DNA from: Desulfitobacterium dehalogenans ATCC 51507
GTDB taxonomy: Bacteria > Bacillota > Desulfitobacteriia > Desulfitobacteriales > Desulfitobacteriaceae
Direction: 5' to 3'
Length of the DNA: 64,000 nt
NCBI RefSeq assembly: GCF_000243155.2
Contig: NC_018017.1
Location: forward strand, 1,302,001 to 1,366,000
The translations under genes were made by a program, and so were the position numbers. This document shows, piece after piece, positions 1-64,000 of the stretch (within the stretch, counting starts at the first letter, position 1; the number at the start of each line of letters is the position of its first letter). The notes under the pieces are model-generated. The model searched no databases. It saw only the letters and a program-made list of their open reading frames with translations, and was not told the DNA's origin.

Positions 1-75
1 GTTAACGGATAGAATGCTGAGCAATAAGGTCAAGAGAATAATGGCTAGGGAGGAGAGAAAAAGGCGTTTATGCAT
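1..75 (-). CDS. N-terminus of a sensor histidine kinase (cut by window edge)
   Basis: Only the first 25 codons are in the window, reading MHKRLFLSSLAIILLTLLLS and on: two basic residues then a hydrophobic stretch, as in the first membrane helix of a sensor kinase. The ATG (minus strand, 75-73) lies 4 bases after the response regulator stop, and an AAGGAGGAG ribosome site overlaps the end of that gene, so the two are translationally linked. The kinase assignment is inferred from gene order; no catalytic domain is visible here. Confidence 0.6.
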   Translation of the reverse strand, partial: MHKRLFLSSLAIILLTLLLSILSVN

Positions 76-79
76 GGTT

Positions 80-772
80 TTACTCCTCCTTATGTGGGTT
101 GAATTTATAGCCGACTCCATAGACCGTCAGGATGATTTTGGGATCACTGGGTACTTTCTCGACTTTTTGGCGGAGTTTTTTGATATGAGCATCAATCACC
201 CGTTCATCCCCGCCAAAATCATGCCCTTGGACGATTTGTACCAGCTGCCCTCGGGAATACACTCTTCCCGGATATTTGGCTAAGGCACCTAGAACTTTGA
301 ACTCAGTGGGGGTAAGGGAGACGACCTCTTCCAGTAAACGGACTTCGTGCCGTGAGTTATCAATGGTCAAGCCATTATCGTAGGTGATACTATCGGCAAG
401 GGGAGAGGTTTCTATATGGGTTCGCCTAAGCACTGCTTTGACCCGAGCCACAACTTCCCGCGGGCTAAATGGTTTACTAATATAGTCATCGGCGCCCAGG
501 TTAAGGCCTTGAAGCCGATCTTCCAGTTCGACCTTGGCTGTGAGCATAATAACAGGAGTGGCCGAGATTTTACGAATCTCCCTACAGATTTCTTCACCGG
601 ATAAGCCGGGCAGCATAAGGTCTAGAAGGACGAGATCGTAGGAATTTTCTTTAAATAAGGTCAAGGCTACGAGGCCATTGACCGCTGTGGTCACATGAAA
701 CCCTTCCTGCTGGAGATAGGCTTTAAGGACATTGCTGATATTTTTTTCATCATCCACTAAGAGAATTCGCAT
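80..772 (-). CDS. OmpR/PhoB-family response regulator
   Basis: 230 aa. Residues 1-120 form a receiver domain: acidic pair at DDE (about 7-9), phospho-acceptor Asp in LVLLDLMLPG near 51, Thr in VIMLTAK near 79, and Lys in DYISKPFS near 101. Residues about 130-226 form the winged-helix trans_reg_C domain (SLTPTEFKVLGAL, VYSRGQLVQIV, DERVIDAHIKKLRQKV, VYGVGYKF). It would be phosphorylated by the kinase that starts directly downstream and then bind direct repeats at target promoters. Family length is normal. The regulon cannot be told from this window, so no specific symbol is given. Confidence 0.95.
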   Translation of the reverse strand: MRILLVDDEKNISNVLKAYLQQEGFHVTTAVNGLVALTLFKENSYDLVLLDLMLPGLSGEEICREIRKISATPVIMLTAKVELEDRLQGLNLGADDYISKPFSPREVVARVKAVLRRTHIETSPLADSITYDNGLTIDNSRHEVRLLEEVVSLTPTEFKVLGALAKYPGRVYSRGQLVQIVQGHDFGGDERVIDAHIKKLRQKVEKVPSDPKIILTVYGVGYKFNPHKEE

Positions 773-904
773 GGAGATTCACCTCTTTTTTAACATAGTC
801 TAATTTTAGTGGACCAAGCAGCGGTTGGAAAGTAATATCCATAGATTGTTCCAGGAATTCATAAGAAATTCATGAGTTTTTCATGGGGAAATCACAGTCA
901 TCGG

Positions 905-947
905 TAAAAATAAAGAAGACCCAAGCCGTATGCTTTTGGTCTTCTTT
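905..947 (-). terminator. Rho-independent terminator after tcdA
   Basis: A 10-bp perfect stem, 912-921 with 938-947, and a U-rich tract on the minus-strand side (plus-strand A run at 906-911). It sits directly after the tcdA stop and before the response regulator gene, separating the two transcripts. Confidence 0.85.
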
Positions 948-952
948 GTTTC

Positions 953-1720
953 TTAGGCCTCGCGGGGACAGCCTGCGATTAAGTCATTCACAACCTGCCC
1001 TGCCATGAGAAGCCCTGATACTGGGGGGACAAAGGAAATGCTGCCGGGGATTTGCCGTTTAAGGGCACAATGGGCATCGCCCCCCGGACAAATGCAATTA
1101 TTTCGACAATCGGCTTCCGTAGCTAAGGGTGTGAGAGGGAGATCAGGAGAATATACGACTTTGATTCCCCTTGTAATTCCTTCTTTGCGAAGTAATTTCC
1201 GTACCGCTTTGGCCAAAGGATCTCCGCTGGTTTTGGATAAGTCTGTAATACGGTAGTTTTCAGCGGAAAGACGATTGCCTGCTCCCATACTGGAAATCAG
1301 GGGAATATTACGCTGGATACATTCTTTGGCCAGAGCAACTTTACCGGAGACGGTATCAATAGCGTCCACCACATAATCCGGCTTTTTGCCCAAGAAGCTT
1401 TCTGCATTTTCGGCGGAGAAGAATTCTTTAATAGCTTCCACCTTCGCCTTTGGGTTAATATCCAGGATGCGGTTCTTCATGACTTCAACTTTCGCTTTAC
1501 CGATGGTCGAATGAAGAGCATGAAGCTGACGATTGATATTGGTCAAACAAATCTCATCGTAGTCCACGAGGATCAAGTGCCCCACACCGGCCCGAGCCAG
1601 GGCTTCTGCGGTATAGGATCCCACACCGCCTACGCCGAAAATTATAACTGTGCTTTGGCTAAGCTTCTCCAATGCGGATTTACCAATAAGAATCTCAGTT
1701 CTAGAGAATTTATGCTGCAT
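953..1720 (-). CDS. tcdA: tRNA threonylcarbamoyladenosine dehydratase (TcdA, ThiF/E1-like)
   Basis: 255 aa. ATP-dependent enzyme of the ThiF/MoeB/HesA superfamily that cyclises t6A37 to ct6A37 in tRNA. The nucleotide-binding Rossmann motif IIFGVGGVGSYTAEALARAGVG is near residues 28-49, followed by the acidic site VDYDEICLTNINRQLHA with its Asn-x-x-Arg-Gln, and by PDYVVDAID. The C-terminal part carries the cysteines and the SFVPPVSGLLMAGQVVNDLI segment typical of the CsdL/TcdA branch. It fits the t6A genes tsaE/B/D found about 17 kb away, though not the same operon. MoeB/ThiF functions are less likely because no moaD or thiS is adjacent. Confidence 0.88.
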   Translation of the reverse strand: MQHKFSRTEILIGKSALEKLSQSTVIIFGVGGVGSYTAEALARAGVGHLILVDYDEICLTNINRQLHALHSTIGKAKVEVMKNRILDINPKAKVEAIKEFFSAENAESFLGKKPDYVVDAIDTVSGKVALAKECIQRNIPLISSMGAGNRLSAENYRITDLSKTSGDPLAKAVRKLLRKEGITRGIKVVYSPDLPLTPLATEADCRNNCICPGGDAHCALKRQIPGSISFVPPVSGLLMAGQVVNDLIAGCPREA

Positions 1721-1931
1721 GAGTATCCTCCTCGTTTTTCAGAAGTCTATCTATTCCATTAGGTCAATTTTATGATTTCAGTTAATCAGTATAGCATAGT
1801 GCTTTAGGCAAAGAAAGAGAGTGTTTAGCTATTATTTTGTCCACAGACATCAGGACTAACACGACCAAAGGTAGCGCCTTAGACAAAGCTGGAAGTAAAA
1901 AAAGAGAATATTAGAAAGACGATAGGTTTGC

Positions 1932-1960
1932 TTGAAAAAAACTTGTGTATTGATTATATT
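1932..1960 (+). promoter_or_regulatory. SigA-type promoter of the DUF2318/ABC operon
   Basis: TTGAAA (1932-1937), a 17-bp spacer and TATATT (1955-1960) lie 75 bases before the ATG at 2035. The rest of the 314-base divergent gap (1721-2034) is AT-rich; the tcdA promoter must also lie here. I see no convincing full Fur box, only the loosely similar stretch at 1951-1968. Confidence 0.6.
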
Positions 1961-2034
1961 TATGACATGCTAATTTGTAAAGATTTCTTTTAGTGTACGG
2001 AATTATAAAAATAAAATTATGGGGGTTAGATTTG

Positions 2035-2616
2035 ATGAGCAATAACCAGAACAGTAAAAAAGAGAAATTTACCCAACCTGAAAAAAAGAGCAAAGTGCCT
2101 TTGATTGGTGGAGCGATTGTCTTAGGAATCGCTATTATTGCGGGAAGTTTTTTCTTAGGAAACAGAAGCTCCGATGGGGATCAGTATGCTGTTGCAACCC
2201 TTGGTCAAACGGTCGATTACAGCGGATCTCCTCTTCAGCAGGCCGAAACGGCACCCGTCAATGCCGAAAACGGCAAAGTGGTGGTCACCACCTTGTCCGA
2301 GCTTAAGGAAAAGAAATTTATCTATACCCAGTACCAAGCCAATGATAAGACCATTCCTCTTACAGCTGTAGCTCTGCCCGATGGAAAAGTCGTTGTGGCT
2401 GTAAGCATCTGCGAGCCCTGCAACAGTGATTCCTTCCGAATTGAAGGCGATAATCTTGTCTGCAATGCTTGCAACACTACCTGGACCTTAAACTCTTTTA
2501 AGGGCTTAAGCGGAGGATGCCAGGCTTATCCACCTGATCGCTTAGTCTATACTCAAAATGGGGATAACCTGGAAGTGGATCAAGGGATACTGGATGCTTG
2601 GAAGCCTAGAGTTTAG
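2035..2616 (+). CDS. DUF2318 membrane-anchored metal/Fe-S-type protein
   Basis: 193 aa from the ATG at 2035, chosen over the upstream GTG at 1993 because a GGGGG ribosome site precedes it. A basic N-terminus is followed by one membrane helix (about 24-45, IGGAIVLGIAIIAGSFFLG), then an exported domain. The C-terminal half has the DUF2318 cysteine pattern: CEPCNSDSF, CNACNTTW and a later GGC, suited to a metal or Fe-S centre. In Campylobacter the related Cj1660 lies with P19, an FTR1-like permease and a MacB-like ABC transporter in an iron-linked system. Here the gene heads an operon with one ATPase and two FtsX-type permeases, which supports the same role. Function beyond that is inference. 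Confidence 0.8.
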   Translation: MSNNQNSKKEKFTQPEKKSKVPLIGGAIVLGIAIIAGSFFLGNRSSDGDQYAVATLGQTVDYSGSPLQQAETAPVNAENGKVVVTTLSELKEKKFIYTQYQANDKTIPLTAVALPDGKVVVAVSICEPCNSDSFRIEGDNLVCNACNTTWTLNSFKGLSGGCQAYPPDRLVYTQNGDNLEVDQGILDAWKPRV

Positions 2617-2687
2617 TTGGTAGAATTTTAATTGAATTCAGTGGTAGATCAAATAGTTAATAGCCTTGAGCAGCAGGGGGGTTGAAT

Positions 2688-3386
2688 ATGAGTCTTATCA
2701 AGGTCAATCACGTATCAAAAATCTATCAAGGCGGGGAAGGATCAGTCCATGCCCTAAAAAATATTAATCTCCAGATTTCTCAAGGTCAGTTTCTAGCTTT
2801 GTTGGGGCCTTCCGGGTCGGGAAAGAGTACCCTACTCAGTATCCTTGGTGCGTTGAACCCACCCACAGAGGGTAAGGTCTTAATCGATGATATTGACATC
2901 TATGAGTTGAATGAAGAGCGAAGAGCCGATTTCCGCCATGAGTATATTGGGTTTGTCTTTCAGCAATATCAGTTGATCCCTTATCTTACTGCCTTAGAAA
3001 ATGTCATGCTTCCCTTAGCGATTACCAAGTACTCGGATCAAGCCCAAAGGGAGATGGCTCAAAAAGTTCTGGAAAAGGTAGGGTTAGGCAAAAAGTCCAT
3101 GCGGCTGCCTAACCAGCTTTCCGGTGGAGAGCAAAATCGAGTGGCCATCGCCCGAGCCATTGTCAATGATCCGGTGATTCTTTTCGCCGATGAACCGACA
3201 GGAAGTCTAGATACCAAGACAGCTAAGGAAATCCTGGAACTCTTCCAGTCCTTAAATAAAGAAGGGCAGACCATTATCATGGTGACCCATAATCTAGAGA
3301 ATCTTGCCTATGTCTCCCATGGGGTACAGATTCGCGATGGAATCATTGAGAAGGATCCGCAGCCTGTGGTTGGTGGTACAATATGA
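2688..3386 (+). CDS. ABC transporter ATP-binding protein, MacB/LolD type
   Basis: 232 aa from the ATG at 2688, which follows a GGGGGG ribosome site. Walker [10 protein letters not shown] near residue 40, Q-loop [24 protein letters not shown] signature [16 protein letters not shown], Walker [14 protein letters not shown], and H-loop IMVTHN are all intact. This is the MacB/LolD/FtsE subfamily that drives mechanotransmission by FtsX-like permeases rather than classic transport. The stop overlaps the next start by 4 bases (ATGA), so it is coupled to the first permease. Confidence 0.95.
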
Positions 3387-4543
3387 AGATCTTCACCATT
3401 ACCCTGGGAAATTTAAAACGGCGCAAGCAGCGTGCCCTTTTGCTTTTGCTTAGCATTATCATCGGTGTGGCTTCCAGCGTCTTTCTCTTTACCACCACTC
3501 GCTCTATGGAACAGGATGTGGCCGATAAAATCGACCAATTTGGGTCCAATCTTCTTATTCTCCCTAAGACAGGGGAAACCTTATCCTTTGGTGGAGTAAC
3601 TGTGGGAACCAGCTCAGGAAAAGAGCTGGATATGGCCATGGTTCCAGAGATGAAAACCATCAAGAATAATGAGACTTTAGCCACCATATCTCCTAAATTG
3701 CTTGCTGAAGCGGAGATAGATAGTAAAAAAGTTCTTTTGGTGGGAGTACAATTTGCTGAAGAGCTGCGCTTAAAAAAATGGTGGACTATTGATGGATTAG
3801 CAGATGGGCAACTTCCAAAAGATGACGAGATTCTGATCGGTAGTGAAGTGGCACGGATCCTTAATCTCAGCCCTCAACATGAGGTTGAGATTAAAGGAGA
3901 AATGTTCCGGGTAGGGGGAATTATCAAACCCACAGGCTCCATGGAAAATGACCAGGCGATTTTTATGGATTTACCCACCTTGCAAAAAGTTGAACATAAG
4001 CCCACTGCTATTAGTCTTATTGAAGCAGCAGTTCTTTGCTACACCTGTCCTATTGAAGATGTCACCCTACAATTAAGTGAAAAACTCCCCGATGCTAAAG
4101 TGACCGCTCTCCAGTCCACATTAGAAGCAAGGGACGATACCGTCGCCCAATTTAGCCTTTTTGCTACAGTGATATCAGTGATTCTGCTTATCACCAGTGG
4201 GTTTGTGGTGGCTATGTCCATGATCTCGGCTGTTAAAGAGCGGACGCGAGATATTGGGGTTCTGCGAGCTATTGGCTTTCGGAAAAAGCATATACTACGC
4301 ATGTTCTTTTATGAAGTCAGTCTGGTCGGCGGTTTGGGAGGTTTAATGGGCTTTGTTTTGGGCATGGGGCTGGCTATGCAATTTGGCTCTTCTTTGGCTC
4401 AACTTACCCTTCAGATACCCTTTCAGCCTATGCTTGCCCTTTACTCCTTGGTGGCTGCCCTGATGATCAGCTTCCTTGCCACTATCTATCCAGCCTGGAA
4501 GGCAACTAAGCTCGATCCTGCTGAAGCCCTGCGTTACTTCTAA
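3383..4543 (+). CDS. FtsX/MacB-type ABC permease (first)
   Basis: 386 aa. One N-terminal membrane helix (about 15-35), a large extracytoplasmic MacB-PCD-like domain (about 40-250), then three C-terminal helices in an FtsX domain (about 255-385) with the typical VKERTRDIGVLRAIGF loop that contacts the ATPase and the ending YPAWKATKLDPAEALRYF. The extracytoplasmic domain holds a CYTCP pair, suggesting a disulfide or metal site. It is a paralogue of the next gene; the pair likely forms a heterodimer on the shared ATPase, and works with the DUF2318 protein. Confidence 0.9.
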   Translation: MKIFTITLGNLKRRKQRALLLLLSIIIGVASSVFLFTTTRSMEQDVADKIDQFGSNLLILPKTGETLSFGGVTVGTSSGKELDMAMVPEMKTIKNNETLATISPKLLAEAEIDSKKVLLVGVQFAEELRLKKWWTIDGLADGQLPKDDEILIGSEVARILNLSPQHEVEIKGEMFRVGGIIKPTGSMENDQAIFMDLPTLQKVEHKPTAISLIEAAVLCYTCPIEDVTLQLSEKLPDAKVTALQSTLEARDDTVAQFSLFATVISVILLITSGFVVAMSMISAVKERTRDIGVLRAIGFRKKHILRMFFYEVSLVGGLGGLMGFVLGMGLAMQFGSSLAQLTLQIPFQPMLALYSLVAALMISFLATIYPAWKATKLDPAEALRYF

Positions 4544-4577
4544 AAAATCTGCTTTACTTCTATCTCGGAGGGTATTT

Positions 4578-5714
4578 ATGACACTTAACCACATCGCCCT
4601 GCAAAATCTACGTAGAAGGCCGGGCAAAACTCTATTTCTGATCCTGACATTTGCCTTTATCGTCTCCACTATCTCTGCCTTAACCATCCTAGCGCTGGTA
4701 ATGAAGGAAGATTTGCAGAAGAGTTTAACCGAATATGGTGCCAATGTAGTGATTAGCCCTCGTTCCGAGCACCTGAACTTAAGCTATGGAGGATTATCTG
4801 TCTCCGGGGTGGAGTATGAGGTCAAGAAGCTGGACGCCGATGCTGTAGAGATGATCTCCCAAGAGATGGGCCCGGAAGTGACCATTGCTCCCAAAGTTAT
4901 TGGCTCGGCAGAAGCCATGGGCAAGACCTTCATGATTATCGGTGTTGACTTTGACCAAGAGCTTAAGATAAAGCCCTGGTGGAAGATTGAAGGTAGGGTC
5001 GCCGAGGATAATCAGTTGGTAATCGGTTCTCAGTTGGCCATGAATTCTAACCTGAAGATTGGGGATATCCTGGATTTAGGAAAAGGGAAGTACCCTGTGG
5101 TGGGAATTATGGAAGAAACGGGAGGAGCAGAGGACCAAGGAGTATTTACAACGATCAATACCGCTAGATCTTTTACAGATATAACCTCCGAATGGTCTTT
5201 AATCGAACTCAATACGCAAGACACGGCACAAACCGTAACCCAACTAACTTCTGTTCTACGGTCGGCTAACGTCACAGAAGTGACTCAGCTTGTCCAAGGC
5301 TCCAAAGAGAGTCTGGAGCGTTTTGCCAGCTTTTCCTCAACCATCTCTTTAGCCATGGGGTTAATCGGGGCCTTAGTGATTATCGTAACTTTGGCCGGAA
5401 ATGTCCATGACCGGGCTCGTGAACTTGGCGTGCTTCGGGCTATTGGCTTTCGCCAAAGGCATATACTATCCTTGCTTGGTCGTGAAGTGCTGATCACCAG
5501 CCTTACTGGAAGCCTTCTAGGATATATCATAGGAGTATTTGTCCCCCTTGTACTGGGACCGCTTTTAGGTTATAGTAACTTCGCCTTTGCGCCTCACGTC
5601 GGTTTAGGAAGCGCCCTGATTGCCGGATCTCTTCTGGTAGGAGTGCTGGCAATGATTTATCCTGCATGGCGAATACTTAAGCTGAATTTACAGGATGTTC
5701 TTAAGTTCATATAA
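4578..5714 (+). CDS. FtsX/MacB-type ABC permease (second)
   Basis: 378 aa from the ATG at 4578 with a GGAGGG ribosome site; the open frame runs upstream to 4476 but that part overlaps the previous gene. Same layout as its neighbour: helix 1 near 17-40, outer domain, then three helices with VHDRARELGVLRAIGFRQRHIL and a terminal YPAWRILKLNLQDVLKFI. It lacks the CYTCP motif of the first permease, so the two subunits are not equivalent. Last gene of the operon, followed by a strong terminator. Confidence 0.9.
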   Translation: MTLNHIALQNLRRRPGKTLFLILTFAFIVSTISALTILALVMKEDLQKSLTEYGANVVISPRSEHLNLSYGGLSVSGVEYEVKKLDADAVEMISQEMGPEVTIAPKVIGSAEAMGKTFMIIGVDFDQELKIKPWWKIEGRVAEDNQLVIGSQLAMNSNLKIGDILDLGKGKYPVVGIMEETGGAEDQGVFTTINTARSFTDITSEWSLIELNTQDTAQTVTQLTSVLRSANVTEVTQLVQGSKESLERFASFSSTISLAMGLIGALVIIVTLAGNVHDRARELGVLRAIGFRQRHILSLLGREVLITSLTGSLLGYIIGVFVPLVLGPLLGYSNFAFAPHVGLGSALIAGSLLVGVLAMIYPAWRILKLNLQDVLKFI

Positions 5715-5732
5715 GGTGAGGAATCCGCACCA

Positions 5733-5780
5733 ACAAGCACTGCATGAGGTAAAAATTCGTTATGCAGTGCTTGTTTTTTT
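5733..5780 (+). terminator. Terminator of the DUF2318/ABC operon
   Basis: A 13-bp perfect stem, 5733-5745 with 5762-5774, directly followed by a T run (5774-5780). It ends the four-gene operon. Confidence 0.93.
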
Positions 5781-5925
5781 ATTTATGTTGACAAGATTAT
5801 CTTATACTGATTAAAGGATTAGAAGGAGATATATTCCGGTTTAGCGAAGTTAAACGATAAAAATGAAGGAGTATACATAGAAGGGAAATCGGCAGGAAAT
5901 GGGTTGTTTTAAGGGAGGGGAAAGA

Positions 5926-6447
5926 ATGAACCAGCGTGAGATTGCAAGTATAGGGTGTAAGCTTATCGGGATATTCTTTATCGTTCAAGGGTCCAGACTG
6001 CTTTCGCTTAATGTACCTGTAGCGGCAAATATGATAGCTGATTATAGTATGGTAAACATTTTTTATTCTTTAATTACAATTCTATTTGGTGTTTTACTGT
6101 GGTACTTTTCTGATAAATTAGCTAAAGTTTTGGTTAAAAAAAGGAATCAAAATGAGGTCATCGGATTAGGGGCTAGTGATCTACAGAGAATAGGCTTTTC
6201 AGTATTGGGACTTTATTTTATTGGGCACTCATTGCCGGAATTGGTGACTAAATTAGCCAGCTTGCATACTGCTAGCTATGGATTACCGGAACCCACCGGG
6301 TTAAGGGTGCTTTTTTTGGGAGGACCAACAACCGAATTGCTTATTGGAATAGGCATTTTTCTTGGTTCACAGGGGTTGGTTAATCTATTGAATCTTATTA
6401 GAACAGCTGGATTAAAGAGAGAAAGCGATTCGGAATTAGAAGAATGA
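5926..6447 (+). CDS. Four-helix membrane protein of unknown function
   Basis: 173 aa from the ATG at 5926, preceded by a GGAGGGG ribosome site. Four likely membrane helices: about 10-28, 43-63, 88-108 and 128-150, with a charged C-terminus (GLKRESDSELEE). I do not recognise the family. It opens a run of accessory genes (acetyltransferase, DUF2809, TetR regulator) with little functional coherence. TTGACA occurs at 5785-5790 upstream but its -10 partner is unclear. Confidence 0.7.
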   Translation: MNQREIASIGCKLIGIFFIVQGSRLLSLNVPVAANMIADYSMVNIFYSLITILFGVLLWYFSDKLAKVLVKKRNQNEVIGLGASDLQRIGFSVLGLYFIGHSLPELVTKLASLHTASYGLPEPTGLRVLFLGGPTTELLIGIGIFLGSQGLVNLLNLIRTAGLKRESDSELEE

Positions 6448-6512
6448 TAGTATCTTAAAGCAGCTGCATATCGTTGAAACATTGCGGAAATTTTTACCGG
6501 GAGGACATAGGA

Positions 6513-7040
6513 ATGGAGTATCATATTCGACCCATAGAAATTGGTGATGGCAAAGGTATAAATGAGTTGAGGCGTATGCCTGGCGTTTTTGAAAATGTTC
6601 TAGGCATTCCGTCCGAGCGGGCAAAGAGGAATGAGGAGTTTATCGCCAACTTAGATGTCAACCAGCATCAATTTGTGGCGGTAGCCAGGCTTCAAGATGG
6701 ACAGGAAGTGATAATAGGAAGTGCAGGCTTAACGGTATATCCTAATCATCGCATGCGGCATAGTGGTGCTATCGGTATAATGATTCATAAAGACTACCAA
6801 AATCAGGGTGTTGGCAGTGCCTTGTTAGGAAGACTTATAGATGTTGCGGACAACTGGCTAATGTTAGTTAGAATCGAATTAACTGTATTTGTAGACAATG
6901 CTAGAGCCATACATTTGTATGAAAGGTTTGGATTTGAAAAAGAAGGAATAAAGCGCTTGGCGGCAATAAGAAATGGAAAATATGAAGATGAATATCTAAT
7001 GGCCAGAATAAACAGAGCAAATTATAATCTTCAGTCTTAA
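6513..7040 (+). CDS. GNAT-family N-acetyltransferase
   Basis: 175 aa from the ATG at 6513, which has GGGAGG 9 bases upstream. The acetyl-CoA motif is clear: IGIMIHKDYQNQGVGSALLGRLIDVAD (motif A, Q/R-x-x-G-x-G/A) near residues 90-116, then FVDNARAIHLYERFGFEKEGIKR (motif B). The first strand IRPIEIGDGKGINELRR is typical of RimJ/RimL/PhnO-like members. The substrate cannot be inferred from context. Confidence 0.88.
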   Translation: MEYHIRPIEIGDGKGINELRRMPGVFENVLGIPSERAKRNEEFIANLDVNQHQFVAVARLQDGQEVIIGSAGLTVYPNHRMRHSGAIGIMIHKDYQNQGVGSALLGRLIDVADNWLMLVRIELTVFVDNARAIHLYERFGFEKEGIKRLAAIRNGKYEDEYLMARINRANYNLQS

Positions 7041-7061
7041 CTTAACCTGTGGGGGTGAGCG

Positions 7062-7160
7062 ATGCCTGAGTGGTTTAGTATGGTTTTATGGATTTTTGTG
7101 CTATTTGCAGGAATAGTATTGTTACACTTACCTATAGTAAAAGATATATTGACTGGGTGA
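7062..7160 (+). CDS. Small membrane peptide, possibly the first half of a frameshifted gene
   Basis: 32 aa (MPEWFSMVLWIFVLFAGIVL and on, ending KDILTG) with one membrane helix and a GGGGG ribosome site at 7051. In the +2 frame the following codons (about 7142-7273) read DWVRERLPLPDEKIKLTERSG... and end with a second hydrophobic segment, which looks like real protein. Joining the frames near 7145 would give a protein of about 70 residues with a helix at each end. It may therefore be one gene broken by an indel, or two overlapping small genes. Family unknown. Confidence 0.4.
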   Translation: MPEWFSMVLWIFVLFAGIVLLHLPIVKDILTG

Positions 7161-7370
7161 GGGAAAGGCTCCCCTTGCCCGATGAGAAGATAAAGTTAAC
7201 GGAAAGGAGCGGGGGAATCGGCCTCGTTACACTTTCCGTACTCAGTTTATTAAAATTGCTTTTAATGGGATAACTCTGTATGCTTAAAACAGGTGGAGAA
7301 GAATTAAGTATAATCAGCACCGGAGGAGTTACTGAAGCATAGTTGTTATTGTTTTAAAGAGGAAATGATT

Positions 7371-7763
7371 ATGGCAGCAAAAAGAAATCGATGGACTTAC
7401 CTTATCTTTGTTGGAGTAACAATAATACTTGGCTTAAGCAGCCGGCAGTTTTCGGGGTATTTGCCCTATACAATCAATCTTTACTTGGGAGATGCCTTAT
7501 GGGCACTTATGGTTTTCTTTATGTTTTGCTTTATTTTCAGGTTGAAAGGAACCGGCTGGCTTGCTGCAGTAGCTTTGCTTTTCACCTTTGGAATTGAAAT
7601 CAGTCAGCTTTATCATGCTCCCTGGATTGATGCTATAAGGCAAACCCGGCTGGGTGGTTTGGTGCTAGGGTATGGCTTTTTGTGGAGGGATTTAGTAGCC
7701 TATACCATCGGAGTAGCGGTGGGAGCAGTTATAGATAGGTTGATAAACTCTTACCTACCTTGA
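7371..7763 (+). CDS. DUF2809 membrane protein
   Basis: 130 aa from the ATG at 7371 (AAAGAGG 8 bases upstream; the ATG at 7365 is too close to it). Four membrane helices with the family pattern: a first helix, LGLSSRQFSGYLPYTINLYLGDALWALMVFF, then FTFGIEISQLYHAPWIDAIRQTRLGGLVLGYGFLWRDLVAYTIGVAVG. DUF2809 proteins are small integral membrane proteins without known function. It is followed within 50 bases by a TetR gene and may share its regulation. Confidence 0.85.
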   Translation: MAAKRNRWTYLIFVGVTIILGLSSRQFSGYLPYTINLYLGDALWALMVFFMFCFIFRLKGTGWLAAVALLFTFGIEISQLYHAPWIDAIRQTRLGGLVLGYGFLWRDLVAYTIGVAVGAVIDRLINSYLP

Positions 7764-7796
7764 CATATACGTATACATACTTAAAGTATGTATATA
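7760..7796 (+). promoter_or_regulatory. Palindromic operator over the tetR promoter
   Basis: Perfect inverted repeat with 11-bp arms (7772-7782 and 7784-7794) about one central base. It overlaps a TTGACA at 7760-7765 and a likely -10 around 7782-7787, 18 bases before the TetR start. This is the usual layout for TetR autorepression. Confidence 0.7.
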
Positions 7797-7812
7797 AAGA
7801 TGGAGTACTACT

Positions 7813-8463
7813 ATGGCACGGAATAAATATCCTGAAGTAACGATAAACCGCATTCTCGATACATCCATGAAATTATTTATGTCCAAAGGATATGAGCATA
7901 CGACGATACAGGATATCATCGATGAATTGGGAGATTTGAGTAAAGGCGCTATTTATCATCACTTCAAGTCAAAAGAAGAAATTATGGATGCGGTGAATAA
8001 AAGATTAGCTGAGCAGGGGATAGCGGATATAAAAACAGTTGCTCACGATACCGGCATATCCGGGTTGGATAAACTTTGTAAGATGCTTATGTTTTCTATA
8101 CAATCGGCCCAACACGAGGCTCTCGATCAGACCGTACCGCCGTTTCTTAGAAATCCTCAATTATTGGCTCTTCATATGCGAGATACTATGGGCTCTGCAG
8201 CCGACCTGCTTACAGGTGTTATTGAGGAAGGTATTAGAGATGGATCCATTCATACAGCTCAACCCCGTCGGCTTGCCCAGATGATTCTCTTATTTTTTAA
8301 CGTTTGGTTTAACCCGTGGATGTATTCTTGGACTCCCAATGAGTTAAAGGACATAATTTTCTTTGCAAGAAATGTATTTGAAGAAATAGGGGTCCCTATA
8401 TTTACGGAAGAGGTTCTTCAATCCATTAACGAACTCCATTCGCTTTCCCAAAAACAGAAATAG
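7813..8463 (+). CDS. TetR-family transcriptional regulator
   Basis: 216 aa. N-terminal helix-turn-helix (about 8-55): INRILDTSMKLFMSKGYEHTTIQDIIDELGDLSKGAIYHHFKSKEEIM, a textbook TetR DNA-binding domain. The C-terminal ligand domain is unassigned. An 11-bp inverted repeat lies over its own promoter. The downstream neighbour is the wreck of an MFS transporter, so the regulator probably once controlled an efflux pump that has been lost. Confidence 0.93.
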   Translation: MARNKYPEVTINRILDTSMKLFMSKGYEHTTIQDIIDELGDLSKGAIYHHFKSKEEIMDAVNKRLAEQGIADIKTVAHDTGISGLDKLCKMLMFSIQSAQHEALDQTVPPFLRNPQLLALHMRDTMGSAADLLTGVIEEGIRDGSIHTAQPRRLAQMILLFFNVWFNPWMYSWTPNELKDIIFFARNVFEEIGVPIFTEEVLQSINELHSLSQKQK

Positions 8464-8554
8464 CTATTCTTTACAGGTGGATGTAGAGAATAGCTATTAT
8501 TTTAAAAAGATACATACCAAACGTCGGTATATTTTAGAAATAGGAGATGTGAGT

Positions 8555-8734
8555 ATGAGTATCAATTCAACCAATACAAAACAGCCATGGAAGAGAAGCT
8601 TTTTTACGATAACTATCGGTCAAACAATTTCTATAGTTGGAAGTTCAGCGGTACAGTTTACGTTTTATCTAACAGGTATCGCGTTTTTTATCATTACAAG
8701 CATTAGCCTTCTTTTGGTTGTGAGGTGCTCATAA
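8555..8734 (+). pseudogene. MFS transporter with a large internal deletion
   Basis: 59 aa. The first about 37 residues (WKRSFFTITIGQTISIVGSSAVQF) match the start of macrolide-efflux-like MFS transporters, which normally have about 400 residues and 12 helices. From about residue 38 the text (LTGIAFFIITSISLLLVV) resembles the last helix and tail of the same family, and then stops. The simplest reading is an in-frame loss of nearly all the middle. The ATG has a GGAGATG ribosome site. An inverted ATACC/GGTAT pair lies at 8515-8531, about 25 bases before it. Confidence 0.6.
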
Positions 8735-8830
8735 AGCCTTTCCTACAAACACTTTCATAATCTCCGGCTCAAACTGGGTCAATGACGCTACAGCTCCGCT
8801 ATGGCTTCCACTTTAGTCTTTGTCTTCTCC
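8729..8830 (-). pseudogene. C-terminal remnant of an HD-GYP-type phosphohydrolase
   Basis: On the minus strand one frame ends SLTQFEPEIMKVFVGKAL followed by a stop (8729-8731). This closely matches the GTQFDPEIVKVF ending of HD-GYP c-di-GMP phosphodiesterase domains. Just upstream, in another frame, TKVEAIAEL matches the preceding helix (EEAIAEL), broken by a stop and frame change. No start or HD motif remains, so this is a decayed gene end. The 220 bases between the MFS remnant and the gene at 8956 hold nothing else that I recognise. Confidence 0.45.
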
Positions 8831-8955
8831 CGGTCCTAATACCGTTTTATGAGTAAGATATACGTTAGAAATAAAATAAAGGTTTGGAAATGTGCTCAAT
8901 AAAATGTTACACTTATTAGATAATCAATCAGGAGATATTGAGGAGAAGTGCGGAT

Positions 8956-9624
8956 ATGAATTTGTGGAAAAGGCTTGTGTATTTATTTTTAGGCACTTTT
9001 TTACTATCCTTCGGAATTGTTATGACCATGAAAGCCAATTTAGGTTATGCCCCCTGGGATGTGTTCCATCGGGGGACTGCCGATACTGTCGGCATCACAA
9101 TTGGAAATGTTTCTATAGTGGCCAGTTTGGTGATCTCTATCATAGTCGTTTTGCTTGGAGAGAAGTTGGGTATTGGCACTATCTTTAATATATTTGCTAT
9201 CGGAATTTATATTGACTTACTGTTACCCTTAAAACTAATCCCTGAGATGCAGAGTTTTATTCCAGGGATGATTATGCTCATCCTTGGATTATTCCTTTGC
9301 GCCTTTAGCTCCTATCTCTATATTGCCTCTGGTTTTGGAGCAGGCCCAAGGGATAGTCTAATGGTGGCTTTAGAGAGAAAGACTAAATTATCGATAGGGC
9401 TTTGCCGTGGGATTATTGAAGTAACGGTATGTTTGATCGGCTGGATTTTGGGCGGACCCGTAGGAATTGGTACAGTTATTTCTGCATTTGGAATAGGGAT
9501 CTGCGTACAAACGGTCTTTGCTTGGGTGAAATTTGATGCGACTTCGGTCAAACATGAGACCATTGATGAGACCGTTAAGAATCTGAAGGGGTTTTATAAG
9601 AAATCCGTTGGAGAAGATGCCTAA
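8956..9624 (+). CDS. YczE/YitT-like integral membrane protein
   Basis: 222 aa from the ATG at 8956 with GAGGAGAAG 9 bases upstream. Five or six membrane helices. The motifs GYAPWDVFHRGTADTVGITIGNVSIVASLVI and ASGFGAGPRDSLMVALERKT are those of the YczE/YyaS family of Firmicutes, whose biochemical role is unknown (B. subtilis yczE lies by the sfp/surfactin locus). Its stop overlaps the convergent gene at 9621 by 4 bases. Confidence 0.85.
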   Translation: MNLWKRLVYLFLGTFLLSFGIVMTMKANLGYAPWDVFHRGTADTVGITIGNVSIVASLVISIIVVLLGEKLGIGTIFNIFAIGIYIDLLLPLKLIPEMQSFIPGMIMLILGLFLCAFSSYLYIASGFGAGPRDSLMVALERKTKLSIGLCRGIIEVTVCLIGWILGGPVGIGTVISAFGIGICVQTVFAWVKFDATSVKHETIDETVKNLKGFYKKSVGEDA

Positions 9625-10766
9625 AGCATCTGCTTTAAAGCTTGTTCTAAATCTCCAATGAGATCCTCGGCGGCTTCGATACCTAGGGATAACCGGAGAA
9701 GACAATCGTCCACCCCAAGCCTTGCCCTTACTTCGTGAGGAATATCAGCATGGGTTTGGGTAGCGGGATAAGTGATTAGAGATTCTACACCACCAAGGCT
9801 CTCTGCATAGGAAATAATCTTGAGAGATTTTAATATTTCGGGGATTAAGCTGGGACTTTTTACTCGGAAAGATAGCATAGCACCAAAGCCTCGGGCTTGT
9901 TCAAGCTGAGTTGCATATCCGGGATGATGCTCAAGTCCGGGATAATAGACCTCGGTGACAAGGGGATGCATCTCCAGCCATTGTGCAATCTGGAGGGCAT
10001 TTTCTTCTTGTGCTCTCATGCGCAGGGCCAAGGTTTTCAAACCCCGGATAATTAGCCAGGAATCTTGGGGGCCTAATGTAGCGCCGAGAGAGTTCTGCAA
10101 ACGTCCAAAGCGAGCTGCAAGCTCTTCTCCTTGAACCACTACGAGGCCCGCCACGACATCATTATGACCACCGAGATATTTGGTGCCACTATGAATAACA
10201 ATGTCTGCACCCAGGTTCAGTGGTTTTTGCAAATAGGGTGTAAGAAAAGTATTGTCCACTATATTTAAGAGACCGTGCATCTGGCACAAGGAAGCGATCC
10301 CCTTAAGGTCGGCAACCTTCATTAGAGGGTTGGTCGGTGTTTCGGTGAAGATGGCTTTTGTGTCGGGGCGGATCTCTTTTTCTATGGCCCTGAGATTGCT
10401 GGAATCCACAAAGGTCACTTGAAGACCAAAGCGGTTGAAGACTTCCTTAAGGATGCGATAGGTTCCCCCATAAAGATCTTCTGTAACAAGGAGATGATCT
10501 CCTTGAGAAAATAAGGAGAGAATAGTGGTGATGGCGCCCATGCCTGAAGAAAAAGCAAACCCTTTGGTACCTTCTTCTATGCTTGCCATAGCGTCTTCCA
10601 GAATTTGGCGGGTAGGGTTGCCGGTTCGTGAGTAATCAAAGCCTGTGCTTTCACCGAAGCCAGGGTGAGCAAAGGTGGATGAATGGTAAATTGGAAAGCT
10701 AATCGCTCCATTGGGATCTCGGCGGTTGCCGATCTGAGCCAGTTCGGTTAAAATATTCATTCTCAT
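9621..10766 (-). CDS. Cys/Met-metabolism PLP enzyme (cystathionine gamma-synthase/lyase family)
   Basis: 381 aa. Fold-type I PLP enzyme; the PLP lysine lies in VIHSGTKYLGGHNDVVAG near residue 195, the aromatic stacking and phosphate motifs are YSRTGNPTRQILEDAMASIE and FSSGMGAITTI, and DNTFLTPYLQKPL holds the PLP Asp. Family members act as cystathionine gamma-synthase, cystathionine lyase, methionine gamma-lyase or O-acylhomoserine sulfhydrylase, and sequence alone does not separate them here. The SAM-I riboswitch in its leader points to a methionine-synthesis role (gamma-synthase or beta-lyase) rather than catabolism. Confidence 0.9.
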   Translation of the reverse strand: MRMNILTELAQIGNRRDPNGAISFPIYHSSTFAHPGFGESTGFDYSRTGNPTRQILEDAMASIEEGTKGFAFSSGMGAITTILSLFSQGDHLLVTEDLYGGTYRILKEVFNRFGLQVTFVDSSNLRAIEKEIRPDTKAIFTETPTNPLMKVADLKGIASLCQMHGLLNIVDNTFLTPYLQKPLNLGADIVIHSGTKYLGGHNDVVAGLVVVQGEELAARFGRLQNSLGATLGPQDSWLIIRGLKTLALRMRAQEENALQIAQWLEMHPLVTEVYYPGLEHHPGYATQLEQARGFGAMLSFRVKSPSLIPEILKSLKIISYAESLGGVESLITYPATQTHADIPHEVRARLGVDDCLLRLSLGIEAAEDLIGDLEQALKQML

Positions 10767-10814
10767 TCCTCCTCTTTAGACACTTGAGCAATCAATAAAG
10801 TTGTTGTGCGTAAA

Positions 10815-10838
10815 CAAAAACGACCTCGAAAGAGGTCG
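10815..10838 (-). terminator. Riboswitch expression-platform terminator
   Basis: A 7-bp GC-rich stem (10821-10827 with 10832-10838) with a GAAA-type loop and a U tract on the minus strand (10815-10820). It sits between the SAM-I aptamer and the PLP enzyme gene and would stop transcription when SAM is bound. Confidence 0.88.
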
Positions 10839-10854
10839 TGAATTGTTTCCACGT

Positions 10855-10954
10855 CCTCTTATCTTCGAACCTAATAGTTCTCTGGATTTAGCACCTCACA
10901 TATGCAGGTTGCCGGGCTTCATTGGGCCAGTCCCTCCGCCACTCTCGATAAGAG
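10855..10954 (-). promoter_or_regulatory. SAM-I (S-box) riboswitch
   Basis: Minus-strand leader with the conserved S-box core: GAGGGACTGGCCC, the GCCCGGCAACC segment, then GTGCTAAATCC. P1 is closed by CTCTTATC (10947-10954) and GATAAGAGG (10856-10864). It regulates the PLP enzyme gene at 10766, turning it off when S-adenosylmethionine is abundant. A plausible promoter upstream on the minus strand is TTGCAA/TAGTAT, roughly 11013-11036. Confidence 0.96.
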
Positions 10955-11224
10955 CTTTGACATAAGTCCATATTTAATTCGTTTTAGCTTAATAAGATAT
11001 TTAGATAATACTATACTATTCCTATGGGCTTTGCAAGTGAATTTTTCGTGTTCTAGTGTACTTCGTTCTGAAAAGAGGAAAATCCTAGCTTTTTGAGAAT
11101 ATCTTAGTTAAGCGGAGCTAAAATTCAGTTCCATGTGTGCAAGCATTAGAGAGTACCCTAACCGAGAGAAAATTCATGACTGTGTAAAGGAGTAAGGTAT
11201 GAAAAAGAGGGGAGAGTCATAACA
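10955..11224. other. Intergenic region, no gene seen
   Basis: Holds the minus-strand promoter area of the riboswitch transcript and the leader of the gene at 11225. A seven-codon open frame (11199-11222, MKKRGES) with its own AAAGGAG site ends two bases before that gene. Nothing else stands out. Confidence 0.5.
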
Positions 11225-11575
11225 ATGGAGGCAATCCTTGTATATCCAATATTACTTTTCATTATTATCTTTCTTGCTGTAAGGCTGGCTATACAGCCAT
11301 TGATCCAAAGCTCCAATGATGTTGCGGTTAATGAGGAAGGTGAGTTAAGCCTGGTCAGGTTGCGGGATATCGGGGTGCTGGATAATAATGAATTAGAAGA
11401 GGTTATACAGTTTTACAATCATAAGAAAGTTTCAAGTAAAAAGATGAAAGAATTAGAACGCTATACGAAAGTGCTTTCGGAATTAGTCGGGCAAGGAATC
11501 TTGACTCAAGAGGAGTATTCTGAAAGAATGGAGAGGCTGAGAAACTACTATGTTAGCGATAATTCTAAAGAATAG
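11225..11575 (+). CDS. Membrane-anchored small protein with SHOCT-like C-terminus
   Basis: 116 aa. N-terminal membrane helix (about 4-24, ILVYPILLFIIIFLAVRLAI), an acidic linker, then a helical C-terminus. ERYTKVLSELVGQGILTQEEYSERMERLRNYY resembles the short SHOCT motif (leader helix, glycine turn, second helix after I-T-x-E-E), which is often found at protein ends. The function is unknown. It precedes larE by 51 bases, but the functions show no link. Confidence 0.65.
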   Translation: MEAILVYPILLFIIIFLAVRLAIQPLIQSSNDVAVNEEGELSLVRLRDIGVLDNNELEEVIQFYNHKKVSSKKMKELERYTKVLSELVGQGILTQEEYSERMERLRNYYVSDNSKE

Positions 11576-11626
11576 ATCGATTAAAGCGTGAAATTTAATT
11601 AAGTTTGAGTAATCTGGAGGTAAATC

Positions 11627-12430
11627 ATGCAAGCAAAGCTGAATCACTTAAAGCAAATCATTAAGGAAATGGAATCAGTTGTGGTAGCTTTTTCGGGTGG
11701 GGTGGACAGCACCTTTCTCTTAAAAGTAGTTCATGAAACTTTAGGGGATCATTGTCTTGCTGTCATCGGTGCTTCGGAAACGATGCCTTCTGCTGATTAT
11801 AACAATGCTTTGCAGCAGGTTAAAGAGTTTGGGGCAAAGTTTTTAGTAATTAAAACTGAAGAAATGGACAAGGAGGAGTTTGTAAAGAACCCTCAGAACC
11901 GTTGTTTTCATTGCAAAAATGAGCTGTTTACAAAGCTTTTGAGCATTGCCCAAGAGAAGAAGATTAATTGGGTTCTTGATGGGAGTAATGCTGATGATCT
12001 AAAAGATTACCGTCCTGGCATGCAAGCAGCGAGAGCCTTGGGGGTAAGGAGTCCGTTACAAGAAGCGGGCTTGAGCAAAGAAGAGATTCGTCAATTTTCC
12101 AAGAAGATGGGACTTTCAACTTGGGATAAGCCCTCCAGTCCTTGTCTATCTTCTCGTTTTCCCTACGGAGAGGAGATCACGATCGAAAAGCTTCGGCGCG
12201 TAGAGAAAGCGGAAACTTTACTTAAAGAACTAGGATTTAAAAATTTAAGAGTGCGTTATCACCAGGATGTGGCCCGATTGGAAATTCCTAAAGAAGATTT
12301 TTTGAAACTTATGGAACTGGACCTCGATACTATCGTCAAGCCCCTCAAGGAATTAGGGTTTACCTATGTTACTCTGGATTTAGAGGGTTTTCGAAGCGGC
12401 AGTCTAAACGAAGGAATACCAATTCTGTAG
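11627..12430 (+). CDS. larE: LarE-type ATP-dependent sacrificial sulfur transferase
   Basis: 267 aa. PP-loop ATPase (VVVAFSGGVDSTFLLKVV near 19-36) of the LarE family, which adenylylates the pyridinium dinucleotide P2CMN and donates sulfur for the nickel-pincer cofactor of lactate racemase and relatives. RCFHCKNELF and the conserved KPSSPCLSSRFPYG are present; the Cys there is at the position of the sacrificial cysteine, so this should be the single-Cys donor type. No larA, larB or larC lies in the window, so the partner enzyme is elsewhere. A GGAGG site precedes the ATG. Confidence 0.9.
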   Translation: MQAKLNHLKQIIKEMESVVVAFSGGVDSTFLLKVVHETLGDHCLAVIGASETMPSADYNNALQQVKEFGAKFLVIKTEEMDKEEFVKNPQNRCFHCKNELFTKLLSIAQEKKINWVLDGSNADDLKDYRPGMQAARALGVRSPLQEAGLSKEEIRQFSKKMGLSTWDKPSSPCLSSRFPYGEEITIEKLRRVEKAETLLKELGFKNLRVRYHQDVARLEIPKEDFLKLMELDLDTIVKPLKELGFTYVTLDLEGFRSGSLNEGIPIL

Positions 12431-12492
12431 CATTACTTCATAGTTCTACAGTGAAGGGATCACATTGTTCTGTAATATATCACTCTGCTCTA

Positions 12493-12522
12493 TTGACATT
12501 ACTTTGTTTACTGTCATATAAT
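12493..12522 (+). promoter_or_regulatory. SigA promoter of the hom transcript
   Basis: TTGACA (12493-12498), an 18-bp spacer and TATAAT (12517-12522). Transcription would start near 12529, just before the SAM-I aptamer. Confidence 0.88.
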
Positions 12523-12539
12523 AATGAAAAATTGAATAC

Positions 12540-12642
12540 TTCTCATCCAGAGTGGCGGAGGGACTGGCCCGATGAAACCCGGCAACCGGCCTATGTGGCA
12601 GTGGTGCTAATTCCAGCAGGATTATTCCTGGAAGATGAGCAA
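12540..12642 (+). promoter_or_regulatory. SAM-I (S-box) riboswitch upstream of hom
   Basis: Same conserved core as the minus-strand copy: GAGGGACTGGCCCGATGAA, CCCGGCAACC and GTGGTGCTAATTCC. P1 is formed by CTCATC (12542-12547) and GATGAG (12634-12639). With its terminator it would shut off homoserine dehydrogenase when SAM is high. Confidence 0.96.
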
Positions 12643-12656
12643 AAATATAAGACATA

Positions 12657-12690
12657 AGCTCTTCCTGGAATATGGAAGGGCTTTTTATTT
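12657..12690 (+). terminator. Riboswitch terminator before hom
   Basis: A 9-bp stem with one G-U pair (12657-12665 with 12674-12682) and the T-rich run TTTTATTT. It is the expression platform of the upstream SAM-I aptamer. Confidence 0.9.
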
Positions 12691-12748
12691 GCTCTAGTTA
12701 TAACATTGCAGGCACCGTCAAGGACCGACGAAGAGGAGGAATAGAGAG

Positions 12749-13777
12749 ATGAAGGAAAATACAGTGAGTATTGGTCTATTAGGATGTGGGAACGTGGGCC
12801 AAGGGGTGGTAAAAGGAATACTACTCCATTCAAACAAAATTCTTCGCAAACTGGGGATCACACTGGTCGTAAGCAAGGCCCTTGTTCAAGATATAAGTAA
12901 AGAGCGAGCAATTGAGGGGGTTATTCTAACACAGAAACCTCAAGATATTCTCGATGACCCGGAGATTGAAGTAGTAGTGGAAGTTATGGGAGGTGAACAT
13001 CCCACCTATTCTTATATCAAAGAGGCGCTAGATAAAGGAAAGCATGTAGTGACAGCCAATAAGCTATTACTGGCTCTTCATGGCGCGGAATTACAAGAAA
13101 TAGCCCAGCGTAAAGGAATCTGCTTGCTTTATGAAGGGAGCGTCTTGGGAGGGATTCCGATTCTTAGAACCATTCAATATGGGCTAGCCGGAGACCAGGT
13201 GAAAAAAATTTGTGGAATTTTAAATGGGACCACTAATTATATTCTGACTCAAATGGTGGAGTCAGAGAAAGGCTATGAGGAGGCTTTGCAAGAAGCGCAA
13301 GAGGCTGGTTATGCGGAAAGTGATCCGACCATGGATGTAACTGGTTTAGATGCGGCGTGTAAACTTGTTATTCTCTGTCGGGAATGCTTTGATCTGGATA
13401 TTCCTCTTGAAGAGGTGGAGATTAAAGGAATCCAAGGGCTAACCCCGGAAGAGGTCGCGGAGCAAAAAAGACAGGGACGAGTGCCTAAATTAGTTGCCGA
13501 GGCATCCATCATTGATCAGTCTTCGTCAGGACTGGAAAAAAGTCGGGAAGGAATTATTGCTAAGGTTGGTGTGCAGTGGTTATCTAGGGAAGCAATTCTA
13601 AGTCATGTCTCCGGCGTGGATAATGGCCTATCCCTGGAAACGCAGTTGGTGGGTGATCTTTTTTGGAAGGGACCTGGTGCTGGCGGATTGGCCACAGGGG
13701 GAGCGGTCTTGTCCGATATCGTTGAGATTGCAAAGAAAGTAGTTGTAGAGCGCAGCATAGGAAATGCAGCTCGTTAA
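12749..13777 (+). CDS. hom: Homoserine dehydrogenase (short form, no ACT domain)
   Basis: 342 aa. NAD(P)-binding motif GLLGCGNVGQGVVKGI at residues 9-24, then VVVEVMGGEHPTYSYIKEALDKGKHVVTANKLLL with the conserved Lys, and the catalytic-domain signature GILNGTTNYILTQM and YAESDPTMDVTGLDAACK. It reduces aspartate semialdehyde to homoserine on the way to methionine and threonine. Typical Firmicute Hom is about 430 aa with a C-terminal ACT domain for threonine feedback; here the protein ends after the catalytic domain, so allosteric control by threonine is likely missing and the SAM-I riboswitch may be the main control. Confidence 0.93.
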   Translation: MKENTVSIGLLGCGNVGQGVVKGILLHSNKILRKLGITLVVSKALVQDISKERAIEGVILTQKPQDILDDPEIEVVVEVMGGEHPTYSYIKEALDKGKHVVTANKLLLALHGAELQEIAQRKGICLLYEGSVLGGIPILRTIQYGLAGDQVKKICGILNGTTNYILTQMVESEKGYEEALQEAQEAGYAESDPTMDVTGLDAACKLVILCRECFDLDIPLEEVEIKGIQGLTPEEVAEQKRQGRVPKLVAEASIIDQSSSGLEKSREGIIAKVGVQWLSREAILSHVSGVDNGLSLETQLVGDLFWKGPGAGGLATGGAVLSDIVEIAKKVVVERSIGNAAR

Positions 13778-13797
13778 ATAAGGCAGGATCATATGAG

Positions 13798-13826
13798 CGA
13801 ACTAGTTTATGCTAGTTCGTTTTTTG
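13798..13826 (+). terminator. hom terminator
   Basis: An 8-bp stem CGAACTAG/CTAGTTCG (13798-13805, 13812-13819) followed by a seven-T run. Confidence 0.92.
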
Positions 13827-13979
13827 ATGATTTCCTTTTTATCTACACGATTCGTAGGGTGATTTGACATATCTTTGCTAAAAGAAGGAATGAGAAACAG
13901 TAATAGAGAACCTACTATAAAGACATGGTAAATAATGGTATTACTCGATTCAAGTGGAAGTAAAGTTTAGGGAGGGAGC

Positions 13980-14837
13980 ATTATCAAGAAACGAAGAATC
14001 ACTCGCGGCACCTTGTTTTTCCTAGGAGTGGTATTCTGTACCTTGTTCTTGAATTTTGGTATCTTTCCTTTAAGTGCCTTTTTTAAAGGGCCCGGTTCAG
14101 AGGAACTGACTTATTCGACAACGCTGGTCACCAATCCCGAACAAACTCCACAGCAAAGAATCCAACAGCAAAGAGCCAATTATGCCGCTTATGTTAAGAA
14201 AGTAAAGACCGCAGCAGCAGCTGGTCCAAGTGAACCTGATAGCGGAGCAGTGGAAGACGAGACTCCGAAACCAGCTATCACCGAGCAAACTGAACAGCTT
14301 TTTCGTATTAATACCAATCCCTATGTTCCTGCCTTTATTTTACAGGGGAATTATGTGGTTCATGGCAGTTCGCCAAATAAGCAATATACAGCTTATATCT
14401 ACCCAGATGAATGGGAAACCATCGGCGATATTTATATCAAAGATAGTGCGAGCAGTAGTTGGTTGCGACTGCAGCTAGACCAGAACTACCGAGTTAAAAT
14501 GTGGCATTCTTTTGCTCCAGAAGGAAGATACACTCCAAAAAAGAAGATTCACTGGCTTAATGATAACGAGTTTATCATTATAGTCGGCTTTGCTCATGGT
14601 ATAGTTTCTAAGGGTGGTGAGCTGGTTAAGGTTACTAGAGCTACCGGTAAGGCGGAGATTCTTTACCCCGCCTATCAAAAACTTAATCAAGAGGTTGTAG
14701 ATTTTGAACAAGTGGGAGATGATCTAGTTCTTTATATTAATCTCATGGATGTTAATGGATTTTGTATAGAGAAGGGAGAAATCCGTGTTCCCCTGAAAGA
14801 CATTGATACTTTATCACAACGAGACATTGTTTCTTAA
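13980..14837 (+). CDS. Secreted or membrane-anchored protein of unknown function with a non-canonical start
   Basis: About 285 aa. A signal anchor starts with a KKRRITR basic cluster followed by LFFLGVVFCTLFLNFGIFPLSAFF. The first standard start codon (TTG 14013) lies after the basic cluster. The only possible starts that keep the cluster are ATT at 13980 or ATC at 13983, right behind a GGAGGG site (13971-13976), and a TAG stop at 13968 rules out anything further upstream. After the anchor comes a Gln/Ala-rich linker, then a domain containing WETIGDIYIKDSASSSWLRLQL and KKKIHWLNDNEFIIIVGFAHGIVSKGGELVKV, which looks like a beta-propeller-like surface protein. I do not recognise the family. Confidence 0.72.
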   Translation: MIKKRRITRGTLFFLGVVFCTLFLNFGIFPLSAFFKGPGSEELTYSTTLVTNPEQTPQQRIQQQRANYAAYVKKVKTAAAAGPSEPDSGAVEDETPKPAITEQTEQLFRINTNPYVPAFILQGNYVVHGSSPNKQYTAYIYPDEWETIGDIYIKDSASSSWLRLQLDQNYRVKMWHSFAPEGRYTPKKKIHWLNDNEFIIIVGFAHGIVSKGGELVKVTRATGKAEILYPAYQKLNQEVVDFEQVGDDLVLYINLMDVNGFCIEKGEIRVPLKDIDTLSQRDIVS

Positions 14838-14973
14838 AGCATAATAAATAAGGTCTAGTTTTTTACAAGCAGGTCCTGGCGGGCTTGCTTTGTTAGTTTC
14901 TCCATCTTTCTTTAGCTTTTTGCTAAAAGAATGGTATAATAAAAAATTGAGAACTAGCAGGAGGGATTATCCT

Positions 14974-17139
14974 TTGGAATTTGTGGAAATTATTGCGCAA
15001 GAACTTACCTTGCGAGCCCATCAAGTTAAAGAAGCCATACAACTCTTGGACGGGGGGAACACTATTCCCTTTATAGCTCGCTATCGTAAAGAAGCGACCG
15101 GTGAGTTGGATGAGAACGCCCTGCGCAGTATTGTTGAGCGTTTGGAGTATTTAAGAAATTTAAAGCAACGCAAAAGTGAGGTTCTGCGTTTAATTGAAGA
15201 ACAAGGTAAACTTACTGAGGAGTTGGCGAATCAGATTGAGAAGGCCACAATTCTTCAAGAAGTAGAAGACCTCTATCGGCCCTACAAACAAAAACGACGG
15301 ACTCGGGCTACCATGGCTAAAGAAAAGGGACTTGAGCCTCTAGCATTATGGATTCTTGAACAATATCACAAGGCTCAGCCGCTTATAGAAGCTCAAAAAT
15401 ATATAAATCCTGAACTTGGTGTAGAAACGCCAGAAGAGGCAATCAATGGAGCCTCAGACATTATTGCAGAAATGATCTCCGATGATGCTGCTATGCGCAA
15501 AAAGATTCGGGAAGCTACTTTCCGCCTTGGTGATATCATAGCTTCAGCGAAAAAAGCAGAAGAGCGCTCAGCCTATGAGATGTATTATGATTATCGGGAG
15601 CCTGTGAAAAAACTGCCTCCTCATCGCATCCTTGCTTTGAACCGAGGAGAAAAGGAAGAGCTCCTTAATGTGAAAGTGGAAGTTCCTTCAGAGCATATTT
15701 TAGCCCTAATCGAACAGGCTTTTGTGAAGCAAGGGCCCGCAGCGGAGATTGTACGTTCAGCTGCGGATGATGCATATAAACGCTTAATAGCACCTTCTAT
15801 AGAGAGAGAAATTCGGGGTGCTCTAACCGAAAAAGCCGAAGAACAAGCTATCAGAGTCTTTGCCGAGAATTTGAGGCAACTCTTACTGCAACCTCCAGTG
15901 CGTGGGAAAGTGGTACTGGGGTTAGACCCGGGATTCCGAACGGGGTGTAAATTTGCTGTAGTTGATGATACTGGCAAGCTCTTTCATGTAGGGGTTATTT
16001 ATCCCCATCCTCCCCAAAACAAGCGGGAAGAAGCGAAAAGAATGCTTAGAGATGCTATCGGAAAATATCATGTAGATGTGATCGCCATTGGAAATGGCAC
16101 AGCCTCTCGAGAAACAGAGGAAGTTACTGCAGAAATGATTAGGGAAAGTGGCTTAGCTTCGGAGTATATCATCGTGAGTGAAGCTGGAGCTTCAGTGTAC
16201 TCTGCGTCGAAGCTGGCGGGAGAAGAGTTTCCGGACTTTGATCTCTCATTACGTAGCGCAGTCTCCATAGCTCGGCGCTTACAGGACCCCTTGGCTGAGC
16301 TTGTTAAAATAGAACCCAAGGCCGTAGGAGTTGGGCAGTATCAGCATGATGTTCAACCCAAACGCCTTGAAGAATCCCTACATGGAGTAGTGGAATCGGC
16401 AGTTAATGCTGTTGGTGTAGATCTGAATACCGCCTCACCATCTCTCCTTCAATATGTAGCAGGTCTTAAACCTACCATTGCCAAAAATATTGTGGCTTAT
16501 CGGGAAAACCACGGGAAGTTCCAAAAACGGGATCAGCTTAAAAAGGTCCCTCGTCTAGGTGAGCAGACATTTGTTCAGTGCGCCGGCTTTATTCGTATTC
16601 CCGAAGGGGTCAACCCTCTGGAAAATACACCGGTTCATCCGGAATCTTATGACCTTGCTCAAAATATTTTGCACAAGGCAGGATTCGCTCTAACAGATCT
16701 ACGAGAACGCCCCAATGAGGTGCGATTGGGGATTGCCCAATTGGATCCGGAGGAATGTGCTCGGGAATTCAGTGCCGGGGTTCCCACGGTCAAAGATATT
16801 CTTGCCGCTCTGCAACGCCCTGGCCGGGATCCTCGGGAGGATTTGCCCCGACCAAAACTACGTCAGGATGTTACCCATCTAGAGGATTTACAGACTGGAA
16901 TGATCCTCGAAGGAACCGTCAGGAATATCGTTGATTTTGGAGCTTTTATTGATATAGGAGTCAAACACGACGGTTTGGTGCATATATCTCAAATCAGTGA
17001 GAAGTTTATCAGGCATCCCATGGAAGTGCTTTCCGTGGGAGACATCGTTAAAGTCCGTGTCCTAGGTATCGACACCGCCCGTGAGCGAGTCAGTCTGTCT
17101 ATGAGGGAAATCGCTGCAGACGCAATGGTATCTATATAG
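14974..17139 (+). CDS. tex: Tex-family RNA-binding protein (S1 domain)
   Basis: 721 aa from the TTG at 14974, chosen because AGGAGGG lies 8 bases upstream and a TATAAT is at 14935-14940; the 28 codons before it are not Tex-like. Domains in order: Tex N-terminal helical domain (about 1-190, LLDGGNTIPFIARYRKEATGELDE), YqgF/RuvC-like nuclease-fold domain (about 320-450, VLGLDPGFRTGCKFAVVD), helix-hairpin-helix region (about 490-560, VGVDLNTASPSLLQYVAGLKP), and a C-terminal S1 domain (about 643-712, GMILEGTVRNIVDFGAFIDIGVKHDGLVHISQIS). Tex proteins bind nucleic acid and affect transcription; family length is normal. Confidence 0.96.
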   Translation: MEFVEIIAQELTLRAHQVKEAIQLLDGGNTIPFIARYRKEATGELDENALRSIVERLEYLRNLKQRKSEVLRLIEEQGKLTEELANQIEKATILQEVEDLYRPYKQKRRTRATMAKEKGLEPLALWILEQYHKAQPLIEAQKYINPELGVETPEEAINGASDIIAEMISDDAAMRKKIREATFRLGDIIASAKKAEERSAYEMYYDYREPVKKLPPHRILALNRGEKEELLNVKVEVPSEHILALIEQAFVKQGPAAEIVRSAADDAYKRLIAPSIEREIRGALTEKAEEQAIRVFAENLRQLLLQPPVRGKVVLGLDPGFRTGCKFAVVDDTGKLFHVGVIYPHPPQNKREEAKRMLRDAIGKYHVDVIAIGNGTASRETEEVTAEMIRESGLASEYIIVSEAGASVYSASKLAGEEFPDFDLSLRSAVSIARRLQDPLAELVKIEPKAVGVGQYQHDVQPKRLEESLHGVVESAVNAVGVDLNTASPSLLQYVAGLKPTIAKNIVAYRENHGKFQKRDQLKKVPRLGEQTFVQCAGFIRIPEGVNPLENTPVHPESYDLAQNILHKAGFALTDLRERPNEVRLGIAQLDPEECAREFSAGVPTVKDILAALQRPGRDPREDLPRPKLRQDVTHLEDLQTGMILEGTVRNIVDFGAFIDIGVKHDGLVHISQISEKFIRHPMEVLSVGDIVKVRVLGIDTARERVSLSMREIAADAMVSI

Positions 17140-17189
17140 CCCTATATATAAGGATTTCAACGACTATACTATTCATAACGGAGGTAATC

Positions 17190-18359
17190 ATGAACGCAAA
17201 TACGAGCCTTTTTATCCGTAACGGTCGCATTAAGACCATGAAAGGCCAAGAATTCATCGGAAGCATCTTAGTGGAAGGCACACAAATTAAAGCCATTGGG
17301 GAGAATCTGGTTGCTCCTGAGGGAGCAGAGATCATCGAAGCCCAGGATAAGTTTGTTTTACCCGGCTTTATTGACGCCCACTGTCACGTGGGACTGGGAG
17401 AGGAGATTTACCAAAGTGAAGGGGATGATCTCAATGAAATGACTGAGCCGATCACCCCTGAACTGCGTGCAATTGATGGTATTAATCCAGAGGATGAAGG
17501 TTTACGGGATGCTCGTTTAGGGGGAGTCACCGCAGTGTTTTCCACACCGGGCAGCGGCAATGTCATTGGTGGTACAGGCGTAGTGTTGAAAACAGTCGGC
17601 AAAGTCGTGGATAAGATGATCGTACGGGAACCTGCAGGGCTAAAGGTGGCCTTTGGTGAGAATCCCAAAATGGTCTATGGCGGTGAACAAAAGAAGATGC
17701 CCATGACACGTATGGCCACTGCGGCACTTCTTCGACAAGCTCTAGTGGATGCTGAGACCTATCTGGAAAAGTTGGAGCAAGGTATTGAAGATCCAGAAAA
17801 AGTGCCCGAGCGGGATCTGGGAATGGAAAGCTTGATTCGTGTGATTAAACGTGAGATTCCTTTACGGGCCCATGCTCATCGGGCTGATGATATTATGACC
17901 GCTATTCGCATTGCTAAAGAATTTAATGTAGATCTGGTCATTGAACATTGCACTGAGGGACATAAGATTGCTGAGGAAATCGCAGAATATGGATATCCTG
18001 CTGTTGTGGGTCCTTCATTAATTAATCGGGCTAAGGTGGAGTTGAAAGATAAATCCTTTGAAACTCCTAATGTCCTAACACAAGCAGGCGTTAAGGTAGC
18101 AATTATCACAGATCATCCGGTGACTCCCATCGAACAATTGCCCCTTTGTGCAGCGCTGGTAGCACGAGCCGGTATGGATGAAGAAGAAGCTTTAAAGGCC
18201 ATCACTATTAATCCGGCAGAAATTATGGGCGTGGATCATCGCCTAGGATCCTTGGAAGTGGGTAAAGATGCGGATATCGTTATTTGGAGTGAACATCCTT
18301 TTGTTTTAAAATCACATCCTGAGACTGTCATTATTAACGGCAAAATCATTAGGGATTAG
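17190..18359 (+). CDS. Amidohydrolase-family protein (imidazolonepropionase-like)
   Basis: 389 aa. A metal-dependent hydrolase with a composite N/C-terminal beta-sandwich and TIM barrel: FIDAHCHVG near residue 60 supplies the HxH ligands, RAHAHRADDIMTAIRIAKEF near 220-240 and VIEHCTEGHKI the further histidines, and AIITDHPVTP the catalytic Asp. The C-terminal segment GVDHRLGSLEVGKDADIVIWSEHPF is typical of dihydroorotase/imidazolonepropionase-like members. The substrate is unknown; related proteins lie alone in clostridial genomes. GGAGG precedes the ATG. Confidence 0.88.
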   Translation: MNANTSLFIRNGRIKTMKGQEFIGSILVEGTQIKAIGENLVAPEGAEIIEAQDKFVLPGFIDAHCHVGLGEEIYQSEGDDLNEMTEPITPELRAIDGINPEDEGLRDARLGGVTAVFSTPGSGNVIGGTGVVLKTVGKVVDKMIVREPAGLKVAFGENPKMVYGGEQKKMPMTRMATAALLRQALVDAETYLEKLEQGIEDPEKVPERDLGMESLIRVIKREIPLRAHAHRADDIMTAIRIAKEFNVDLVIEHCTEGHKIAEEIAEYGYPAVVGPSLINRAKVELKDKSFETPNVLTQAGVKVAIITDHPVTPIEQLPLCAALVARAGMDEEEALKAITINPAEIMGVDHRLGSLEVGKDADIVIWSEHPFVLKSHPETVIINGKIIRD

Positions 18360-18364
18360 GCTTT

Positions 18365-18438
18365 CCGGGGGGCCGGGGCCGGCATCATTTCGCTTCCGTG
18401 GGCGCTTAGCCAAACCTCAGGGTAATACCTGAAGCGAA
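18365..18438. other. GC-rich structured intergenic element
   Basis: Between the amidohydrolase and tsaE. It starts with a GCCGG/CCGGC inverted repeat (18372-18383). An 8-bp perfect stem (18389-18396 with 18431-18438) then encloses 34 bases that can form two further small hairpins (GGC/GCC near 18400-18410 and CTCAGG/CCTGA near 18416-18432). There is no U tract, so it is a poor terminator. It could be a small structured RNA, a repeat element or a processing site. Confidence 0.4.
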
Positions 18439-18479
18439 CCAGATTTTAGAACGAATAGTTAAAGGAAAGGACGGTCAGA

Positions 18480-18962
18480 ATGGACCTAGAAGTTCAAAGC
18501 CTAAGCGCAGATTGTACTCATGCCCTTGGATACAATTTAGGAAAAGCGCTTCGTGGGGGAGATGTGGTGTGCCTCTTCGGTGATTTGGGTGCGGGAAAAA
18601 CTGCATTAGCCAAAGGAGTTGGGAAGGCTTTAGCAGTACAAGAACCCATGACCAGTCCGACCTTTACTTTTCAGATTGAGTATTCAGGGATAGCTCGGGA
18701 TAATCCGGTGCGGTTAATCCACATGGATTTATATCGTTTGCGTTATCCAGAAGAGGTAGAAATAATCGGAGTAGAGGATGCCTTTCAAGAAGATACTATT
18801 TGCTTGATTGAATGGCCGGGAATTGCAGAGGACATCTTACCCGATGATTCATTAGAGATCAGGATTGAAGGATCAGGGGAGGAACCACGCAGAATCGGCT
18901 TTTCTTCTCATTCGGAAGCCTGGGTAGAACGGCTCAAAGATATTATTCCTTTTGAATATTAG
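18480..18962 (+). CDS. tsaE: tRNA t6A synthesis ATPase TsaE
   Basis: 160 aa. P-loop ATPase with Walker A FGDLGAGKTALAKGVGKAL near residues 35-53, the TSPTF switch segment, HMDLYRL and LIEWPGIAEDILPDD. TsaE works with TsaB and TsaD to transfer threonylcarbamoyl to A37 of tRNA. It is the first gene of tsaE-tsaB-rimI-tsaD; tsaB starts 8 bases after its stop. Confidence 0.96.
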   Translation: MDLEVQSLSADCTHALGYNLGKALRGGDVVCLFGDLGAGKTALAKGVGKALAVQEPMTSPTFTFQIEYSGIARDNPVRLIHMDLYRLRYPEEVEIIGVEDAFQEDTICLIEWPGIAEDILPDDSLEIRIEGSGEEPRRIGFSSHSEAWVERLKDIIPFEY

Positions 18963-18970
18963 GAGGATCT

Positions 18971-19687
18971 ATGAAGTATCTCACCATCGATACTACCACC
19001 AAAGTCACAGCTTTAGCCTTGGCAGAGGACGGGCAGCTGGTGGCGGAAGGCTTTTTGCATACATCCAAAACCCATTCGGAGCGGTTGATTCCTGTATTGG
19101 ATCAAGTCTTAGAGGCATCAGCCTGGAAGCTTCAAGATCTCGATTTTATTGGTGTGGTGCGGGGACCAGGCTCTTTTACGGGAATCCGTATTGGGATTGC
19201 CACAGCTCAGGGCTTGGCTCAAGTGCTCAAACTTCCCTTAGTAGGTGTGCTTTCCTTGGATTCTTTGGCTTGGGCCGGACATAGCCGACCGGAAGAAATC
19301 GTACCTATTCTTGATGCAAGAAAGAATGAATGGTATACAGCTCGGTACCGATGGTCGGAAGGAGAGGAAATCCCCATACGAAGCCGGGATCCTTTCGCGG
19401 TAGAGCCAGCTCTTTGGCTTAAGGAATTGGCGGAACAGGATAAAGCCATTGTTTTTATCGGTGACGCCGTTTCGCGCTATAAAGAGAAGATTAAGACCAC
19501 CTTAGGGAATAAGGCGGTGCTTCTCCCGGATTATTTGGCTTTACCACGGGGAGCGTATACTGTTCGTTGTGTTTGGAATGAATGGCAGAAGGGAACCCAG
19601 GGGAAGCTTGTGGAACCTTATTACATTCGGTTATCGGAAGCTGAGGTCAATTGGGCTAAGAAAGAGGAGGCGCTAAAGGGGAAATGA
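18971..19687 (+). CDS. tsaB: tRNA t6A synthesis subunit TsaB
   Basis: 238 aa. ASKHA-fold protein: ITIDTTTKVTALALAEDG at the N-terminus, HSERLIPVLDQVL, and GVVRGPGSFTGIRIGIATAQGLAQVLKLPLVGVLSLDSLAW, the TsaB core. It is catalytically silent and forms the heterodimer scaffold with TsaD. The GGAGG site lies in the tsaE-tsaB gap and the 3' end overlaps rimI by 4 bases. Confidence 0.96.
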   Translation: MKYLTIDTTTKVTALALAEDGQLVAEGFLHTSKTHSERLIPVLDQVLEASAWKLQDLDFIGVVRGPGSFTGIRIGIATAQGLAQVLKLPLVGVLSLDSLAWAGHSRPEEIVPILDARKNEWYTARYRWSEGEEIPIRSRDPFAVEPALWLKELAEQDKAIVFIGDAVSRYKEKIKTTLGNKAVLLPDYLALPRGAYTVRCVWNEWQKGTQGKLVEPYYIRLSEAEVNWAKKEEALKGK

Positions 19688-20130
19688 TGATTCGCCCCAT
19701 GCAAGAGAGTGATTTATCCACAATTCTGGAGATAGAGCATGCTTGCTTTCCGGCACCTTGGGCTCCCCAGTCTTTTGTCAGTGAGCTGAGAGATAATGAG
19801 TATGCACGGTACTTTTGCTTGGAACACGAGGGCAATATCATCGGCTATATGGGGTTATGGTTTATACTCGAAGAAGGACATATTACCAATGTGGCTATAG
19901 CACCGGGGTATCAGGGGATGGGCGGAGGAGAGTTCCTGATGCGCTCTGTGATCGATTTGATGGTTAAGGAAGGCATGGAGCGTATGACCCTTGAGGTACG
20001 AGCCTCCAATGTCTCTGCTCAAAGACTGTACGAACGCCTAGGTTTTGCAACTGCGGGGGTTCGTAAAGGCTATTACTCAGATAATCGTGAAGATGCCCTT
20101 ATTATGTGGCTTGATATAGGCAAAGAGTAG
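19684..20130 (+). CDS. rimI: Ribosomal protein bS18-alanine N-acetyltransferase
   Basis: 148 aa GNAT enzyme. The acetyl-CoA motif is VAIAPGYQGMGGGEFLMRSVIDLM near 75-98, followed by LEVRASNVSAQRLYERLGFATAGVRKGYYSDNREDALIMWLDI, the RimI signature. The start ATGATG overlaps the tsaB stop. Gene order tsaB-rimI-tsaD is common in Firmicutes. The pattern reads GMGGG at the Q/R-x-x-G-x-G/A loop, slightly degenerate but functional in appearance. Confidence 0.93.
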   Translation: MMIRPMQESDLSTILEIEHACFPAPWAPQSFVSELRDNEYARYFCLEHEGNIIGYMGLWFILEEGHITNVAIAPGYQGMGGGEFLMRSVIDLMVKEGMERMTLEVRASNVSAQRLYERLGFATAGVRKGYYSDNREDALIMWLDIGKE

Positions 20131-20188
20131 AGATAGTCTTTGCCATACTGAGCGGTGGCGAGTATCTCTATAAGAAGAGATGTCTTTT
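20129..20188 (+). promoter_or_regulatory. Two mutually exclusive hairpins between rimI and tsaD
   Basis: AGAGATA (20129-20135) can pair with TATCTCT (20163-20169), enclosing an inner GCCA/TGGC stem. The same ATCTCT (20164-20169) can instead pair with AGAGAT (20176-20181), which is followed by a T-rich run (20184-20188). This is the layout of a weak attenuator ahead of tsaD, but no ligand domain is recognisable. Confidence 0.4.
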
Positions 20189-20227
20189 TCTGGTGAAGGA
20201 AAGTAGGCAGATATCGGGAGGTTGCTG

Positions 20228-21247
20228 GTGAACAATAAAGATATTAATATACTTGGAATTGAGACAAGCTGTGATGAGACCTCAGCGGCCGTGCTTCGCA
20301 ATGGCCGTGATCTGCTCAGTCATATTATTTCATCGCAGATCAAGACCCATCAAAAATACGGTGGAGTCGTGCCGGAAGTGGCTTCACGGGAGCATATCCT
20401 ACATTTGCAAAGTGTTGTAGAGGAAGCTTTGCAAGGGGCGAAGATGGAGTTTGGAGATTTGGCGGGAATTGCAGTGACCTATGGACCGGGGCTTGTGGGC
20501 TCTCTTCTTGTAGGAGTGGCGGGGGCAAAGGCTATGGCTTATGCGGCAGGGATTCCGTTGCTGGGAATTAACCATTTAGAAGGACATATTTATGCGAACT
20601 TTCTCCATGATCCGGAGCTGAAGTTTCCTTTATTGGCTCTCCTCGTCTCGGGAGGGCATTCCCATTTGGTGCATTTTGAAGGGCATGGGAAGTATCAAGT
20701 CCTTGGACATACTCGGGATGACGCTGCAGGGGAGGCTTTAGATAAGGTAGCTCGGACCTTAGGGTTGGGTTATCCTGGAGGACCTTATATTCAAAAGGCC
20801 GCTCTTGAAGGGGATCCTCATGCCTACGAATTCCCAAGAGCTATGCTTGAACCCGGCAGTCTTGATTTCAGCTTTAGCGGAGTGAAGTCCGCTGTGCTCA
20901 ATACCTTGAATTCAGCGCGAATGAAGGGCGAGACGGTGAATGTTGCTGATGTGGCAGCTTCTTTCCAGGAGGCCATCGTAGATGTCTTAGTGCGTAAGAC
21001 CTTGCTGGCCTTGGAAAAAACAAAGGCTCCTACCCTAGTCCTTGCCGGAGGAGTGGCAGCCAATACTTCACTAAGGAAACGTCTCACTGAGGCAACCCAA
21101 AAACGGGGTGTTGCCTTTAGTTATCCACCTCCGGTTCTCTGCACGGATAATGGAGCCATGATCGCGGCAGCCGGATACTACCGTTATTTAGCTAAGGATT
21201 ATGCTCCTTGGAATTTGAATGCTATACCGGGACTGAATCTGGCTTAA
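20228..21247 (+). CDS. tsaD: tRNA N6-adenosine threonylcarbamoyltransferase TsaD
   Basis: 339 aa from the GTG at 20228 (CGGGAGG ends 6 bases upstream; the TTG at 20222 abuts the ribosome site). ASKHA fold: ILGIETSCDETSAAVL, the metal-binding HLEGHIYANFL (H-x-E-x-H type), LVSGGHSHLV, LDKVARTLGLGYPGGPYI, and LAGGVAANTSLR. It performs the final transfer in t6A formation. Family length is normal. Confidence 0.96.
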   Translation: MNNKDINILGIETSCDETSAAVLRNGRDLLSHIISSQIKTHQKYGGVVPEVASREHILHLQSVVEEALQGAKMEFGDLAGIAVTYGPGLVGSLLVGVAGAKAMAYAAGIPLLGINHLEGHIYANFLHDPELKFPLLALLVSGGHSHLVHFEGHGKYQVLGHTRDDAAGEALDKVARTLGLGYPGGPYIQKAALEGDPHAYEFPRAMLEPGSLDFSFSGVKSAVLNTLNSARMKGETVNVADVAASFQEAIVDVLVRKTLLALEKTKAPTLVLAGGVAANTSLRKRLTEATQKRGVAFSYPPPVLCTDNGAMIAAAGYYRYLAKDYAPWNLNAIPGLNLA

Positions 21248-21288
21248 GGGAGTATAGTTCGAATAGGACTATACCCCCTTTCTTTTTC
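21246..21288 (+). terminator. tsaD terminator
   Basis: A long stem (AAGGG plus GTATAGT, 21246-21258, against ACTATAC plus CCCTT, 21268-21280) with a T-rich tail. A second, weaker hairpin (21523-21530 with 21539-21546, followed by CTTTT) lies at the far side of the same 417-base gap. Confidence 0.8.
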
Positions 21289-21337
21289 TCGAAATAGGAC
21301 ATTCGGGCAAGAAATTTTGAAAAGGGATAATATGTTC

Positions 21338-21468
21338 TGTGGATAGTTAATTCTGTGGACAATGTGGATAACTCTGTGACTAACTGGTATTAGCGGGTTG
21401 AGAGGTGTTGAATTTGAGGAGGAACATTGGACATAATTACCCACAGACCCTGTGGATAATGTGGATAA
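21338..21468. other. Cluster of six DnaA boxes
   Basis: Three perfect DnaA boxes in the TGTGGATAA orientation (21363-21371, 21451-21459, 21460-21468), two with one mismatch in the same orientation (21338-21346, 21354-21362), and one with one mismatch in the opposite orientation (21437-21445). All lie within 131 bases of non-coding DNA between tsaD and lysO. Possible uses are DnaA titration, control of a neighbouring promoter, or an origin-linked site. No dnaA or dnaN gene is near, so this is not oriC. Confidence 0.8.
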
Positions 21469-21664
21469 GTCAGGGACAAGGGATATTATGAAGGGATGGA
21501 GATGGGGATAACTTAAAAATATGAAAAGTAGTACAAGGTACTTTTCTTTTATCCTTTGTTCGAGATAAAATAGAAGCATGTGTTTAAAGAGTTTCTCATA
21601 CCATGGGGGAGAGCCCTTAGTTAACGGCTTAAAATTAATTTATTTATAAGAACGGAGAACAAAC

Positions 21665-22591
21665 ATGTGGATATTATTTGTTTGTCTTATAGCAGGAGCT
21701 TTCGTGGGATGGTTTCGTTTATTGCCTAGGGTTATCTTGAACCAAGCGGGACGAGGGATGATGATCGGGGTATTGATTCTCTTGTTGACCATGGGTTTAC
21801 GGATCGGAGTGGACCAGAACACTCTTTCACAATTAGGGAGCTTCGGATTGCAGGCCTTCTTATTTGCAGTTGCGGCAATTATAGGAAGTGTAGTGGCTGT
21901 TTGGCTATTAGAAAGAGTTTTCATTGGGAAGTCGCCCATGCTTCCGCAGCAAGATAAGATGGAAGTGAACAGTACTGAGGCAGCTCATCCCTATCAGATG
22001 ACTTGCGCAATTATTGGGGCGTTTATTGCAGGAATTTTCGGCGGGATTCTTTTATTTCCCCAGGCTTGGACAGCATACTTACCAACGATTACAACGTTAG
22101 CTCTTGATTTTACTCTGGTCATGGTAGGCATCGATTTAGGTCTGAATCGCGATATTTGGAGACATATGCTCAAAGTTGGTTGGCAGGTGTTTTTAGCACC
22201 TGTGGGTGTGGTGCTCGGTAGTATTGTAGCGGCTATGGTGGTAGGATTGTGCTTTGGATGGGAGCTTCGGGAGGGAGGAGCAGTTGGTGCTGGGTTTGGA
22301 TGGTACAGCCTATCTGGGGTTTTGATCTCCGACCTTCACTCGGTCTCCTTGGGTACTATCGCTTTTTTGAGTAATATATTTAGAGAAGTTTTAGCGATTA
22401 TTTTTGTCCCTTTTTTAGCTAAAAGGGTGGGGCCGTTGGCCCTTGTTGCTCCCAGTGGAGCGACAGCTATGGATTCGACCCTTCCTCTCTTGGTGGCGGT
22501 GGGACCTAAAGGTATCGGTATCGTAGCTATAATTAGCGGGCTTTCTTTATCTCTTCTGGTTCCGGTTTTGGTACCCCTGGTTTTAGGTTAG
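21665..22591 (+). CDS. LysO-family lysine exporter-like membrane protein
   Basis: 308 aa, about eight membrane helices. Two DUF340/LysO repeats: residues 1-100 (small N-terminal unit) and about 110-308, with VMVGIDLGLNRDIWR, FGWYSLSGVLISDLHSVSLGTIAFLSNIFREVLAIIFVPFLAKRVGPLALVAPSGATAMDSTLPLL, the LysO hallmark segment. E. coli LysO exports lysine and thialysine. The window has no lysine riboswitch before it; instead the DnaA-box cluster lies upstream. Confidence 0.9.
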   Translation: MWILFVCLIAGAFVGWFRLLPRVILNQAGRGMMIGVLILLLTMGLRIGVDQNTLSQLGSFGLQAFLFAVAAIIGSVVAVWLLERVFIGKSPMLPQQDKMEVNSTEAAHPYQMTCAIIGAFIAGIFGGILLFPQAWTAYLPTITTLALDFTLVMVGIDLGLNRDIWRHMLKVGWQVFLAPVGVVLGSIVAAMVVGLCFGWELREGGAVGAGFGWYSLSGVLISDLHSVSLGTIAFLSNIFREVLAIIFVPFLAKRVGPLALVAPSGATAMDSTLPLLVAVGPKGIGIVAIISGLSLSLLVPVLVPLVLG

Positions 22592-22732
22592 ATCAGGAAA
22601 GCCATTTAAGTATTTATCGAACTTTGTAGAAGGAATATTCTAATCTTTGACGAATCTATTATATGATTGACTGAATTTTCTTGAAAAGAAAAGTATATTT
22701 TTTTAGTGGAGGATCTAAAGGAGGATTGAAAG

Positions 22733-23317
22733 GTGTCTGAGGAGAAGCGGTCATTGCGGGAACGGGTACTGTCCCTGCGATCGGCGTTGACGCCGGAAGA
22801 ACGGGCTTTTAAAAGCCAAAGAATTCAGGCTATCGTGACTCAGACCCGTGAGTTTCAGGAAGCAAGCACCATCATGCTTTTTATGAATTTTCGCGATGAG
22901 GTAGAGACTACTGAGTTAGCCCAAATAGTCCTTGACTTAGGAAAGCGGTTGGTATTGCCGCGATGTGCTCCAAAGGGGGTGCTTATACCGGCACTTATCG
23001 AGGATTTGGAAAAGGATATTGAGTCAGGAATGTGGGGAATCCGTGAACCTAAAAAGGAGGAACTCACTAAGGTTGATCCCCTGGAGATCGATTGTATTCT
23101 TGTTCCTGGAGCAGCTTTTGATACTCAGGGCAATCGCCTCGGTTATGGGGGCGGATATTATGATCGGTTTTTCGGGAGATTGGCAGAAGGAACACCAAAG
23201 ATTGCGCTTGCTTTTCACTGCCAGATCGTGGACAGAATCCCCGTTGAGTTTTACGATAAGAAAGTAGACATGTTAATCACTGAACAGGGTATCATGCGTT
23301 TCAAAGAAACGCTTTGA
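22733..23317 (+). CDS. 5-formyltetrahydrofolate cyclo-ligase
   Basis: 194 aa starting GTG after AAAGGAGG. It converts 5-formyl-THF to 5,10-methenyl-THF with ATP. N-terminal LRERVLSLRSALTPEERAFKSQRI, then the signature DCILVPGAAFDTQGNRLGYGGGYYDRFF near 124-151, and a C-terminal DKKVDMLITEQGI. Its position 28 bases before the formate dehydrogenase genes fits a one-carbon metabolism context. Confidence 0.95.
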   Translation: MSEEKRSLRERVLSLRSALTPEERAFKSQRIQAIVTQTREFQEASTIMLFMNFRDEVETTELAQIVLDLGKRLVLPRCAPKGVLIPALIEDLEKDIESGMWGIREPKKEELTKVDPLEIDCILVPGAAFDTQGNRLGYGGGYYDRFFGRLAEGTPKIALAFHCQIVDRIPVEFYDKKVDMLITEQGIMRFKETL

Positions 23318-23345
23318 ACTTAGTGGAAAAGGGAGGAGAATCGTT

Positions 23346-23828
23346 TTGTGTGAGGAGTGTAGGGAGTTAGTTGATCCTAAAGAGGAACAATTGGATCGGA
23401 TATTAGCCCACTATAAACAGGAGAAAGGGGCGCTTATTCCGGTTTTGCAGGAAGCACAAGGACTTTATGGATATTTGCCTGAACATGTGATAAAGCACAT
23501 AAGCAAGGAACTACGTATACCTTCTGCTAAGGTTTATGGAGTTGTCACATTTTATGCCCAATTCCGCCTTGCTCCAATGGGACGCAATGTCATCAGTGTC
23601 TGCTTAGGTACTGCCTGCCATGTTCGGGGAGGAGCTAAAGTTCTGGAAGCCATAGAAAAAAATACAAAAATTAAGGATGGACAGACCACGGAAGATGGAC
23701 GCTTTACTTTAGAGATTGTCAACTGTATTGGTGCCTGCGGATTAGCTCCTGTTATGTCCATTAATGGAAATGTCCACGGACGATTGAATGCAGATCAGAT
23801 CCCAGGAATCCTGGCAGAGTATAAGTAG
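23346..23828 (+). CDS. HymA/NuoE-type [2Fe-2S] subunit of formate dehydrogenase complex
   Basis: 160 aa starting TTG with GGGAGGAG upstream. Thioredoxin-like [2Fe-2S] ferredoxin of the NuoE/HndA family: the four cysteines are in VCLGTACHVRGG (two) and NCIGACGLAP (two). The N-terminal YGYLPEHVIKHISKELRIPSAKVYGVVTFYAQFRLAP helix block is typical. It passes electrons between the FMN subunit next door and the catalytic FdhA; equivalents occur in electron-bifurcating hydrogenases and NAD(P)-linked formate dehydrogenases. Confidence 0.94.
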   Translation: MCEECRELVDPKEEQLDRILAHYKQEKGALIPVLQEAQGLYGYLPEHVIKHISKELRIPSAKVYGVVTFYAQFRLAPMGRNVISVCLGTACHVRGGAKVLEAIEKNTKIKDGQTTEDGRFTLEIVNCIGACGLAPVMSINGNVHGRLNADQIPGILAEYK

Positions 23829-23839
23829 GGGGAATAGGG

Positions 23840-25633
23840 ATGAACACAGAAGCTAAAAAACAGGTTTTTATCTGTGCGGGCACAGGCTGTCTCTCTTCAG
23901 GAGCCAATAAAATCATTGATTTAATGAACGTAGAGATAAAACGTCAAGGGTTGTCTGAGAATGTAGAGCTCATCGCCACAGGTTGCCGTGGTTTTTGTGA
24001 GCAAGGGCCAACTTTGGTCGTAGAGCCTGCTCAGAGATTTTACAGAAGAATTCAACCGGAAGATATTCCGGAGCTTGTTGAGAAAGAATTAGGTCAAGGG
24101 GAGAAGGTGGAGCGCCTTTTCTATGTGGATCCTCTGTCAGGAGAACCGGCTTTAAGCTATGAGGACATTAGTTTCTTTGCCAAGCAAACCCGTATCGCTC
24201 TTAAAAATTGTGGATTTATCGATCCTACTAAGCTTGAGGATTATCTTGCTCATGGAGGTTATGAAGGTTTAAAGAAAGCCCTCACTATGGACCCCGAGGC
24301 AATTATCGAGGAAGTCAAGGGAGCCGGCTTACGTGGCCGGGGAGGAGCCGGTTTCTTAACTGGTCTGAAATGGAGCTTATGTAAAGCTACTCCATCAGAT
24401 AAAAAATATGTGATTTGTAACGCCGATGAAGGAGATCCGGGTGCGTTTATGGATCGCGGTCTTCTCGAGGGAGATCCTCATGCCGTCATTGAGGGAATGT
24501 TGATTGGCGCCTATGCTATTGGTGCAGATGAGGGCTATGTTTACTGTCGTGCAGAGTACCCCTTGGCTATCAAGAATCTGCAAATTGCCATGAAACAGGC
24601 TGAAGAAGCAGGATTCTTAGGTGATAACATCTTAGGTACGCAATTTAGTTTCCATTTGAAAATCAACGCTGGAGCCGGAGCCTTTGTTTGCGGTGAGGAA
24701 ACGGCTTTGATGGCATCTATCGAAGGAAAAAGAGGTATGCCTCGAGTGCGGCCTCCTTTCCCAGCTCAAAGCGGGCTATGGGGTAAGCCTACCAACATCA
24801 ATAATGTTGAGACTTGGTCCAACATACCTCATATCTTAAAAAATGGAGCCCAATGGTATGCTCAGTACGGAACGGAAAAGAGCAAAGGCACAAAGATTTT
24901 TGCTCTAACTGGTAAGGTTAACAACACTGGATTAGTTGAAGTTCCTATGGGAATGCCTTTAAGAGATATTATTTTCGATATCGGCGGCGGTATTAAAGAC
25001 GGTAAGAAGTTCAAAGCGGTGCAAATCGGCGGCCCTTCAGGAGGATGCCTGCCGGAAGATATGTTGGATCTCCCTGTGGATTATGACACCCTAACCCGGG
25101 CTGGTGCTATGGTGGGTTCCGGTGGTTTGGTTATCATGGATGAAACCACTTGTATGGTGGATATTGCCCGCTTTTTCCTGAACTTTTCCCAGAGCGAATC
25201 CTGCGGAAAATGTACCCCCTGCCGTGAAGGGAATAAACGGATGTGGGAGATTCTCGACCGCATCACCCGTGGTGAAGGCAGGGAGGAGGATATTGAGAAA
25301 CTGGAAACCCTGGCCTATACAGTTAAAGAAACCTCCCTGTGCGGTTTAGGTCAAAACGCGCCTAACCCTATCCTGGCCACCTTAAAATATTTCCGGGAAG
25401 AATTTGAGGAGCATATCCACGCTAAAAAATGCCGGGCCGGAGTTTGCAGTGACCTCCTGACCTACGAGATTGATGCGGAAAAATGCAAAAAATGCGGACT
25501 GTGTGCTAAAAATTGCCCAGCTAACTGTATCAGTGGAAATAAAAATACCCCCTATGTTATTGATGGGGAAAGGTGTATCCGCTGCGGAAGCTGTATGGAT
25601 ACCTGTAAATTTGGCGCGGTTATCCGGGCCTAG
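23840..25633 (+). CDS. HymB/NuoF-type NAD(H)/FMN subunit with C-terminal ferredoxin
   Basis: 597 aa. Domains in order: thioredoxin-like [2Fe-2S] (about 1-95, CAGTGCLSSG and GCRGFCEQG); NuoF core with the FMN motif GLRGRGGAGFLTGLKWSL near 150-170, NADH site ICNADEGDPGAFMDR and GAGAFVCGEETALMASIEG; [4Fe-4S] site ESCGKCTPCREG near 450; and a C-terminal 2[4Fe-4S] ferredoxin (CKKCGLCAKNCPANC, CIRCGSCMDTCKFGA). This five-domain form is that of HydB/HymB, used in NAD(P)- and ferredoxin-coupled, often bifurcating, hydrogenases and formate dehydrogenases. It is 11 bases downstream of hymA. Confidence 0.95.
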   Translation: MNTEAKKQVFICAGTGCLSSGANKIIDLMNVEIKRQGLSENVELIATGCRGFCEQGPTLVVEPAQRFYRRIQPEDIPELVEKELGQGEKVERLFYVDPLSGEPALSYEDISFFAKQTRIALKNCGFIDPTKLEDYLAHGGYEGLKKALTMDPEAIIEEVKGAGLRGRGGAGFLTGLKWSLCKATPSDKKYVICNADEGDPGAFMDRGLLEGDPHAVIEGMLIGAYAIGADEGYVYCRAEYPLAIKNLQIAMKQAEEAGFLGDNILGTQFSFHLKINAGAGAFVCGEETALMASIEGKRGMPRVRPPFPAQSGLWGKPTNINNVETWSNIPHILKNGAQWYAQYGTEKSKGTKIFALTGKVNNTGLVEVPMGMPLRDIIFDIGGGIKDGKKFKAVQIGGPSGGCLPEDMLDLPVDYDTLTRAGAMVGSGGLVIMDETTCMVDIARFFLNFSQSESCGKCTPCREGNKRMWEILDRITRGEGREEDIEKLETLAYTVKETSLCGLGQNAPNPILATLKYFREEFEEHIHAKKCRAGVCSDLLTYEIDAEKCKKCGLCAKNCPANCISGNKNTPYVIDGERCIRCGSCMDTCKFGAVIRA

Positions 25634-25651
25634 AAGAAAGGGGTGGATTTG

Positions 25652-28345
25652 GTGGAATGGCTGAATTTAACCATTGATGGAAAAGAAGTTGTGGTGCCCA
25701 AAGGAAGCACGGTCCTGGAAGCATGCCGGATGCACGATATTCCGGTTCCAACCCTTTGTCAGGATCCGGAGCTCACTAATGCCGGGGCATGCCGTCTCTG
25801 TATTGTGGAGATTGAAGGAATGCGCAATTTGCCGCCTTCTTGTGTGACCCAAGTGACCCAGGGTATGATTGTTAAAACTCAGACACCGAAGGTACGCAAG
25901 TCCCGCAAGGTGATCCTTGAGCTCTTAGTGGCGAACCATCCATTGGATTGTATGACCTGTCAAAAGATGGGGGATTGCTCCCTTGCTCAATATGCCTATG
26001 AATACGGTGTATCCGGTGAAGACTACCGAGGGGAACGGCGTGAACACCCCCTTGATGACAGCAACCCCTTTATTCTAAGAGATCCGAATAAATGCATCCT
26101 CTGCGGTAAATGTGTGCGGGCTTGCGAAGAGATTCAGGGACGAAGCGTATTGGATTTCTTTAAGCGGGGCTTTGACGCCCAGGTGGGACCGGCTTTTGAT
26201 ATTCCTTATAGTGAATCGGAATGTGTTTTCTGCGGATCCTGTGTTTCGGTCTGCCCGGTGGGGGCATTGGTGGAGAAAAAGATGGTTGGCCAGGCTCGGG
26301 CCTGGAACATCGAAAAAGTACAGACCACCTGTCCTTTCTGCGGTACAGGCTGCAACTTTGACTTAAATGTCAGCAATGGCAAAGTGATTGGGGTAACTTC
26401 AAATCCGGAGGCACCGGTGAACGGCAAAGCCCTCTGTGTCAAGGGCCGTTTCGGTATGGACTTGATCCATAGTCCTCAGCGCCTGACGACTCCGTTGATT
26501 AAAAAGGATGGCGAATTCGTCCCGGCAGGCTGGGATGAAGCTCTTGATTTGATTGCCACAAAGTTCGGTGAGATCAAAGAGCAATATGGACCAGATTCTT
26601 TTGCAGCCCTCAGTTCGGCTCGTTGTACCAATGAAGAAAATTACCTGATGCAAAAATTCATGCGCGCGGTGATCGGAACGAATAATGTGGATCACTGCGC
26701 ACGTACCTGACACGCTCCCACTGTGGCAGGTCTTGCCACTTCATTTGGCTCAGGAGCGATGACCAATTCCATCAATGAAATCCCCAATGCGGAAGTCATG
26801 TTTGTAATCGGCTCCAATACCACGGAAGCTCATCCGATTATCGGTACCAAGATGAAACAAGCACTGGCTCGGGGAGCCAAGCTCATCGTAGCTGATCCAC
26901 GGGAGATCGAGCTGGCCAGGGATGCTCATGTCTGGATGAGATTGAAGCCGGGCACAGATATTCCCCTGATCAATGGGATTATGAATATCATTTTGGAGAA
27001 CGGCTGGGAGGATCGTGCCTTTATTGAGGAACGGACCGAAGGCTATGAACAACTACGGGAAAATCTCAAGAAATTCCCGCCGGAAGAAGTCAGCAAAATC
27101 ACTGGAGTTCCCGTAGAGCTAATGGTGGAAGCTGCCCGTCTCTACACCGGTGTGGAACGTGCTCAGATTTTCTACACCCTGGGAATCACGGAGCATGTCT
27201 GTGGCACAGATAATGTTATGTCCCTGGCCAATCTGGCCATGCTCACTGGAAATATCGGGAAGGAAAGCTCCGGAGTCAACCCGTTGAGGGGTCAGAACAA
27301 TGTGCAGGGAGCCTGCGATATGGGGGCTCTGCCTAATGTTTACACCGGTTACCAGAGTGTTACCAACCCGTCGGTGCGGGCTAAGTTTGAAGAGTCCTGG
27401 GGAGCTTCCCTTAATCCCAACCAGGGCTTCATGATTCCGGATATGTTTGATTCAGCGGTTAAGAAGGAATTGCGGGCTATGTATATCATGGGCGAAGACC
27501 CTGTGCTAACCGACGCCGACGCCAATCACGTGCGTAAAGGCCTGGAGGCTCTGGATTTCCTGGTTGTTCAGAACATCTTTATGTCTGAGACCGCCGAACT
27601 GGCTGATGTCATTTTGCCGGGCGCCAGCTTTGCGGAAAAGGACGGCACGTTCACGAATACCGAGCGTCGGGTGCAGAGGGTTAATCGGGCGATTAAGCCG
27701 ATCGCCGCTGCGAAGGCTGACTGGGAAATCATTTGTGAGCTCGCCAACCGGATGGGGTATCCGATGGCTTACCAGTCTCCCGCGGAGATCATGCAGGAAA
27801 TTGCCGCGCTGACGCCGCAATATGCCGGCATCACCTATGAACGTCTGGGCAGGAAGGGATTGCAATGGCCGGTTCCCCATGCCGATCATCCGGGAACGAA
27901 GTTCCTGCACGAAGGGAAATTTACCCGTGGCAAAGGCTTATTCGCGGCGATTGAGCATCAACTGCCGGATGAGCTGCCTGATGAAGAGTATCCATTCCTG
28001 CTGACCACAGGCCGCAAGCTGCAGCATTACAATATCTCCACTCGTTTCTCAGCTGCGTTGGATGAGCATGCACCTGAGGAATTGGCTGAACTTAATCCTA
28101 AGGATGCCCGACGGTTGGGAATTCAGGACGGTGAGAATGTTAAAGTAGTTTCCCGCCGCGGTGAGGTAGTGACCAAGGTCTGGGTAACTGAAAGGGTCCC
28201 GCCTGGAGTGCTCTTTATGACCCTGCATTATAGGGAGTCACCGACGAATGTCTTAACCAACGGAGCGTATGATAAAGTAACTAAGACCTACGAATATAAG
28301 GTCTGCGGTGTGCGGGTGGAACCTCTGGTGCAATCTGCACAATAA
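25652..28345 (+). CDS. fdhA: Formate dehydrogenase catalytic subunit, selenocysteine at in-frame TGA
   Basis: 897 aa read through the TGA at 26708-26710 (Sec353 from the GTG at 25652; AAAGGGG is the ribosome site, and GTG 25643 and TTG 25649 are alternatives). The N-terminus is NuoG-like: [2Fe-2S] (CQDPELTNAGACRLC), a His/Cys cluster region (LDCMTCQKMGDCSLAQ), and 2[4Fe-4S] (CILCGKCVRACEE, CVFCGSCVSVCPVGA). Then the Mo/W-bisMGD catalytic part: [4Fe-4S] CPFCGTGCNFDLNV, and the active site CART-U-HAPTVAGL, matching E. coli FdhF CARV-U-HGPSVAGL. A molybdopterin dinucleotide-binding domain ends the protein. With HymA and HymB it should form a soluble NAD(P)-dependent, possibly bifurcating, CO2/formate enzyme feeding the Wood-Ljungdahl pathway. 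Confidence 0.96.
26708..26758 (+). promoter_or_regulatory. Bacterial SECIS element for Sec insertion
   Basis: Directly after the UGA a 6-bp stem GTGGCA/TGCCAC (26723-26728, 26734-26739) carries the loop GGTCT, the same loop as in the E. coli fdhF SECIS. A second stem CGCTCC/GGAGCG (26713-26718, 26753-26758) closes it at the base. It would bind SelB to decode UGA as selenocysteine. Confidence 0.9.
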
Positions 28346-28354
28346 AGGAAACTT

Positions 28355-28475
28355 GCTTCAGGTGGAGTTTCGACTCCATCTGAAGCGTAGTTGACTTATC
28401 CTCTGTGAGGATAGGAATAGGGGAGTGTCCAAGCTTTGTCTAATATGCATAGCTTGCGGCACTCTCCCTTTTTTA
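28355..28475 (+). terminator. Double hairpin terminator of the fdh operon
   Basis: A 14-bp stem with one G-U pair and TTCG loop (28355-28368, 28373-28386) without U tract is followed by a second hairpin (28421-28427 and CAAGCT/AGCTTG at 28430-28435, 28451-28456, closing with CTCCC at 28464-28468) and a T run at 28469-28474. Confidence 0.75.
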
Positions 28476-28612
28476 TTTCAGAAAAAACAGCTTGGTATTA
28501 ACTAGCTATTAGGGTGGAAAGTAAAAGTTCTTTTATGGGAAGGGCTTATCTGTGTTACAATAAAGCAAAAGACAAAAGTCTGATCATTGATAGATATAGG
28601 GAGACATACCAT

Positions 28613-29239
28613 ATGGATGCTAATAATGGAGAAACCCTTTTGCCGATAACCGGAATTATCCTGGCCGGTGGGAAAAGCTCTCGCATGGGTCGCAACAAGG
28701 CTTTTATTGAATGGGCTGGGGTCCCACTCATTGAGCATACCTTAGCTATCTTTAGTACGGTCTTTGCTGAAGTGATGATTAGCAGCAATCATCCGGAGCT
28801 CTATGCTAAATATGGAGTTAAAGTGATCAAAGATAATTATCTGGACCATGGGCCCTTAGGAGGGTTAGAAGCATGCTTGCGGGAAGCTCGTTATGATTAT
28901 GCCTTTTTTGCCGCTTGCGATATGCCTTTTTTGAGTGTAGAAGTGATTCGATTTATGGCCGGGAAAATTGAAGGGGAGGTTGATATCTTAATCCCTGAGC
29001 TTGATGGCGAAATTCAACCCCTCCATGCTTTTTATCACAAAAACTGTCTTCCCATAATTGAAGACAGTTTAAAGGCGAAGCATCTTAAACTGGCAGTATT
29101 TATTCGGCAAAACAACAGGGTACGTCATATGAGGGAGAAGGATTTCATTAATTTTCCAAACATACGTCTTTGTTTCAGTAATATGAATACACCTCAAGAA
29201 TACCTAACCCTGCAACAGCATAATCTTCATAATACTTGA
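28613..29239 (+). CDS. mobA: Molybdenum cofactor guanylyltransferase MobA
   Basis: 208 aa from the ATG at 28613 (AGGGAGA upstream). GT-A-type nucleotidyltransferase: GIILAGGKSSRMGRNKAFIEWAGVPLIEHTL near the N-terminus is the MobA signature (LAGGxSxRMGxxK), then DHGPLGGLEACL and FFAACDMPFLS with the metal-binding Asp. It attaches GMP to molybdopterin to give bis-MGD, the cofactor needed by FdhA encoded just upstream. Confidence 0.95.
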   Translation: MDANNGETLLPITGIILAGGKSSRMGRNKAFIEWAGVPLIEHTLAIFSTVFAEVMISSNHPELYAKYGVKVIKDNYLDHGPLGGLEACLREARYDYAFFAACDMPFLSVEVIRFMAGKIEGEVDILIPELDGEIQPLHAFYHKNCLPIIEDSLKAKHLKLAVFIRQNNRVRHMREKDFINFPNIRLCFSNMNTPQEYLTLQQHNLHNT

Positions 29240-29422
29240 CAATAATGTAGACATTCTTTATCGTATTTAAAGGAAACTATAAAAAGCGGCTATTTTATCA
29301 GGAATTTATTAAGATTTGTTAATAAAGATTAAGAAATATTATTATTAGAACTCTTTTTGCAATCTCCAAAATAGTGTATACTACAATTAGTTACATTCTT
29401 TAATAATTATTCACAGCCGTAG

Positions 29423-29556
29423 TATAATGAGTAATAGAATACGTTTTGTGCTCCGAAGCTGGAAACCTAAAGTGAGCTATGGTTTACCAGTCGTGCATTC
29501 TGCACCGGGTATTATTGGAAACAGTAATGCCTCCCATTTGGAAAGGAGTCTGTAGG
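29423..29556 (+). promoter_or_regulatory. Molybdenum cofactor (Moco) riboswitch with promoter -10
   Basis: TATAAT at 29423-29428 is followed by the aptamer from about 29447. Conserved pieces are CTCCGA at the 5' side, GGAAACAGTAATGCCTCCC, and TTGGAAAGGAG at the 3' side (29540-29548), the hallmark of the Moco RNA motif. It lies 90 bases before moaA, where this motif usually occurs. The upstream 200 bases (29240-29444) are AT-rich without visible genes. Confidence 0.9.
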
Positions 29557-29564
29557 GTATAGGG

Positions 29565-29604
29565 GAACTCCCCGGTTTTACAGACCGTGGGAGTTCTTTG
29601 TTTT
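29565..29604 (+). terminator. Moco riboswitch expression platform (terminator/antiterminator)
   Basis: Terminator stem GAACTCCC/GGGAGTTC (29565-29572, 29589-29596) with TTTGTTTT. A competing stem GTCTGTA/TACAGAC (29549-29555, 29579-29585) starts at the aptamer's 3' edge and spans the left terminator arm, so both cannot form in full. Confidence 0.8.
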
Positions 29605-29637
29605 GTGGAATAATGAACGTGAAGGTGGGGGAAATCT

Positions 29638-30609
29638 ATGCAAGATCAATATCGACGCCAGATCGAATACCTGAGGATTTCCATTACAGATCGCTGCAAT
29701 TTACGTTGCAAGTATTGCATGCCTCCTGAAGGAGTTCAATGGATTCCCCATGAGTCTATCTTGACCTATGAAGAAATATCACGTGTCATGCGGATTAGTA
29801 CCTCCTTAGGATTTAGACGGTTTCGCATAACCGGCGGGGAGCCCTTAATTCGATCCGGAATTCTGGAATTTTTACAGAATGCTTCCCAAATTTCAGGGGT
29901 GGAGGATCTGATGCTTACCACCAATGGGATACTTCTTCCAGACATGGCAGAAGACCTAAAGAAGGCGGGAGTTAATCGAGTTAATATAAGCCTGGATACC
30001 TTCGATGAAGATAAGTTTCGAGAGCTCACCCGTGGTGGGGATATTAAGAAAGTCTTTCAAGGGATACACCGCTCCCTCGAAGTAGGGTTACATCCGGTTA
30101 AACTCAACGTAGTGGTTGTTCGTGATTTCAATAGCCATGAACTGCCACGTTTTATGGAATTAGCCCATGACTATCCCGTTCATGTTCGCTTTATCGAATT
30201 GATGCCCATCGGAATCAGTTCGGATAAACGCAGTGATTTTGTATCCATCGATGAGATGAAAGCAATATTGGGCTTAGAGGGCCTTAAAGCTACTCGTGAC
30301 ATTCGAGGAGGAGGGCCTGCTGAATATATCACTTCGGAGGGATTTAAAGGTAGTGTGGGCTTTATCAGCGCTATCAGCAAACATTTTTGCAGCACCTGCA
30401 ACCGTATTCGCTTAACTCCCGATGGTAAGCTGCGCCTATGTTTACACAGTTCCAATGAAGTGGATTTTCGTGAAGTGCTTCGCTCCAACAAGAGTGATGA
30501 TGAGGTCAGGGATGTTTTTGCCCAAGCGATTTGGAATAAGCCGGCTGAACATCATATGAATGATCAGGCTTGGCAGGATCAACGGATTATGTCCCAGATT
30601 GGAGGATAA
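29638..30609 (+). CDS. moaA: GTP 3',8-cyclase MoaA
   Basis: 323 aa radical SAM enzyme, first step of molybdopterin synthesis. N-terminal [4Fe-4S] motif [14 protein letters not shown] near 20-33, GGEPLIR, and the C-terminal second cluster [20 protein letters not shown] near 250-270. The protein ends in a double glycine (SQIGG), the conserved catalytic tail of MoaA. It opens moaA-moaC-MOSC-mog under the Moco riboswitch. Confidence 0.97.
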
Positions 30610-30611
30610 TT

Positions 30612-31094
30612 ATGGAATTGACACATTTTGATGAAGAAGGCCGGGCACGTATGGTGGATGTCTCGGATAAAGCGGAGACCACTCGAGTGGCTACAGCCCG
30701 GGGTAAGGTAGAGATGCAACCGGAAACTTTAGAGAGAATCCGGTTAGGGCAGATTGCTAAAGGGGATGTATTGGCGGTAGCCCAAGTCGCAGGAATCATG
30801 GCAGCCAAACAAACTTCAAATGTTATTCCTATGTGTCACCCTTTGGCTATTACAGGGGCTAAACTGAATTTTGAAATTGTTCCTCCAGGAACCATAGAAA
30901 TCGAAGGAATCGTCAAGGTCACGGGGAAAACCGGGGTTGAGATGGAAGCTCTTACAGCGGTAAGCGTAGCAGCTTTAACCATCTATGATATGTGCAAAGC
31001 TATCGACAAGACCATGGTCATCGGCGATATCCGGCTCATGGAAAAAACCGGTGGCAAGAGCGGTCATTTTATGCGCGAAGACCATATAAGCTAA
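30612..31094 (+). CDS. moaC: Cyclic pyranopterin monophosphate synthase MoaC
   Basis: 160 aa from the ATG at 30612; the GGAGGATAAT ribosome site overlaps the moaA stop. Signature segments: [37 protein letters not shown] with the catalytic His region, [33 protein letters not shown], and the ending [10 protein letters not shown]. It works directly after MoaA. Confidence 0.97.
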
Positions 31095-31114
31095 AAGATT
31101 GGGGAGAAAGATGA

Positions 31115-31549
31115 ATGGCGAAAATTATTGCAGTTTGTACAAGTGAGAAAAAGGGGATGCGGAAGAAGAACGTGGGCGAGGGAATCCTGAAGGTTAATTT
31201 TGGTATTGAAGGTGATGCCCATGGGGGAGATTGGCATCGTCAAGTAAGTTTGCTGGCTTTGGAAAGCATTAAGAAGATGCAGGACATGGGGCTTGATGTG
31301 GGACCGGGAGATTTCGCTGAGAACTTAACCACCGAAGGAATTGATCTGGTTAGCCTGCCCCTCGGCACAAAACTGAAGATTGGTGAAACCGGCGTGGGGG
31401 AAGTGACCCAGATCGGTAAAGAGTGTCATACCCGTTGTGCTATTTATTATCAAGCGGGGGATTGTGTTATGCCGAAGGAAGGGATCTTTATCCGTGTTCT
31501 GGAAGGTGGTCCTATTGGGGTGGGAGACACTATTGAGGTGATGGAATAA
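31115..31549 (+). CDS. MOSC-domain protein
   Basis: 144 aa, a stand-alone MOSC (Moco sulfurase C-terminal) domain: EGDAHGGDWHRQVSLLALESI, GDFAENLTTEGIDLVSLPLGTKLKIGE, and the conserved Cys in IGKECHTRCAIYYQAGDC. MOSC domains handle sulfur or Moco transfer. In clostridia such small MOSC proteins regularly sit beside mog, sometimes fused to it. Its stop overlaps the mog start by one base (TAATG). Confidence 0.92.
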   Translation: MAKIIAVCTSEKKGMRKKNVGEGILKVNFGIEGDAHGGDWHRQVSLLALESIKKMQDMGLDVGPGDFAENLTTEGIDLVSLPLGTKLKIGETGVGEVTQIGKECHTRCAIYYQAGDCVMPKEGIFIRVLEGGPIGVGDTIEVME

Positions 31550-32049
31550 TGCTAAGGGTTGGGGTTATAACAGCCAGTGATAAAGGTGCCCAAGGTCAAA
31601 GAGAAGATCTTTCCGGTACTGTTCTCAAGGAATTGGTGAAAGAGATTGACGGCGAAGTCGTTCTCTATGCCATCCTTCCGGATGATCAGGAGCTTTTGGC
31701 TCAAACTATGAAAAAGTGGGTGGATGAAGATGGCTTGGACCTTATTCTGACCACGGGAGGTACAGGCTTCTCCTTACGTGATGTTACCCCAGAGGCCACT
31801 ATCGCCGTTGCGGATCGGATGGTCCCTGGTATTGCTGAAGTAATGCGTTATGAGAGCTATAAAATTACCCCGAAGGCTATGTTGAGTCGAGCGGTAGCCG
31901 CCTTGCGCAAGAAGACCTTAATCATCAATATGCCGGGTTCTCCTAAGGCTTGTAAGGAGTGTTGGGCCGCTCTTGTTCCTGCTCTGCCCCATGGAATTCA
32001 AATCCTCAAAGGCGAAGCCGGCGAGTGCGCTGCTCCTACTCATCAATAG
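31549..32049 (+). CDS. mog: Molybdopterin adenylyltransferase (MogA/MoaB type)
   Basis: 166 aa. MoCF-fold protein: LILTTGGTGFSLRDVTPEAT near 64-83 and IINMPGSPKACKECW near 125-139 are the molybdopterin-binding signatures. It adenylylates molybdopterin before metal insertion. No moeA, moaD or moaE lies in the window, so those steps are encoded elsewhere. Confidence 0.94.
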   Translation: MLRVGVITASDKGAQGQREDLSGTVLKELVKEIDGEVVLYAILPDDQELLAQTMKKWVDEDGLDLILTTGGTGFSLRDVTPEATIAVADRMVPGIAEVMRYESYKITPKAMLSRAVAALRKKTLIINMPGSPKACKECWAALVPALPHGIQILKGEAGECAAPTHQ

Positions 32050-32138
32050 AGATATTCAGCAGAAAATATTTTTTGAGCTTGTCACCCCTGTCCTTTTCCT
32101 GCGTATTCTATAGTAAGCAGAAGTGGAAATGGGGTGAT

Positions 32139-32969
32139 ATGGTTTTGAAAACTATTGCTTTTGTTGATTATGAAAATATATGGACAGGACTATTTGAACA
32201 AGGTTATGAATTAACTCCGGAAATCCTCATGGAATCCATTCAATTGTACGCTAAACGAAACCACTATGTCCTATCCGCTATTTATCTCTATGCTAATTTT
32301 GATCGGGAGGAATTCTGGCGTACCCAGACTTCCTTTGAGAAGACTCATGTATATACGCGTCATGTCTACGGAAAAAGTAATTTCGCCAGCACAGGATTAA
32401 GGCGAAATGCGGCGGATGTGGAGCTCATACTGGAAGCGCAGGAAATCTTGCTTACCCGTACCACGACTTTTGATGTATTTCTCCTTCTAACCGGGGATGG
32501 AGATTTTTTGCCCTTAGTTCGTAAAATAAGAGCCTGGGGAAAAGAAGTTAAGGTCATCGGCGTGGATGGAAGTATACACCATGAGCTGCAACCCTTTAGT
32601 GATTCTGAGGATTTTTTCAGCGAGCTTCTCACTCAGGAGCGGCCACGGGAATATAAAGCAGAAAAGGATCTTGAGCAAGGAATCTTAATCCTGGCTCAGC
32701 TTCAGTCAAGTATGGCGTATGTTGCCTCTACCAAAGCAAGGACCGCTCTTTCGGAGCATCTAGGGGCTACCACATCACAAGTGAAAGACCTTATTCGCCA
32801 TGCTTTAAAAGAGGGGATCCTCTTTGAACAAGAATATGCAGATTCTGGTTTAAAGATCGGTAAAACAAAGATTTATCTTTTAAATCTTGACCATTCTATG
32901 GTTCAAGCTGTTCTGGGTTCAGCAATAGAAGAGATTCGCAAACGCTATGAGAAGCTAGGAGTCCTTTGA
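32139..32969 (+). CDS. NYN-domain (LabA/DUF88) nuclease-like protein with winged-helix tail
   Basis: 276 aa from the ATG at 32139 (GGGGTGAT upstream; the longer open frame overlaps mog). Residues about 3-150 form a NYN/PIN-like domain: IAFVDYENIW with the first Asp, GLRRNAADVELILEAQEIL, VFLLLTGDGDFLPLVRKIRAWGKEVKVIGV with the DGD pair. This fold is expected to cut RNA. The C-terminal about 190-270 (ILILAQLQSSMAYVASTKARTALSEHLGATTSQVKDLIRHALKEGIL) looks like an OST-HTH/LOTUS-type or winged-helix RNA-binding domain. Target unknown. Confidence 0.82.
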   Translation: MVLKTIAFVDYENIWTGLFEQGYELTPEILMESIQLYAKRNHYVLSAIYLYANFDREEFWRTQTSFEKTHVYTRHVYGKSNFASTGLRRNAADVELILEAQEILLTRTTTFDVFLLLTGDGDFLPLVRKIRAWGKEVKVIGVDGSIHHELQPFSDSEDFFSELLTQERPREYKAEKDLEQGILILAQLQSSMAYVASTKARTALSEHLGATTSQVKDLIRHALKEGILFEQEYADSGLKIGKTKIYLLNLDHSMVQAVLGSAIEEIRKRYEKLGVL

Positions 32970-33010
32970 TGATTTTCTGTGTGAAAAGGTATGGGATAAT
33001 GAAGCAATAG

Positions 33011-33054
33011 AAAAAGGGATATCTGGCTTTGAGGGGGCGGATATCCCTTTTTCT
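33011..33054 (+). terminator. Terminator after the NYN gene
   Basis: A 13-bp perfect stem (33011-33023, 33040-33052) with A/T flanks, usable in both directions. The remaining DNA from 33055 to the CIRCE element is AT-rich with no gene seen. Confidence 0.88.
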
Positions 33055-33285
33055 AAAATGAAATTATAGTTTTTTGCCCAAAGAATGAATAAACCCCCCG
33101 GGGACTGGTCAATATAGTGCTTAGTGAATGCAAGTAGAAGCAATGATATTCTGTCAATTTAAGAGTGATGCAATAAGGAGCAGATATAAGGAGAAAATAG
33201 AAGGTTTTCGACTGTAAATCTCTTAAAAATGCAAATGACAGGATTTGATTTCTTCATCTACCTTGCATATTATTATAGTATGATG

Positions 33286-33312
33286 TTAGCACTCAATAGG
33301 AATGAGTGCTAA
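33286..33312 (+). promoter_or_regulatory. CIRCE element (HrcA operator) of groESL
   Basis: A perfect CIRCE: TTAGCACTC (33286-33294), nine bases, GAGTGCTAA (33304-33312), 46 bases before the groES ATG. HrcA repressor binds here; heat shock relieves it. hrcA itself is not in the window. Confidence 0.98.
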
Positions 33313-33357
33313 CAATAGCAAAATAATATTTTAGTTCTTAAGGAGGGACTTTCTTCA

Positions 33358-33642
33358 ATGAACATTAAGCCTCTAGGTGACAGGGTAGTCATTAAAGCAC
33401 TCCCTATGGAAGAAAAGACAAAAAGCGGAATCATCATGCCGGATACGGCTAAGGAAAAACCTCAAGAAGGTGAAGTCGTTGCAGTAGGACCTGGAAAAGT
33501 GGAAAAGGGAGAGCGCATTGCCCTCGATGTTAAAGTGGGTGACCGCGTGATTTATTCCAAATATGCTGGTACTGAAGTAAAGTATGATGGTCAAGAGTAT
33601 CTCATTCTTAAGGAAACTGACATTTTAGCGGTTATTGGCTAG
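33358..33642 (+). CDS. groES: Co-chaperonin GroES
   Basis: 94 aa. Start [24 protein letters not shown], the mobile loop ([21 protein letters not shown]), roof hairpin and [33 protein letters not shown] end. It caps the GroEL ring. AAGGAGG precedes the ATG; groEL follows after 99 bases in the same CIRCE-controlled transcript. Confidence 0.98.
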
Positions 33643-33687
33643 GACATACTCTTTGCTTATCTACTTAGGAAACTTGACATTGCATAA

Positions 33688-35379
<1,692 letters not shown>

Positions 35380-35418
35380 GCTTAAGAAACCCAAAAGCGT
35401 AACATAATTAAGTAAAGA

Positions 35419-35499
35419 TATCCATACCCTTGTTGAGTATGGATGAGAATTAGAGGTTTCTCATGAGTTCACTGAACTTGCGGGAAGCCTCTTTTTTTG
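35419..35499 (+). terminator. groEL terminator
   Basis: A first hairpin ATCCATAC/GTATGGAT (about 35419-35443) is followed by the terminator proper: AGAGGTTTC/GAAGCCTCT (35452-35460, 35484-35492) with a T run to 35499. It separates groESL from the tail locus and is its left border. Confidence 0.88.
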
Positions 35500-35530
35500 T
35501 TTTCCGATGTTTTTGCCTTCTAGGCATTCT

Positions 35531-35872
35531 TTAGGCATCTTCGGATGCTTTTAGTTCGACTATTCCGAGGACTTTCATTCTGTTATCATGCGACAGCTTA
35601 CGAAAACTTGATAAAAGAGCCAGTTCATCCTCCGTTAACTCAACGGGGGATATTTTTTTGTCACTTATTCCATAGATATCATCCAGTCTAATCTCTAAGA
35701 AGTTGCAAATATTCAGAAGAGTAGATATGTCGATAGAGTTGGTTCCCTTTTCCCACGATGATATCGTGTTATCTCTTACTCCTAGATGGTTGGCTAATTG
35801 TTTCTGGGTTATACCTCTTCTTTCGCGATATTTGCGTAAGTTTTCAGCTACCCTTACCTTAACTGATTCCAT
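35531..35872 (-). CDS. CI-like XRE repressor of the tail locus
   Basis: 113 aa from the minus-strand ATG at 35872 (AAAGGGGTGG upstream). Residues about 8-65 are a Cro/CI-type helix-turn-helix: AENLRKYRERRGITQKQLANHLGVRDNTISSWEKGTNSIDISTLLNICNFLEIRLDDIYG. The short tail lacks the LexA-type self-cleavage peptidase domain, as in PBSX Xre, so induction must work differently from lambda CI. It is divergent from the Cro-like gene and faces three shared operators. Confidence 0.92.
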   Translation of the reverse strand: MESVKVRVAENLRKYRERRGITQKQLANHLGVRDNTISSWEKGTNSIDISTLLNICNFLEIRLDDIYGISDKKISPVELTEDELALLSSFRKLSHDNRMKVLGIVELKASEDA

Positions 35873-35931
35873 TAATAACCACCCCTTTGTGTTAATTATA
35901 CTTGTAATTATGACCTTAATCAAGATAAACA

Positions 35932-36010
35932 TTCATAAAGTATGAATAAAAGATATTGATTATTCATTATTCATGAAGTAAGATAGTGTTATGAGTTCAT
36001 AAAGTATGAA
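35932..36010. promoter_or_regulatory. Three phase-switch operators
   Basis: Two identical 15-bp palindromes TTCATAAAGTATGAA (35932-35946 and 35996-36010) and a degenerate third (35963-35977) lie in the divergent gap between the CI-like and Cro-like genes. Centres are 31 and 33 bases apart, about three helical turns, as for cooperative repressor dimers. Confidence 0.78.
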
Positions 36011-36026
36011 GTTAGGGGGTGAGGAT

Positions 36027-36278
36027 ATGGTAGGCGAAAATATTAAGCGGTATCTAGAAAACAAGGGTGTTACTCAGGTTTTTTTAGCCGAGAAAGCTAA
36101 GATTTCAACCGGAGCTATCAATCAAATGTTAAACGGTAAACGAAAAATCATCGTAGAAGAATACCTTGCTTTGAAGTGCCTTAAGCTAATCGCGGCTTAT
36201 CGTACTCGAAAGTTGGACAAGCTTCCTAAAAACAGGTGGGCCGAGATATTGGTAAGGGGAGGGACAATAAAGTCATGA
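36027..36278 (+). CDS. Cro-like XRE regulator
   Basis: 83 aa from the ATG at 36027 with GGGGGTGAGG upstream. Helix-turn-helix at about 3-45: GENIKRYLENKGVTQVFLAEKAKISTGAINQMLNGKRKIIVEEYLAL. As the first gene of the rightward operon, divergent from the CI-like repressor, it takes the place of Cro. It overlaps the next small gene by 4 bases. Confidence 0.88.
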   Translation: MVGENIKRYLENKGVTQVFLAEKAKISTGAINQMLNGKRKIIVEEYLALKCLKLIAAYRTRKLDKLPKNRWAEILVRGGTIKS

Positions 36279-36349
36279 CTGATCGAGATCAAAAGGTACA
36301 AGAGCTGTTTACGATATCCATTAGCTTAGTCCCAAAAAAGCAAGCCTAA
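36275..36349 (+). CDS. Coupled microprotein in the regulatory operon
   Basis: 24 aa (MTDRDQKVQELFTISISLVP then KKQA). Its ATGA overlaps the Cro-like stop and its TAATG overlaps the next start, so it fits exactly between two genes by overlapping stops and starts. That packing is the only evidence that it is translated; no family is recognised. Confidence 0.5.
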   Translation: MTDRDQKVQELFTISISLVPKKQA

Positions 36350-36561
36350 TGAAGCAGATCAAAAGAAAAAGGCCCGAAGTCCTGGCAGACTTAACGGGCG
36401 GAATAAAAATAATCTCTGATGTCAGTATATCACAATCTGAATTTATTGGTAAACTCCTACTCGACAGTGACACACACCAGTGGATATGTGATGTGTCCAG
36501 AGTGTTTGGAGTAAGCATGCGTAGAAAAGAGGAGTTGAGTGGCGGTGGAAGAAAGAATTGA
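36349..36561 (+). CDS. Small phage-type protein of unknown function
   Basis: 70 aa, basic. Starts ATG within TAATG of the microprotein and overlaps the next gene. KQIKRKRPEVLADLTGGIKIISDVSISQSEFIGKLLLDSDTHQWICDVSRVFGVSMRRKE has no motif I recognise. The position corresponds to small early genes before the late activator in PBSX-like loci. Confidence 0.55.
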   Translation: MKQIKRKRPEVLADLTGGIKIISDVSISQSEFIGKLLLDSDTHQWICDVSRVFGVSMRRKEELSGGGRKN

Positions 36562-36973
36562 AAGGCATATTAATCAATATGTCGAAGCAGAGCTTAGGAA
36601 TTATCGGACATACAAAAAACTTATTGAGGAATACGATAAAGAGTTGCTGTATACAGGTGCTAAATCGGGGCTTGGTAAAGACCCAACAGGGAGATTCTCA
36701 CAGAATCAGATAAGCGACCCAACACATGATGAAGTAGCGAGGATTATCGCTAATGAGCAGAGAGTTAGCAGAATGAAAGATGTTGTGAAGTGTATCGAGG
36801 ATGTCTTGGAAGAGTTGTCGGAAGAGGAAACAAGATTAGTCGAGATGAAATATTTTAAGAGTTGCTATACAGACTTTGGGATCATCAGTGAGCTGCACAT
36901 AGGGCAAACAAAGTACTATGGAGACAAAAGAAGGATAATCAGAAGGTTTGCTTTAAGGATGCGATTGATATAA
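36539..36973 (+). CDS. ArpU/Xpf-like late-gene activator
   Basis: 144 aa starting GTG (36539, or 36545) behind AAAAGAGGAG. Mostly helical; the C-terminus LSEEETRLVEMKYFKSCYTDFGIISELHIGQTKYYGDKRRIIRRFALRMRLI looks like sigma region 4 (helix-turn-helix), as in ArpU/RinA family phage activators and PBSX Xpf. In PBSX, Xpf turns on the late operon; here the late operon starts 350 bases downstream. DNA target is probably in that gap. Confidence 0.8.
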   Translation: MAVEERIERHINQYVEAELRNYRTYKKLIEEYDKELLYTGAKSGLGKDPTGRFSQNQISDPTHDEVARIIANEQRVSRMKDVVKCIEDVLEELSEEETRLVEMKYFKSCYTDFGIISELHIGQTKYYGDKRRIIRRFALRMRLI

Positions 36974-37323
36974 ACGTAGAATTTGCGAAGTATTCAGCAC
37001 CATTTCCGTAGTATTATGGTATCAGTGAAAGGCGTCCAGAAATGGGCACCTTTCATTATTTATAGGAGTGCCCCTTTCGACAATTCTCCTCTCGGGCGGC
37101 TAGGTGAAATATAGACTAGCCGCTTTGGCTATGCTTTAGATAGTGATGTAGTTGTGAAGATTATAGGGTAAGATTGCGAACCGAGGATATTTAAAGCATT
37201 TACCAAGTTATTGGTAGGTGCTTTCTTTATATTTATTTTTGCCGCTTCGGTACTGTCGGCGCAAAACAACAGGACTCCACCGGACACGACCGGGCAAAAA
37301 GTAATGATGAAAGGATGATTCTT
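36974..37323 (+). promoter_or_regulatory. Leader between regulators and late tail genes, with three hairpins
   Basis: 350 bases without a gene. Three hairpins: GAAAGGCGTCC/GGGCACCTTTC (37027-37037, 37044-37054, one mismatch), GCGGCTAG/CTAGCCGC (37096-37103, 37115-37122), and an 11-bp stem AGCATTTACCA/TGGTAGGTGCT (37195-37205, 37212-37222) followed by a T-rich run. Terminase, portal and capsid genes would lie here in PBSX. The hairpins could end early transcripts or act as an attenuator for the late operon. Confidence 0.6.
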
Positions 37324-37629
37324 ATGAACAAAAAGCAGTATGAAGAGGGGTTAAAGGCAGAGATTGCGAAGCTTCAAGCTTCCTTCGTGGAGTACAGTTG
37401 GGCACACTGGGTACCCGGTCATTGGGAGGAGAATCGTTTTGTCGAAGACAAAGGGGCAATCAAGATTAATAAGGAGGTGATGCCGGCCTATCGGGGGAAC
37501 TACGGCTCTACCGGGATGCATGTCGGAAAAAAATGGCTGGGTGGAAGGCAGATTTATGATGACCACTTCTATGCAGGAGATGGAACAAGTCAAGAATGGC
37601 CAGTCGTCAAAGAAGGAGTGATCCGATGA
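37324..37629 (+). CDS. First late-operon protein, unknown
   Basis: 101 aa from the ATG at 37324 (GAAAGGA about 10 bases upstream). Hydrophilic, Trp/Tyr-rich: WAHWVPGHWEENRFVEDKGAIKINKEVMPAYRGNYGSTGMHVGKKWLGGRQIYDDHFYAGDG. I do not recognise the family. The gene overlaps the next by 4 bases, and its position just before the tail terminator suggests a role at the tail end or neck. Confidence 0.6.
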   Translation: MNKKQYEEGLKAEIAKLQASFVEYSWAHWVPGHWEENRFVEDKGAIKINKEVMPAYRGNYGSTGMHVGKKWLGGRQIYDDHFYAGDGTSQEWPVVKEGVIR

Positions 37630-38087
37630 GCGCTATTACAGTTAATGGGGTACGGGATAGTGTTATAACACTATTACATCAGCATTTCTCCGGCATCTCT
37701 ACTTATGGCGAAGAGATTCTGCAAGGTCCTGATAAACCTTATTTTTTTGTGAAGCTTTTCCAGGTGTCTCAGGATCAGCTCATCAGCCAGCGATATCAAC
37801 GGAACCACTCTTTCGATATTCACTACTTTCCGGCAGCGGTGGATGAGGGCGAAGAAAATCGGCAAAATGAGGAGATGCACGGCATAGCTGAGCAGCTGTA
37901 CGAAAAAATGGAGCTGATCCCGGTGATAGGCGGGGATGATGAACCAATGCGAGGTACGAAAATGCGACATGAAATTATCGACGGAGTGCTGCATTTTTTT
38001 GTGGATTACAACTTTCAGATCATAAAAGAGACGACACTCGATCCACTGATGCAGACGATGGAACAGGAGGGATTTATTCGTGGCTAA
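37626..38087 (+). CDS. Phage tail terminator-like protein (XkdJ position)
   Basis: 153 aa from the ATG at 37626. AITVNGVRDSVITLLHQHFSGISTYGEEILQGPDKPYFFVKLFQVSQDQLISQRYQRNHSFDIHYFP resembles the tail terminator/completion proteins of Firmicute myophages (PBSX xkdJ-like position, upstream of the sheath). Such proteins cap the tube after it reaches the length set by the tape measure. Assignment rests on composition and gene order. Confidence 0.7.
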   Translation: MSAITVNGVRDSVITLLHQHFSGISTYGEEILQGPDKPYFFVKLFQVSQDQLISQRYQRNHSFDIHYFPAAVDEGEENRQNEEMHGIAEQLYEKMELIPVIGGDDEPMRGTKMRHEIIDGVLHFFVDYNFQIIKETTLDPLMQTMEQEGFIRG

Positions 38088-38256
38088 GAAAGATAAACCT
38101 GTTGAAAAAGTATATTCAAAGTCGCAGATCCTGCAATCAAAGCAATTCACGGCACAAAGAGACGTATTAAAGGCTTTGCTGAGGGATGGCGTCAACTATA
38201 CCAAGAATGAAGCTATCTCAATTCTTGGTGATTTTTTAACAAAGGAGGCTAAATAA
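38080..38256 (+). CDS. Small conserved PBSX-type tail protein
   Basis: 58 aa starting GTG at 38080 with AGGAGGG upstream; overlaps the preceding gene by 8 bases and ends 2 bases before the sheath gene. KVYSKSQILQSKQFTAQRDVLKALLRDGVNYTKNEAISILGDFLTKEAK matches a pattern often seen just before sheath genes in PBSX-like loci (helix, RDxLxxLL, glycine, xxEAxxxLxxFL). Its role is unknown. Confidence 0.7.
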   Translation: MAKKDKPVEKVYSKSQILQSKQFTAQRDVLKALLRDGVNYTKNEAISILGDFLTKEAK

Positions 38257-38258
38257 AA

Positions 38259-39575
38259 ATGGCAGCAGGCACATTTACAAATCAAAACAAGGTGAGACCT
38301 GGCGTATATATTAATTTTAAATCTGAGCCCCAGGTAGGAAAGACTTTGGGCGAACGGGGGATTACATCCATCCCATTAATTCTAAGCTGGGGCGAGCCCA
38401 ATAAAATTATAACCATCGAAGCTGGCGAGGATGTATTTACGAAACTGGGGTATCCCATCAAGGATTCTAAATTACTCTTGATCAATGAGGCTTTGAAACG
38501 TGCCAGGAAACTACTTCTCTATCGACTGAACGTTGGCACGAAGGCGACGGCAACAGTAGGAAACTTGACGGTATCGGCCAAGTGGGGCGGAGTCCGTGGT
38601 AACGATATTACCATCGTTATTCAGGAAAATATCGATGATGAGACAAAGTTTGATGTATCGACCTTAGTGGACGGAGCCGAGATCGACAAGCAAACCGTGT
38701 CCGATATCGACGGTCTTACCGCAAATGATTGGGTCATTTTTTCTGGTACCGGCACCCTAATAGAAACAGCAGGTGCTCCACTAGTGAACGGGTCTGATGG
38801 AACCGTGACGAATCAGGCCTATGTCGATTATCTGGCTGCTGTGGAGATTTTCGACTTTAACACGATTGCGCTGCCTAGCACAGATGATACGCTCAAGGCA
38901 ACCTTCACGGCCTTTGCCAAACGGCTCCGGGACGACGAAGGGAAAAAGATCCAGGTCGTTCTTGAAAATTACCCTGCTGCTGATTATGAGGGTGTGATTA
39001 GTGTTAAAAACGGCGTAGTACTCTCTAATGGAACTACCCTGACAGCAGCTCAAGCGACAGCGTGGGTGGCCAGTGCAACTGCGGGGGCACAGGTAAATGA
39101 ATCGCTCACCTATCAGGCCTACGAGGATGCAGTCGATGTAGCTCCCCGGTATACCAATGCCCAGATCGTTGCGGCGTTGCAGGCAGGGGAATTCTTATTT
39201 ACCGCGAATGACAACCAGGCGCTGGTGGAGCAGGATATTAACACCCTGACCAGCTTCACGGTGGATAAAGGAAAGCAGCTCGCCAAGAACCGAGTGATCA
39301 GGGTCCTGGATGGAATAAACAATGATTTTGTCCGGATTTTTTCGAAGTTCTATATTGGCAAAGTATCCAATAATGCGGATGGACGGAACCTGTTGAAATC
39401 AGAGTGTATTAACTACATGAACACCTTACAGGGTATTGATGCAATTCAGAATTTTGATGCTCAATCGGATATAACAGTTCAAGCCGGTAATGATGTGGAT
39501 GCGGTCTATATTGAGGCTTACGCATGGCCGGTAGATAGCATTGAAAAGATTTATGTTCTTGTACGGATTAAATAG
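38259..39575 (+). CDS. xkdK: Contractile tail sheath protein (XkdK-like)
   Basis: 438 aa. N-terminus MAAGTFTNQNKVRPGVYINFKSEPQ and RGITSIPLILSWGEPNKIITIE are hallmark of the Phage_sheath_1 family; the C-terminus RVLDGINNDFVRIFSKFYIGKVSNNADGRNLLKSECINYMNTLQ forms the conserved sheath core. The sheath contracts to drive the tube into the target cell. Its presence fixes the tail as contractile (myovirus or R-type). Confidence 0.95.
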   Translation: MAAGTFTNQNKVRPGVYINFKSEPQVGKTLGERGITSIPLILSWGEPNKIITIEAGEDVFTKLGYPIKDSKLLLINEALKRARKLLLYRLNVGTKATATVGNLTVSAKWGGVRGNDITIVIQENIDDETKFDVSTLVDGAEIDKQTVSDIDGLTANDWVIFSGTGTLIETAGAPLVNGSDGTVTNQAYVDYLAAVEIFDFNTIALPSTDDTLKATFTAFAKRLRDDEGKKIQVVLENYPAADYEGVISVKNGVVLSNGTTLTAAQATAWVASATAGAQVNESLTYQAYEDAVDVAPRYTNAQIVAALQAGEFLFTANDNQALVEQDINTLTSFTVDKGKQLAKNRVIRVLDGINNDFVRIFSKFYIGKVSNNADGRNLLKSECINYMNTLQGIDAIQNFDAQSDITVQAGNDVDAVYIEAYAWPVDSIEKIYVLVRIK

Positions 39576-39594
39576 AAAGTGAAGGTGAGATAAG

Positions 39595-40062
39595 ATGGCA
39601 TATTTAAGATCGGAAGACGCAGTTAGCGGCAAGCAGGCCAAAGCTTTTGCTACGATCAATGGTCGGGTGGAAGAGTTATTTTATGCTAAATCCATTGAGG
39701 CTACCATTGAAAAGAATAAAGCGGATGTCCCTATTCTGGGCAGGACGAATGTGGGAAAGAAAGCTGCGGGCTGGGCCGGCAGTGGGACCTTGACGATCTA
39801 TTATTTTACGAGCCTGTTCAGGCAGTTGATGATTGAATATGTGAAAACCGGGCGGGACTTCTATTTTGACCTTCAAATCGTCAACGAGGACCCAGCCTCT
39901 GGTGTAGGGAAACAGACAGTTGTGCTTAAAGGCTGCAATTTGGACAGCATAGTAGCAACTTCCTTTGATATCACTTCGGATGATCCTCTGGAAGAGGAGA
40001 TGCCCTTTACTTTCGAGGATATTGATATGCTGGATCAGTTTAGTCGGCCTGTGACGGTATAA
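39595..40062 (+). CDS. xkdM: Tail tube protein (XkdM-like)
   Basis: 155 aa. LRSEDAVSGKQAKAFATINGRVEELFYAKSIEATIEKNKADVPILGRTNVGKKAAGWAGSGTLTIYYFTSLFRQLMIEYVKTGRDFYFDLQIVNEDP is the PBSX XkdM pattern. It polymerises into the inner tube inside the sheath. 19 bases after the sheath gene. Confidence 0.94.
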   Translation: MAYLRSEDAVSGKQAKAFATINGRVEELFYAKSIEATIEKNKADVPILGRTNVGKKAAGWAGSGTLTIYYFTSLFRQLMIEYVKTGRDFYFDLQIVNEDPASGVGKQTVVLKGCNLDSIVATSFDITSDDPLEEEMPFTFEDIDMLDQFSRPVTV

Positions 40063-40117
40063 AAGCACTTTTTGAGGTTATATCATGCCGTGAGACACAT
40101 CTCTAACTTCGCTTTTG

Positions 40118-40145
40118 AGGAGATCAGATAAAATGCTGGTCTCCT
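40118..40145 (+). terminator. Hairpin between tube and tail chaperone genes
   Basis: A 10-bp stem with one G-U pair (40118-40127, 40136-40145) and a short T run. A partial terminator here would make the sheath and tube genes, needed in many copies, more expressed than those downstream. Confidence 0.55.
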
Positions 40146-40207
40146 TTCCATTACCGTTGTTAAATGTTTTCTTAGTATTTGATGAAATTTGGGAGGAATA
40201 AAGAAAT

Positions 40208-40621
40208 ATGAGTGATTTACAAGATTTCTTAATGGACAGTTTTGAAGATGCAGAAATTATTGAACGCAAAGTAAGTCTTGGCGGGAAGGAAAAGATTATG
40301 AAGTTTAAAGCTATTTCAGCCGCCACAGGTGACGAGATCAGGAAGAGCTGCCGTAAAACAAGCTTCCATAAAGGTCAGCGGGTTGTTGAGACTGACCAGG
40401 ATGCATTCGTGGCTAAACTGATTATTGAAACAACTGTATTTCCTGACTTCAAATCACAGGAGCTTCAGCAAAGCTGGGGGGTGCTTGGGGCTGAAAATCT
40501 TCTAAAAGCCATGAAAGCAAAAATGAAGGATGGTGAATATGCTACCGTTTCGACTATTGTCAGTGAAATTAATGGTTATGACACGAGCATGAACGATTTG
40601 GTCGAAGAAGCAAAAAACTAA
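40208..40621 (+). CDS. xkdN: Tail assembly chaperone, short form (XkdN-like)
   Basis: 137 aa, GGGAGGAA upstream. SDLQDFLMDSFEDAEIIERKVSLGGKEKIMKFKAISAATGDEIRKSCRK fits the XkdN family, the PBSX counterpart of lambda gpG. It lies between tube and tape measure as expected. The last three codons contain the slippery heptamer A-AAA-AAC and the stop follows at once, so part of the ribosomes should continue into the -1 frame. Confidence 0.92.
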   Translation: MSDLQDFLMDSFEDAEIIERKVSLGGKEKIMKFKAISAATGDEIRKSCRKTSFHKGQRVVETDQDAFVAKLIIETTVFPDFKSQELQQSWGVLGAENLLKAMKAKMKDGEYATVSTIVSEINGYDTSMNDLVEEAKN

Positions 40622-40797
40622 TTGAGGAGGGCAATGCTGAGTGGAATTACGCTTACTACGCCCTCCATGAGCTTCATATTTCGCCTGGTGCATTTATGAG
40701 ATTGCCCCGTAATGAAAAGGCGGCCATTTATGCCATGATCGATATTCGCATCAAAAAAGAAAAGCAGGAGATGGCGAAAACAAGGAAAAAGAGATGA
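40612..40797 (+). CDS. -1 frameshift extension of the tail assembly chaperone (gpGT-like)
   Basis: Slippery site A-AAA-AAC at 40612-40618, 0-frame stop TAA at 40619, and a 59-codon -1 frame from CTA 40618 to TGA 40795-40797: LIEEGNAEWNYAYYALHELH and on to a basic KKEKQEMAKTRKKR end. After a 7-base spacer a 7-bp GC-rich stem GGAGGGC/GCCCTCC (40626-40632, 40660-40666) can act as stimulator. The fused product would have 196 aa. This is the conserved layout of tail chaperones that load tape measure protein. There is no independent start codon with a proper ribosome site for the extension. Confidence 0.88.
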   Translation, partial: KKLIEEGNAEWNYAYYALHELHISPGAFMRLPRNEKAAIYAMIDIRIKKEKQEMAKTRKKR

Positions 40798-40872
40798 GGC
40801 GGCTAAGTCCAAAAGGAATAGCAATTGGTCAAAAACTTCGTCTTAACTAAGAACTCAAAAGGAGGTGGTAAT

Positions 40873-41457
40873 GTGGCAACGATTAGTTCCGCATTGGGTA
40901 TGTTTAATAAAATACCCAATGTTGCAGATAAGTTAATCCACGCTGCAAAAGTAATTGGTGAGCCAACAATGGGTGCTGCAGTAAAACAACAGCAGATTAT
41001 AGATGCGTCACTTTCAGGAACAATGTTCCCCATATTCAAGCCCATAGACATAAACATATTGGAGCAGCTTAAAGGCTTAGTAATGCGGATTTCGAAGCTA
41101 AATCCAATAGAAGGATTAGTGGCAACGAGCAGTTCAGCATTGGGTATGTTTAATAAAATACCCAATGTTGCAGACAAGTTAATCCACGCAGCAAAAGTAA
41201 TTGGCGAGCCAACAATAGGTGCGGCAATGAAACAACAGCAGACTATAGATACTTTTAGCGCAAAGGCCGGGAGTGAGCCTCTTGGTAAGGCGATTTATCA
41301 TCGAATTACAAAGCAAGCTTTAGCATTAGGACAAGATGTGGATGCTTCACTTTCAGGAACAATGTCTTTCATGTCCAATACCATAGATCCAAGCAAATTG
41401 GAGCAGCTTAATGGCTTAGCAATGCGGCTCTCTATGCTAAATCCAACTGAAGGATTA
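40873..41457 (+). repeat. In-frame tandem duplication in the tape measure gene
   Basis: Unit 1 is 40873-41118 (82 codons), unit 2 is 41119-41457 (113 codons). Both start GTGGCAACG and both end in a shared GGATTA motif; segments SALGMFNKIPNVADKLIHAAKV and ASLSGTM...LEQL occur in each. Unit 2 has 31 extra codons (AKAGSEPLGKAIYHRITKQALALGQ region) that unit 1 lacks. Unit 2's GTG at 41119 has AAGGA 4 bases upstream and might be the older start. Confidence 0.9.
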
Positions 41458-42669
41458 GAAGGGGCCGCATCTTCGATGAAAGAACTGATGTCAGGCAACT
41501 ATACATCAATGGCTGACCGCTTTAACATGAGCGGGGCAATGCTTGAAGGCAGTGAGGTGCAGCAGGCTGGACTTAAAGGAAATATCGATGAATTTATTAA
41601 AGGGATGGACGAATTATTAAACCAGCAAAACATGACTCAGGAAGCTTTTGAAAAGTTGCTGGACCGCCCGTTGGTAAAGTGGCAGAAGATTATTCAAATA
41701 TTTAAGTATAGTATGGCTAACGCGGGGGAAGATGCTGCGAATGCTTTGTCCCCTCTCTTGGATATGATTATTAAAGGTTTTGAGTCTGACGAATTTAGAC
41801 TGTTTCTTAACATTGTAAGCGTTGGGCTAACTGGGTTAGTTGCTGGAATCCAATGGGTAGTTACGATGGTTCAAAATGCATGGCCCGCTATTCTGCAGAT
41901 ATTTTTGGGTATAGGGACCTTGATATACAATCTGGGTGTGATTCTCTTGGGCTTAATGCCAATCATACTAGGAGTTGCGGCAGCTTGGTTGGTGCTGAAT
42001 TTCGTTGTGAAGAAGAACCCCATCGGGTTGTTTATTAGTTCTGTAATAGGGCTTATTACTGTTTTGGTATCGTTAGGCTTAGTAACGAACGGAATCAGAC
42101 AAGTGTTCTCTGATGCCTTTGGGTTTATTGTTGATGTTGTGGAAGACGCAATAAATGCAGTTTTTGGAATAATTAATGGTGCGATAAAAGGAATAAACGC
42201 AGTATCTGGATTCTTTGCTAATCTCTTAAATGTTGAGTCAAAACAAATACAAGAGATCCAAGTTAAGGCTGATTTTTCAGAATTTAAAAAGGCTGGACAA
42301 AATGCCATAGAGAATTTTTCAATAGATGATCTAAAAGCAAAGTTTGGGCTTGATAATAAGTTTAATAAGCAAGAAGACTATCCCCTAAACAATCCTCTAG
42401 AGGATTCCTTCCCCAACATTGACCGAATCGACAGAGTCGGCGAAGTCGGCAAAATCAATGACACCGTAGATATCTCCAGTGAAGATCTGAAGATTATGCG
42501 CGAGTTAGCCGAAATGAAGAACATCCAAAACTTCGTAACGCTCACCCCGACGGTATCTGTGACCACAGGAGACATCCGCAATGGAAGTGATGCGGATACC
42601 ATTGTATCCAAGATTAAGACCATGTTGGAGAGAGATATCGCATCATCGACATCAGCTGTGTATGGATAA
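40873..42669 (+). CDS. Tape measure protein, short, with N-terminal duplication
   Basis: 598 aa from the GTG at 40873 with AAAGGAGGTGG upstream (TTG 40825 is a weaker choice). Tape measure features: NMTQEAFEKLLDRPLVKWQKIIQIFKYSMANAGEDAANALSPLLDMII, several hydrophobic helices at about 310-420 (VGLTGLVAGIQWVVTMV, ILGVAAAWLVL, LFISSVIGLITVLVSLGL), and a C-terminal baseplate-binding part. The first 82 codons are a diverged copy of codons 83-195. XkdO of PBSX is over 1300 aa; this is less than half, implying a short tail if functional. Confidence 0.9.
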   Translation: MATISSALGMFNKIPNVADKLIHAAKVIGEPTMGAAVKQQQIIDASLSGTMFPIFKPIDINILEQLKGLVMRISKLNPIEGLVATSSSALGMFNKIPNVADKLIHAAKVIGEPTIGAAMKQQQTIDTFSAKAGSEPLGKAIYHRITKQALALGQDVDASLSGTMSFMSNTIDPSKLEQLNGLAMRLSMLNPTEGLEGAASSMKELMSGNYTSMADRFNMSGAMLEGSEVQQAGLKGNIDEFIKGMDELLNQQNMTQEAFEKLLDRPLVKWQKIIQIFKYSMANAGEDAANALSPLLDMIIKGFESDEFRLFLNIVSVGLTGLVAGIQWVVTMVQNAWPAILQIFLGIGTLIYNLGVILLGLMPIILGVAAAWLVLNFVVKKNPIGLFISSVIGLITVLVSLGLVTNGIRQVFSDAFGFIVDVVEDAINAVFGIINGAIKGINAVSGFFANLLNVESKQIQEIQVKADFSEFKKAGQNAIENFSIDDLKAKFGLDNKFNKQEDYPLNNPLEDSFPNIDRIDRVGEVGKINDTVDISSEDLKIMRELAEMKNIQNFVTLTPTVSVTTGDIRNGSDADTIVSKIKTMLERDIASSTSAVYG

Positions 42670-42708
42670 GTCATAAAATAATGCCATGGAAAGGCAGGTG
42701 ATACCAAA

Positions 42709-43374
42709 ATGTCCTACAGCATTAGACTCAGTTTTAGTGAGGATGAAGCCTTCCAGCTCCCAGTAATGCCAGGAAGCATTGAAATAAGCAAATCCGGTAA
42801 CAACCAAACCCAAGAAATCGTATCCTTGGGTGAGATTAACATCATTAAACATCCTCAGCTCATGGAATACGGATTTAGCAGTATCTTTCCAGCCCAGTTT
42901 TATCCCTTTGTGACAGCGCAAGTCATCCTGCAGCCGATAGAATATGTCCGGATTATCATCAGGTGGATGGAGTCTAAACAACCCATCCGTTTTATTTTTA
43001 TTTCAGATCGCGTCGATATCAACACCTTAGCCAGCATCGAAAGCTTTGATTGGAAAGAGGTTGCCGGTGGCTCAGGGGATATTGAATACTCCATTAAATT
43101 GAAGAGGTATGTCTCCTATGCAGCCACAAGGGTCACAGAAGATATGATCATCGATAGAGGCGCCTCCACAGCCGTGCCGACTCCGACACCCTCCAGACCA
43201 AACGAGACACAGCAGATTAAAACGTATACTTTGGTGGCAGGGGATACCTTATGGGCTGTAGCTCAAAAGCACTTGGGCAACGGCGCTCGCTGGCCGGAAA
43301 TACAGCAGCTGAATAGCATTACGGATGCTGAAATTAAGCGCCTGCAGATCGGTCGGGTGCTAAAACTGCCATAA
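42709..43374 (+). CDS. xkdP: LysM tail protein (XkdP-like)
   Basis: 221 aa. N-terminal FQLPVMPGSIEISKSGNNQTQEIVSLGEINIIKHPQLMEYGFSSIFPAQFYPF is the XkdP/gp53-like baseplate domain; the C-terminal about 170-221 is a LysM domain (TYTLVAGDTLWAVAQKHLGNGARWPEIQQLN). It lies at the tube-baseplate junction and binds peptidoglycan-like glycan or assists assembly. Confidence 0.93.
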   Translation: MSYSIRLSFSEDEAFQLPVMPGSIEISKSGNNQTQEIVSLGEINIIKHPQLMEYGFSSIFPAQFYPFVTAQVILQPIEYVRIIIRWMESKQPIRFIFISDRVDINTLASIESFDWKEVAGGSGDIEYSIKLKRYVSYAATRVTEDMIIDRGASTAVPTPTPSRPNETQQIKTYTLVAGDTLWAVAQKHLGNGARWPEIQQLNSITDAEIKRLQIGRVLKLP

Positions 43375-43388
43375 GGAGAATTAAAGTT

Positions 43389-44360
43389 ATGCTGAAAGTA
43401 GTCTTAGATAATAAAGACGGAAACGTTTGGGATATCTCTCGGATTGTCGCCGATGTGAGCTGGAAAACGAGTCGGATGGGTAAAGCGGGTAGCCTGGACT
43501 TTACACTCATTAAGACTGCATCTGATCAGGAGCCATTGTTCAAATACTCCAACGGGGATATTGTCCATGTGCAGATGCAGGATGGAACGAATGTCTTTTA
43601 TGGATATATCTTCTCGATTGATAGTGGAAGCAGTGAGACGGTTAATATCACCTGTTATGACCAGTTGCGCTACCTCATGGCCAGCGAGACTTGTGTATGG
43701 ACCAACATAAAAGCATCCGAAGTTGTTCAGAAGATTGCTGCGGACTTTGATCTAAAACTAGGGCGGATTGATGACACCGGCTATCTAATCCCCAGTGTAC
43801 ATGAAGACAACCAGAAGCTGATGGACATCATCTGCAAAGCCCTGGACCTTACCCTGATCAACACCGGCAAAAACTATGTCTTCTTCGACGATTTCGGAGC
43901 CTTGTCAGTTCGGAATGTCGAAGATTTTCTCTTGGATTTTATCATTGGCGACTACAGCCTCATGACAGACTTCAGTCATAGGGTTTCTATTGACTCTGAC
44001 ACCTATAATGTCATCAAACTATATAAGGACAATCAAGAAACAGGCAAGCGGGAAATTTACGAGGCGCATGACAGTGTCAATATAGCCAAGTGGGGAGTAC
44101 TACAACTTTATCAATCCGTAGACGAAAACATGAACTATGCCCAAATCAATGAAATGCTCACAAATTTATCTGCGATTAAGAATCGCGAGACGAGATCCCT
44201 TAAGATTGAAGCTCTGGGCGACATTCGAGTCCAGGGTGGCCGTTATGTAAGAATTCAAATAGCAGAGTATGGGATTAATCAACCCTTTCTGGTCGATGAA
44301 TGCACTCACCGCTTTAATGGAGTGGACCATACCATGAGTCTTGAGTTAAGGGTCATTTGA
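43389..44360 (+). CDS. xkdQ: Baseplate hub protein (XkdQ-like)
   Basis: 323 aa. LKVVLDNKDGNVWDISRIVADVSWKTSRMGKAGSLDFTLIK and VHVQMQDGTNVFYGYIFSIDSGSSETVNITCYDQLRYLMASETCVW are the XkdQ/gpD-like hub pattern, the trimeric platform on which the tube starts. No lysozyme domain is fused. AAGGAG site upstream. Confidence 0.93.
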   Translation: MLKVVLDNKDGNVWDISRIVADVSWKTSRMGKAGSLDFTLIKTASDQEPLFKYSNGDIVHVQMQDGTNVFYGYIFSIDSGSSETVNITCYDQLRYLMASETCVWTNIKASEVVQKIAADFDLKLGRIDDTGYLIPSVHEDNQKLMDIICKALDLTLINTGKNYVFFDDFGALSVRNVEDFLLDFIIGDYSLMTDFSHRVSIDSDTYNVIKLYKDNQETGKREIYEAHDSVNIAKWGVLQLYQSVDENMNYAQINEMLTNLSAIKNRETRSLKIEALGDIRVQGGRYVRIQIAEYGINQPFLVDECTHRFNGVDHTMSLELRVI

Positions 44361-44379
44361 TAATTGAGGAGGTGATGAA

Positions 44380-44739
44380 ATGTCTAGTTTATTAGACTTG
44401 ATCAAAGCAGCAGGAACTGATGCTGTCAATGCATCTAACCCTGTGAATATCCTTTTTGGCGAGATCTTAACGGTGAATCCGCTCAGTGTCAAAGTCGATC
44501 AACGTTTTACACTGCCGGAGGATTTTTTAATTGTGCCGGAGGGGGTGACAAATTACGAAGTGGATTTGCAACATACGCATCAATACACTGACAATGGGTC
44601 TGCGAGTAACACTTCGGAAGCCTTAACTTCCAAAATCGTGATTCGTTCCGGGCTTGCCCCAGGGGATAGGGTCCTGATGCTTAAGGTCCAGGGAGGGCAG
44701 CGTTATGTCATTTTAGATAAGGTGGTGACAACATTATGA
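44380..44739 (+). CDS. xkdR: Baseplate protein, DUF2577 (XkdR-like)
   Basis: 119 aa with the DUF2577 layout: LLDLIKAAGTDAVNASNPVNILFGEILTVNPLSVKVDQRFTLPEDFLIVPEGVT, a predicted small beta-rich OB-like or spike-associated protein. GGAGGTGATG precedes the ATG. The 3' end overlaps the next gene by 4 bases. Confidence 0.92.
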   Translation: MSSLLDLIKAAGTDAVNASNPVNILFGEILTVNPLSVKVDQRFTLPEDFLIVPEGVTNYEVDLQHTHQYTDNGSASNTSEALTSKIVIRSGLAPGDRVLMLKVQGGQRYVILDKVVTTL

Positions 44740-45137
44740 TACCTACTGGTGGAAGAATTACCCATGGGACGATCCAATATGCCGAACGGCCTTCCCTCAC
44801 ATGGAGAATTGATCCGGAAAAAGAGCGCATCACCGGGAGACTGGACGGACTGGAATCTGTGCAACAAGCCGCTGCCAAAATTCTGCAGACGCAGCGGTTT
44901 CGTCATTTGATCTATACTCCGAATTATGGCTGTGAGTTAAGTCAATTGATGGGCATGAATCCGACTTTCATGAAGTCTGAAGCCACGAGGATGCTTCAGG
45001 AGGCATTGACTCAGGATGACCGGATCATAGGAGTCGAGAATGTGCAGACCACAGCTACTGGGGATAGCCTGCTGATTGAGTTTACGGTGGTCAGCACCTA
45101 CGGGAGCTTCGATATGACTCAGGAGGTGAGTGGTTAA
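44736..45137 (+). CDS. xkdS: Baseplate wedge protein, DUF2634 (XkdS-like)
   Basis: 133 aa. TWRIDPEKERITGRLDGLESVQQAAAKILQTQRFRHLIYTPNYGCELSQLMGMNPTFMKSEATRMLQEALTQDDRI is the DUF2634/gp25-like wedge fold. Translationally coupled on both sides (ATGA and TAATG overlaps), so it is made in step with XkdR and XkdT. Confidence 0.93.
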   Translation: MIPTGGRITHGTIQYAERPSLTWRIDPEKERITGRLDGLESVQQAAAKILQTQRFRHLIYTPNYGCELSQLMGMNPTFMKSEATRMLQEALTQDDRIIGVENVQTTATGDSLLIEFTVVSTYGSFDMTQEVSG

Positions 45138-46216
45138 TGTATGAACATCAGACCTATGAGGCGATTCTGGCCAGGATGCTCGCCCGGGTGCCGGTGACCA
45201 TCGACAAGCGGGAGGGCAGCCTGATTTACGATGCCTTGGCCCCGGCAGCGGCGGAGCTGGCTCAGTCATATGCTGAGTTAGAGGTCAACAACAATCTTTC
45301 TTTCGCAGATACGGCCAGTGGGGAATTTTTAACCCGCCGGGTCGCTGAGTTTGGAATCAAGCGGAAGGTGGCTACAAAAGCCTGGCGGCGCGGCGGATTT
45401 CTGGACAGCAATAGTGCTCTTCTTAACATTCCGCTAGGCAGCCGCTACAGTATCGGTGGGCTGAATTATACAACTATTGAACAGATCAGTACCGGCGTGT
45501 ATGTCCTTGAATGCGAAACGGCTGGAACGGCAGGCAATCAGCAGTTTGGGGATTTGCTCCCTATCGCCTATGTCAATGGTCTTGCCAAGGCGGAACTCAC
45601 CGAGGTGCTAGTTCCAGGTGAGGATGAGGAGACAGATGAAGCCCTGCTCTCAAGATATTATGAGACGGTTAACGAACCGGCTTTTGGCGGGAATATGGCA
45701 GATTATAGGCAGAAAATCAATGCTATTAATGGTGTCGGAGGAAGCAAAGTCTTTCCAACCTGGGCCGGCGGCGGGACCGTGAAATGCACGATTATTGCTG
45801 CTGACTGGACTAAGCCATCTCCCGAATTAGTGAATGAGGTCCAGTCCACCATGGATCCGGAAGAGAATCAAGGTATGGGGCTGGGGCAGGCACCTATCGG
45901 CCATACCGTGACGATTACCGGGGTGGATAAGGTCACGGTGAATGTGGAAACGACGCTCACTCTTGCGCCCGGCGTAACTCCTGGGCAGGTTCAGTCCGAT
46001 GTGGAAGCGGTCTTAGACGCCTATCTTTTAGAACAAAGAAAAGCCTGGGCTGCTCAGACCCAGATCATCGTCCGGACGGCACAAATTGATGCCCGGATGC
46101 TTACGATCCAAGGCGTCGAAGATGTGATTGGAACAAAGCTTAATGGGATGGAGGCCAATCTCGTGCTTGACGAGGAAGAAATTCCAATCCTGGGGACGGT
46201 GGTTATAAATGAGTAA
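45137..46216 (+). CDS. xkdT: Baseplate J-like protein (XkdT-like)
   Basis: 359 aa. YEAILARMLARVPVTIDKREGSLIYDALAPAAAELAQSYAELEVNNNLSFADTASGEFLTRRVAEFGIKRKVATKAWRRGGF matches the Baseplate_J/gp6-like domain that forms the wedge ring. The C-terminus has the conserved IDARMLTIQGVEDVIGTKLNG segment. Overlaps the next gene by 8 bases. Confidence 0.95.
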   Translation: MYEHQTYEAILARMLARVPVTIDKREGSLIYDALAPAAAELAQSYAELEVNNNLSFADTASGEFLTRRVAEFGIKRKVATKAWRRGGFLDSNSALLNIPLGSRYSIGGLNYTTIEQISTGVYVLECETAGTAGNQQFGDLLPIAYVNGLAKAELTEVLVPGEDEETDEALLSRYYETVNEPAFGGNMADYRQKINAINGVGGSKVFPTWAGGGTVKCTIIAADWTKPSPELVNEVQSTMDPEENQGMGLGQAPIGHTVTITGVDKVTVNVETTLTLAPGVTPGQVQSDVEAVLDAYLLEQRKAWAAQTQIIVRTAQIDARMLTIQGVEDVIGTKLNGMEANLVLDEEEIPILGTVVINE

Positions 46217-46796
46217 GTCGATTAGAGAGTATTGGCCCAAATTGCTTGATAACATCTTAGACTTTCAGATTCTAGCTGATACGGTGGATACCGAAATACT
46301 ATCTCTCGATGGCGCAAGGGATCAGCAATTCGCTGATCAATTCGTTCTCACTTCGGGCTACGAGGCGATAAAACATCGGGAAAGAATATTGGGCATCCAG
46401 GCCGATCCCACGACTGAAAGGCTGGACTTCCGGAAAAAACGGATTATTAATCGGTATTCATCCAAGCCACCCTTCACCATTCGCTATCTTCAGGACCGTT
46501 TGGATTTTCTGGTAGGTGAAGAGAAAGCAACTGTTAGTGTAGATGTTCAAGACTTTCTTCTTTTTGTAGAAGCAGCAATTGAAGATGCGGCCCTCTTTAA
46601 AGAGGTCGAGAGAACAATAAAAACCATCAAACCGGCAAACTTGATCTATAACCAGCAGACCGCTTTGGGTGATCATATCTCTCTTGAAGAACATATCGGT
46701 TTCCGTACGTTAGAGAGACAAGCTCGACTAGGCATAACATGGAGATTAGGGATTACGCTCTTTGCTGTAGCAGGTCCGGAGGTGATCATAAAGTGA
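46209..46796 (+). CDS. xkdU: Baseplate wedge protein, DUF2313/YmfQ-like (XkdU-like)
   Basis: 195 aa. REYWPKLLDNILDFQILADTVDTEILSLDGARDQQFADQFVLTSGYEAIKHRERILGIQADPTTERLDFRKKRIINRYSSKPPFTIRYLQDRLDFLVG is the XkdU/YmfQ pattern (P2 gpI-like), connecting wedge and fibre. The stop overlaps the next GTG. Confidence 0.92.
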   Translation: MSKSIREYWPKLLDNILDFQILADTVDTEILSLDGARDQQFADQFVLTSGYEAIKHRERILGIQADPTTERLDFRKKRIINRYSSKPPFTIRYLQDRLDFLVGEEKATVSVDVQDFLLFVEAAIEDAALFKEVERTIKTIKPANLIYNQQTALGDHISLEEHIGFRTLERQARLGITWRLGITLFAVAGPEVIIK

Positions 46797-47074
46797 TATC
46801 AACAAAATTTTTATCCAGTATAGCAGGATATGTAGATGGTCAAGTAGCTAAAGTTGTATTAAATGGAAGCTATGAAATCACCAGCTTCAAAGTCAAAGAG
46901 ACAGGGCAAGGCTTGGTTAATATGCAATATGTCGTTCCTGATGGTGCGGTTCCGATAGTCTCTTTAATCGAGCTTAGGGATAGTTCAGATACTGTCATCA
47001 GCTCAAATGAAGTATATGTACCGATTACTGCGGATACGATCATAACGCAATCCATTCGAGTTAAGGAGGGTTGA
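46793..47074 (+). CDS. Small tail protein after the wedge gene, unknown
   Basis: 93 aa starting GTG at 46793 with GGAGGTGAT upstream and a GTGA overlap. Predicted mostly beta strands (IAGYVDGQVAKVVLNGSYEITSFKVKETGQGLVNMQYVVPDGAVPIVSLIELRDSSDTVIS). Similar small genes sit between xkdU and fibre in clostridial myophages, and may form a fibre adaptor. Family not recognised. Confidence 0.7.
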   Translation: MISTKFLSSIAGYVDGQVAKVVLNGSYEITSFKVKETGQGLVNMQYVVPDGAVPIVSLIELRDSSDTVISSNEVYVPITADTIITQSIRVKEG

Positions 47075-47076
47075 GA

Positions 47077-48480
47077 ATGGCAAAGACAAATTGGCAATAT
47101 GGTGAAATTGTCACCGAGGAAGATTTTAACCAATTGGGGCAAGAAATGAATGAAGCCACGGCTGGATTAGCTGTTCTGGAAGAGCAGATTGGGGAAGCGG
47201 AACAAATCAGCAAAGCCTACACCGATCAGCAAATTCAGCTGGTTACAGCTACCGGCATCCCCAAACTGGTAACCTACTCATATGTACTGACAGCTGGCCA
47301 GCAGGATCAAACTGATTTTGAAATACCTTTGGAAACCTTCGTCAAGGAAACAGACACGGTGACTGTTGCCCAGAATAGCACGGTGTTGAGCACGGAGCGA
47401 TACAGTATCATTGACCCGAAGACAGTTCGATTGGCTGAAGGAGTAAATATAGGAACAGAAATATTTATTCAGGTATGGAAGAACGTGCCTATCGGTCCGG
47501 ATGGAGCGATATCTGCGGCAGTGCTGGCTAATGATACTGTGACAGAGTCGAAGATGGCTGATGAGATGAAAAAGGATATCCCTGGAGGAGTGGCGGGGTA
47601 TGATACATTTGCTACACATTTGGCGGAAAATGCGAAGCATGTCCCTCATTTAGGCACAACGACAAATGTAGGTAACGCTTACAGTGTTACGAGTTCGGAG
47701 ATAATTGACGGCAATGATAAATTCAGTGTTAAATTCAACGCTGTTGCAACTGGTACAGCAACTCTTAAAATTTCATCAGACGGGACAGCAAGAACATTAA
47801 AAAAACCTGATGGGAGCGATTTTAAACCAAAGGCAGGAATATATTCATTCATTCGAGATGGAGTAAATTTTCAGTTGTTGGGTGAAGGGGGTGAGTACGG
47901 GAACGCACAACCTCAACATGTACTATCCCCTTATACAATTGGCACTGACGAAGGAGTAGTACCTGGAACAATCCCCAGCAAGGGAGCGCAGACCTTTACA
48001 CCCGGCACTACCAACCAGACCATAGCATCTGGACAATATCTAAGTGGTGTGCAGACGATTGCTGGAAGTGATAATTTGAAGCCTGAGAATATTAAAGCAG
48101 GGGTTAATATTTTTGATAAGGTTGGGACATTGCAACCTGCGTCTGGTTCTAATGTATATAAGAGTTTTAGTTTCGGCAACAACCCCTCTAGAGTTTCTGG
48201 AACCCAGTATAGCGAATATTTTACTATAGATGGTTTGAGTTTTACTCCGCGTCAAATCGTTGGTTACGGAACAGCAATAGGTACTGGCAATGATGTTACT
48301 GGTATTTTAGCATATGGCGAATACTTAACAACCCAAGTATCAACAGCTTATGGGTACAATGTACTGAAATTTAATGATGTCCAGTTCAGCTATGGAAAAG
48401 TTGTATTTAGACTTTCATTTTATAAAATGCAAGGAGACAATGGCGTAGGATTTGGAGCAATCTCTCTTATAGTGGCATAA
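47077..48480 (+). CDS. Tail fibre / receptor-binding protein
   Basis: 467 aa from the ATG at 47077 with AAGGAGGG upstream. N-terminal attachment part (about 1-150, coiled region LGQEMNEATAGLAVLEEQIGEAEQISKAYTDQQIQLVTATG), a linker, then a fibre segment with TFTPGTTNQTIASGQYLSGVQTIAGSDNLKPENIKAGVNIFDKVGT, a motif widely repeated in Gram-positive tail fibres, and a beta-rich C-terminal tip. It should determine which cells the tail attaches to. The IS110 element lies immediately behind its stop. Confidence 0.88.
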   Translation: MAKTNWQYGEIVTEEDFNQLGQEMNEATAGLAVLEEQIGEAEQISKAYTDQQIQLVTATGIPKLVTYSYVLTAGQQDQTDFEIPLETFVKETDTVTVAQNSTVLSTERYSIIDPKTVRLAEGVNIGTEIFIQVWKNVPIGPDGAISAAVLANDTVTESKMADEMKKDIPGGVAGYDTFATHLAENAKHVPHLGTTTNVGNAYSVTSSEIIDGNDKFSVKFNAVATGTATLKISSDGTARTLKKPDGSDFKPKAGIYSFIRDGVNFQLLGEGGEYGNAQPQHVLSPYTIGTDEGVVPGTIPSKGAQTFTPGTTNQTIASGQYLSGVQTIAGSDNLKPENIKAGVNIFDKVGTLQPASGSNVYKSFSFGNNPSRVSGTQYSEYFTIDGLSFTPRQIVGYGTAIGTGNDVTGILAYGEYLTTQVSTAYGYNVLKFNDVQFSYGKVVFRLSFYKMQGDNGVGFGAISLIVA

Positions 48481-50250
48481 ATACAAGATAATATGGAGCA
48501 TTCCTGTAGTAGTCAAAAATGAGCTTTGTCAAAAAGAAGACCTCACGTTACAATTTGAAAGGACTGTTGGCCAACAGAATCCAATCAAAATAACGGAGGT
48601 CATCCCCAATGAATTTTACACAAAACGAGAAACTAAAGCAACTATCCGAAAGAAGTATTGTGATCGGAGTGGACATCGCCAGCGAGCTTCATTACGCCAA
48701 GGCTTTCGACTGGCGAGGAGTCGAGCTAGGCAAGGTATTCAAGTTTGAAAACAGTGCTGAAGGATTCAAGGATTTCTACGCATGGATTGAACATTTAAAA
48801 AGGCAAGCACAAAAGGACTGTACAGTGGTAGGCGCAGAGCCAACCGGTCATTACTGGTTTGGCCTGGCATCCTACCTAAAAGAGCAAAGCATTAAGCTGG
48901 TCCTCGTCAACCCATTCCATGTAAAGCGTAGTAAGGAGCTTGATGATAACCACCCCAGCAAAACGGATGCAAAGGACCCCAAAACCATCGCTAAGCTGGT
49001 CATCGAGGGCAGATACAATGAGTCCTATATCCCGGAGGGGATCTATGCAGAACTGCGAATAGCAATGGCCTGCAGGATGCGCATCCAAAAGGAAATGAAC
49101 AGTATAAAAAATCGTGTTCAACGGTGGCTGAAAATCTACTTTCCCGAGCATGAAACGGTGTTTGGAAAGTTTGATGCCACGAGTAGCATGCTGGTATTGC
49201 AAGTTGCCCCGCTACCTAGGGATGTTGAAAGACTTGGAGCAGAAGGAATCAACCGAATTTGGAGAGACAACAAGTTGAGAGCAGTGGGAATGAAAAGGGC
49301 TAAGAGCCTGTATGAAGCTGCTCAGAAGAGCATTGGTTGCACCGAAGGAGAGTCTTGTTCCCGAATGGAAATCCAGCTATTACTGCAAGACTATCATACT
49401 AAAACAGCACAATATGAGGCAGTCACTGAAACCATCGATGGGTTGTGCCGTCAGATACCCGAAGTAGCCAAGTTGCTTGAAATTAAAGGTGTTGGCCTCG
49501 TTACCGTGGCAGGTTTTCTCTCCGAAGTTGGAGATATTAGACGCTTTAATCTCCAAAGCAAATTCAAAAGCTAGCGGGCCTAGCCTTGCGAGAAAGTAGC
49601 TCGGGTAAGCACAAAGGACAGACCACGATCAGCAAGCGCGGCCGCGCACGACTAAGGGCGATTCTATTTCAGGCAGTGATGCCGCTCGTCGCCAAAAACG
49701 CAGAGTTTGCAGAGATACACACCTACTATACGACAAGGCCCAAGAATCCACTGAAGAAGAAGCAATCGTTAATAGCCTTAAGCTGTAAACTGATTCGGGT
49801 GTTTTATGCCCTATTAACAAAGGGTATAGACTATGACCCGAACAAGCTAATACAGGACATTCATCGTCCAGTTGAGTATTTAGCAGCGTAACAGAATAGC
49901 AGAGAAACCATAAAAAGTAACGGTCTGTGGGTAAAGCGTCACCACAGAAGCGAGTCATCCAGGTAACCTAACAAGACACAAGAGCTGGTAGTCAGTCGAA
50001 TAAATCACCATTAGAGCAATGACTCGGTTGAGGAGCATAACTGACACCCAATCATGGATAGGTGGAACGAAGGAATTTAGGGCAGGTTTTATAAGCTTGA
50101 CCCTGTTAGACATGGGAGGTTTACCACCGTGAGAATTATGGGTTTACAACGGCCAACATATCAATAGCAGACGTTGGCTTTGCCATACCCGAATTCTCTG
50201 AATGAGGCATTCTATGCGAATTCTATCCGTGGTGAGTTAATTTGGTTCGT
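48481..50250 (+). mobile_element. IS110-family insertion element (approximate ends)
   Basis: Holds a frameshifted IS110 transposase with 128 non-coding bases before it and about 360-420 after it. Ends are not exact because IS110 elements have no clear terminal inverted repeats; the hexamer GCATTC occurs at 48498-48503 and 50207-50212 and could mark them. The long 3' non-coding stretch (49892-50300) contains no gene. In this family such non-coding ends encode the bridge RNA that specifies target and donor. Confidence 0.75.
48609..49891 (+). pseudogene. IS110 transposase, broken by a one-base deletion
   Basis: The first frame (48609-49574) has the RuvC-like DEDD part: VIGVDIASELHYAK, VVGAEPTGHYW and HPSKTDAKDPKTIAKL. 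It continues into EVGDIRRFN then runs out of frame to a stop. From about 49552 the reading P-KQIQKLAGLALRESSSGKHKGQTTISKRGRARLRAILFQAV continues in the -1 frame to the stop at 49891, carrying the Tnp domain with the conserved serine region. One base is missing between the Asn codon and the Pro codon near 49551. The catalytic halves are thus separated; the copy should be inactive unless supplied in trans. Confidence 0.9.
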
Positions 50251-50318
50251 TAGAAATTCTATGAAAAAGCGAGATATTCAAAGAAATCATAAGATATTAT
50301 AGGGAGGGTGATTACAAA

Positions 50319-50732
50319 ATGCAAATAGGAAGAAAAATATATTACGAATTAACCATTGGTGATGTGGTTTTAACCACACTTGAAAAACTAAACGGTATTA
50401 ACACAACCAAAGAACAAGACTTTGCTATGTACGATGCTTTGCAAGCATATAGTCCAGAAGCAATAGGAGTTATGCAGTTAGAGTATGGACAATACCAAAG
50501 TGATTTTTTAACTGCAAATTCTTGGAAAGTGGATTTAGAGACGGGTAGTTTAATCTTTAACTATCCAATTTTTGAACAACCACTTTCTATAAAGGTGGAG
50601 CAATTGGAGTCAGAGAATACAAGTTTAAGAAGTCAGGTGTCGCAGATGGAAACTACAATCTCTAATCAGCAGTCTTTGATTGACGAACTCACCTTGCAAC
50701 TCGGCCATGCACTACTAGGAGGTGCTTTATAA
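50319..50732 (+). CDS. Phage tail-associated protein with C-terminal coiled coil
   Basis: 137 aa, GGGAGGGTGATT upstream. MQIGRKIYYELTIGDVVLTTLEK and QAYSPEAIGVMQLEYGQYQSDFLTANSWKVDLETGSLIFNYP fit a protein type seen behind fibres in clostridial phages; residues about 90-125 form a coiled coil (VEQLESENTSLRSQVSQMETTISNQQSLIDEL). Likely a fibre partner or chaperone. Overlaps the next small gene by one base. Confidence 0.7.
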   Translation: MQIGRKIYYELTIGDVVLTTLEKLNGINTTKEQDFAMYDALQAYSPEAIGVMQLEYGQYQSDFLTANSWKVDLETGSLIFNYPIFEQPLSIKVEQLESENTSLRSQVSQMETTISNQQSLIDELTLQLGHALLGGAL

Positions 50733-50863
50733 TGAGTTTTTGGGCTAATTATGTACTACTCAAAGAAAAGCAAGGGCAGGATAGGGCAATCACTTTACAA
50801 ATGATCGAGGACAAGTTTGGAGCGGAGAAAAGACAGGAAATCGAGACAGAGCTTGCTGCATAA
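50732..50863 (+). CDS. Small XkdX-like protein
   Basis: 43 aa (MSFWANYVLLKEKQGQDRAI then TLQMIEDKFGAEKRQEIETELAA), starting in a TAATG overlap. Short FW-start proteins with an amphipathic helix follow fibre genes in PBSX-like loci (xkdX). The role is unknown. Its stop lies in one copy of a 25-bp direct repeat. Confidence 0.55.
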   Translation: MSFWANYVLLKEKQGQDRAITLQMIEDKFGAEKRQEIETELAA

Positions 50864-50878
50864 TAGACCCATAATGCG
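50854..50878 (+). repeat. Direct repeat, left copy, flanking the second fibre cassette
   Basis: 25 bases spanning the end of the XkdX-like gene (TGCTGCATAATAGACCC and on). It matches 52361-52385 at 23 of 25 positions. Both copies cover the stop of an XkdX-like small gene. Confidence 0.85.
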
Positions 50879-50919
50879 ACATAAAGAGGAATGATTTACT
50901 TTATAAGGAAGGTGAAATA

Positions 50920-51105
50920 ATGGCCGGAAAAATTACGAAAGAAGAATTGCATCCATTATTATTACAAAAAATAGATAATTTTGCTGCGCATGAGGCGGAA
51001 AGTACGCCACATCGATTCACTGACACAAGCACTGGAAAAACCTTTAAATGGGGTATGAAAGCCGTGAATGGTGTAGCGGTACTAGTCTATGAGGAGGTGG
51101 TCTAA
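50920..51105 (+). CDS. Small fibre-region protein
   Basis: 61 aa. AGKITKEELHPLLLQKIDNFAAHEAESTPHRFTDTSTGKTFKWGMKAVNGVAVLVYEEVV; the first half resembles fibre N-terminal adaptors (MAxKITKxxLHxxLxxKI), the second a short beta hairpin common in tail fibres. It ends one base before the glycine-rich fibre gene, so both may form one fibre. Confidence 0.65.
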   Translation: MAGKITKEELHPLLLQKIDNFAAHEAESTPHRFTDTSTGKTFKWGMKAVNGVAVLVYEEVV

Positions 51106-51915
51106 GTGGCGGAGATTTACATAGCTGACAAACCTACACTTGATTCTGTTAAAACAAATACAGATACTGTAAAAACCAATGTTGGTAGTAATGCCGATAG
51201 TGCAAGTGCATCAGGAAGTATACATGCAAAGTTAAAAGACTTAAAAACAACCATAGAATCAAGCGGAGGAAGAAAGTATCAGATATTTACGGCTAACGGA
51301 ACTTTCACCGTGCCTGCGGGAGTTAGTATGATTTATGTTACTGCTGTAAGTGGGGGCGGTGGTGGAGGTGGTGGAGGTGGTGGTGGCAGTGGTGGCTACT
51401 CCGCATACGATGGGGTTAGTGGTGGTACTGGGGGTGCGACCTCACTTGGATCTCTGCTATCCATACCGGGCGGGTCTGGTGGTCGGTATGGCGGTAGAGG
51501 TGATGACGATGCCAATAAGCTTGGTACTGGGGGGCCTGGTGGGCCAATAGCATCGGTGGTCAGCATGTATGATAATTTTAGTTGGCCAGGATATGTAGGG
51601 AATGACGGGGTTAATGGTGGTAATGGTGCAGGAGCAAAAGTCGGATGGTGCGGTATAGGTAATGGAGGCGCAGGTGGAAAAGGAGGATTGGGCGGCCACA
51701 ACGGTGGTGGCGGGGGTAGTGGAGCAACTGGCGCAGCTGTATTTGAGTTTCCCCTTCGGGTAACCGCAGGAGCTAATCTTGCTGTAAGTATTGGTGGTGG
51801 CGGAGGAGGCGGTGGAGGCGGAGCAGGTTACGGTGGAGGATCAAACCCCGGACAACCTGGAGCTCAAGGGCTTGTTGGAAATCCAGGTATTATGATCATA
51901 TCATGGTATGTGTAA
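51106..51915 (+). CDS. Glycine-rich tail fibre tip protein
   Basis: 269 aa starting GTG right after the previous stop. N-terminal helix-rich part (about 1-60, SVKTNTDTVKTNVGSNADSASASGSIHAKLKDLKTTIES), a beta domain FTANGTFTVPAGVSMIYVTAVSGG, then about 150 residues with several polyglycine runs (up to 12 Gly) ending in PGIMIISWYV. Glycine-rich tips of this sort, as in T4-like gp38 adhesins, pack as polyglycine II sandwiches with variable loops that bind receptors. This appears to be a second receptor-binding protein. Confidence 0.82.
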   Translation: MAEIYIADKPTLDSVKTNTDTVKTNVGSNADSASASGSIHAKLKDLKTTIESSGGRKYQIFTANGTFTVPAGVSMIYVTAVSGGGGGGGGGGGGSGGYSAYDGVSGGTGGATSLGSLLSIPGGSGGRYGGRGDDDANKLGTGGPGGPIASVVSMYDNFSWPGYVGNDGVNGGNGAGAKVGWCGIGNGGAGGKGGLGGHNGGGGGSGATGAAVFEFPLRVTAGANLAVSIGGGGGGGGGGAGYGGGSNPGQPGAQGLVGNPGIMIISWYV

Positions 51916-51928
51916 GGGAGGGGATGAC

Positions 51929-52210
51929 ATGAAACTTTGTCAAATAATTAACGAAGTAGCCTGGTGGATATTCGAAGCTGACTCCATGCCTGAATTTGCT
52001 GACGCTCCTGGGGTAGTGTTGAAAGACATAACAAACCTTGACCACCAACCCAAAGAGGGCTGGTTGTATAATGAGGCCACCGATACTTTTTCCCCTCCAC
52101 CCGAACAGGAGCCTCTCCCTGAACCTTTACCATCATTAGAAGAAATGCAAGCACAAACCCTGTTAAACACTGAATACCTTGTCTGTTTAGCAGAGATATC
52201 AAATTTATAA
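51929..52210 (+). CDS. Fibre assembly chaperone-like protein
   Basis: 93 aa from the ATG at 51929 with GGGAGGGG upstream. LDHQPKEGWLYNEATDTFSPPPEQEPLPEPLPSLEEMQAQTLLNTEYLVCLAEISNL: a GWxYN motif, Pro/Glu linker and C-terminal helix as in phage tail-fibre chaperones and XkdW-like proteins. It lies directly behind the glycine-rich fibre gene. Confidence 0.7.
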   Translation: MKLCQIINEVAWWIFEADSMPEFADAPGVVLKDITNLDHQPKEGWLYNEATDTFSPPPEQEPLPEPLPSLEEMQAQTLLNTEYLVCLAEISNL

Positions 52211-52223
52211 GGAGTGTTGATTT

Positions 52224-52370
52224 ATGATCTATAAACTTTGCAAACAGGTCATTGAGTCTGGAAATTACGAATATCAATCTATGTTGATGAAATTGGACGT
52301 ATATCTGCTGGCCAATAGGATTAAGCCAGAAGAGTACACAGAGCTAAAAAGCTTGATGGATGCTGCGTAA
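52224..52370 (+). CDS. XkdX-like small protein
   Basis: 48 aa (MIYKLCKQVIESGNYEYQSM then LMKLDVYLLANRIKPEEYTELKSLMDAA), AAGGAG upstream. Matches a common small phage protein with a two-helix pattern around LDVFLxxxRIxxEEYxEL. It closes the fibre cassette, and its 3' end lies in the right copy of the 25-bp repeat. Confidence 0.78.
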   Translation: MIYKLCKQVIESGNYEYQSMLMKLDVYLLANRIKPEEYTELKSLMDAA

Positions 52371-52385
52371 TAGACCCAAAATGCG
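52361..52385 (+). repeat. Direct repeat, right copy
   Basis: Second copy of the 25-base repeat, two mismatches from 50854-50878. The 1.5-kb segment between the copies holds the second fibre, its adaptor, chaperone and XkdX-like gene. Confidence 0.85.
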
Positions 52386-52396
52386 CAACACCAAGA

Positions 52397-52419
52397 ACGC
52401 CACATAGGGCGTATTTTTT
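52397..52419 (+). terminator. Terminator between fibre and lysis genes
   Basis: A short 5-bp GC stem ACGCC/GGCGT (52397-52401, 52408-52412) followed by six T. A TATAAT at 52463-52468 may restart transcription for the lysis genes, though no good -35 is visible. Confidence 0.6.
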
Positions 52420-52494
52420 ATGCTCCAAAATAGGTCAATCACAATAGTGACGTGTAATTCATATAATGTACAAGCTTGAAAGAGGTGATAGCCT

Positions 52495-52791
52495 TTGGAC
52501 TTTACAGTTATCACAGCCCTAATTGGGATTGTAGCAACTTTGTCCGGAATCATCTTAGGTTGGTCGGCAAGGGCAAAGGAAGCTAAAAACGAAGTCAGAA
52601 AAGATGCAGAAATAGATACAGTAATCCGGATGGACATGGAATATTTAAAACGCGGGGTAGACGATATCCGGATAGAGCAGCGGGCACAAGGGCAGCGCAT
52701 GGATGTCATGGGCGAACGCCTTACTCGAGTTGAAGAGTCATCTAAACAGGCTCACAAGAGGATTGACCGCATCGAGCAGAAAGAAGAGTAA
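52495..52791 (+). CDS. XhlA-like lysis-associated membrane protein
   Basis: 98 aa starting TTG with AGAGGTGA upstream. One N-terminal membrane helix (about 3-24, VITALIGIVATLSGIILGW), then a long charged coiled coil (EYLKRGVDDIRIEQRAQGQRMDVMGERLTRVEESSKQAHKRIDRIEQKEE). This is the haemolysin XhlA pattern (with the helix at the other end in B. subtilis). XhlA acts with holin and amidase in PBSX lysis. Lies 5 bases before the amidase gene. Confidence 0.72.
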   Translation: MDFTVITALIGIVATLSGIILGWSARAKEAKNEVRKDAEIDTVIRMDMEYLKRGVDDIRIEQRAQGQRMDVMGERLTRVEESSKQAHKRIDRIEQKEE

Positions 52792-52796
52792 GTAAA

Positions 52797-53507
52797 ATGC
52801 CACAAATTGAATGGGTAGGCACACCGAACTTTAGATCCGGGCGCAATGGTCGTAAGCCGTTAGCCATTGTGGACCATATTACTGCCGGCTATTATCCAAG
52901 CTGCTTAAGCTGGTTGCAGAATCCTGAATCCCAAGCAAGTGCACATTACCTGGTCTTAAGAAACGGTCGCATATTGCAGTTGGTCGAAGATAAGAACACA
53001 GCCTGGCATGCCGGCATAGTGAACCAACCGAATTGGAGCCTGTATGACGGAACGAACCCTAATTTCTACACCATCGGCATTGAGCACGAAGGAAGGCCTG
53101 GGGACGGGCTGACAGAAGCTCAGTATCAGTCCACATTATGGTTCCATCGGGAGTTGCTGGCTAAATATCCAGCAATAAAGATAGACAGTGACCATATTAT
53201 AGGTCATTACAGAATTGACAGTATAAACAGACCAAACTGCCCAGGGACTAAGTTTCCCTGGGCTAAGTTATTTGCTGATTTGAAGGGAGATCATGAAGTG
53301 GATAACCTCGTAATCTATGCCGATGGGGATGTAGGAGCTGCGCTTTTGCTCAGCTTTAAGCTAAAGTGCCCGATGGTCCATAAGGCCTTTGCAGATAAAA
53401 TCCAAGCCGAGAATAAGCACTGGATTGGGGTACAGGGGGCAAACAGCAATGGGAATTACTACTATGCCGGGAGTGATCGGGTAGAGACTGCGAAATTAGG
53501 GTTATAA
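52797..53507 (+). CDS. N-acetylmuramoyl-L-alanine amidase (endolysin)
   Basis: 236 aa. Amidase_2/PGRP fold about 10-160: IVDHITAGYYPS with the first Zn His, SAHYLVLRNGRILQLVEDKNTAWHAG with the second, and IIGHYRIDSINRPNCPGTKFPW with the third His-Cys side. The C-terminus (VDNLVIYADGDVGAALLLSFKLKCPMVHKAFADKI) resembles one half of a CWB2 cell-wall-binding repeat. It would open the producer cell to release tails. The wall domain shares its style with the CWB2 protein at 62 kb. Confidence 0.9.
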   Translation: MPQIEWVGTPNFRSGRNGRKPLAIVDHITAGYYPSCLSWLQNPESQASAHYLVLRNGRILQLVEDKNTAWHAGIVNQPNWSLYDGTNPNFYTIGIEHEGRPGDGLTEAQYQSTLWFHRELLAKYPAIKIDSDHIIGHYRIDSINRPNCPGTKFPWAKLFADLKGDHEVDNLVIYADGDVGAALLLSFKLKCPMVHKAFADKIQAENKHWIGVQGANSNGNYYYAGSDRVETAKLGL

Positions 53508-53520
53508 AGGGGGATCAACC

Positions 53521-53883
53521 ATGGAAACTGCCTTAGGTTATGTCCAGAATGTTTGGGGGCTGCTACTTGTTGTGGCAGCTTTTATTATTTATTTGCTTAG
53601 TCAGGGAAGGGCAAAAGCGGGGAAGATTTTGCTTTCACTGATGCTGAGGTTGGAGAAGCAAGCTGAAGAGTATGCGCTGCAGACTGGTGAGGAAAAGTTC
53701 GGCTTCGTGGTAGAGCGAGGTTATCAACTGCTGCCGAAGTATGTAAAGATAGTTATTACCAATAAGATGTTTGTTGAGCTAGCCAATAAATTATATGAGG
53801 AAGCAAAAGATTATTTTTTGAACCTAGACGAAAAGCCCATCCAGGCACGAGTTAAGGACCGTAAGGAAACTGATCCTGAATAA
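53521..53883 (+). CDS. Holin-like protein
   Basis: 120 aa. One strong N-terminal membrane helix (about 10-30, VWGLLLVVAAFIIYLLSQG) and a long helical cytoplasmic tail. Resembles the LLH family of phage holins; position directly after the amidase supports it. Last gene of the tail/lysis operon. Confidence 0.75.
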   Translation: METALGYVQNVWGLLLVVAAFIIYLLSQGRAKAGKILLSLMLRLEKQAEEYALQTGEEKFGFVVERGYQLLPKYVKIVITNKMFVELANKLYEEAKDYFLNLDEKPIQARVKDRKETDPE

Positions 53884-53941
53884 CTAACAAAGCCCTCTCT
53901 CGCTTATCCAATAGAATAAAAGGCATTCGACAAATTACCCC

Positions 53942-53989
53942 TTGAACAATAAAGGAACATATGTTCTAATGTAAAGGAAATATATGTTC
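53942..53989 (+). promoter_or_regulatory. LexA (SOS) box over a promoter
   Basis: Perfect GAAC-ATAT-GTTC (53955-53966), the Bacillus-type LexA operator core, lies between TTGAAC (53942-53947) and TAATGT (53967-53972). A half-matching copy ends with GTTC at 53986-53989. A strong GAGGGGGTG ribosome site then leads to ATG at 54005, but the frame stops after five codons (MERTN), suggesting that a SOS-controlled gene was lost here. Confidence 0.7.
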
Positions 53990-54046
53990 TTGAGGGGGTG
54001 TGATATGGAAAGAACAAACTAGAAATCACCAAAGAAAAATAAATAA

Positions 54047-54105
54047 GAAGCCAATTACCCTCCCCAGAGCACTTGGCTTCCTATAGAATTACCCTATAGG
54101 GTAAT
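54047..54105. other. Hairpin and 18-bp perfect palindrome
   Basis: GAAGCCAA/TTGGCTTC (54047-54054, 54073-54080) forms an 8-bp stem; just behind it lies a perfect 18-bp palindrome with ATTACCC arms (54088-54105). ATTACCC also occurs singly at 53934 and 54054. It could be a terminator for the truncated SOS transcript and a protein-binding site. The remaining bases of 53884-54177 show no gene. Confidence 0.5.
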
Positions 54106-54177
54106 ACCCAACTGAATTATACATATTTATGCCAATGAAGGCAACAGGAAACGACTGTATAAGCGAGGTAATTCATT

Positions 54178-54408
54178 ATGAAAGAATTAGAGGTTTATTA
54201 CTACGATAAAATATATACACGTCTGGAAAATTGCTTGCTCGTGTTTAATGAAAGAACTAAGCAGCTGTATGGAGAAAATAAAAGCGTTAATTACGACGGC
54301 TTTGTAGATGCGTGTGAGCAAATGAGAAAAGGACTTGATGAGTTTAAAACGCTTAATGAGTTAACAGTGCGTGAGCTTCGGGATAACATAAGGATAACTG
54401 ATATATAA
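54178..54408 (+). CDS. Small hypothetical protein at the right end of the tail locus
   Basis: 76 aa, helical and charged: YYYDKIYTRLENCLLVFNERTKQLYGENKSVNYDGFVDACEQMRKGLDEFKTLNELTVRELRDNIRITDI. No recognised family. It has a weak GAGGT site and its own terminator; it may belong to the SOS-box transcript or be independent. Confidence 0.55.
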   Translation: MKELEVYYYDKIYTRLENCLLVFNERTKQLYGENKSVNYDGFVDACEQMRKGLDEFKTLNELTVRELRDNIRITDI

Positions 54409-54423
54409 TTAAACATAAAAGCC

Positions 54424-54468
54424 AGACCTCACGAAAGTTCAGAAAGAACTTCTTGTGAGGTCTTTTTC
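54424..54468 (+). terminator. Terminator at the right end of the tail locus
   Basis: A 9-bp stem AGACCTCAC/GTGAGGTCT (54424-54432, 54455-54463) with an inner GTTC/GAAC stem and a T-rich run. The group II intron starts about 50 bases further on. Confidence 0.9.
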
Positions 54469-54518
54469 TCTTTGAATATGGGCTTTGGTGGAGTTTGCAT
54501 AATGATTAGGGTTACCAG

Positions 54519-56642
54519 GTGCGACAAGAAGTCGCTTGATATATTGCCGAAAGGCTACCCCATCCATTCGGGGTAACTCTATTGTGACTAGCGTGGATAG
54601 TAACGTCTGGGTTAGAAAGCTCACAAGACAATGTGGAAGTCCAAGAAGCCTAAATCTGGGATAACTGCTAGAGTAAGAAAGCTATGGAGAACGTAAAGTG
54701 AATCACTGTAGGAATCGTTACGCTGGAGGAAGCGAAATAGGCTGAAACGCTTCGACCAAAAGGTAAGGAGTCGAGCAACGGCGAACTGGCAAACCAATGC
54801 GAATGGATAAAGCACTCCCGGTTCAAAGGTGGCTCCTAAGGCTTTCACAATTATGTATCATGCGGAACTTGGTAAACCCTACATGCTCCTCACGACAATG
54901 AGGTATCCAACCGCAAGGAAAAGAAACGGCATAGAGGGCAGAAGAAAAGGATAAAAAGCAAACGCTCCTTTTGTAACGAAAGAAGATAGGGGTTCAAACT
55001 TTGCCCTAACCTGAAAGGGTGCTGACTTATCCTGTGGTATTTCTTGGCAGGAACGGATGGTAACTTATGAATTTTAGTAATTCAACGACGGATAAAACCG
55101 AGAGACTAAAAGACAGAAACACACTTGCTCGTCAATGGGAATCCATTGATTGGGTACAGGTGCAAAATGAAGTTAATAGGCTACAAACCAGAATTGCCAA
55201 GGCAACAGTGCAGGGTGACAAGAACAAGGTCAAACGCTTACAGTATCTACTCACCCACTCATTTTATGCCAAAGCCTATGCAGTCAAAAAAGTCACATCA
55301 AATAAGGGGAAAAACACCTCTGGGGTAGACAAAAAACTCTGGTCAACCGCAGCGTCAAAGATGAAGGCTGTATTGGCCCTTACAGACAAACACTACAAAG
55401 CAAAACCCCTTAGGCGAGTGTTTATTGAAAAGAAAGGCAAAAACAAGAAACGACCCTTGGGAATCCCTACTATGTATGACAGAGCTATGCAGACACTCTA
55501 CGCTCTGGCACTCGAACCTATAGCTGAAACCACAGGAGACTCCATATCCTTTGGTTTTCGCAAAGGGAGAAGTGCTAAAGATGCCTGTGAACAGATATTT
55601 TGTGTACTAGCCAGGCAATGTTCTCCGACATGGATATTAGAAGGAGACATCAAAGGGTGCTTTGACAACATCAACCATAGCTGGTTGCAACAGAATATTC
55701 CGATGGACCTAAGGGTCATGAAGCAATTTCTAGGATCAGGGTTCATATACAAGGGCAACCTATTTCCTACCAACACAGGTTCACCCCAAGGAGGGGCCAT
55801 CTCAAGTCTATATGCCAACATGACATTAGATGGTCTTGAACAACTGATTCAAGACAAATACCATCGAAATTCCAAGGGCAACATAGAAAATCACTATCGC
55901 GCAAAGACAAAAGTCAATCTAGTGCGATATGCAGATGACTTTATCATCACTGCAAACACCAAAGAAATAGCGGAAGAACTCAAAGAGATGGTAAGCCAAT
56001 TTCTTAAAGTCCGGGGACTCACCCTATCGGAAGAGAAGACCATGATCACGCATATAGACGACGGTTTTAACTTTCTTGGCTGGACATTTCGAAAGTTCAA
56101 AGGAAAATTGATTGTTAAACCATCAAAGAATTCCATCAAAGCCCTGACAAAGAAATGTGCTACAATCATTTTGAAAGAAGGAAAAGCAAGCAGTCAATCG
56201 GAATTAATCCGAAGACTTAATCAAGTTATCCGAGGATGGACCAACTATCATAGACACGTTGTGGCAAGCCGAGCCTTTTCTTACATCAATAACACACTCT
56301 ATCTCCTTCTGCAACAATGGGCAAAACACCGGCACCCCAACAAAAATAAATGGTGGAGACTCAATAAATATTGGCATGAAAAGAATGGGAAGAGATGGTT
56401 GTTCATGACGGATGAATACAGCCTTATCAATTTAAGAAGGATAGATATCATCCGCCACCCTAAGTTGAAGATTTCTCAAAATCCTTTTATAGACAGTGAG
56501 TACTTCATGAAGAGAAAAACGAAACTAACGTCACTATTTGCCGCCAGAAATGGCGAAGAAATGCTTGAGCCGTATGAGCGGGAAACTCTCACGTACGGTT
56601 CTTAGACGAGGGAAAGGGAGTAATCCCTTTTCTTTAGTCGAT
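54519..56642 (+). mobile_element. Group II intron
   Basis: The 5' end GTGCGAC at 54519 fits the GUGYG consensus. Domain V is clear at about 56565-56603: GAGCCGTATGAGCGGGAAAC paired with CTCACGTACGGTTC. A domain VI-like stem follows (about 56604-56640) and the 3' end is near AT at 56641-56642. A loop TTGGTAA (54869-54875), held in a CATG/CATG stem, can pair as EBS1 with TTACCAG immediately before the intron (IBS1). It encodes a full reverse transcriptase/maturase. Confidence 0.93.
55067..56605 (+). CDS. ltrA: Group II intron reverse transcriptase/maturase
   Basis: 512 aa. RT motifs in order: KRPLGIPTMYDRAMQTLYALALEPIAE, SFGFRKGRSAKDACEQIF, LEGDIKGCFDNINH, GSPQGGAISSLYANMTLDGLE, and the catalytic RYADDFIITAN. 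The maturase X domain follows (LIRRLNQVIRGWTNYHRHVVASRAF, WRLNKYWHEKNGKRWLF). The H-N-H endonuclease cysteine clusters are not evident at the end, so it may lack endonuclease activity. The ORF runs into domain V, ending YERETLTYGS. The enzyme is intact, so the intron may be active. Confidence 0.95.
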   Translation: MNFSNSTTDKTERLKDRNTLARQWESIDWVQVQNEVNRLQTRIAKATVQGDKNKVKRLQYLLTHSFYAKAYAVKKVTSNKGKNTSGVDKKLWSTAASKMKAVLALTDKHYKAKPLRRVFIEKKGKNKKRPLGIPTMYDRAMQTLYALALEPIAETTGDSISFGFRKGRSAKDACEQIFCVLARQCSPTWILEGDIKGCFDNINHSWLQQNIPMDLRVMKQFLGSGFIYKGNLFPTNTGSPQGGAISSLYANMTLDGLEQLIQDKYHRNSKGNIENHYRAKTKVNLVRYADDFIITANTKEIAEELKEMVSQFLKVRGLTLSEEKTMITHIDDGFNFLGWTFRKFKGKLIVKPSKNSIKALTKKCATIILKEGKASSQSELIRRLNQVIRGWTNYHRHVVASRAFSYINNTLYLLLQQWAKHRHPNKNKWWRLNKYWHEKNGKRWLFMTDEYSLINLRRIDIIRHPKLKISQNPFIDSEYFMKRKTKLTSLFAARNGEEMLEPYERETLTYGS

Positions 56643-56746
56643 TGTAAGATTTTGTGGCAAAAGTAAGCAAATATCTTATACAAAGAATAAATACTCCAAA
56701 TCTGTACATTAATAGCTATGTAAAGTCATTTCAAGGAGGGAGTCCT

Positions 56747-57286
56747 ATGACCATAATGGATAAAGTTCAATCTGCTACTCGTGCGACAGTGCAGGGTATT
56801 GTCGACCGGGAGCCTGTAAACTATCTCGAGGGTGGGGGTATTTACGGTATAATCTCTCAGGGACGACATAATTTATGTACTCTAGAGATTATGTATAACC
56901 ATGCTCAGGATTCTGAACTGAAAGAACGCATCGAAGAAGCTATGGAAAAGCTTACACGCCCTTTAATTGAAGAGTGCGAAGGACTTTTGAAAGAAAGCAA
57001 TGCCCAGGTTCCCCAATTCCACTTCACCAATCATAAAATGCATAAGGAGAATTTGAATATTCCTGAAGATGCTCGAATGACGGATATGGAAATTGCGGCT
57101 GCCATCGGAACCATGGCCAAAGCCGCTCAGATTAATATCCTAGCAGCTCTGCACAGCTCCTACCAATTGCATATTGGAGTTATGTTCCGCAGATTCCTGG
57201 ATGAAAGCCTGGATTGGAACTACCGCCTCCTGCAGTTGATGATTAATCGCGGCTGGCTGCCTCACGTTGCTAAAATCACACATTAA
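56747..57286 (+). CDS. DUF3231-like ferritin-fold protein
   Basis: 179 aa from the ATG at 56747 with AAGGAGGG upstream. All-helical: GGGIYGIISQGRHNLCTLEIMYNHAQDSELKERIEEAMEKLTRPLIEECEGLLKESNAQVPQ, then MTDMEIAAAIGTMAKAAQINILAALHSSYQLHIGVMFRRFLDESLDWNYRLLQLM. This fits DUF3231 proteins of spore-forming Firmicutes (often with two such domains; here one). Function unknown. It marks the return to the normal chromosome. Confidence 0.75.
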   Translation: MTIMDKVQSATRATVQGIVDREPVNYLEGGGIYGIISQGRHNLCTLEIMYNHAQDSELKERIEEAMEKLTRPLIEECEGLLKESNAQVPQFHFTNHKMHKENLNIPEDARMTDMEIAAAIGTMAKAAQINILAALHSSYQLHIGVMFRRFLDESLDWNYRLLQLMINRGWLPHVAKITH

Positions 57287-57300
57287 AAAACCAGATAAAG

Positions 57301-57387
57301 GGGAGTTGATGAATTACGGATTCTTCGTGATCATCAGCTCCCTTCTGACAAAAAAGGATTGGATCACATAGTGTGCTCCAATCTTTT
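57301..57387. terminator. Two hairpins between convergent genes
   Basis: A 12-bp stem with one mismatch-free GGGAGTTGATGA/TCATCAGCTCCC pairing (57301-57312, 57331-57342; one G-U) and a second stem with a bulge (57352-57363, 57377-57387) flanked by A and T runs, usable in both directions. Confidence 0.85.
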
Positions 57388-57412
57388 AAAACGTCAAGAG
57401 ATATAGAGTGAA

Positions 57413-57691
57413 TTATTTTTTCTCTTTACACAGCCACGGCCATTTCTGGCAGCCTCCTTGACTGACAAAATTAATTTGTCCGATGGGAATTCGAACAGTT
57501 CGTCTAGTCCCGATAATTGGACTGCATGAATTGGAACGAAACTGGGCTTCTCTTAGAATAACAACCCCATCGCATAATCCTGCGAAGTTACCGACCCAAT
57601 AGCGAGTTCCGACTCCCACTTCCAACTTTGTTTCCAGGGCAAAGCACTTGAATAAAGCTGTAATGAGCATATTATTCTGACCGAATAACAT
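57413..57691 (-). CDS. Unknown paralogue A
   Basis: 92 aa from the minus ATG at 57691 (AAAGGGGATCG upstream). It starts MLFGQNN and contains GVGTRYWVGNFAGLCDGVVILREAQFRSNSCSPIIGTRRTVRIPIGQINFVS, which aligns with the first about 85 residues of the next gene. Predicted beta-rich. The end (GGCQKWPWLCKEKK) is unlike its paralogue. I do not recognise the family. Confidence 0.7.
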   Translation of the reverse strand: MLFGQNNMLITALFKCFALETKLEVGVGTRYWVGNFAGLCDGVVILREAQFRSNSCSPIIGTRRTVRIPIGQINFVSQGGCQKWPWLCKEKK

Positions 57692-57831
57692 ATATCGATC
57701 CCCTTTCATTTCTTACCACATCACTGTGGCTTCATAAGATGAGAAGTAGGGTGAGATTTATGCTATTCCTCTCTTTAATATATGTACATGATTGACAAGG
57801 GTTACTTCATCAGAGATAAAAGATTTAAGAG

Positions 57832-57867
57832 AAACAGGAAGGTGATTTTCAAACCTTCCTGTTTTTT
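57832..57867. terminator. Bidirectional terminator between the paralogues
   Basis: A 12-bp perfect stem (57832-57843, 57853-57864) with a T run on the plus side and a pyrimidine-rich tail on the minus side. It closes the transcript of paralogue B on the minus strand. Confidence 0.82.
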
Positions 57868-57891
57868 GCATATGAGCCCTTCGACTGTTGA

Positions 57892-58386
57892 TTAGTCGTG
57901 AGTGTTATTATTGCTGTCATTTTCATTCTCTGCATTTTGCATAAGATTTGAAGAATTCGAACCGAAGACATTATTAAAAAGTAATTGAGCGGATTCATTA
58001 ATTCTTATTATAAAATCAGCGAGTTTATCCGCGGATTTATCCAGACTTTTTATTATGCCCATTTTGGTGAAGAACTGTTTGCGTTGCTCTTTGACGCTAA
58101 TATTACCTATTTCTTTGCTGTGGAATTTTGCTAGTATATTTTCCGGAGCCTCGCTGACAAAGGAGATGAGCTTGAGGGGGATTTGTGCTGTAGAACGTAA
58201 TTCTTCAATGGGAGATCCTGAATTATCAAAAAGTTGGGCCTTGTTTATGATAACTGAATTATTTCGAATACCTGCAAGGTCGCCGATCCAATAACCGGCA
58301 TCCACACCGATTTGCAGGCGTGTGCCCAGGGGAAAGGAATCGAACAATGGCGGCGGATTAGCGACATTATTTTTACCGAATAGCAT
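57892..58386 (-). CDS. Unknown paralogue B with C-terminal extension
   Basis: 164 aa, GGAGGC site upstream. MLFGKNNVANPPPLFDSFPLGTRLQIGVDAGYWIGDLAGIRNNSVIINKAQLFDNSGSPIEELRSTAQIPLKLISFVS aligns with paralogue A. Unlike A it goes on for about 80 mainly helical residues and ends in an Asn/Asp-rich tail. Function unknown; the pair looks like a local duplication with later change of the C-terminus. Confidence 0.75.
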   Translation of the reverse strand: MLFGKNNVANPPPLFDSFPLGTRLQIGVDAGYWIGDLAGIRNNSVIINKAQLFDNSGSPIEELRSTAQIPLKLISFVSEAPENILAKFHSKEIGNISVKEQRKQFFTKMGIIKSLDKSADKLADFIIRINESAQLLFNNVFGSNSSNLMQNAENENDSNNNTHD

Positions 58387-58577
58387 GGTAATTGAGCCTC
58401 CTTTTCCGGTTTATGACAATTTTTGCTGATACATGATATGTCCAAAGACAGTTCGTTGTTACGACCCGATTCCATCTAAAAGCATAGGAAGATACTAAAA
58501 GAGTAAAATTTACCATGGAATAGGGCAACCTGAAAACACATAAAGTGTGATAAGAACTCCGCCAGGGGGGCCGGCAT

Positions 58578-59243
58578 ATGAAGAAAAGAGGCATACTGTT
58601 ACTCATCTTAATCAGTACCGTGTTGCTAGGGGGAATTGCGGGGAAACTTTTATGGAAACCCAACCCCACAGAGTTGCTTACACACGGCCTAGAAGAATTG
58701 ACTCAAGCGACCTCTTTTCGCTACACTATGATCCAACATCAAACGGTAGAAGGAAAGGATCGCATACTCAATCAGATTTTAGGAGAAAAGGACGGTGGGA
58801 ACACTCGAATCTCAGGGGAGATTGTGGGCACAAAAACGGAAATGATTCTTACCGGCGAAGGTCTCTATATGCAAGACCCATTCACTAAAAGGTGGATTCG
58901 GTATCCCAGTGTCCCAGCTGCCCATGAAGTCTTTCTGGCGGAGCTCAATCCATTATCATCTCTGCAATTTAAAGAGTATGGTGAGGTGATGCTTCAAGGA
59001 CAAGAGAAGCTGGATAAGGTAAATACTTGGGTATTGAAATTTAACCCTACGATTCAAAATCAGATCATGGAAAATGGTTGGACCGATTTCGCCTATATTA
59101 TGTTCATTGGTAAAAAAGATAAATTGATTCACCGAGTCATTATCGAAGCTAAGAGCAAGACCGATGGTCAGATGATGTCCTTAGCGATGGATTTTAAAGA
59201 TTACGGTGAAACAATGAATATTTCTGTACCCATTAGTAATTAA
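58578..59243 (+). CDS. Secreted/anchored protein of unknown function
   Basis: 221 aa. Basic start and signal anchor (MKKRGILLLILISTVLLGGIAGKLL), no lipobox Cys. The rest is beta-rich with a LolA/LppX-like flavour: LTQATSFRYTMIQHQTVEGKDRILNQILGEKDGGNTRISGEIVGTKTEMILTGEGLYMQDPFTKRWIRYP. Such proteins in Firmicutes are often annotated as outer-surface, sporulation- or germination-linked, but I have no firm family. A G-rich ribosome site lies before the ATG. Confidence 0.7.
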   Translation: MKKRGILLLILISTVLLGGIAGKLLWKPNPTELLTHGLEELTQATSFRYTMIQHQTVEGKDRILNQILGEKDGGNTRISGEIVGTKTEMILTGEGLYMQDPFTKRWIRYPSVPAAHEVFLAELNPLSSLQFKEYGEVMLQGQEKLDKVNTWVLKFNPTIQNQIMENGWTDFAYIMFIGKKDKLIHRVIIEAKSKTDGQMMSLAMDFKDYGETMNISVPISN

Positions 59244-59298
59244 CAGGAAACATTTTCTTTAGAAATTAAACTTAGAAAGGTCAAACTTGTGCTGATAA

Positions 59299-59335
59299 AA
59301 GAGGCTTCCAAGAAGAATTTTGGAACGCCTCTTAG
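59299..59335 (+). terminator. Terminator before hpt
   Basis: A 12-bp stem with a one-base bulge (59299-59310, 59321-59333). Ends the gene at 58578. Confidence 0.8.
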
Positions 59336-59403
59336 CTTTGTTTGTTCTATCTTATCCTATCCGTACCTTGGTGTTTAAACTCTACAAATCGTTCGCTTTT
59401 CGT

Positions 59404-59432
59404 TTGACTCGATGTAATGCCTCTGTTATAAT
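59404..59432 (+). promoter_or_regulatory. SigA promoter of hpt
   Basis: TTGACT (59404-59409), a 17-bp spacer and TATAAT (59427-59432), 46 bases before the GTG start. Confidence 0.88.
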
Positions 59433-59477
59433 TTTATTTCTAGAATGAGTTTTTTTAGTTTGTGGAGGTGTGATTGG

Positions 59478-60023
59478 GTGGAGGAAAAAATTGGCAAGGT
59501 ATTGCTCAGCTGTGAAGAAATTCAAAGACGAGTTGTAGAGCTGGGTGAAGAAATCACCCGTGATTATAAAGGTGAAAATTTATTAGTTCTAGCGATTCTC
59601 AAAGGAGCAGTCCCCTTCATGGCGGATTTGATCCGGGAGATTAAAATTCCTTTGAAATATGACTTTATGGCTGTTTCCAGCTACGGTGCTTCTACGCACT
59701 CTTCCGGTGTGGTAAGGATTCTTAAGGATTTGGAACGCAGTGTAGAGGATCATCATATATTGATTGTTGAAGACATCATTGATACAGGGCTGACTTTGAA
59801 GTACTTAAAAGAGAATTTAGCTGCACGGAATCCTCTCAGTATTAAGGTGGTTACTTTGCTGGACAAGCCGGAGCGCCGCAAGGCTGAAGTAGTGCCGGAT
59901 TATAATGGTTTTACGATTCCAGATGAATTCGTGGTAGGGTATGGGCTTGATTTTGATGAGCAGTATCGCAACTTGCCCTATGTTGGTGTTCTTAAGCCGG
60001 AAGCTTATAGCTCTGAAGGCTAA
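59478..60023 (+). CDS. hpt: Hypoxanthine phosphoribosyltransferase
   Basis: 181 aa from the GTG at 59478, chosen because GGAGGTG lies 7 bases upstream; the ATG at 59445 would add 11 odd residues. [42 protein letters not shown], the PRPP motif [17 protein letters not shown] near 98-114, and [12 protein letters not shown] are typical Hpt. Salvages hypoxanthine and guanine; paired here with guaA in purine supply. Confidence 0.95.
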
Positions 60024-60051
60024 AGGACGAAGTTGGAGCATGGACAAAAAT

Positions 60052-60082
60052 AGAGCTTCGGTAGATTTGCCGAGCTCTTTTA
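60052..60082 (+). terminator. Terminator after hpt
   Basis: A stem AGAGC plus TCGG with CCGA plus GCTCT (60052-60061, 60070-60078; one bulged base) followed by TTTT. Confidence 0.8.
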
Positions 60083-60139
60083 AGCATACTTCTTAACATT
60101 ACTTTGATGAATTCTGATAAAAAGGACGGAGGTACAAGG

Positions 60140-61672
60140 ATGGCTCAAGAACTCGTGTTGGTTCTGGATTTTGGTGGCCAATATAATCAGTTGATTGCTC
60201 GGCGTGTCAGAGAAGCTCATGTGTACTCAGAGATGATATCATATAAGACACCTGTGGAGGAGATTAAGGCGAGAAACCCCAAAGGAATCATTTTTTCCGG
60301 TGGGCCTGCCAGCGTCAACCAAGAAGGGGCACCTAAGGTGGACGAAAGAATCTATGAACTAGGCATTCCCATCTTCGGTATTTGTTATGGCATGCAGTTG
60401 ATGGCTGTTCAACTGGGAGGAAAGGTTCTCCATCCCGAGGTTCGGGAATACGGTAAAGCTATGCTCCATGTGGACCAAGCCAAGGACCTCTGGAAAGGCC
60501 TGGGAGGGGAACTTCAATGCTGGATGAGCCACGGGGACTCGGTAACCAAGCTTCCTGAAGGTTTCGTTATCGCTGCTCATACAGACCATACTCCAGTAGC
60601 TGCGATGATGGATGAAAAACGCCATTTTTATGGAGTTCAGTTCCATCCGGAAGTCAAGCATACCCCAGATGGGCAAGCTATGCTTGAGCACTTCTTATTT
60701 GATATTTGCGGATGCCATGGAAATTGGACCATGGAGTCCTTTATCGACGCCCAAGTCAAAGCCATCCGGGAGAAAGTAGGGGACCGGCAAGTTCTCTGCG
60801 CTCTCAGTGGGGGTGTAGACTCTTCTGTAGCGGCTGTTCTCGTTCACAAAGCTATCGGCGACCAACTGACCTGCGTTTTTGTGGATCATGGATTTATGCG
60901 TAAGAATGAACCGGAACAGGTCAAGAAAATTTTTACCGAGCAATTCCATCTTAATTTAATTTTTGTGAATGCTCGGGAACGTTTCATGGCCAAGATCGGT
61001 GGGGTGTCCGACCCTGAGACCAAAAGGATCGGTATCGGGAATGAGTTCATTCGTCTTTTTGAAGATGAGGCTCGCAAATTAGGGCAGATCGATTTCTTAG
61101 TCCAAGGTACCCTTTATCCAGATATCGTGGAGAGCGGTACAGATACAGCAGAGACCATTAAGAGTCATCATAATGTAGGCGGACTCCCTGAAGATATGCA
61201 GTTTGAGCTGATTGAGCCTTTGGATATGCTTTTTAAGGACGAAGTTCGTGAAGTAGGTACTGAGTTAGGAATCCCTGATGAGATCGTCTGGCGGCAGCCT
61301 TTCCCCGGACCGGGACTGGCGATTCGCATTATCGGCGAAGTTACGGAAGAAAAACTGGACATCCTTCGGGAAGCTGATGCCATCATCGTGGAAGAAGTCC
61401 GCAATGCGGGGCTTTATAAAGAGATATGGCAATCTTTCGCCGTTCTTCCTACCATAAAAAGTGTTGGAGTCATGGGAGATGGTCGGACCTACGCCTATCC
61501 CATCGTTGTTCGTGCTGTCACCAGTGAGGATGCTATGACAGCGGATTGGGCAAGACTTCCCTATGAACTGATGGAGAAGATCTCCACCCGCATTGTTAAT
61601 GAAGTAAAAGGTGTCAATAGGGTCGTGTATGATATTACCTCGAAGCCTCCTGGAACCATTGAGTGGGAATAA
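60140..61672 (+). CDS. guaA: GMP synthase (glutamine-hydrolysing)
   Basis: 510 aa from the ATG at 60140 (GGAGGT upstream). Class I glutamine amidotransferase domain (about 1-195) with the nucleophile in [15 protein letters not shown] near 79 and the His-Glu pair in [16 protein letters not shown]-pyrophosphatase domain with PP-loop [19 protein letters not shown] near 224; and the dimerisation domain ending [12 protein letters not shown]. Converts XMP to GMP. No guanine riboswitch is visible in the short leader. Confidence 0.97.
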
Positions 61673-61734
61673 ATGAGTTCTGGCTAAATTACGATTCACA
61701 TGAAGTAGCGTGATTGATCAAATTGGTTATTGAA

Positions 61735-61777
61735 AAGCGGTTATGATTTCACAGGCATTTGTGATTCATAACCGCTT
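61735..61777 (+). terminator. guaA terminator
   Basis: A 12-bp perfect stem AAGCGGTTATGA/TCATAACCGCTT (61735-61746, 61766-61777) with an inner stem TCACA/TGTGA. The T tract is poor (TCCTTGTC). Confidence 0.78.
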
Positions 61778-61824
61778 CCTTGTCTACCAGCTTTCAGACT
61801 TAAGGTGTTATCTTAGAAAAATTA

Positions 61825-61944
61825 CTACTTGTTTGTGCTATGCTGCTTATTAGGTAACTTCCGGTCAGGATTGCCCTTACCTTGATGCTTTTGGTTTTCT
61901 TCTGCCTTCTTTTTGTCTTCGTTAAATTTATCGACGAAGTTCAT
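61825..61944 (-). CDS. DUF4023-like microprotein
   Basis: 39 aa: MNFVDKFNEDKKKAEENQKH then QGKGNPDRKLPNKQHSTNK. An excellent AGGAGGTC site lies 6 bases before the ATG. The pattern FVxKxxExxKKxExNxxHQGKGxPxxKLPNKQH matches what I recall of the short DUF4023 family of Firmicutes, whose role is unknown. Highly charged and probably unfolded alone. Confidence 0.75.
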   Translation of the reverse strand: MNFVDKFNEDKKKAEENQKHQGKGNPDRKLPNKQHSTNK

Positions 61945-62038
61945 GGTTAGACCTCCTCTATATGTAATCATTAATTACTTTAACCATGAATCTCTTAAAA
62001 CATGCTTAGGACGAATTAAGTAAAGTTTTGGCATGTAA

Positions 62039-63973
62039 TTATTCAATGATCTTTTTTAACAGGCTATCACTAACAACTCCACTCCCACCGATGATTTGTA
62101 CATTTTGGTCATTTAACCCCTTTGAAGACAAATAAGACTTGGCTTCATTAGTCAGGTTAGTGCCCGCTAAGAGAATCGGAGATTTCATCTGAGCGGCTAG
62201 AACAGAACCGGAGAGGGCATCAGGATAATTGGTTCCGGTGGCCAGGTAGGCAGTATTACCGGTAAAAGACAAACTGAACTCCTCAAGGATGGCCAGGTTG
62301 GTTTCGTAACGGTCATTTCCGGATAAACGTTTGGCACGAGGGAGTTGGTTGAAAACATGATTGCTAATAACCCCTGTTCCCCCCACCACATAAGGTTGGG
62401 TTGGGTCATGGTCTTCGATAAACTCTAAAAACCTTTCTGGTAATTTATTGGACGGTGTGAGCAGAACTGGCATGCCTTCGCTAGCAGCCACTGCAGCTGC
62501 AGATAAAGCGTCAGGAAAGTTTTCACCGGTACAGACGAAGAACTCCTTGAAATTGCCCAGTTCCTTAGCAATGGCTAAGGAGGTTTCATAACGGGAAGTA
62601 CCCTCGATTCTGCGGACAGAGATTCCTTTACTTTTTAGGGATTCTTCGATCCCTTGGGAAACCGCCCCGGTCCCACCGATAATGATGATGTTTTTAGCTC
62701 CTAAACGCTTGATCTCAGCTTTGGTATAGAGGTCAAGGGTTTTGGAGGAGGTCAAGAGAATGGGCGCATTATATTTTTGGGCTAGGGGAGCAGCGGAGAG
62801 AGCATCCGGGAAATTTTCACCGGTCACAAGGATGGCACAAGCGGAGCCCTGAGGAAAGGTTTCTTGGGATATAGCGACGGAGGTTCTATAGCGATCGATT
62901 CCACAGATTCTTTGACCGGGGAACACATAAGAAAAGTAATTTTCGGGATGGTTCAAATCAATCTGGATGTTACTGGACACGGCATTGCCGCTTTGGTCCA
63001 TGACAATAAGTTTAACTAAGATGTCCTCAACACGATCCTCCCTTAATTGTTTTCTGCTGAGGGAGGATTTATATTGATTGTTTTCCTTAGTAATATTCAT
63101 CAGGTATTTGACGGTAGAGTCTTTAGTAGGTTGAGTTACGCCTACCACAGAATAGGTGAGAGGCCCACAGGAGTCATCCATGGATTCTTCCCATTGGAAA
63201 AAGAGCCCACTGGGCGTTACTTCGGTTAATTGGAGCAAGGGTTTACTTGGAGCCTCCTGGTCCTTTTTGCCTTTTAGCCCTGAAAGATTAACAAAATAAT
63301 CATAGAGCCCGGGAACTTCCCAGGCTAAGGGGATATGGGTATTTTCTTGGGGGGTATACTGATAGGAGCGGATCCGAATTAAATCTGGGCTGCCAAAAAG
63401 CTGTACGTAGTCTTCAGCAGCAATTTCCAAGACCGACCAGCAGTGATCACCGTTATTGACTTCTGCATAATAAGTGAGATTGCGGATTTTTGCATAGTGA
63501 GAATCAAGGTAATTAGTGGTTATACCTTCTTTTTTATTCAGATAATAATAGAGAAAATGGTGGCCGTATTCATGGGAAAGGGTGTTTAAGACATAGGGGT
63601 TATCGTCTCCCACTCCAAAGAGGTCAATATAGCGCCCTGGAGCGAGTTGGTCTCTAAACCATTCCCCATACCACATACCTACAGTATCAGTTCCTCTGGG
63701 ATAATCTGGGTAGAGATTGATATGAGATAAATAGGTGATTTCCTCACCTATGGTATTCTTCGCGAACTCATTATATATTTCTTCGAGCTTGTCTAGGTCA
63801 TAACCCGGCACATAGCTGCGAATTTCCACACCATTGGCTCCCTTATAGGTTAGGAGGGGAGATTCCGGAGTATCCTGGGGAGCGAATGTACTTGCTTCAA
63901 GGTTATTTCCTCCCAGAAAAGTGAAAAAGACCATGAGAATTGAAATGAGTAAAGTTCGTTTTTCTTGTTTCAA
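62039..63973 (-). CDS. Secreted zinc-protease-like protein with three CWB2 repeats
   Basis: 644 aa from the TTG at 63973 (GGAGAGGTG 7 bases upstream; GTG 63982 overlaps that site). Signal peptide (KQEKRTLLISILMVFFTFLGG), then a catalytic-type domain with LNTLSHEYGHHFLYYYLNK, an HExxH zinc motif, near residue 137. A fibronectin-like section (about 240-345) follows, then three CWB2 wall-binding repeats (about 350-644), each with the ICGIDRYRTSVAISQETFPQGSACAILVTGENFPDALSAAPLAQ style. CWB2 modules bind anionic wall polymer, as in clostridial S-layer proteins. Substrate unknown. Confidence 0.9.
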   Translation of the reverse strand: MKQEKRTLLISILMVFFTFLGGNNLEASTFAPQDTPESPLLTYKGANGVEIRSYVPGYDLDKLEEIYNEFAKNTIGEEITYLSHINLYPDYPRGTDTVGMWYGEWFRDQLAPGRYIDLFGVGDDNPYVLNTLSHEYGHHFLYYYLNKKEGITTNYLDSHYAKIRNLTYYAEVNNGDHCWSVLEIAAEDYVQLFGSPDLIRIRSYQYTPQENTHIPLAWEVPGLYDYFVNLSGLKGKKDQEAPSKPLLQLTEVTPSGLFFQWEESMDDSCGPLTYSVVGVTQPTKDSTVKYLMNITKENNQYKSSLSRKQLREDRVEDILVKLIVMDQSGNAVSSNIQIDLNHPENYFSYVFPGQRICGIDRYRTSVAISQETFPQGSACAILVTGENFPDALSAAPLAQKYNAPILLTSSKTLDLYTKAEIKRLGAKNIIIIGGTGAVSQGIEESLKSKGISVRRIEGTSRYETSLAIAKELGNFKEFFVCTGENFPDALSAAAVAASEGMPVLLTPSNKLPERFLEFIEDHDPTQPYVVGGTGVISNHVFNQLPRAKRLSGNDRYETNLAILEEFSLSFTGNTAYLATGTNYPDALSGSVLAAQMKSPILLAGTNLTNEAKSYLSSKGLNDQNVQIIGGSGVVSDSLLKKIIE

Positions 63974-64000
63974 GTGAATCACCTCTCCATAGTTAATATA

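Follow-up and report, generated by a model that had tools for sequence, protein, structure and literature searches.

The question raised by this locus is whether a tail assembly chaperone gene of Desulfitobacterium dehalogenans ATCC 51507, carried in a cluster of phage tail genes, encodes a second, longer product by way of a -1 programmed frameshift. The initial annotation had read the end of the gene as a textbook gpG/gpGT arrangement, retained in a tail-only locus and implying selection for working tail assembly. We analyzed the window, a 64,000-nucleotide stretch of the chromosome (NC_018017.1, positions 1,302,001 to 1,366,000), together with homologous loci. On comparative sequence evidence, we consider it highly probable that this XkdN-family chaperone gene, located in a tailocin-like cluster, uses -1 programmed ribosomal frameshifting, aided by a downstream stem, to yield a GT-like product. 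The gene, its two neighbors and the elements of the putative frameshift site are as follows.

39595-40062, + strand: tail tube protein, XkdM-like (PF09393, E 9.6e-49); expected partner of the T-like extension
40208-40621, + strand: frame-0 product (G-like), XkdN-family tail assembly chaperone of 137 aa, ending A-K-N-stop (matches to PF08890 and phrog_389)
40612-40618, + strand: slippery heptamer A_AAA_AAC (AAAAAAC), in phase as A-AAA-AAC
40619-40621, + strand: frame-0 stop TAA, abutting the heptamer
40618-40797, + strand: -1 frame extension (T-like) of 59 aa, LIEEGNAEWNYAYYALHEL...KKR, with stop TGA at 40795-40797
40626-40632, + strand: 5' arm of the stem, GGAGGGC, within the minimum free energy (MFE) structure; folding exceeds that of synonymous randomizations
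40660-40666, + strand: 3' arm of the stem, GCCCTCC, pairing with 40626-40632
40825-42669, + strand: tape measure protein, 614 aa from a TTG start (phrog_1068, E 6.5e-60); expected partner of G

The frame-0 product matches PF08890 (Phage_TAC_5, XkdN-like) with an E value of 6e-39 and 133.5 bits, against a gathering cut-off of 27, and covers the profile end to end (1-135 of 135). The solved structure 3klu (YqbN) is a family relative (E 2.8e-47), and the gene is placed between those for the tail tube and the tape measure. The XkdN-like chaperone gp57 of phiCD508 went undetected in virions by mass spectrometry (PMC11948020), an absence that is expected of an assembly chaperone.

Frame 0 closes with GCA-AAA-AAC-TAA, the 59 sense codons of the -1 frame run from 40618 to 40794, and a 7-nt spacer (40619-40625) separates the heptamer from the GC-rich 7-bp stem, which is part of an MFE structure of -25.6 kcal/mol (z -2.46 relative to dinucleotide shuffles). 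In all of these elements the initial annotation was exact to the nucleotide. Across the window, 112 open frames reach 100 codons or more, and 2 of them close with X_XXY_YYZ; 20.5% of the stop triplets are accompanied by a -1 frame that stays open for at least 59 codons. The chance level of the arrangement is about 0.4% per open frame, with about 0.4 instances expected in the window. A lone instance is therefore mildly unusual and proves little, so that the evidence must come from relatives.

We compared 88 distinct chaperones drawn from the same genome, order-level relatives, 399 genomes of the phylum, IMG/VR and ten annotated phages. In this alignment, the check that the initial annotation had proposed, A_AAA_AAC occurs near the frame-0 stop in 83 of the 88 homologues from Bacillota genomes and phages, although these sequences are related and the counts are not independent. 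The commonest layout, found in 77 of 88, places a heptamer of any type directly before the stop, and nearly all 88 carry a -1 extension of about 45-80 codons that is conserved in length and sequence. A general lack of slippery site and extension among homologues, one outcome that would have spoken against the claim, is not what these counts show. The five exceptions to the heptamer comprise three members in which nine As precede TAG, one that has eight As, and the locus L045, which has AAAAAAG farther from its stop. A search of genome contigs with the single chaperone protein yielded no match; a held-out set was reached by using the sheath gene as bait and included loci from Desulfosporosinus, Paenibacillus, Cohnella and others; here the heptamer was in place in 16 of 17 homologues, the exception (L130) having a truncated chaperone frame, and the two sets are not perfectly disjoint in that held-out L115 resembles L008 of the first set.

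Codon choice at the site was also examined. Where the frame-0 product ends in Lys-Asn, Lys is encoded by AAA in 84 of 84 members (background 0.57) and Asn by AAC in 83 of 84 (background 0.43), while the preceding codon (GCA, GTA, ATA, CTA, TTA or AAA) ends in A in all 84, against a background of 0.05-0.24 for A-ending Ala, Val, Ile and Leu codons; these counts cover related sequences and are given with no formal probability. At internal Lys-Asn dipeptides, the heptamer is formed in only 4 of 51 cases. Throughout a phylum, synonymous alternatives to the heptamer have been rejected. The region in which both frames are open spans 13 nt or less in 29 of 82 members, so that a shift there could take place hardly anywhere but at the heptamer. 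The conservation in both sets, together with this fixation of silent sites, lifts the arrangement far beyond chance. An upstream Shine-Dalgarno-like stimulator was rejected as a family feature, given that a 4-nt match 5-20 nt upstream was present at only 25 of 89 heptamer sites.

The extension behaves as a protein-coding sequence. Its pairwise dN/dS, for pairs with unsaturated dS, ranges from 0.02 to 0.22 and is comparable to the frame-0 values of these genes, most changes falling at third codon positions; the -1 extension is therefore under purifying selection. A frameshift mutation, a pseudogene or a chance A-run could be entertained from the chance level of about 0.4% per open frame when the arrangement is taken by itself, but the same layout in 83 of 88 and 16 of 17 homologues, and the purifying selection in both frames, make this explanation practically negligible. 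The extension matches four PHROG families (phrog_10943, phrog_20560, phrog_5646 and phrog_33439), all of unknown function, which are probably pieces of XkdN-like -1 extensions annotated as ORFs of their own. For the 59 residues, AlphaFold run on the single sequence predicts three helices with a mean pLDDT of 74 and a pTM of 0.48. Descent of the extension from the lambda T domain was considered and rejected, as hhalign gave a probability of 0.2% and no Pfam T family was matched.

The -1 frame might instead be a gene in its own right with a separate start, or be reached by reinitiation after the G stop, and some public records do list a small hypothetical ORF at this place (Abouo gp18 and PBP180 ORF21). 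The -1 frame opens at 40582, however, and contains no ATG, GTG or TTG up to the heptamer and through the first codons beyond it, nor any before codon 27 of the extension. The ATG at codon 27 is the earliest in frame and comes too late for the conserved part, leaving the -1 frame with no usable start of its own, as had been claimed for it. Likewise, 49 of 82 homologues have no start codon between the -1 stop and the tenth extension codon, and the silent fixation of the heptamer would be left unexplained. We therefore regard an independent gene or reinitiation as extremely unlikely.

Folding downstream of the heptamer was evaluated over 68 nt in 82 members against synonymous-codon randomizations. 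The mean z was -2.38, with 51 of 82 members below -2 and one above +1, while three control stretches of the same genes gave mean z values of -0.45, -0.28 and -0.40. Because null codons were sampled from family-pooled usage, genomes with an extreme base composition bring extra noise into the test; the controls are subject to the same flaw and still lie near zero. Among thirteen closer relatives the core of the stem is nearly invariant and G-U replacements are tolerated, but a change on both sides occurs at one outer pair only, the other pairs being mostly invariant or changed on one side. Covariation was thus set aside as proof of the stem because variation is too limited, and the stem rests on the synonymous-site and energy evidence. 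From these results, the RNA fold downstream of the heptamer is under selection.

A further explanation is transcriptional slippage: slipping of RNA polymerase on the A run would yield an edited mRNA, from which normal decoding produces the extension. Runs of A can support polymerase slippage, and a related subgroup (loci L073, L078 and L089) has nine As followed by TAG. The run in the window consists of only six As, which is short for slippage by a bacterial polymerase. The C that follows the run is conserved (AAC in 83 of 84), although slippage on A would not need it, and the selected downstream fold fits ribosomal frameshifting better. Transcriptional slippage is accordingly judged very unlikely at this locus, and ribosomal frameshifting is the reading we prefer.

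In the subgroup itself, the frame ends GTT/ATT-AAA-AAA-AAA-TAG, so that nine As replace A_AAA_AAC, and the -1 frame is open for 47-52 codons; either ribosomal or transcriptional slippage could operate there. In L088, a relative of these loci, the run counts eight As and the frames are related differently. L089 is the third XkdN-like locus of the D. dehalogenans genome (C1:4190000-4209000, with its chaperone at C1:4198206-4198556). A broader proposal, possible though rather doubtful, is that the XkdN family carries one near-invariant module across Bacillota, consisting of A_AAA_AAC, an adjacent stop and a selected fold, with a heptamer reported to be weaker than A_AAA_AAG in E. coli, and that the sub-branch of L089, L073 and L078 replaced it with nine As and TAG and may use transcriptional slippage for the same G/GT ratio.

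The surroundings of the gene bear on the claims that the locus is tail-only and under selection for tail assembly. Its extent and its sheath gene are as follows.

35531-53883: tail-only (tailocin-like) cluster, from profile matches and conserved order in L105-L109
38259-39575, + strand: contractile tail sheath (PF04984, PF17482, PF17481; solved homologue 3hxl)

The cluster contains genes for repressor-like and ArpU-like regulators, a tail terminator, sheath, tube, chaperone, tape measure, a LysM protein, XkdQ-like and DUF2577 proteins, a sheath initiator, baseplate J, a Gp48-like protein, fibre, an XhlA-like protein, an amidase and a holin-like protein, some of these names being our own reading of the ORFs. 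The sheath has its closest relative in DSY3957 of Desulfitobacterium hafniense (3hxl) and is also related to the diffocin sheath CD1363. Profile matches identified no head gene between 35.5 and 53.9 kb, where some ORFs had no match, and the locus is, as far as tested, tail-only as claimed. The gene order is kept in five other IMG/VR records (L105-L109), among which fibres and tape measures vary and the rest is conserved. The D. dehalogenans genome has three PF08890 loci, and the copy that is 86% identical belongs to a 53-kb prophage record (L111) that, in contrast to the window cluster, has terminase, portal, scaffold and capsid genes. Between tail-only loci, the dN/dS of the extension is 0.04 (window vs L021) and 0.17 (window vs L023), and with the order kept in five records these values support the proposed selection for working tail assembly. 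Taken together, the findings support a domesticated, tailocin-like cluster with selection on its frameshift module.

Several other features of the cluster and its edges were observed. The tape measure shares only 54-72% identity with its L105 counterpart, whereas most neighbors are 92-100% identical, which suggests exchange of the tape measure gene. The N-terminal part of the same gene contains internal direct repeats (40873-41004 with 41119-41250, and 41002-41119 with 41341-41458) with identities of 92% and 81%. Immediately upstream of the cluster are groES-groEL (33358-35379), and groEL is also a neighbor in L105. An IS110-family transposase (48609-49891), possibly inactivated, is found downstream of the fibre gene as two ORFs of 321 and 101 aa. 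At the downstream edge lies a group II intron (54556-56642; RF02012, RF00029) with a reverse transcriptase ORF at 55067-56605; in L105, too, this reverse transcriptase starts downstream of the cluster. In four related tail-only loci the amidase match falls into two pieces (L106:1132-1645, L107:1136-1649, L108:15108-15621 and L109:1068-1590) with the middle, about residues 70-128, unmatched, unlike in the window; this marks a degenerate or divergent lysis gene in those loci.

The proposed mechanism follows the precedent and the roles described for the lambda G/GT frameshift (PMC5009743). Most ribosomes would stay in frame 0 and terminate at the TAA, and their product would be the G-like chaperone of 137 aa. 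The remaining minority would slip back one base on A_AAA_AAC, the tRNAs re-pairing on AAA-AAA with the aid of the GC-rich stem 7 nt downstream, and would read 59 more codons, the result being a GT-like product of about 196 aa. If lambda is a guide, G would coat the tape measure, the GT-like product would also bind tube subunits through its extension and start tube polymerization, and neither product would remain in the particle; the G:GT ratio would thus matter for building the contractile tail. We infer the slippage, its efficiency and the partners of each product. In E. coli, A_AAA_AAC is less slippery than A_AAA_AAG (PMC5009743), so efficiency may be low here, and low efficiency would suit lambda-like ratios. 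The gpG/gpGT arrangement proposed in the initial annotation fits the conserved heptamer, the purifying selection on the -1 frame, the selected fold and the position between tube and tape measure genes. Since a search for homology between the extension and lambda T found none, the term gpGT-like rests on gene position and mechanism.

The mechanism is textbook and the locus is a further example of known biology. The locus indicates that a headless tail cluster has retained the recoding required for ordered assembly of the tail, and this argues for a contractile particle that functions. The analysis also identifies a C-terminal coding region overlooked in the phage records examined, and four PHROG families of unknown function are accounted for as matches to the extension. 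With its near-invariant A_AAA_AAC, the family offers a clean natural series in which to ask why tails of Bacillota rely on a heptamer weaker in E. coli than A_AAA_AAG, and the near-fixation of AAC and the nine-A sub-branch are points that a specialist might follow.

Frameshifting in XkdN genes is not described in the papers examined, PMC9406221, PMC12671070 and PMC11948020 (phage) and PMC6088184 (diffocin). At the level of its genes, the cluster resembles Gram-positive contractile tailocins such as diffocin and PBSX-like bacteriocins in its sheath, tube, baseplate, fibre and lysis genes, its variable fibres, the lack of an identified head gene and its maintenance as a unit. As in the G/GT system of phage lambda, the gene lies between tube and tape measure, a heptamer near the end of frame 0 separates a short chaperone from a -1 extended form, and the proposed roles are the same. 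Unlike in lambda, the heptamer is A_AAA_AAC rather than GGGAAAG (visible in L114), the frame-0 stop abuts it, and the extension has 59 aa, against 144 aa for annotated lambda T, and no detectable sequence homology to it. By profile, the chaperone belongs with the XkdN/YqbN (PF08890) proteins of PBSX-like phages and elements, for which 3klu is the solved relative. In phage records of this family the extension is unannotated or appears as a separate small ORF, and a joined frameshift CDS is marked in none of the ten annotated records; the same heptamer and -1 extension are present in PBSX-like PBP180 and in Brevibacillus, Clostridioides and Lactobacillus phages.
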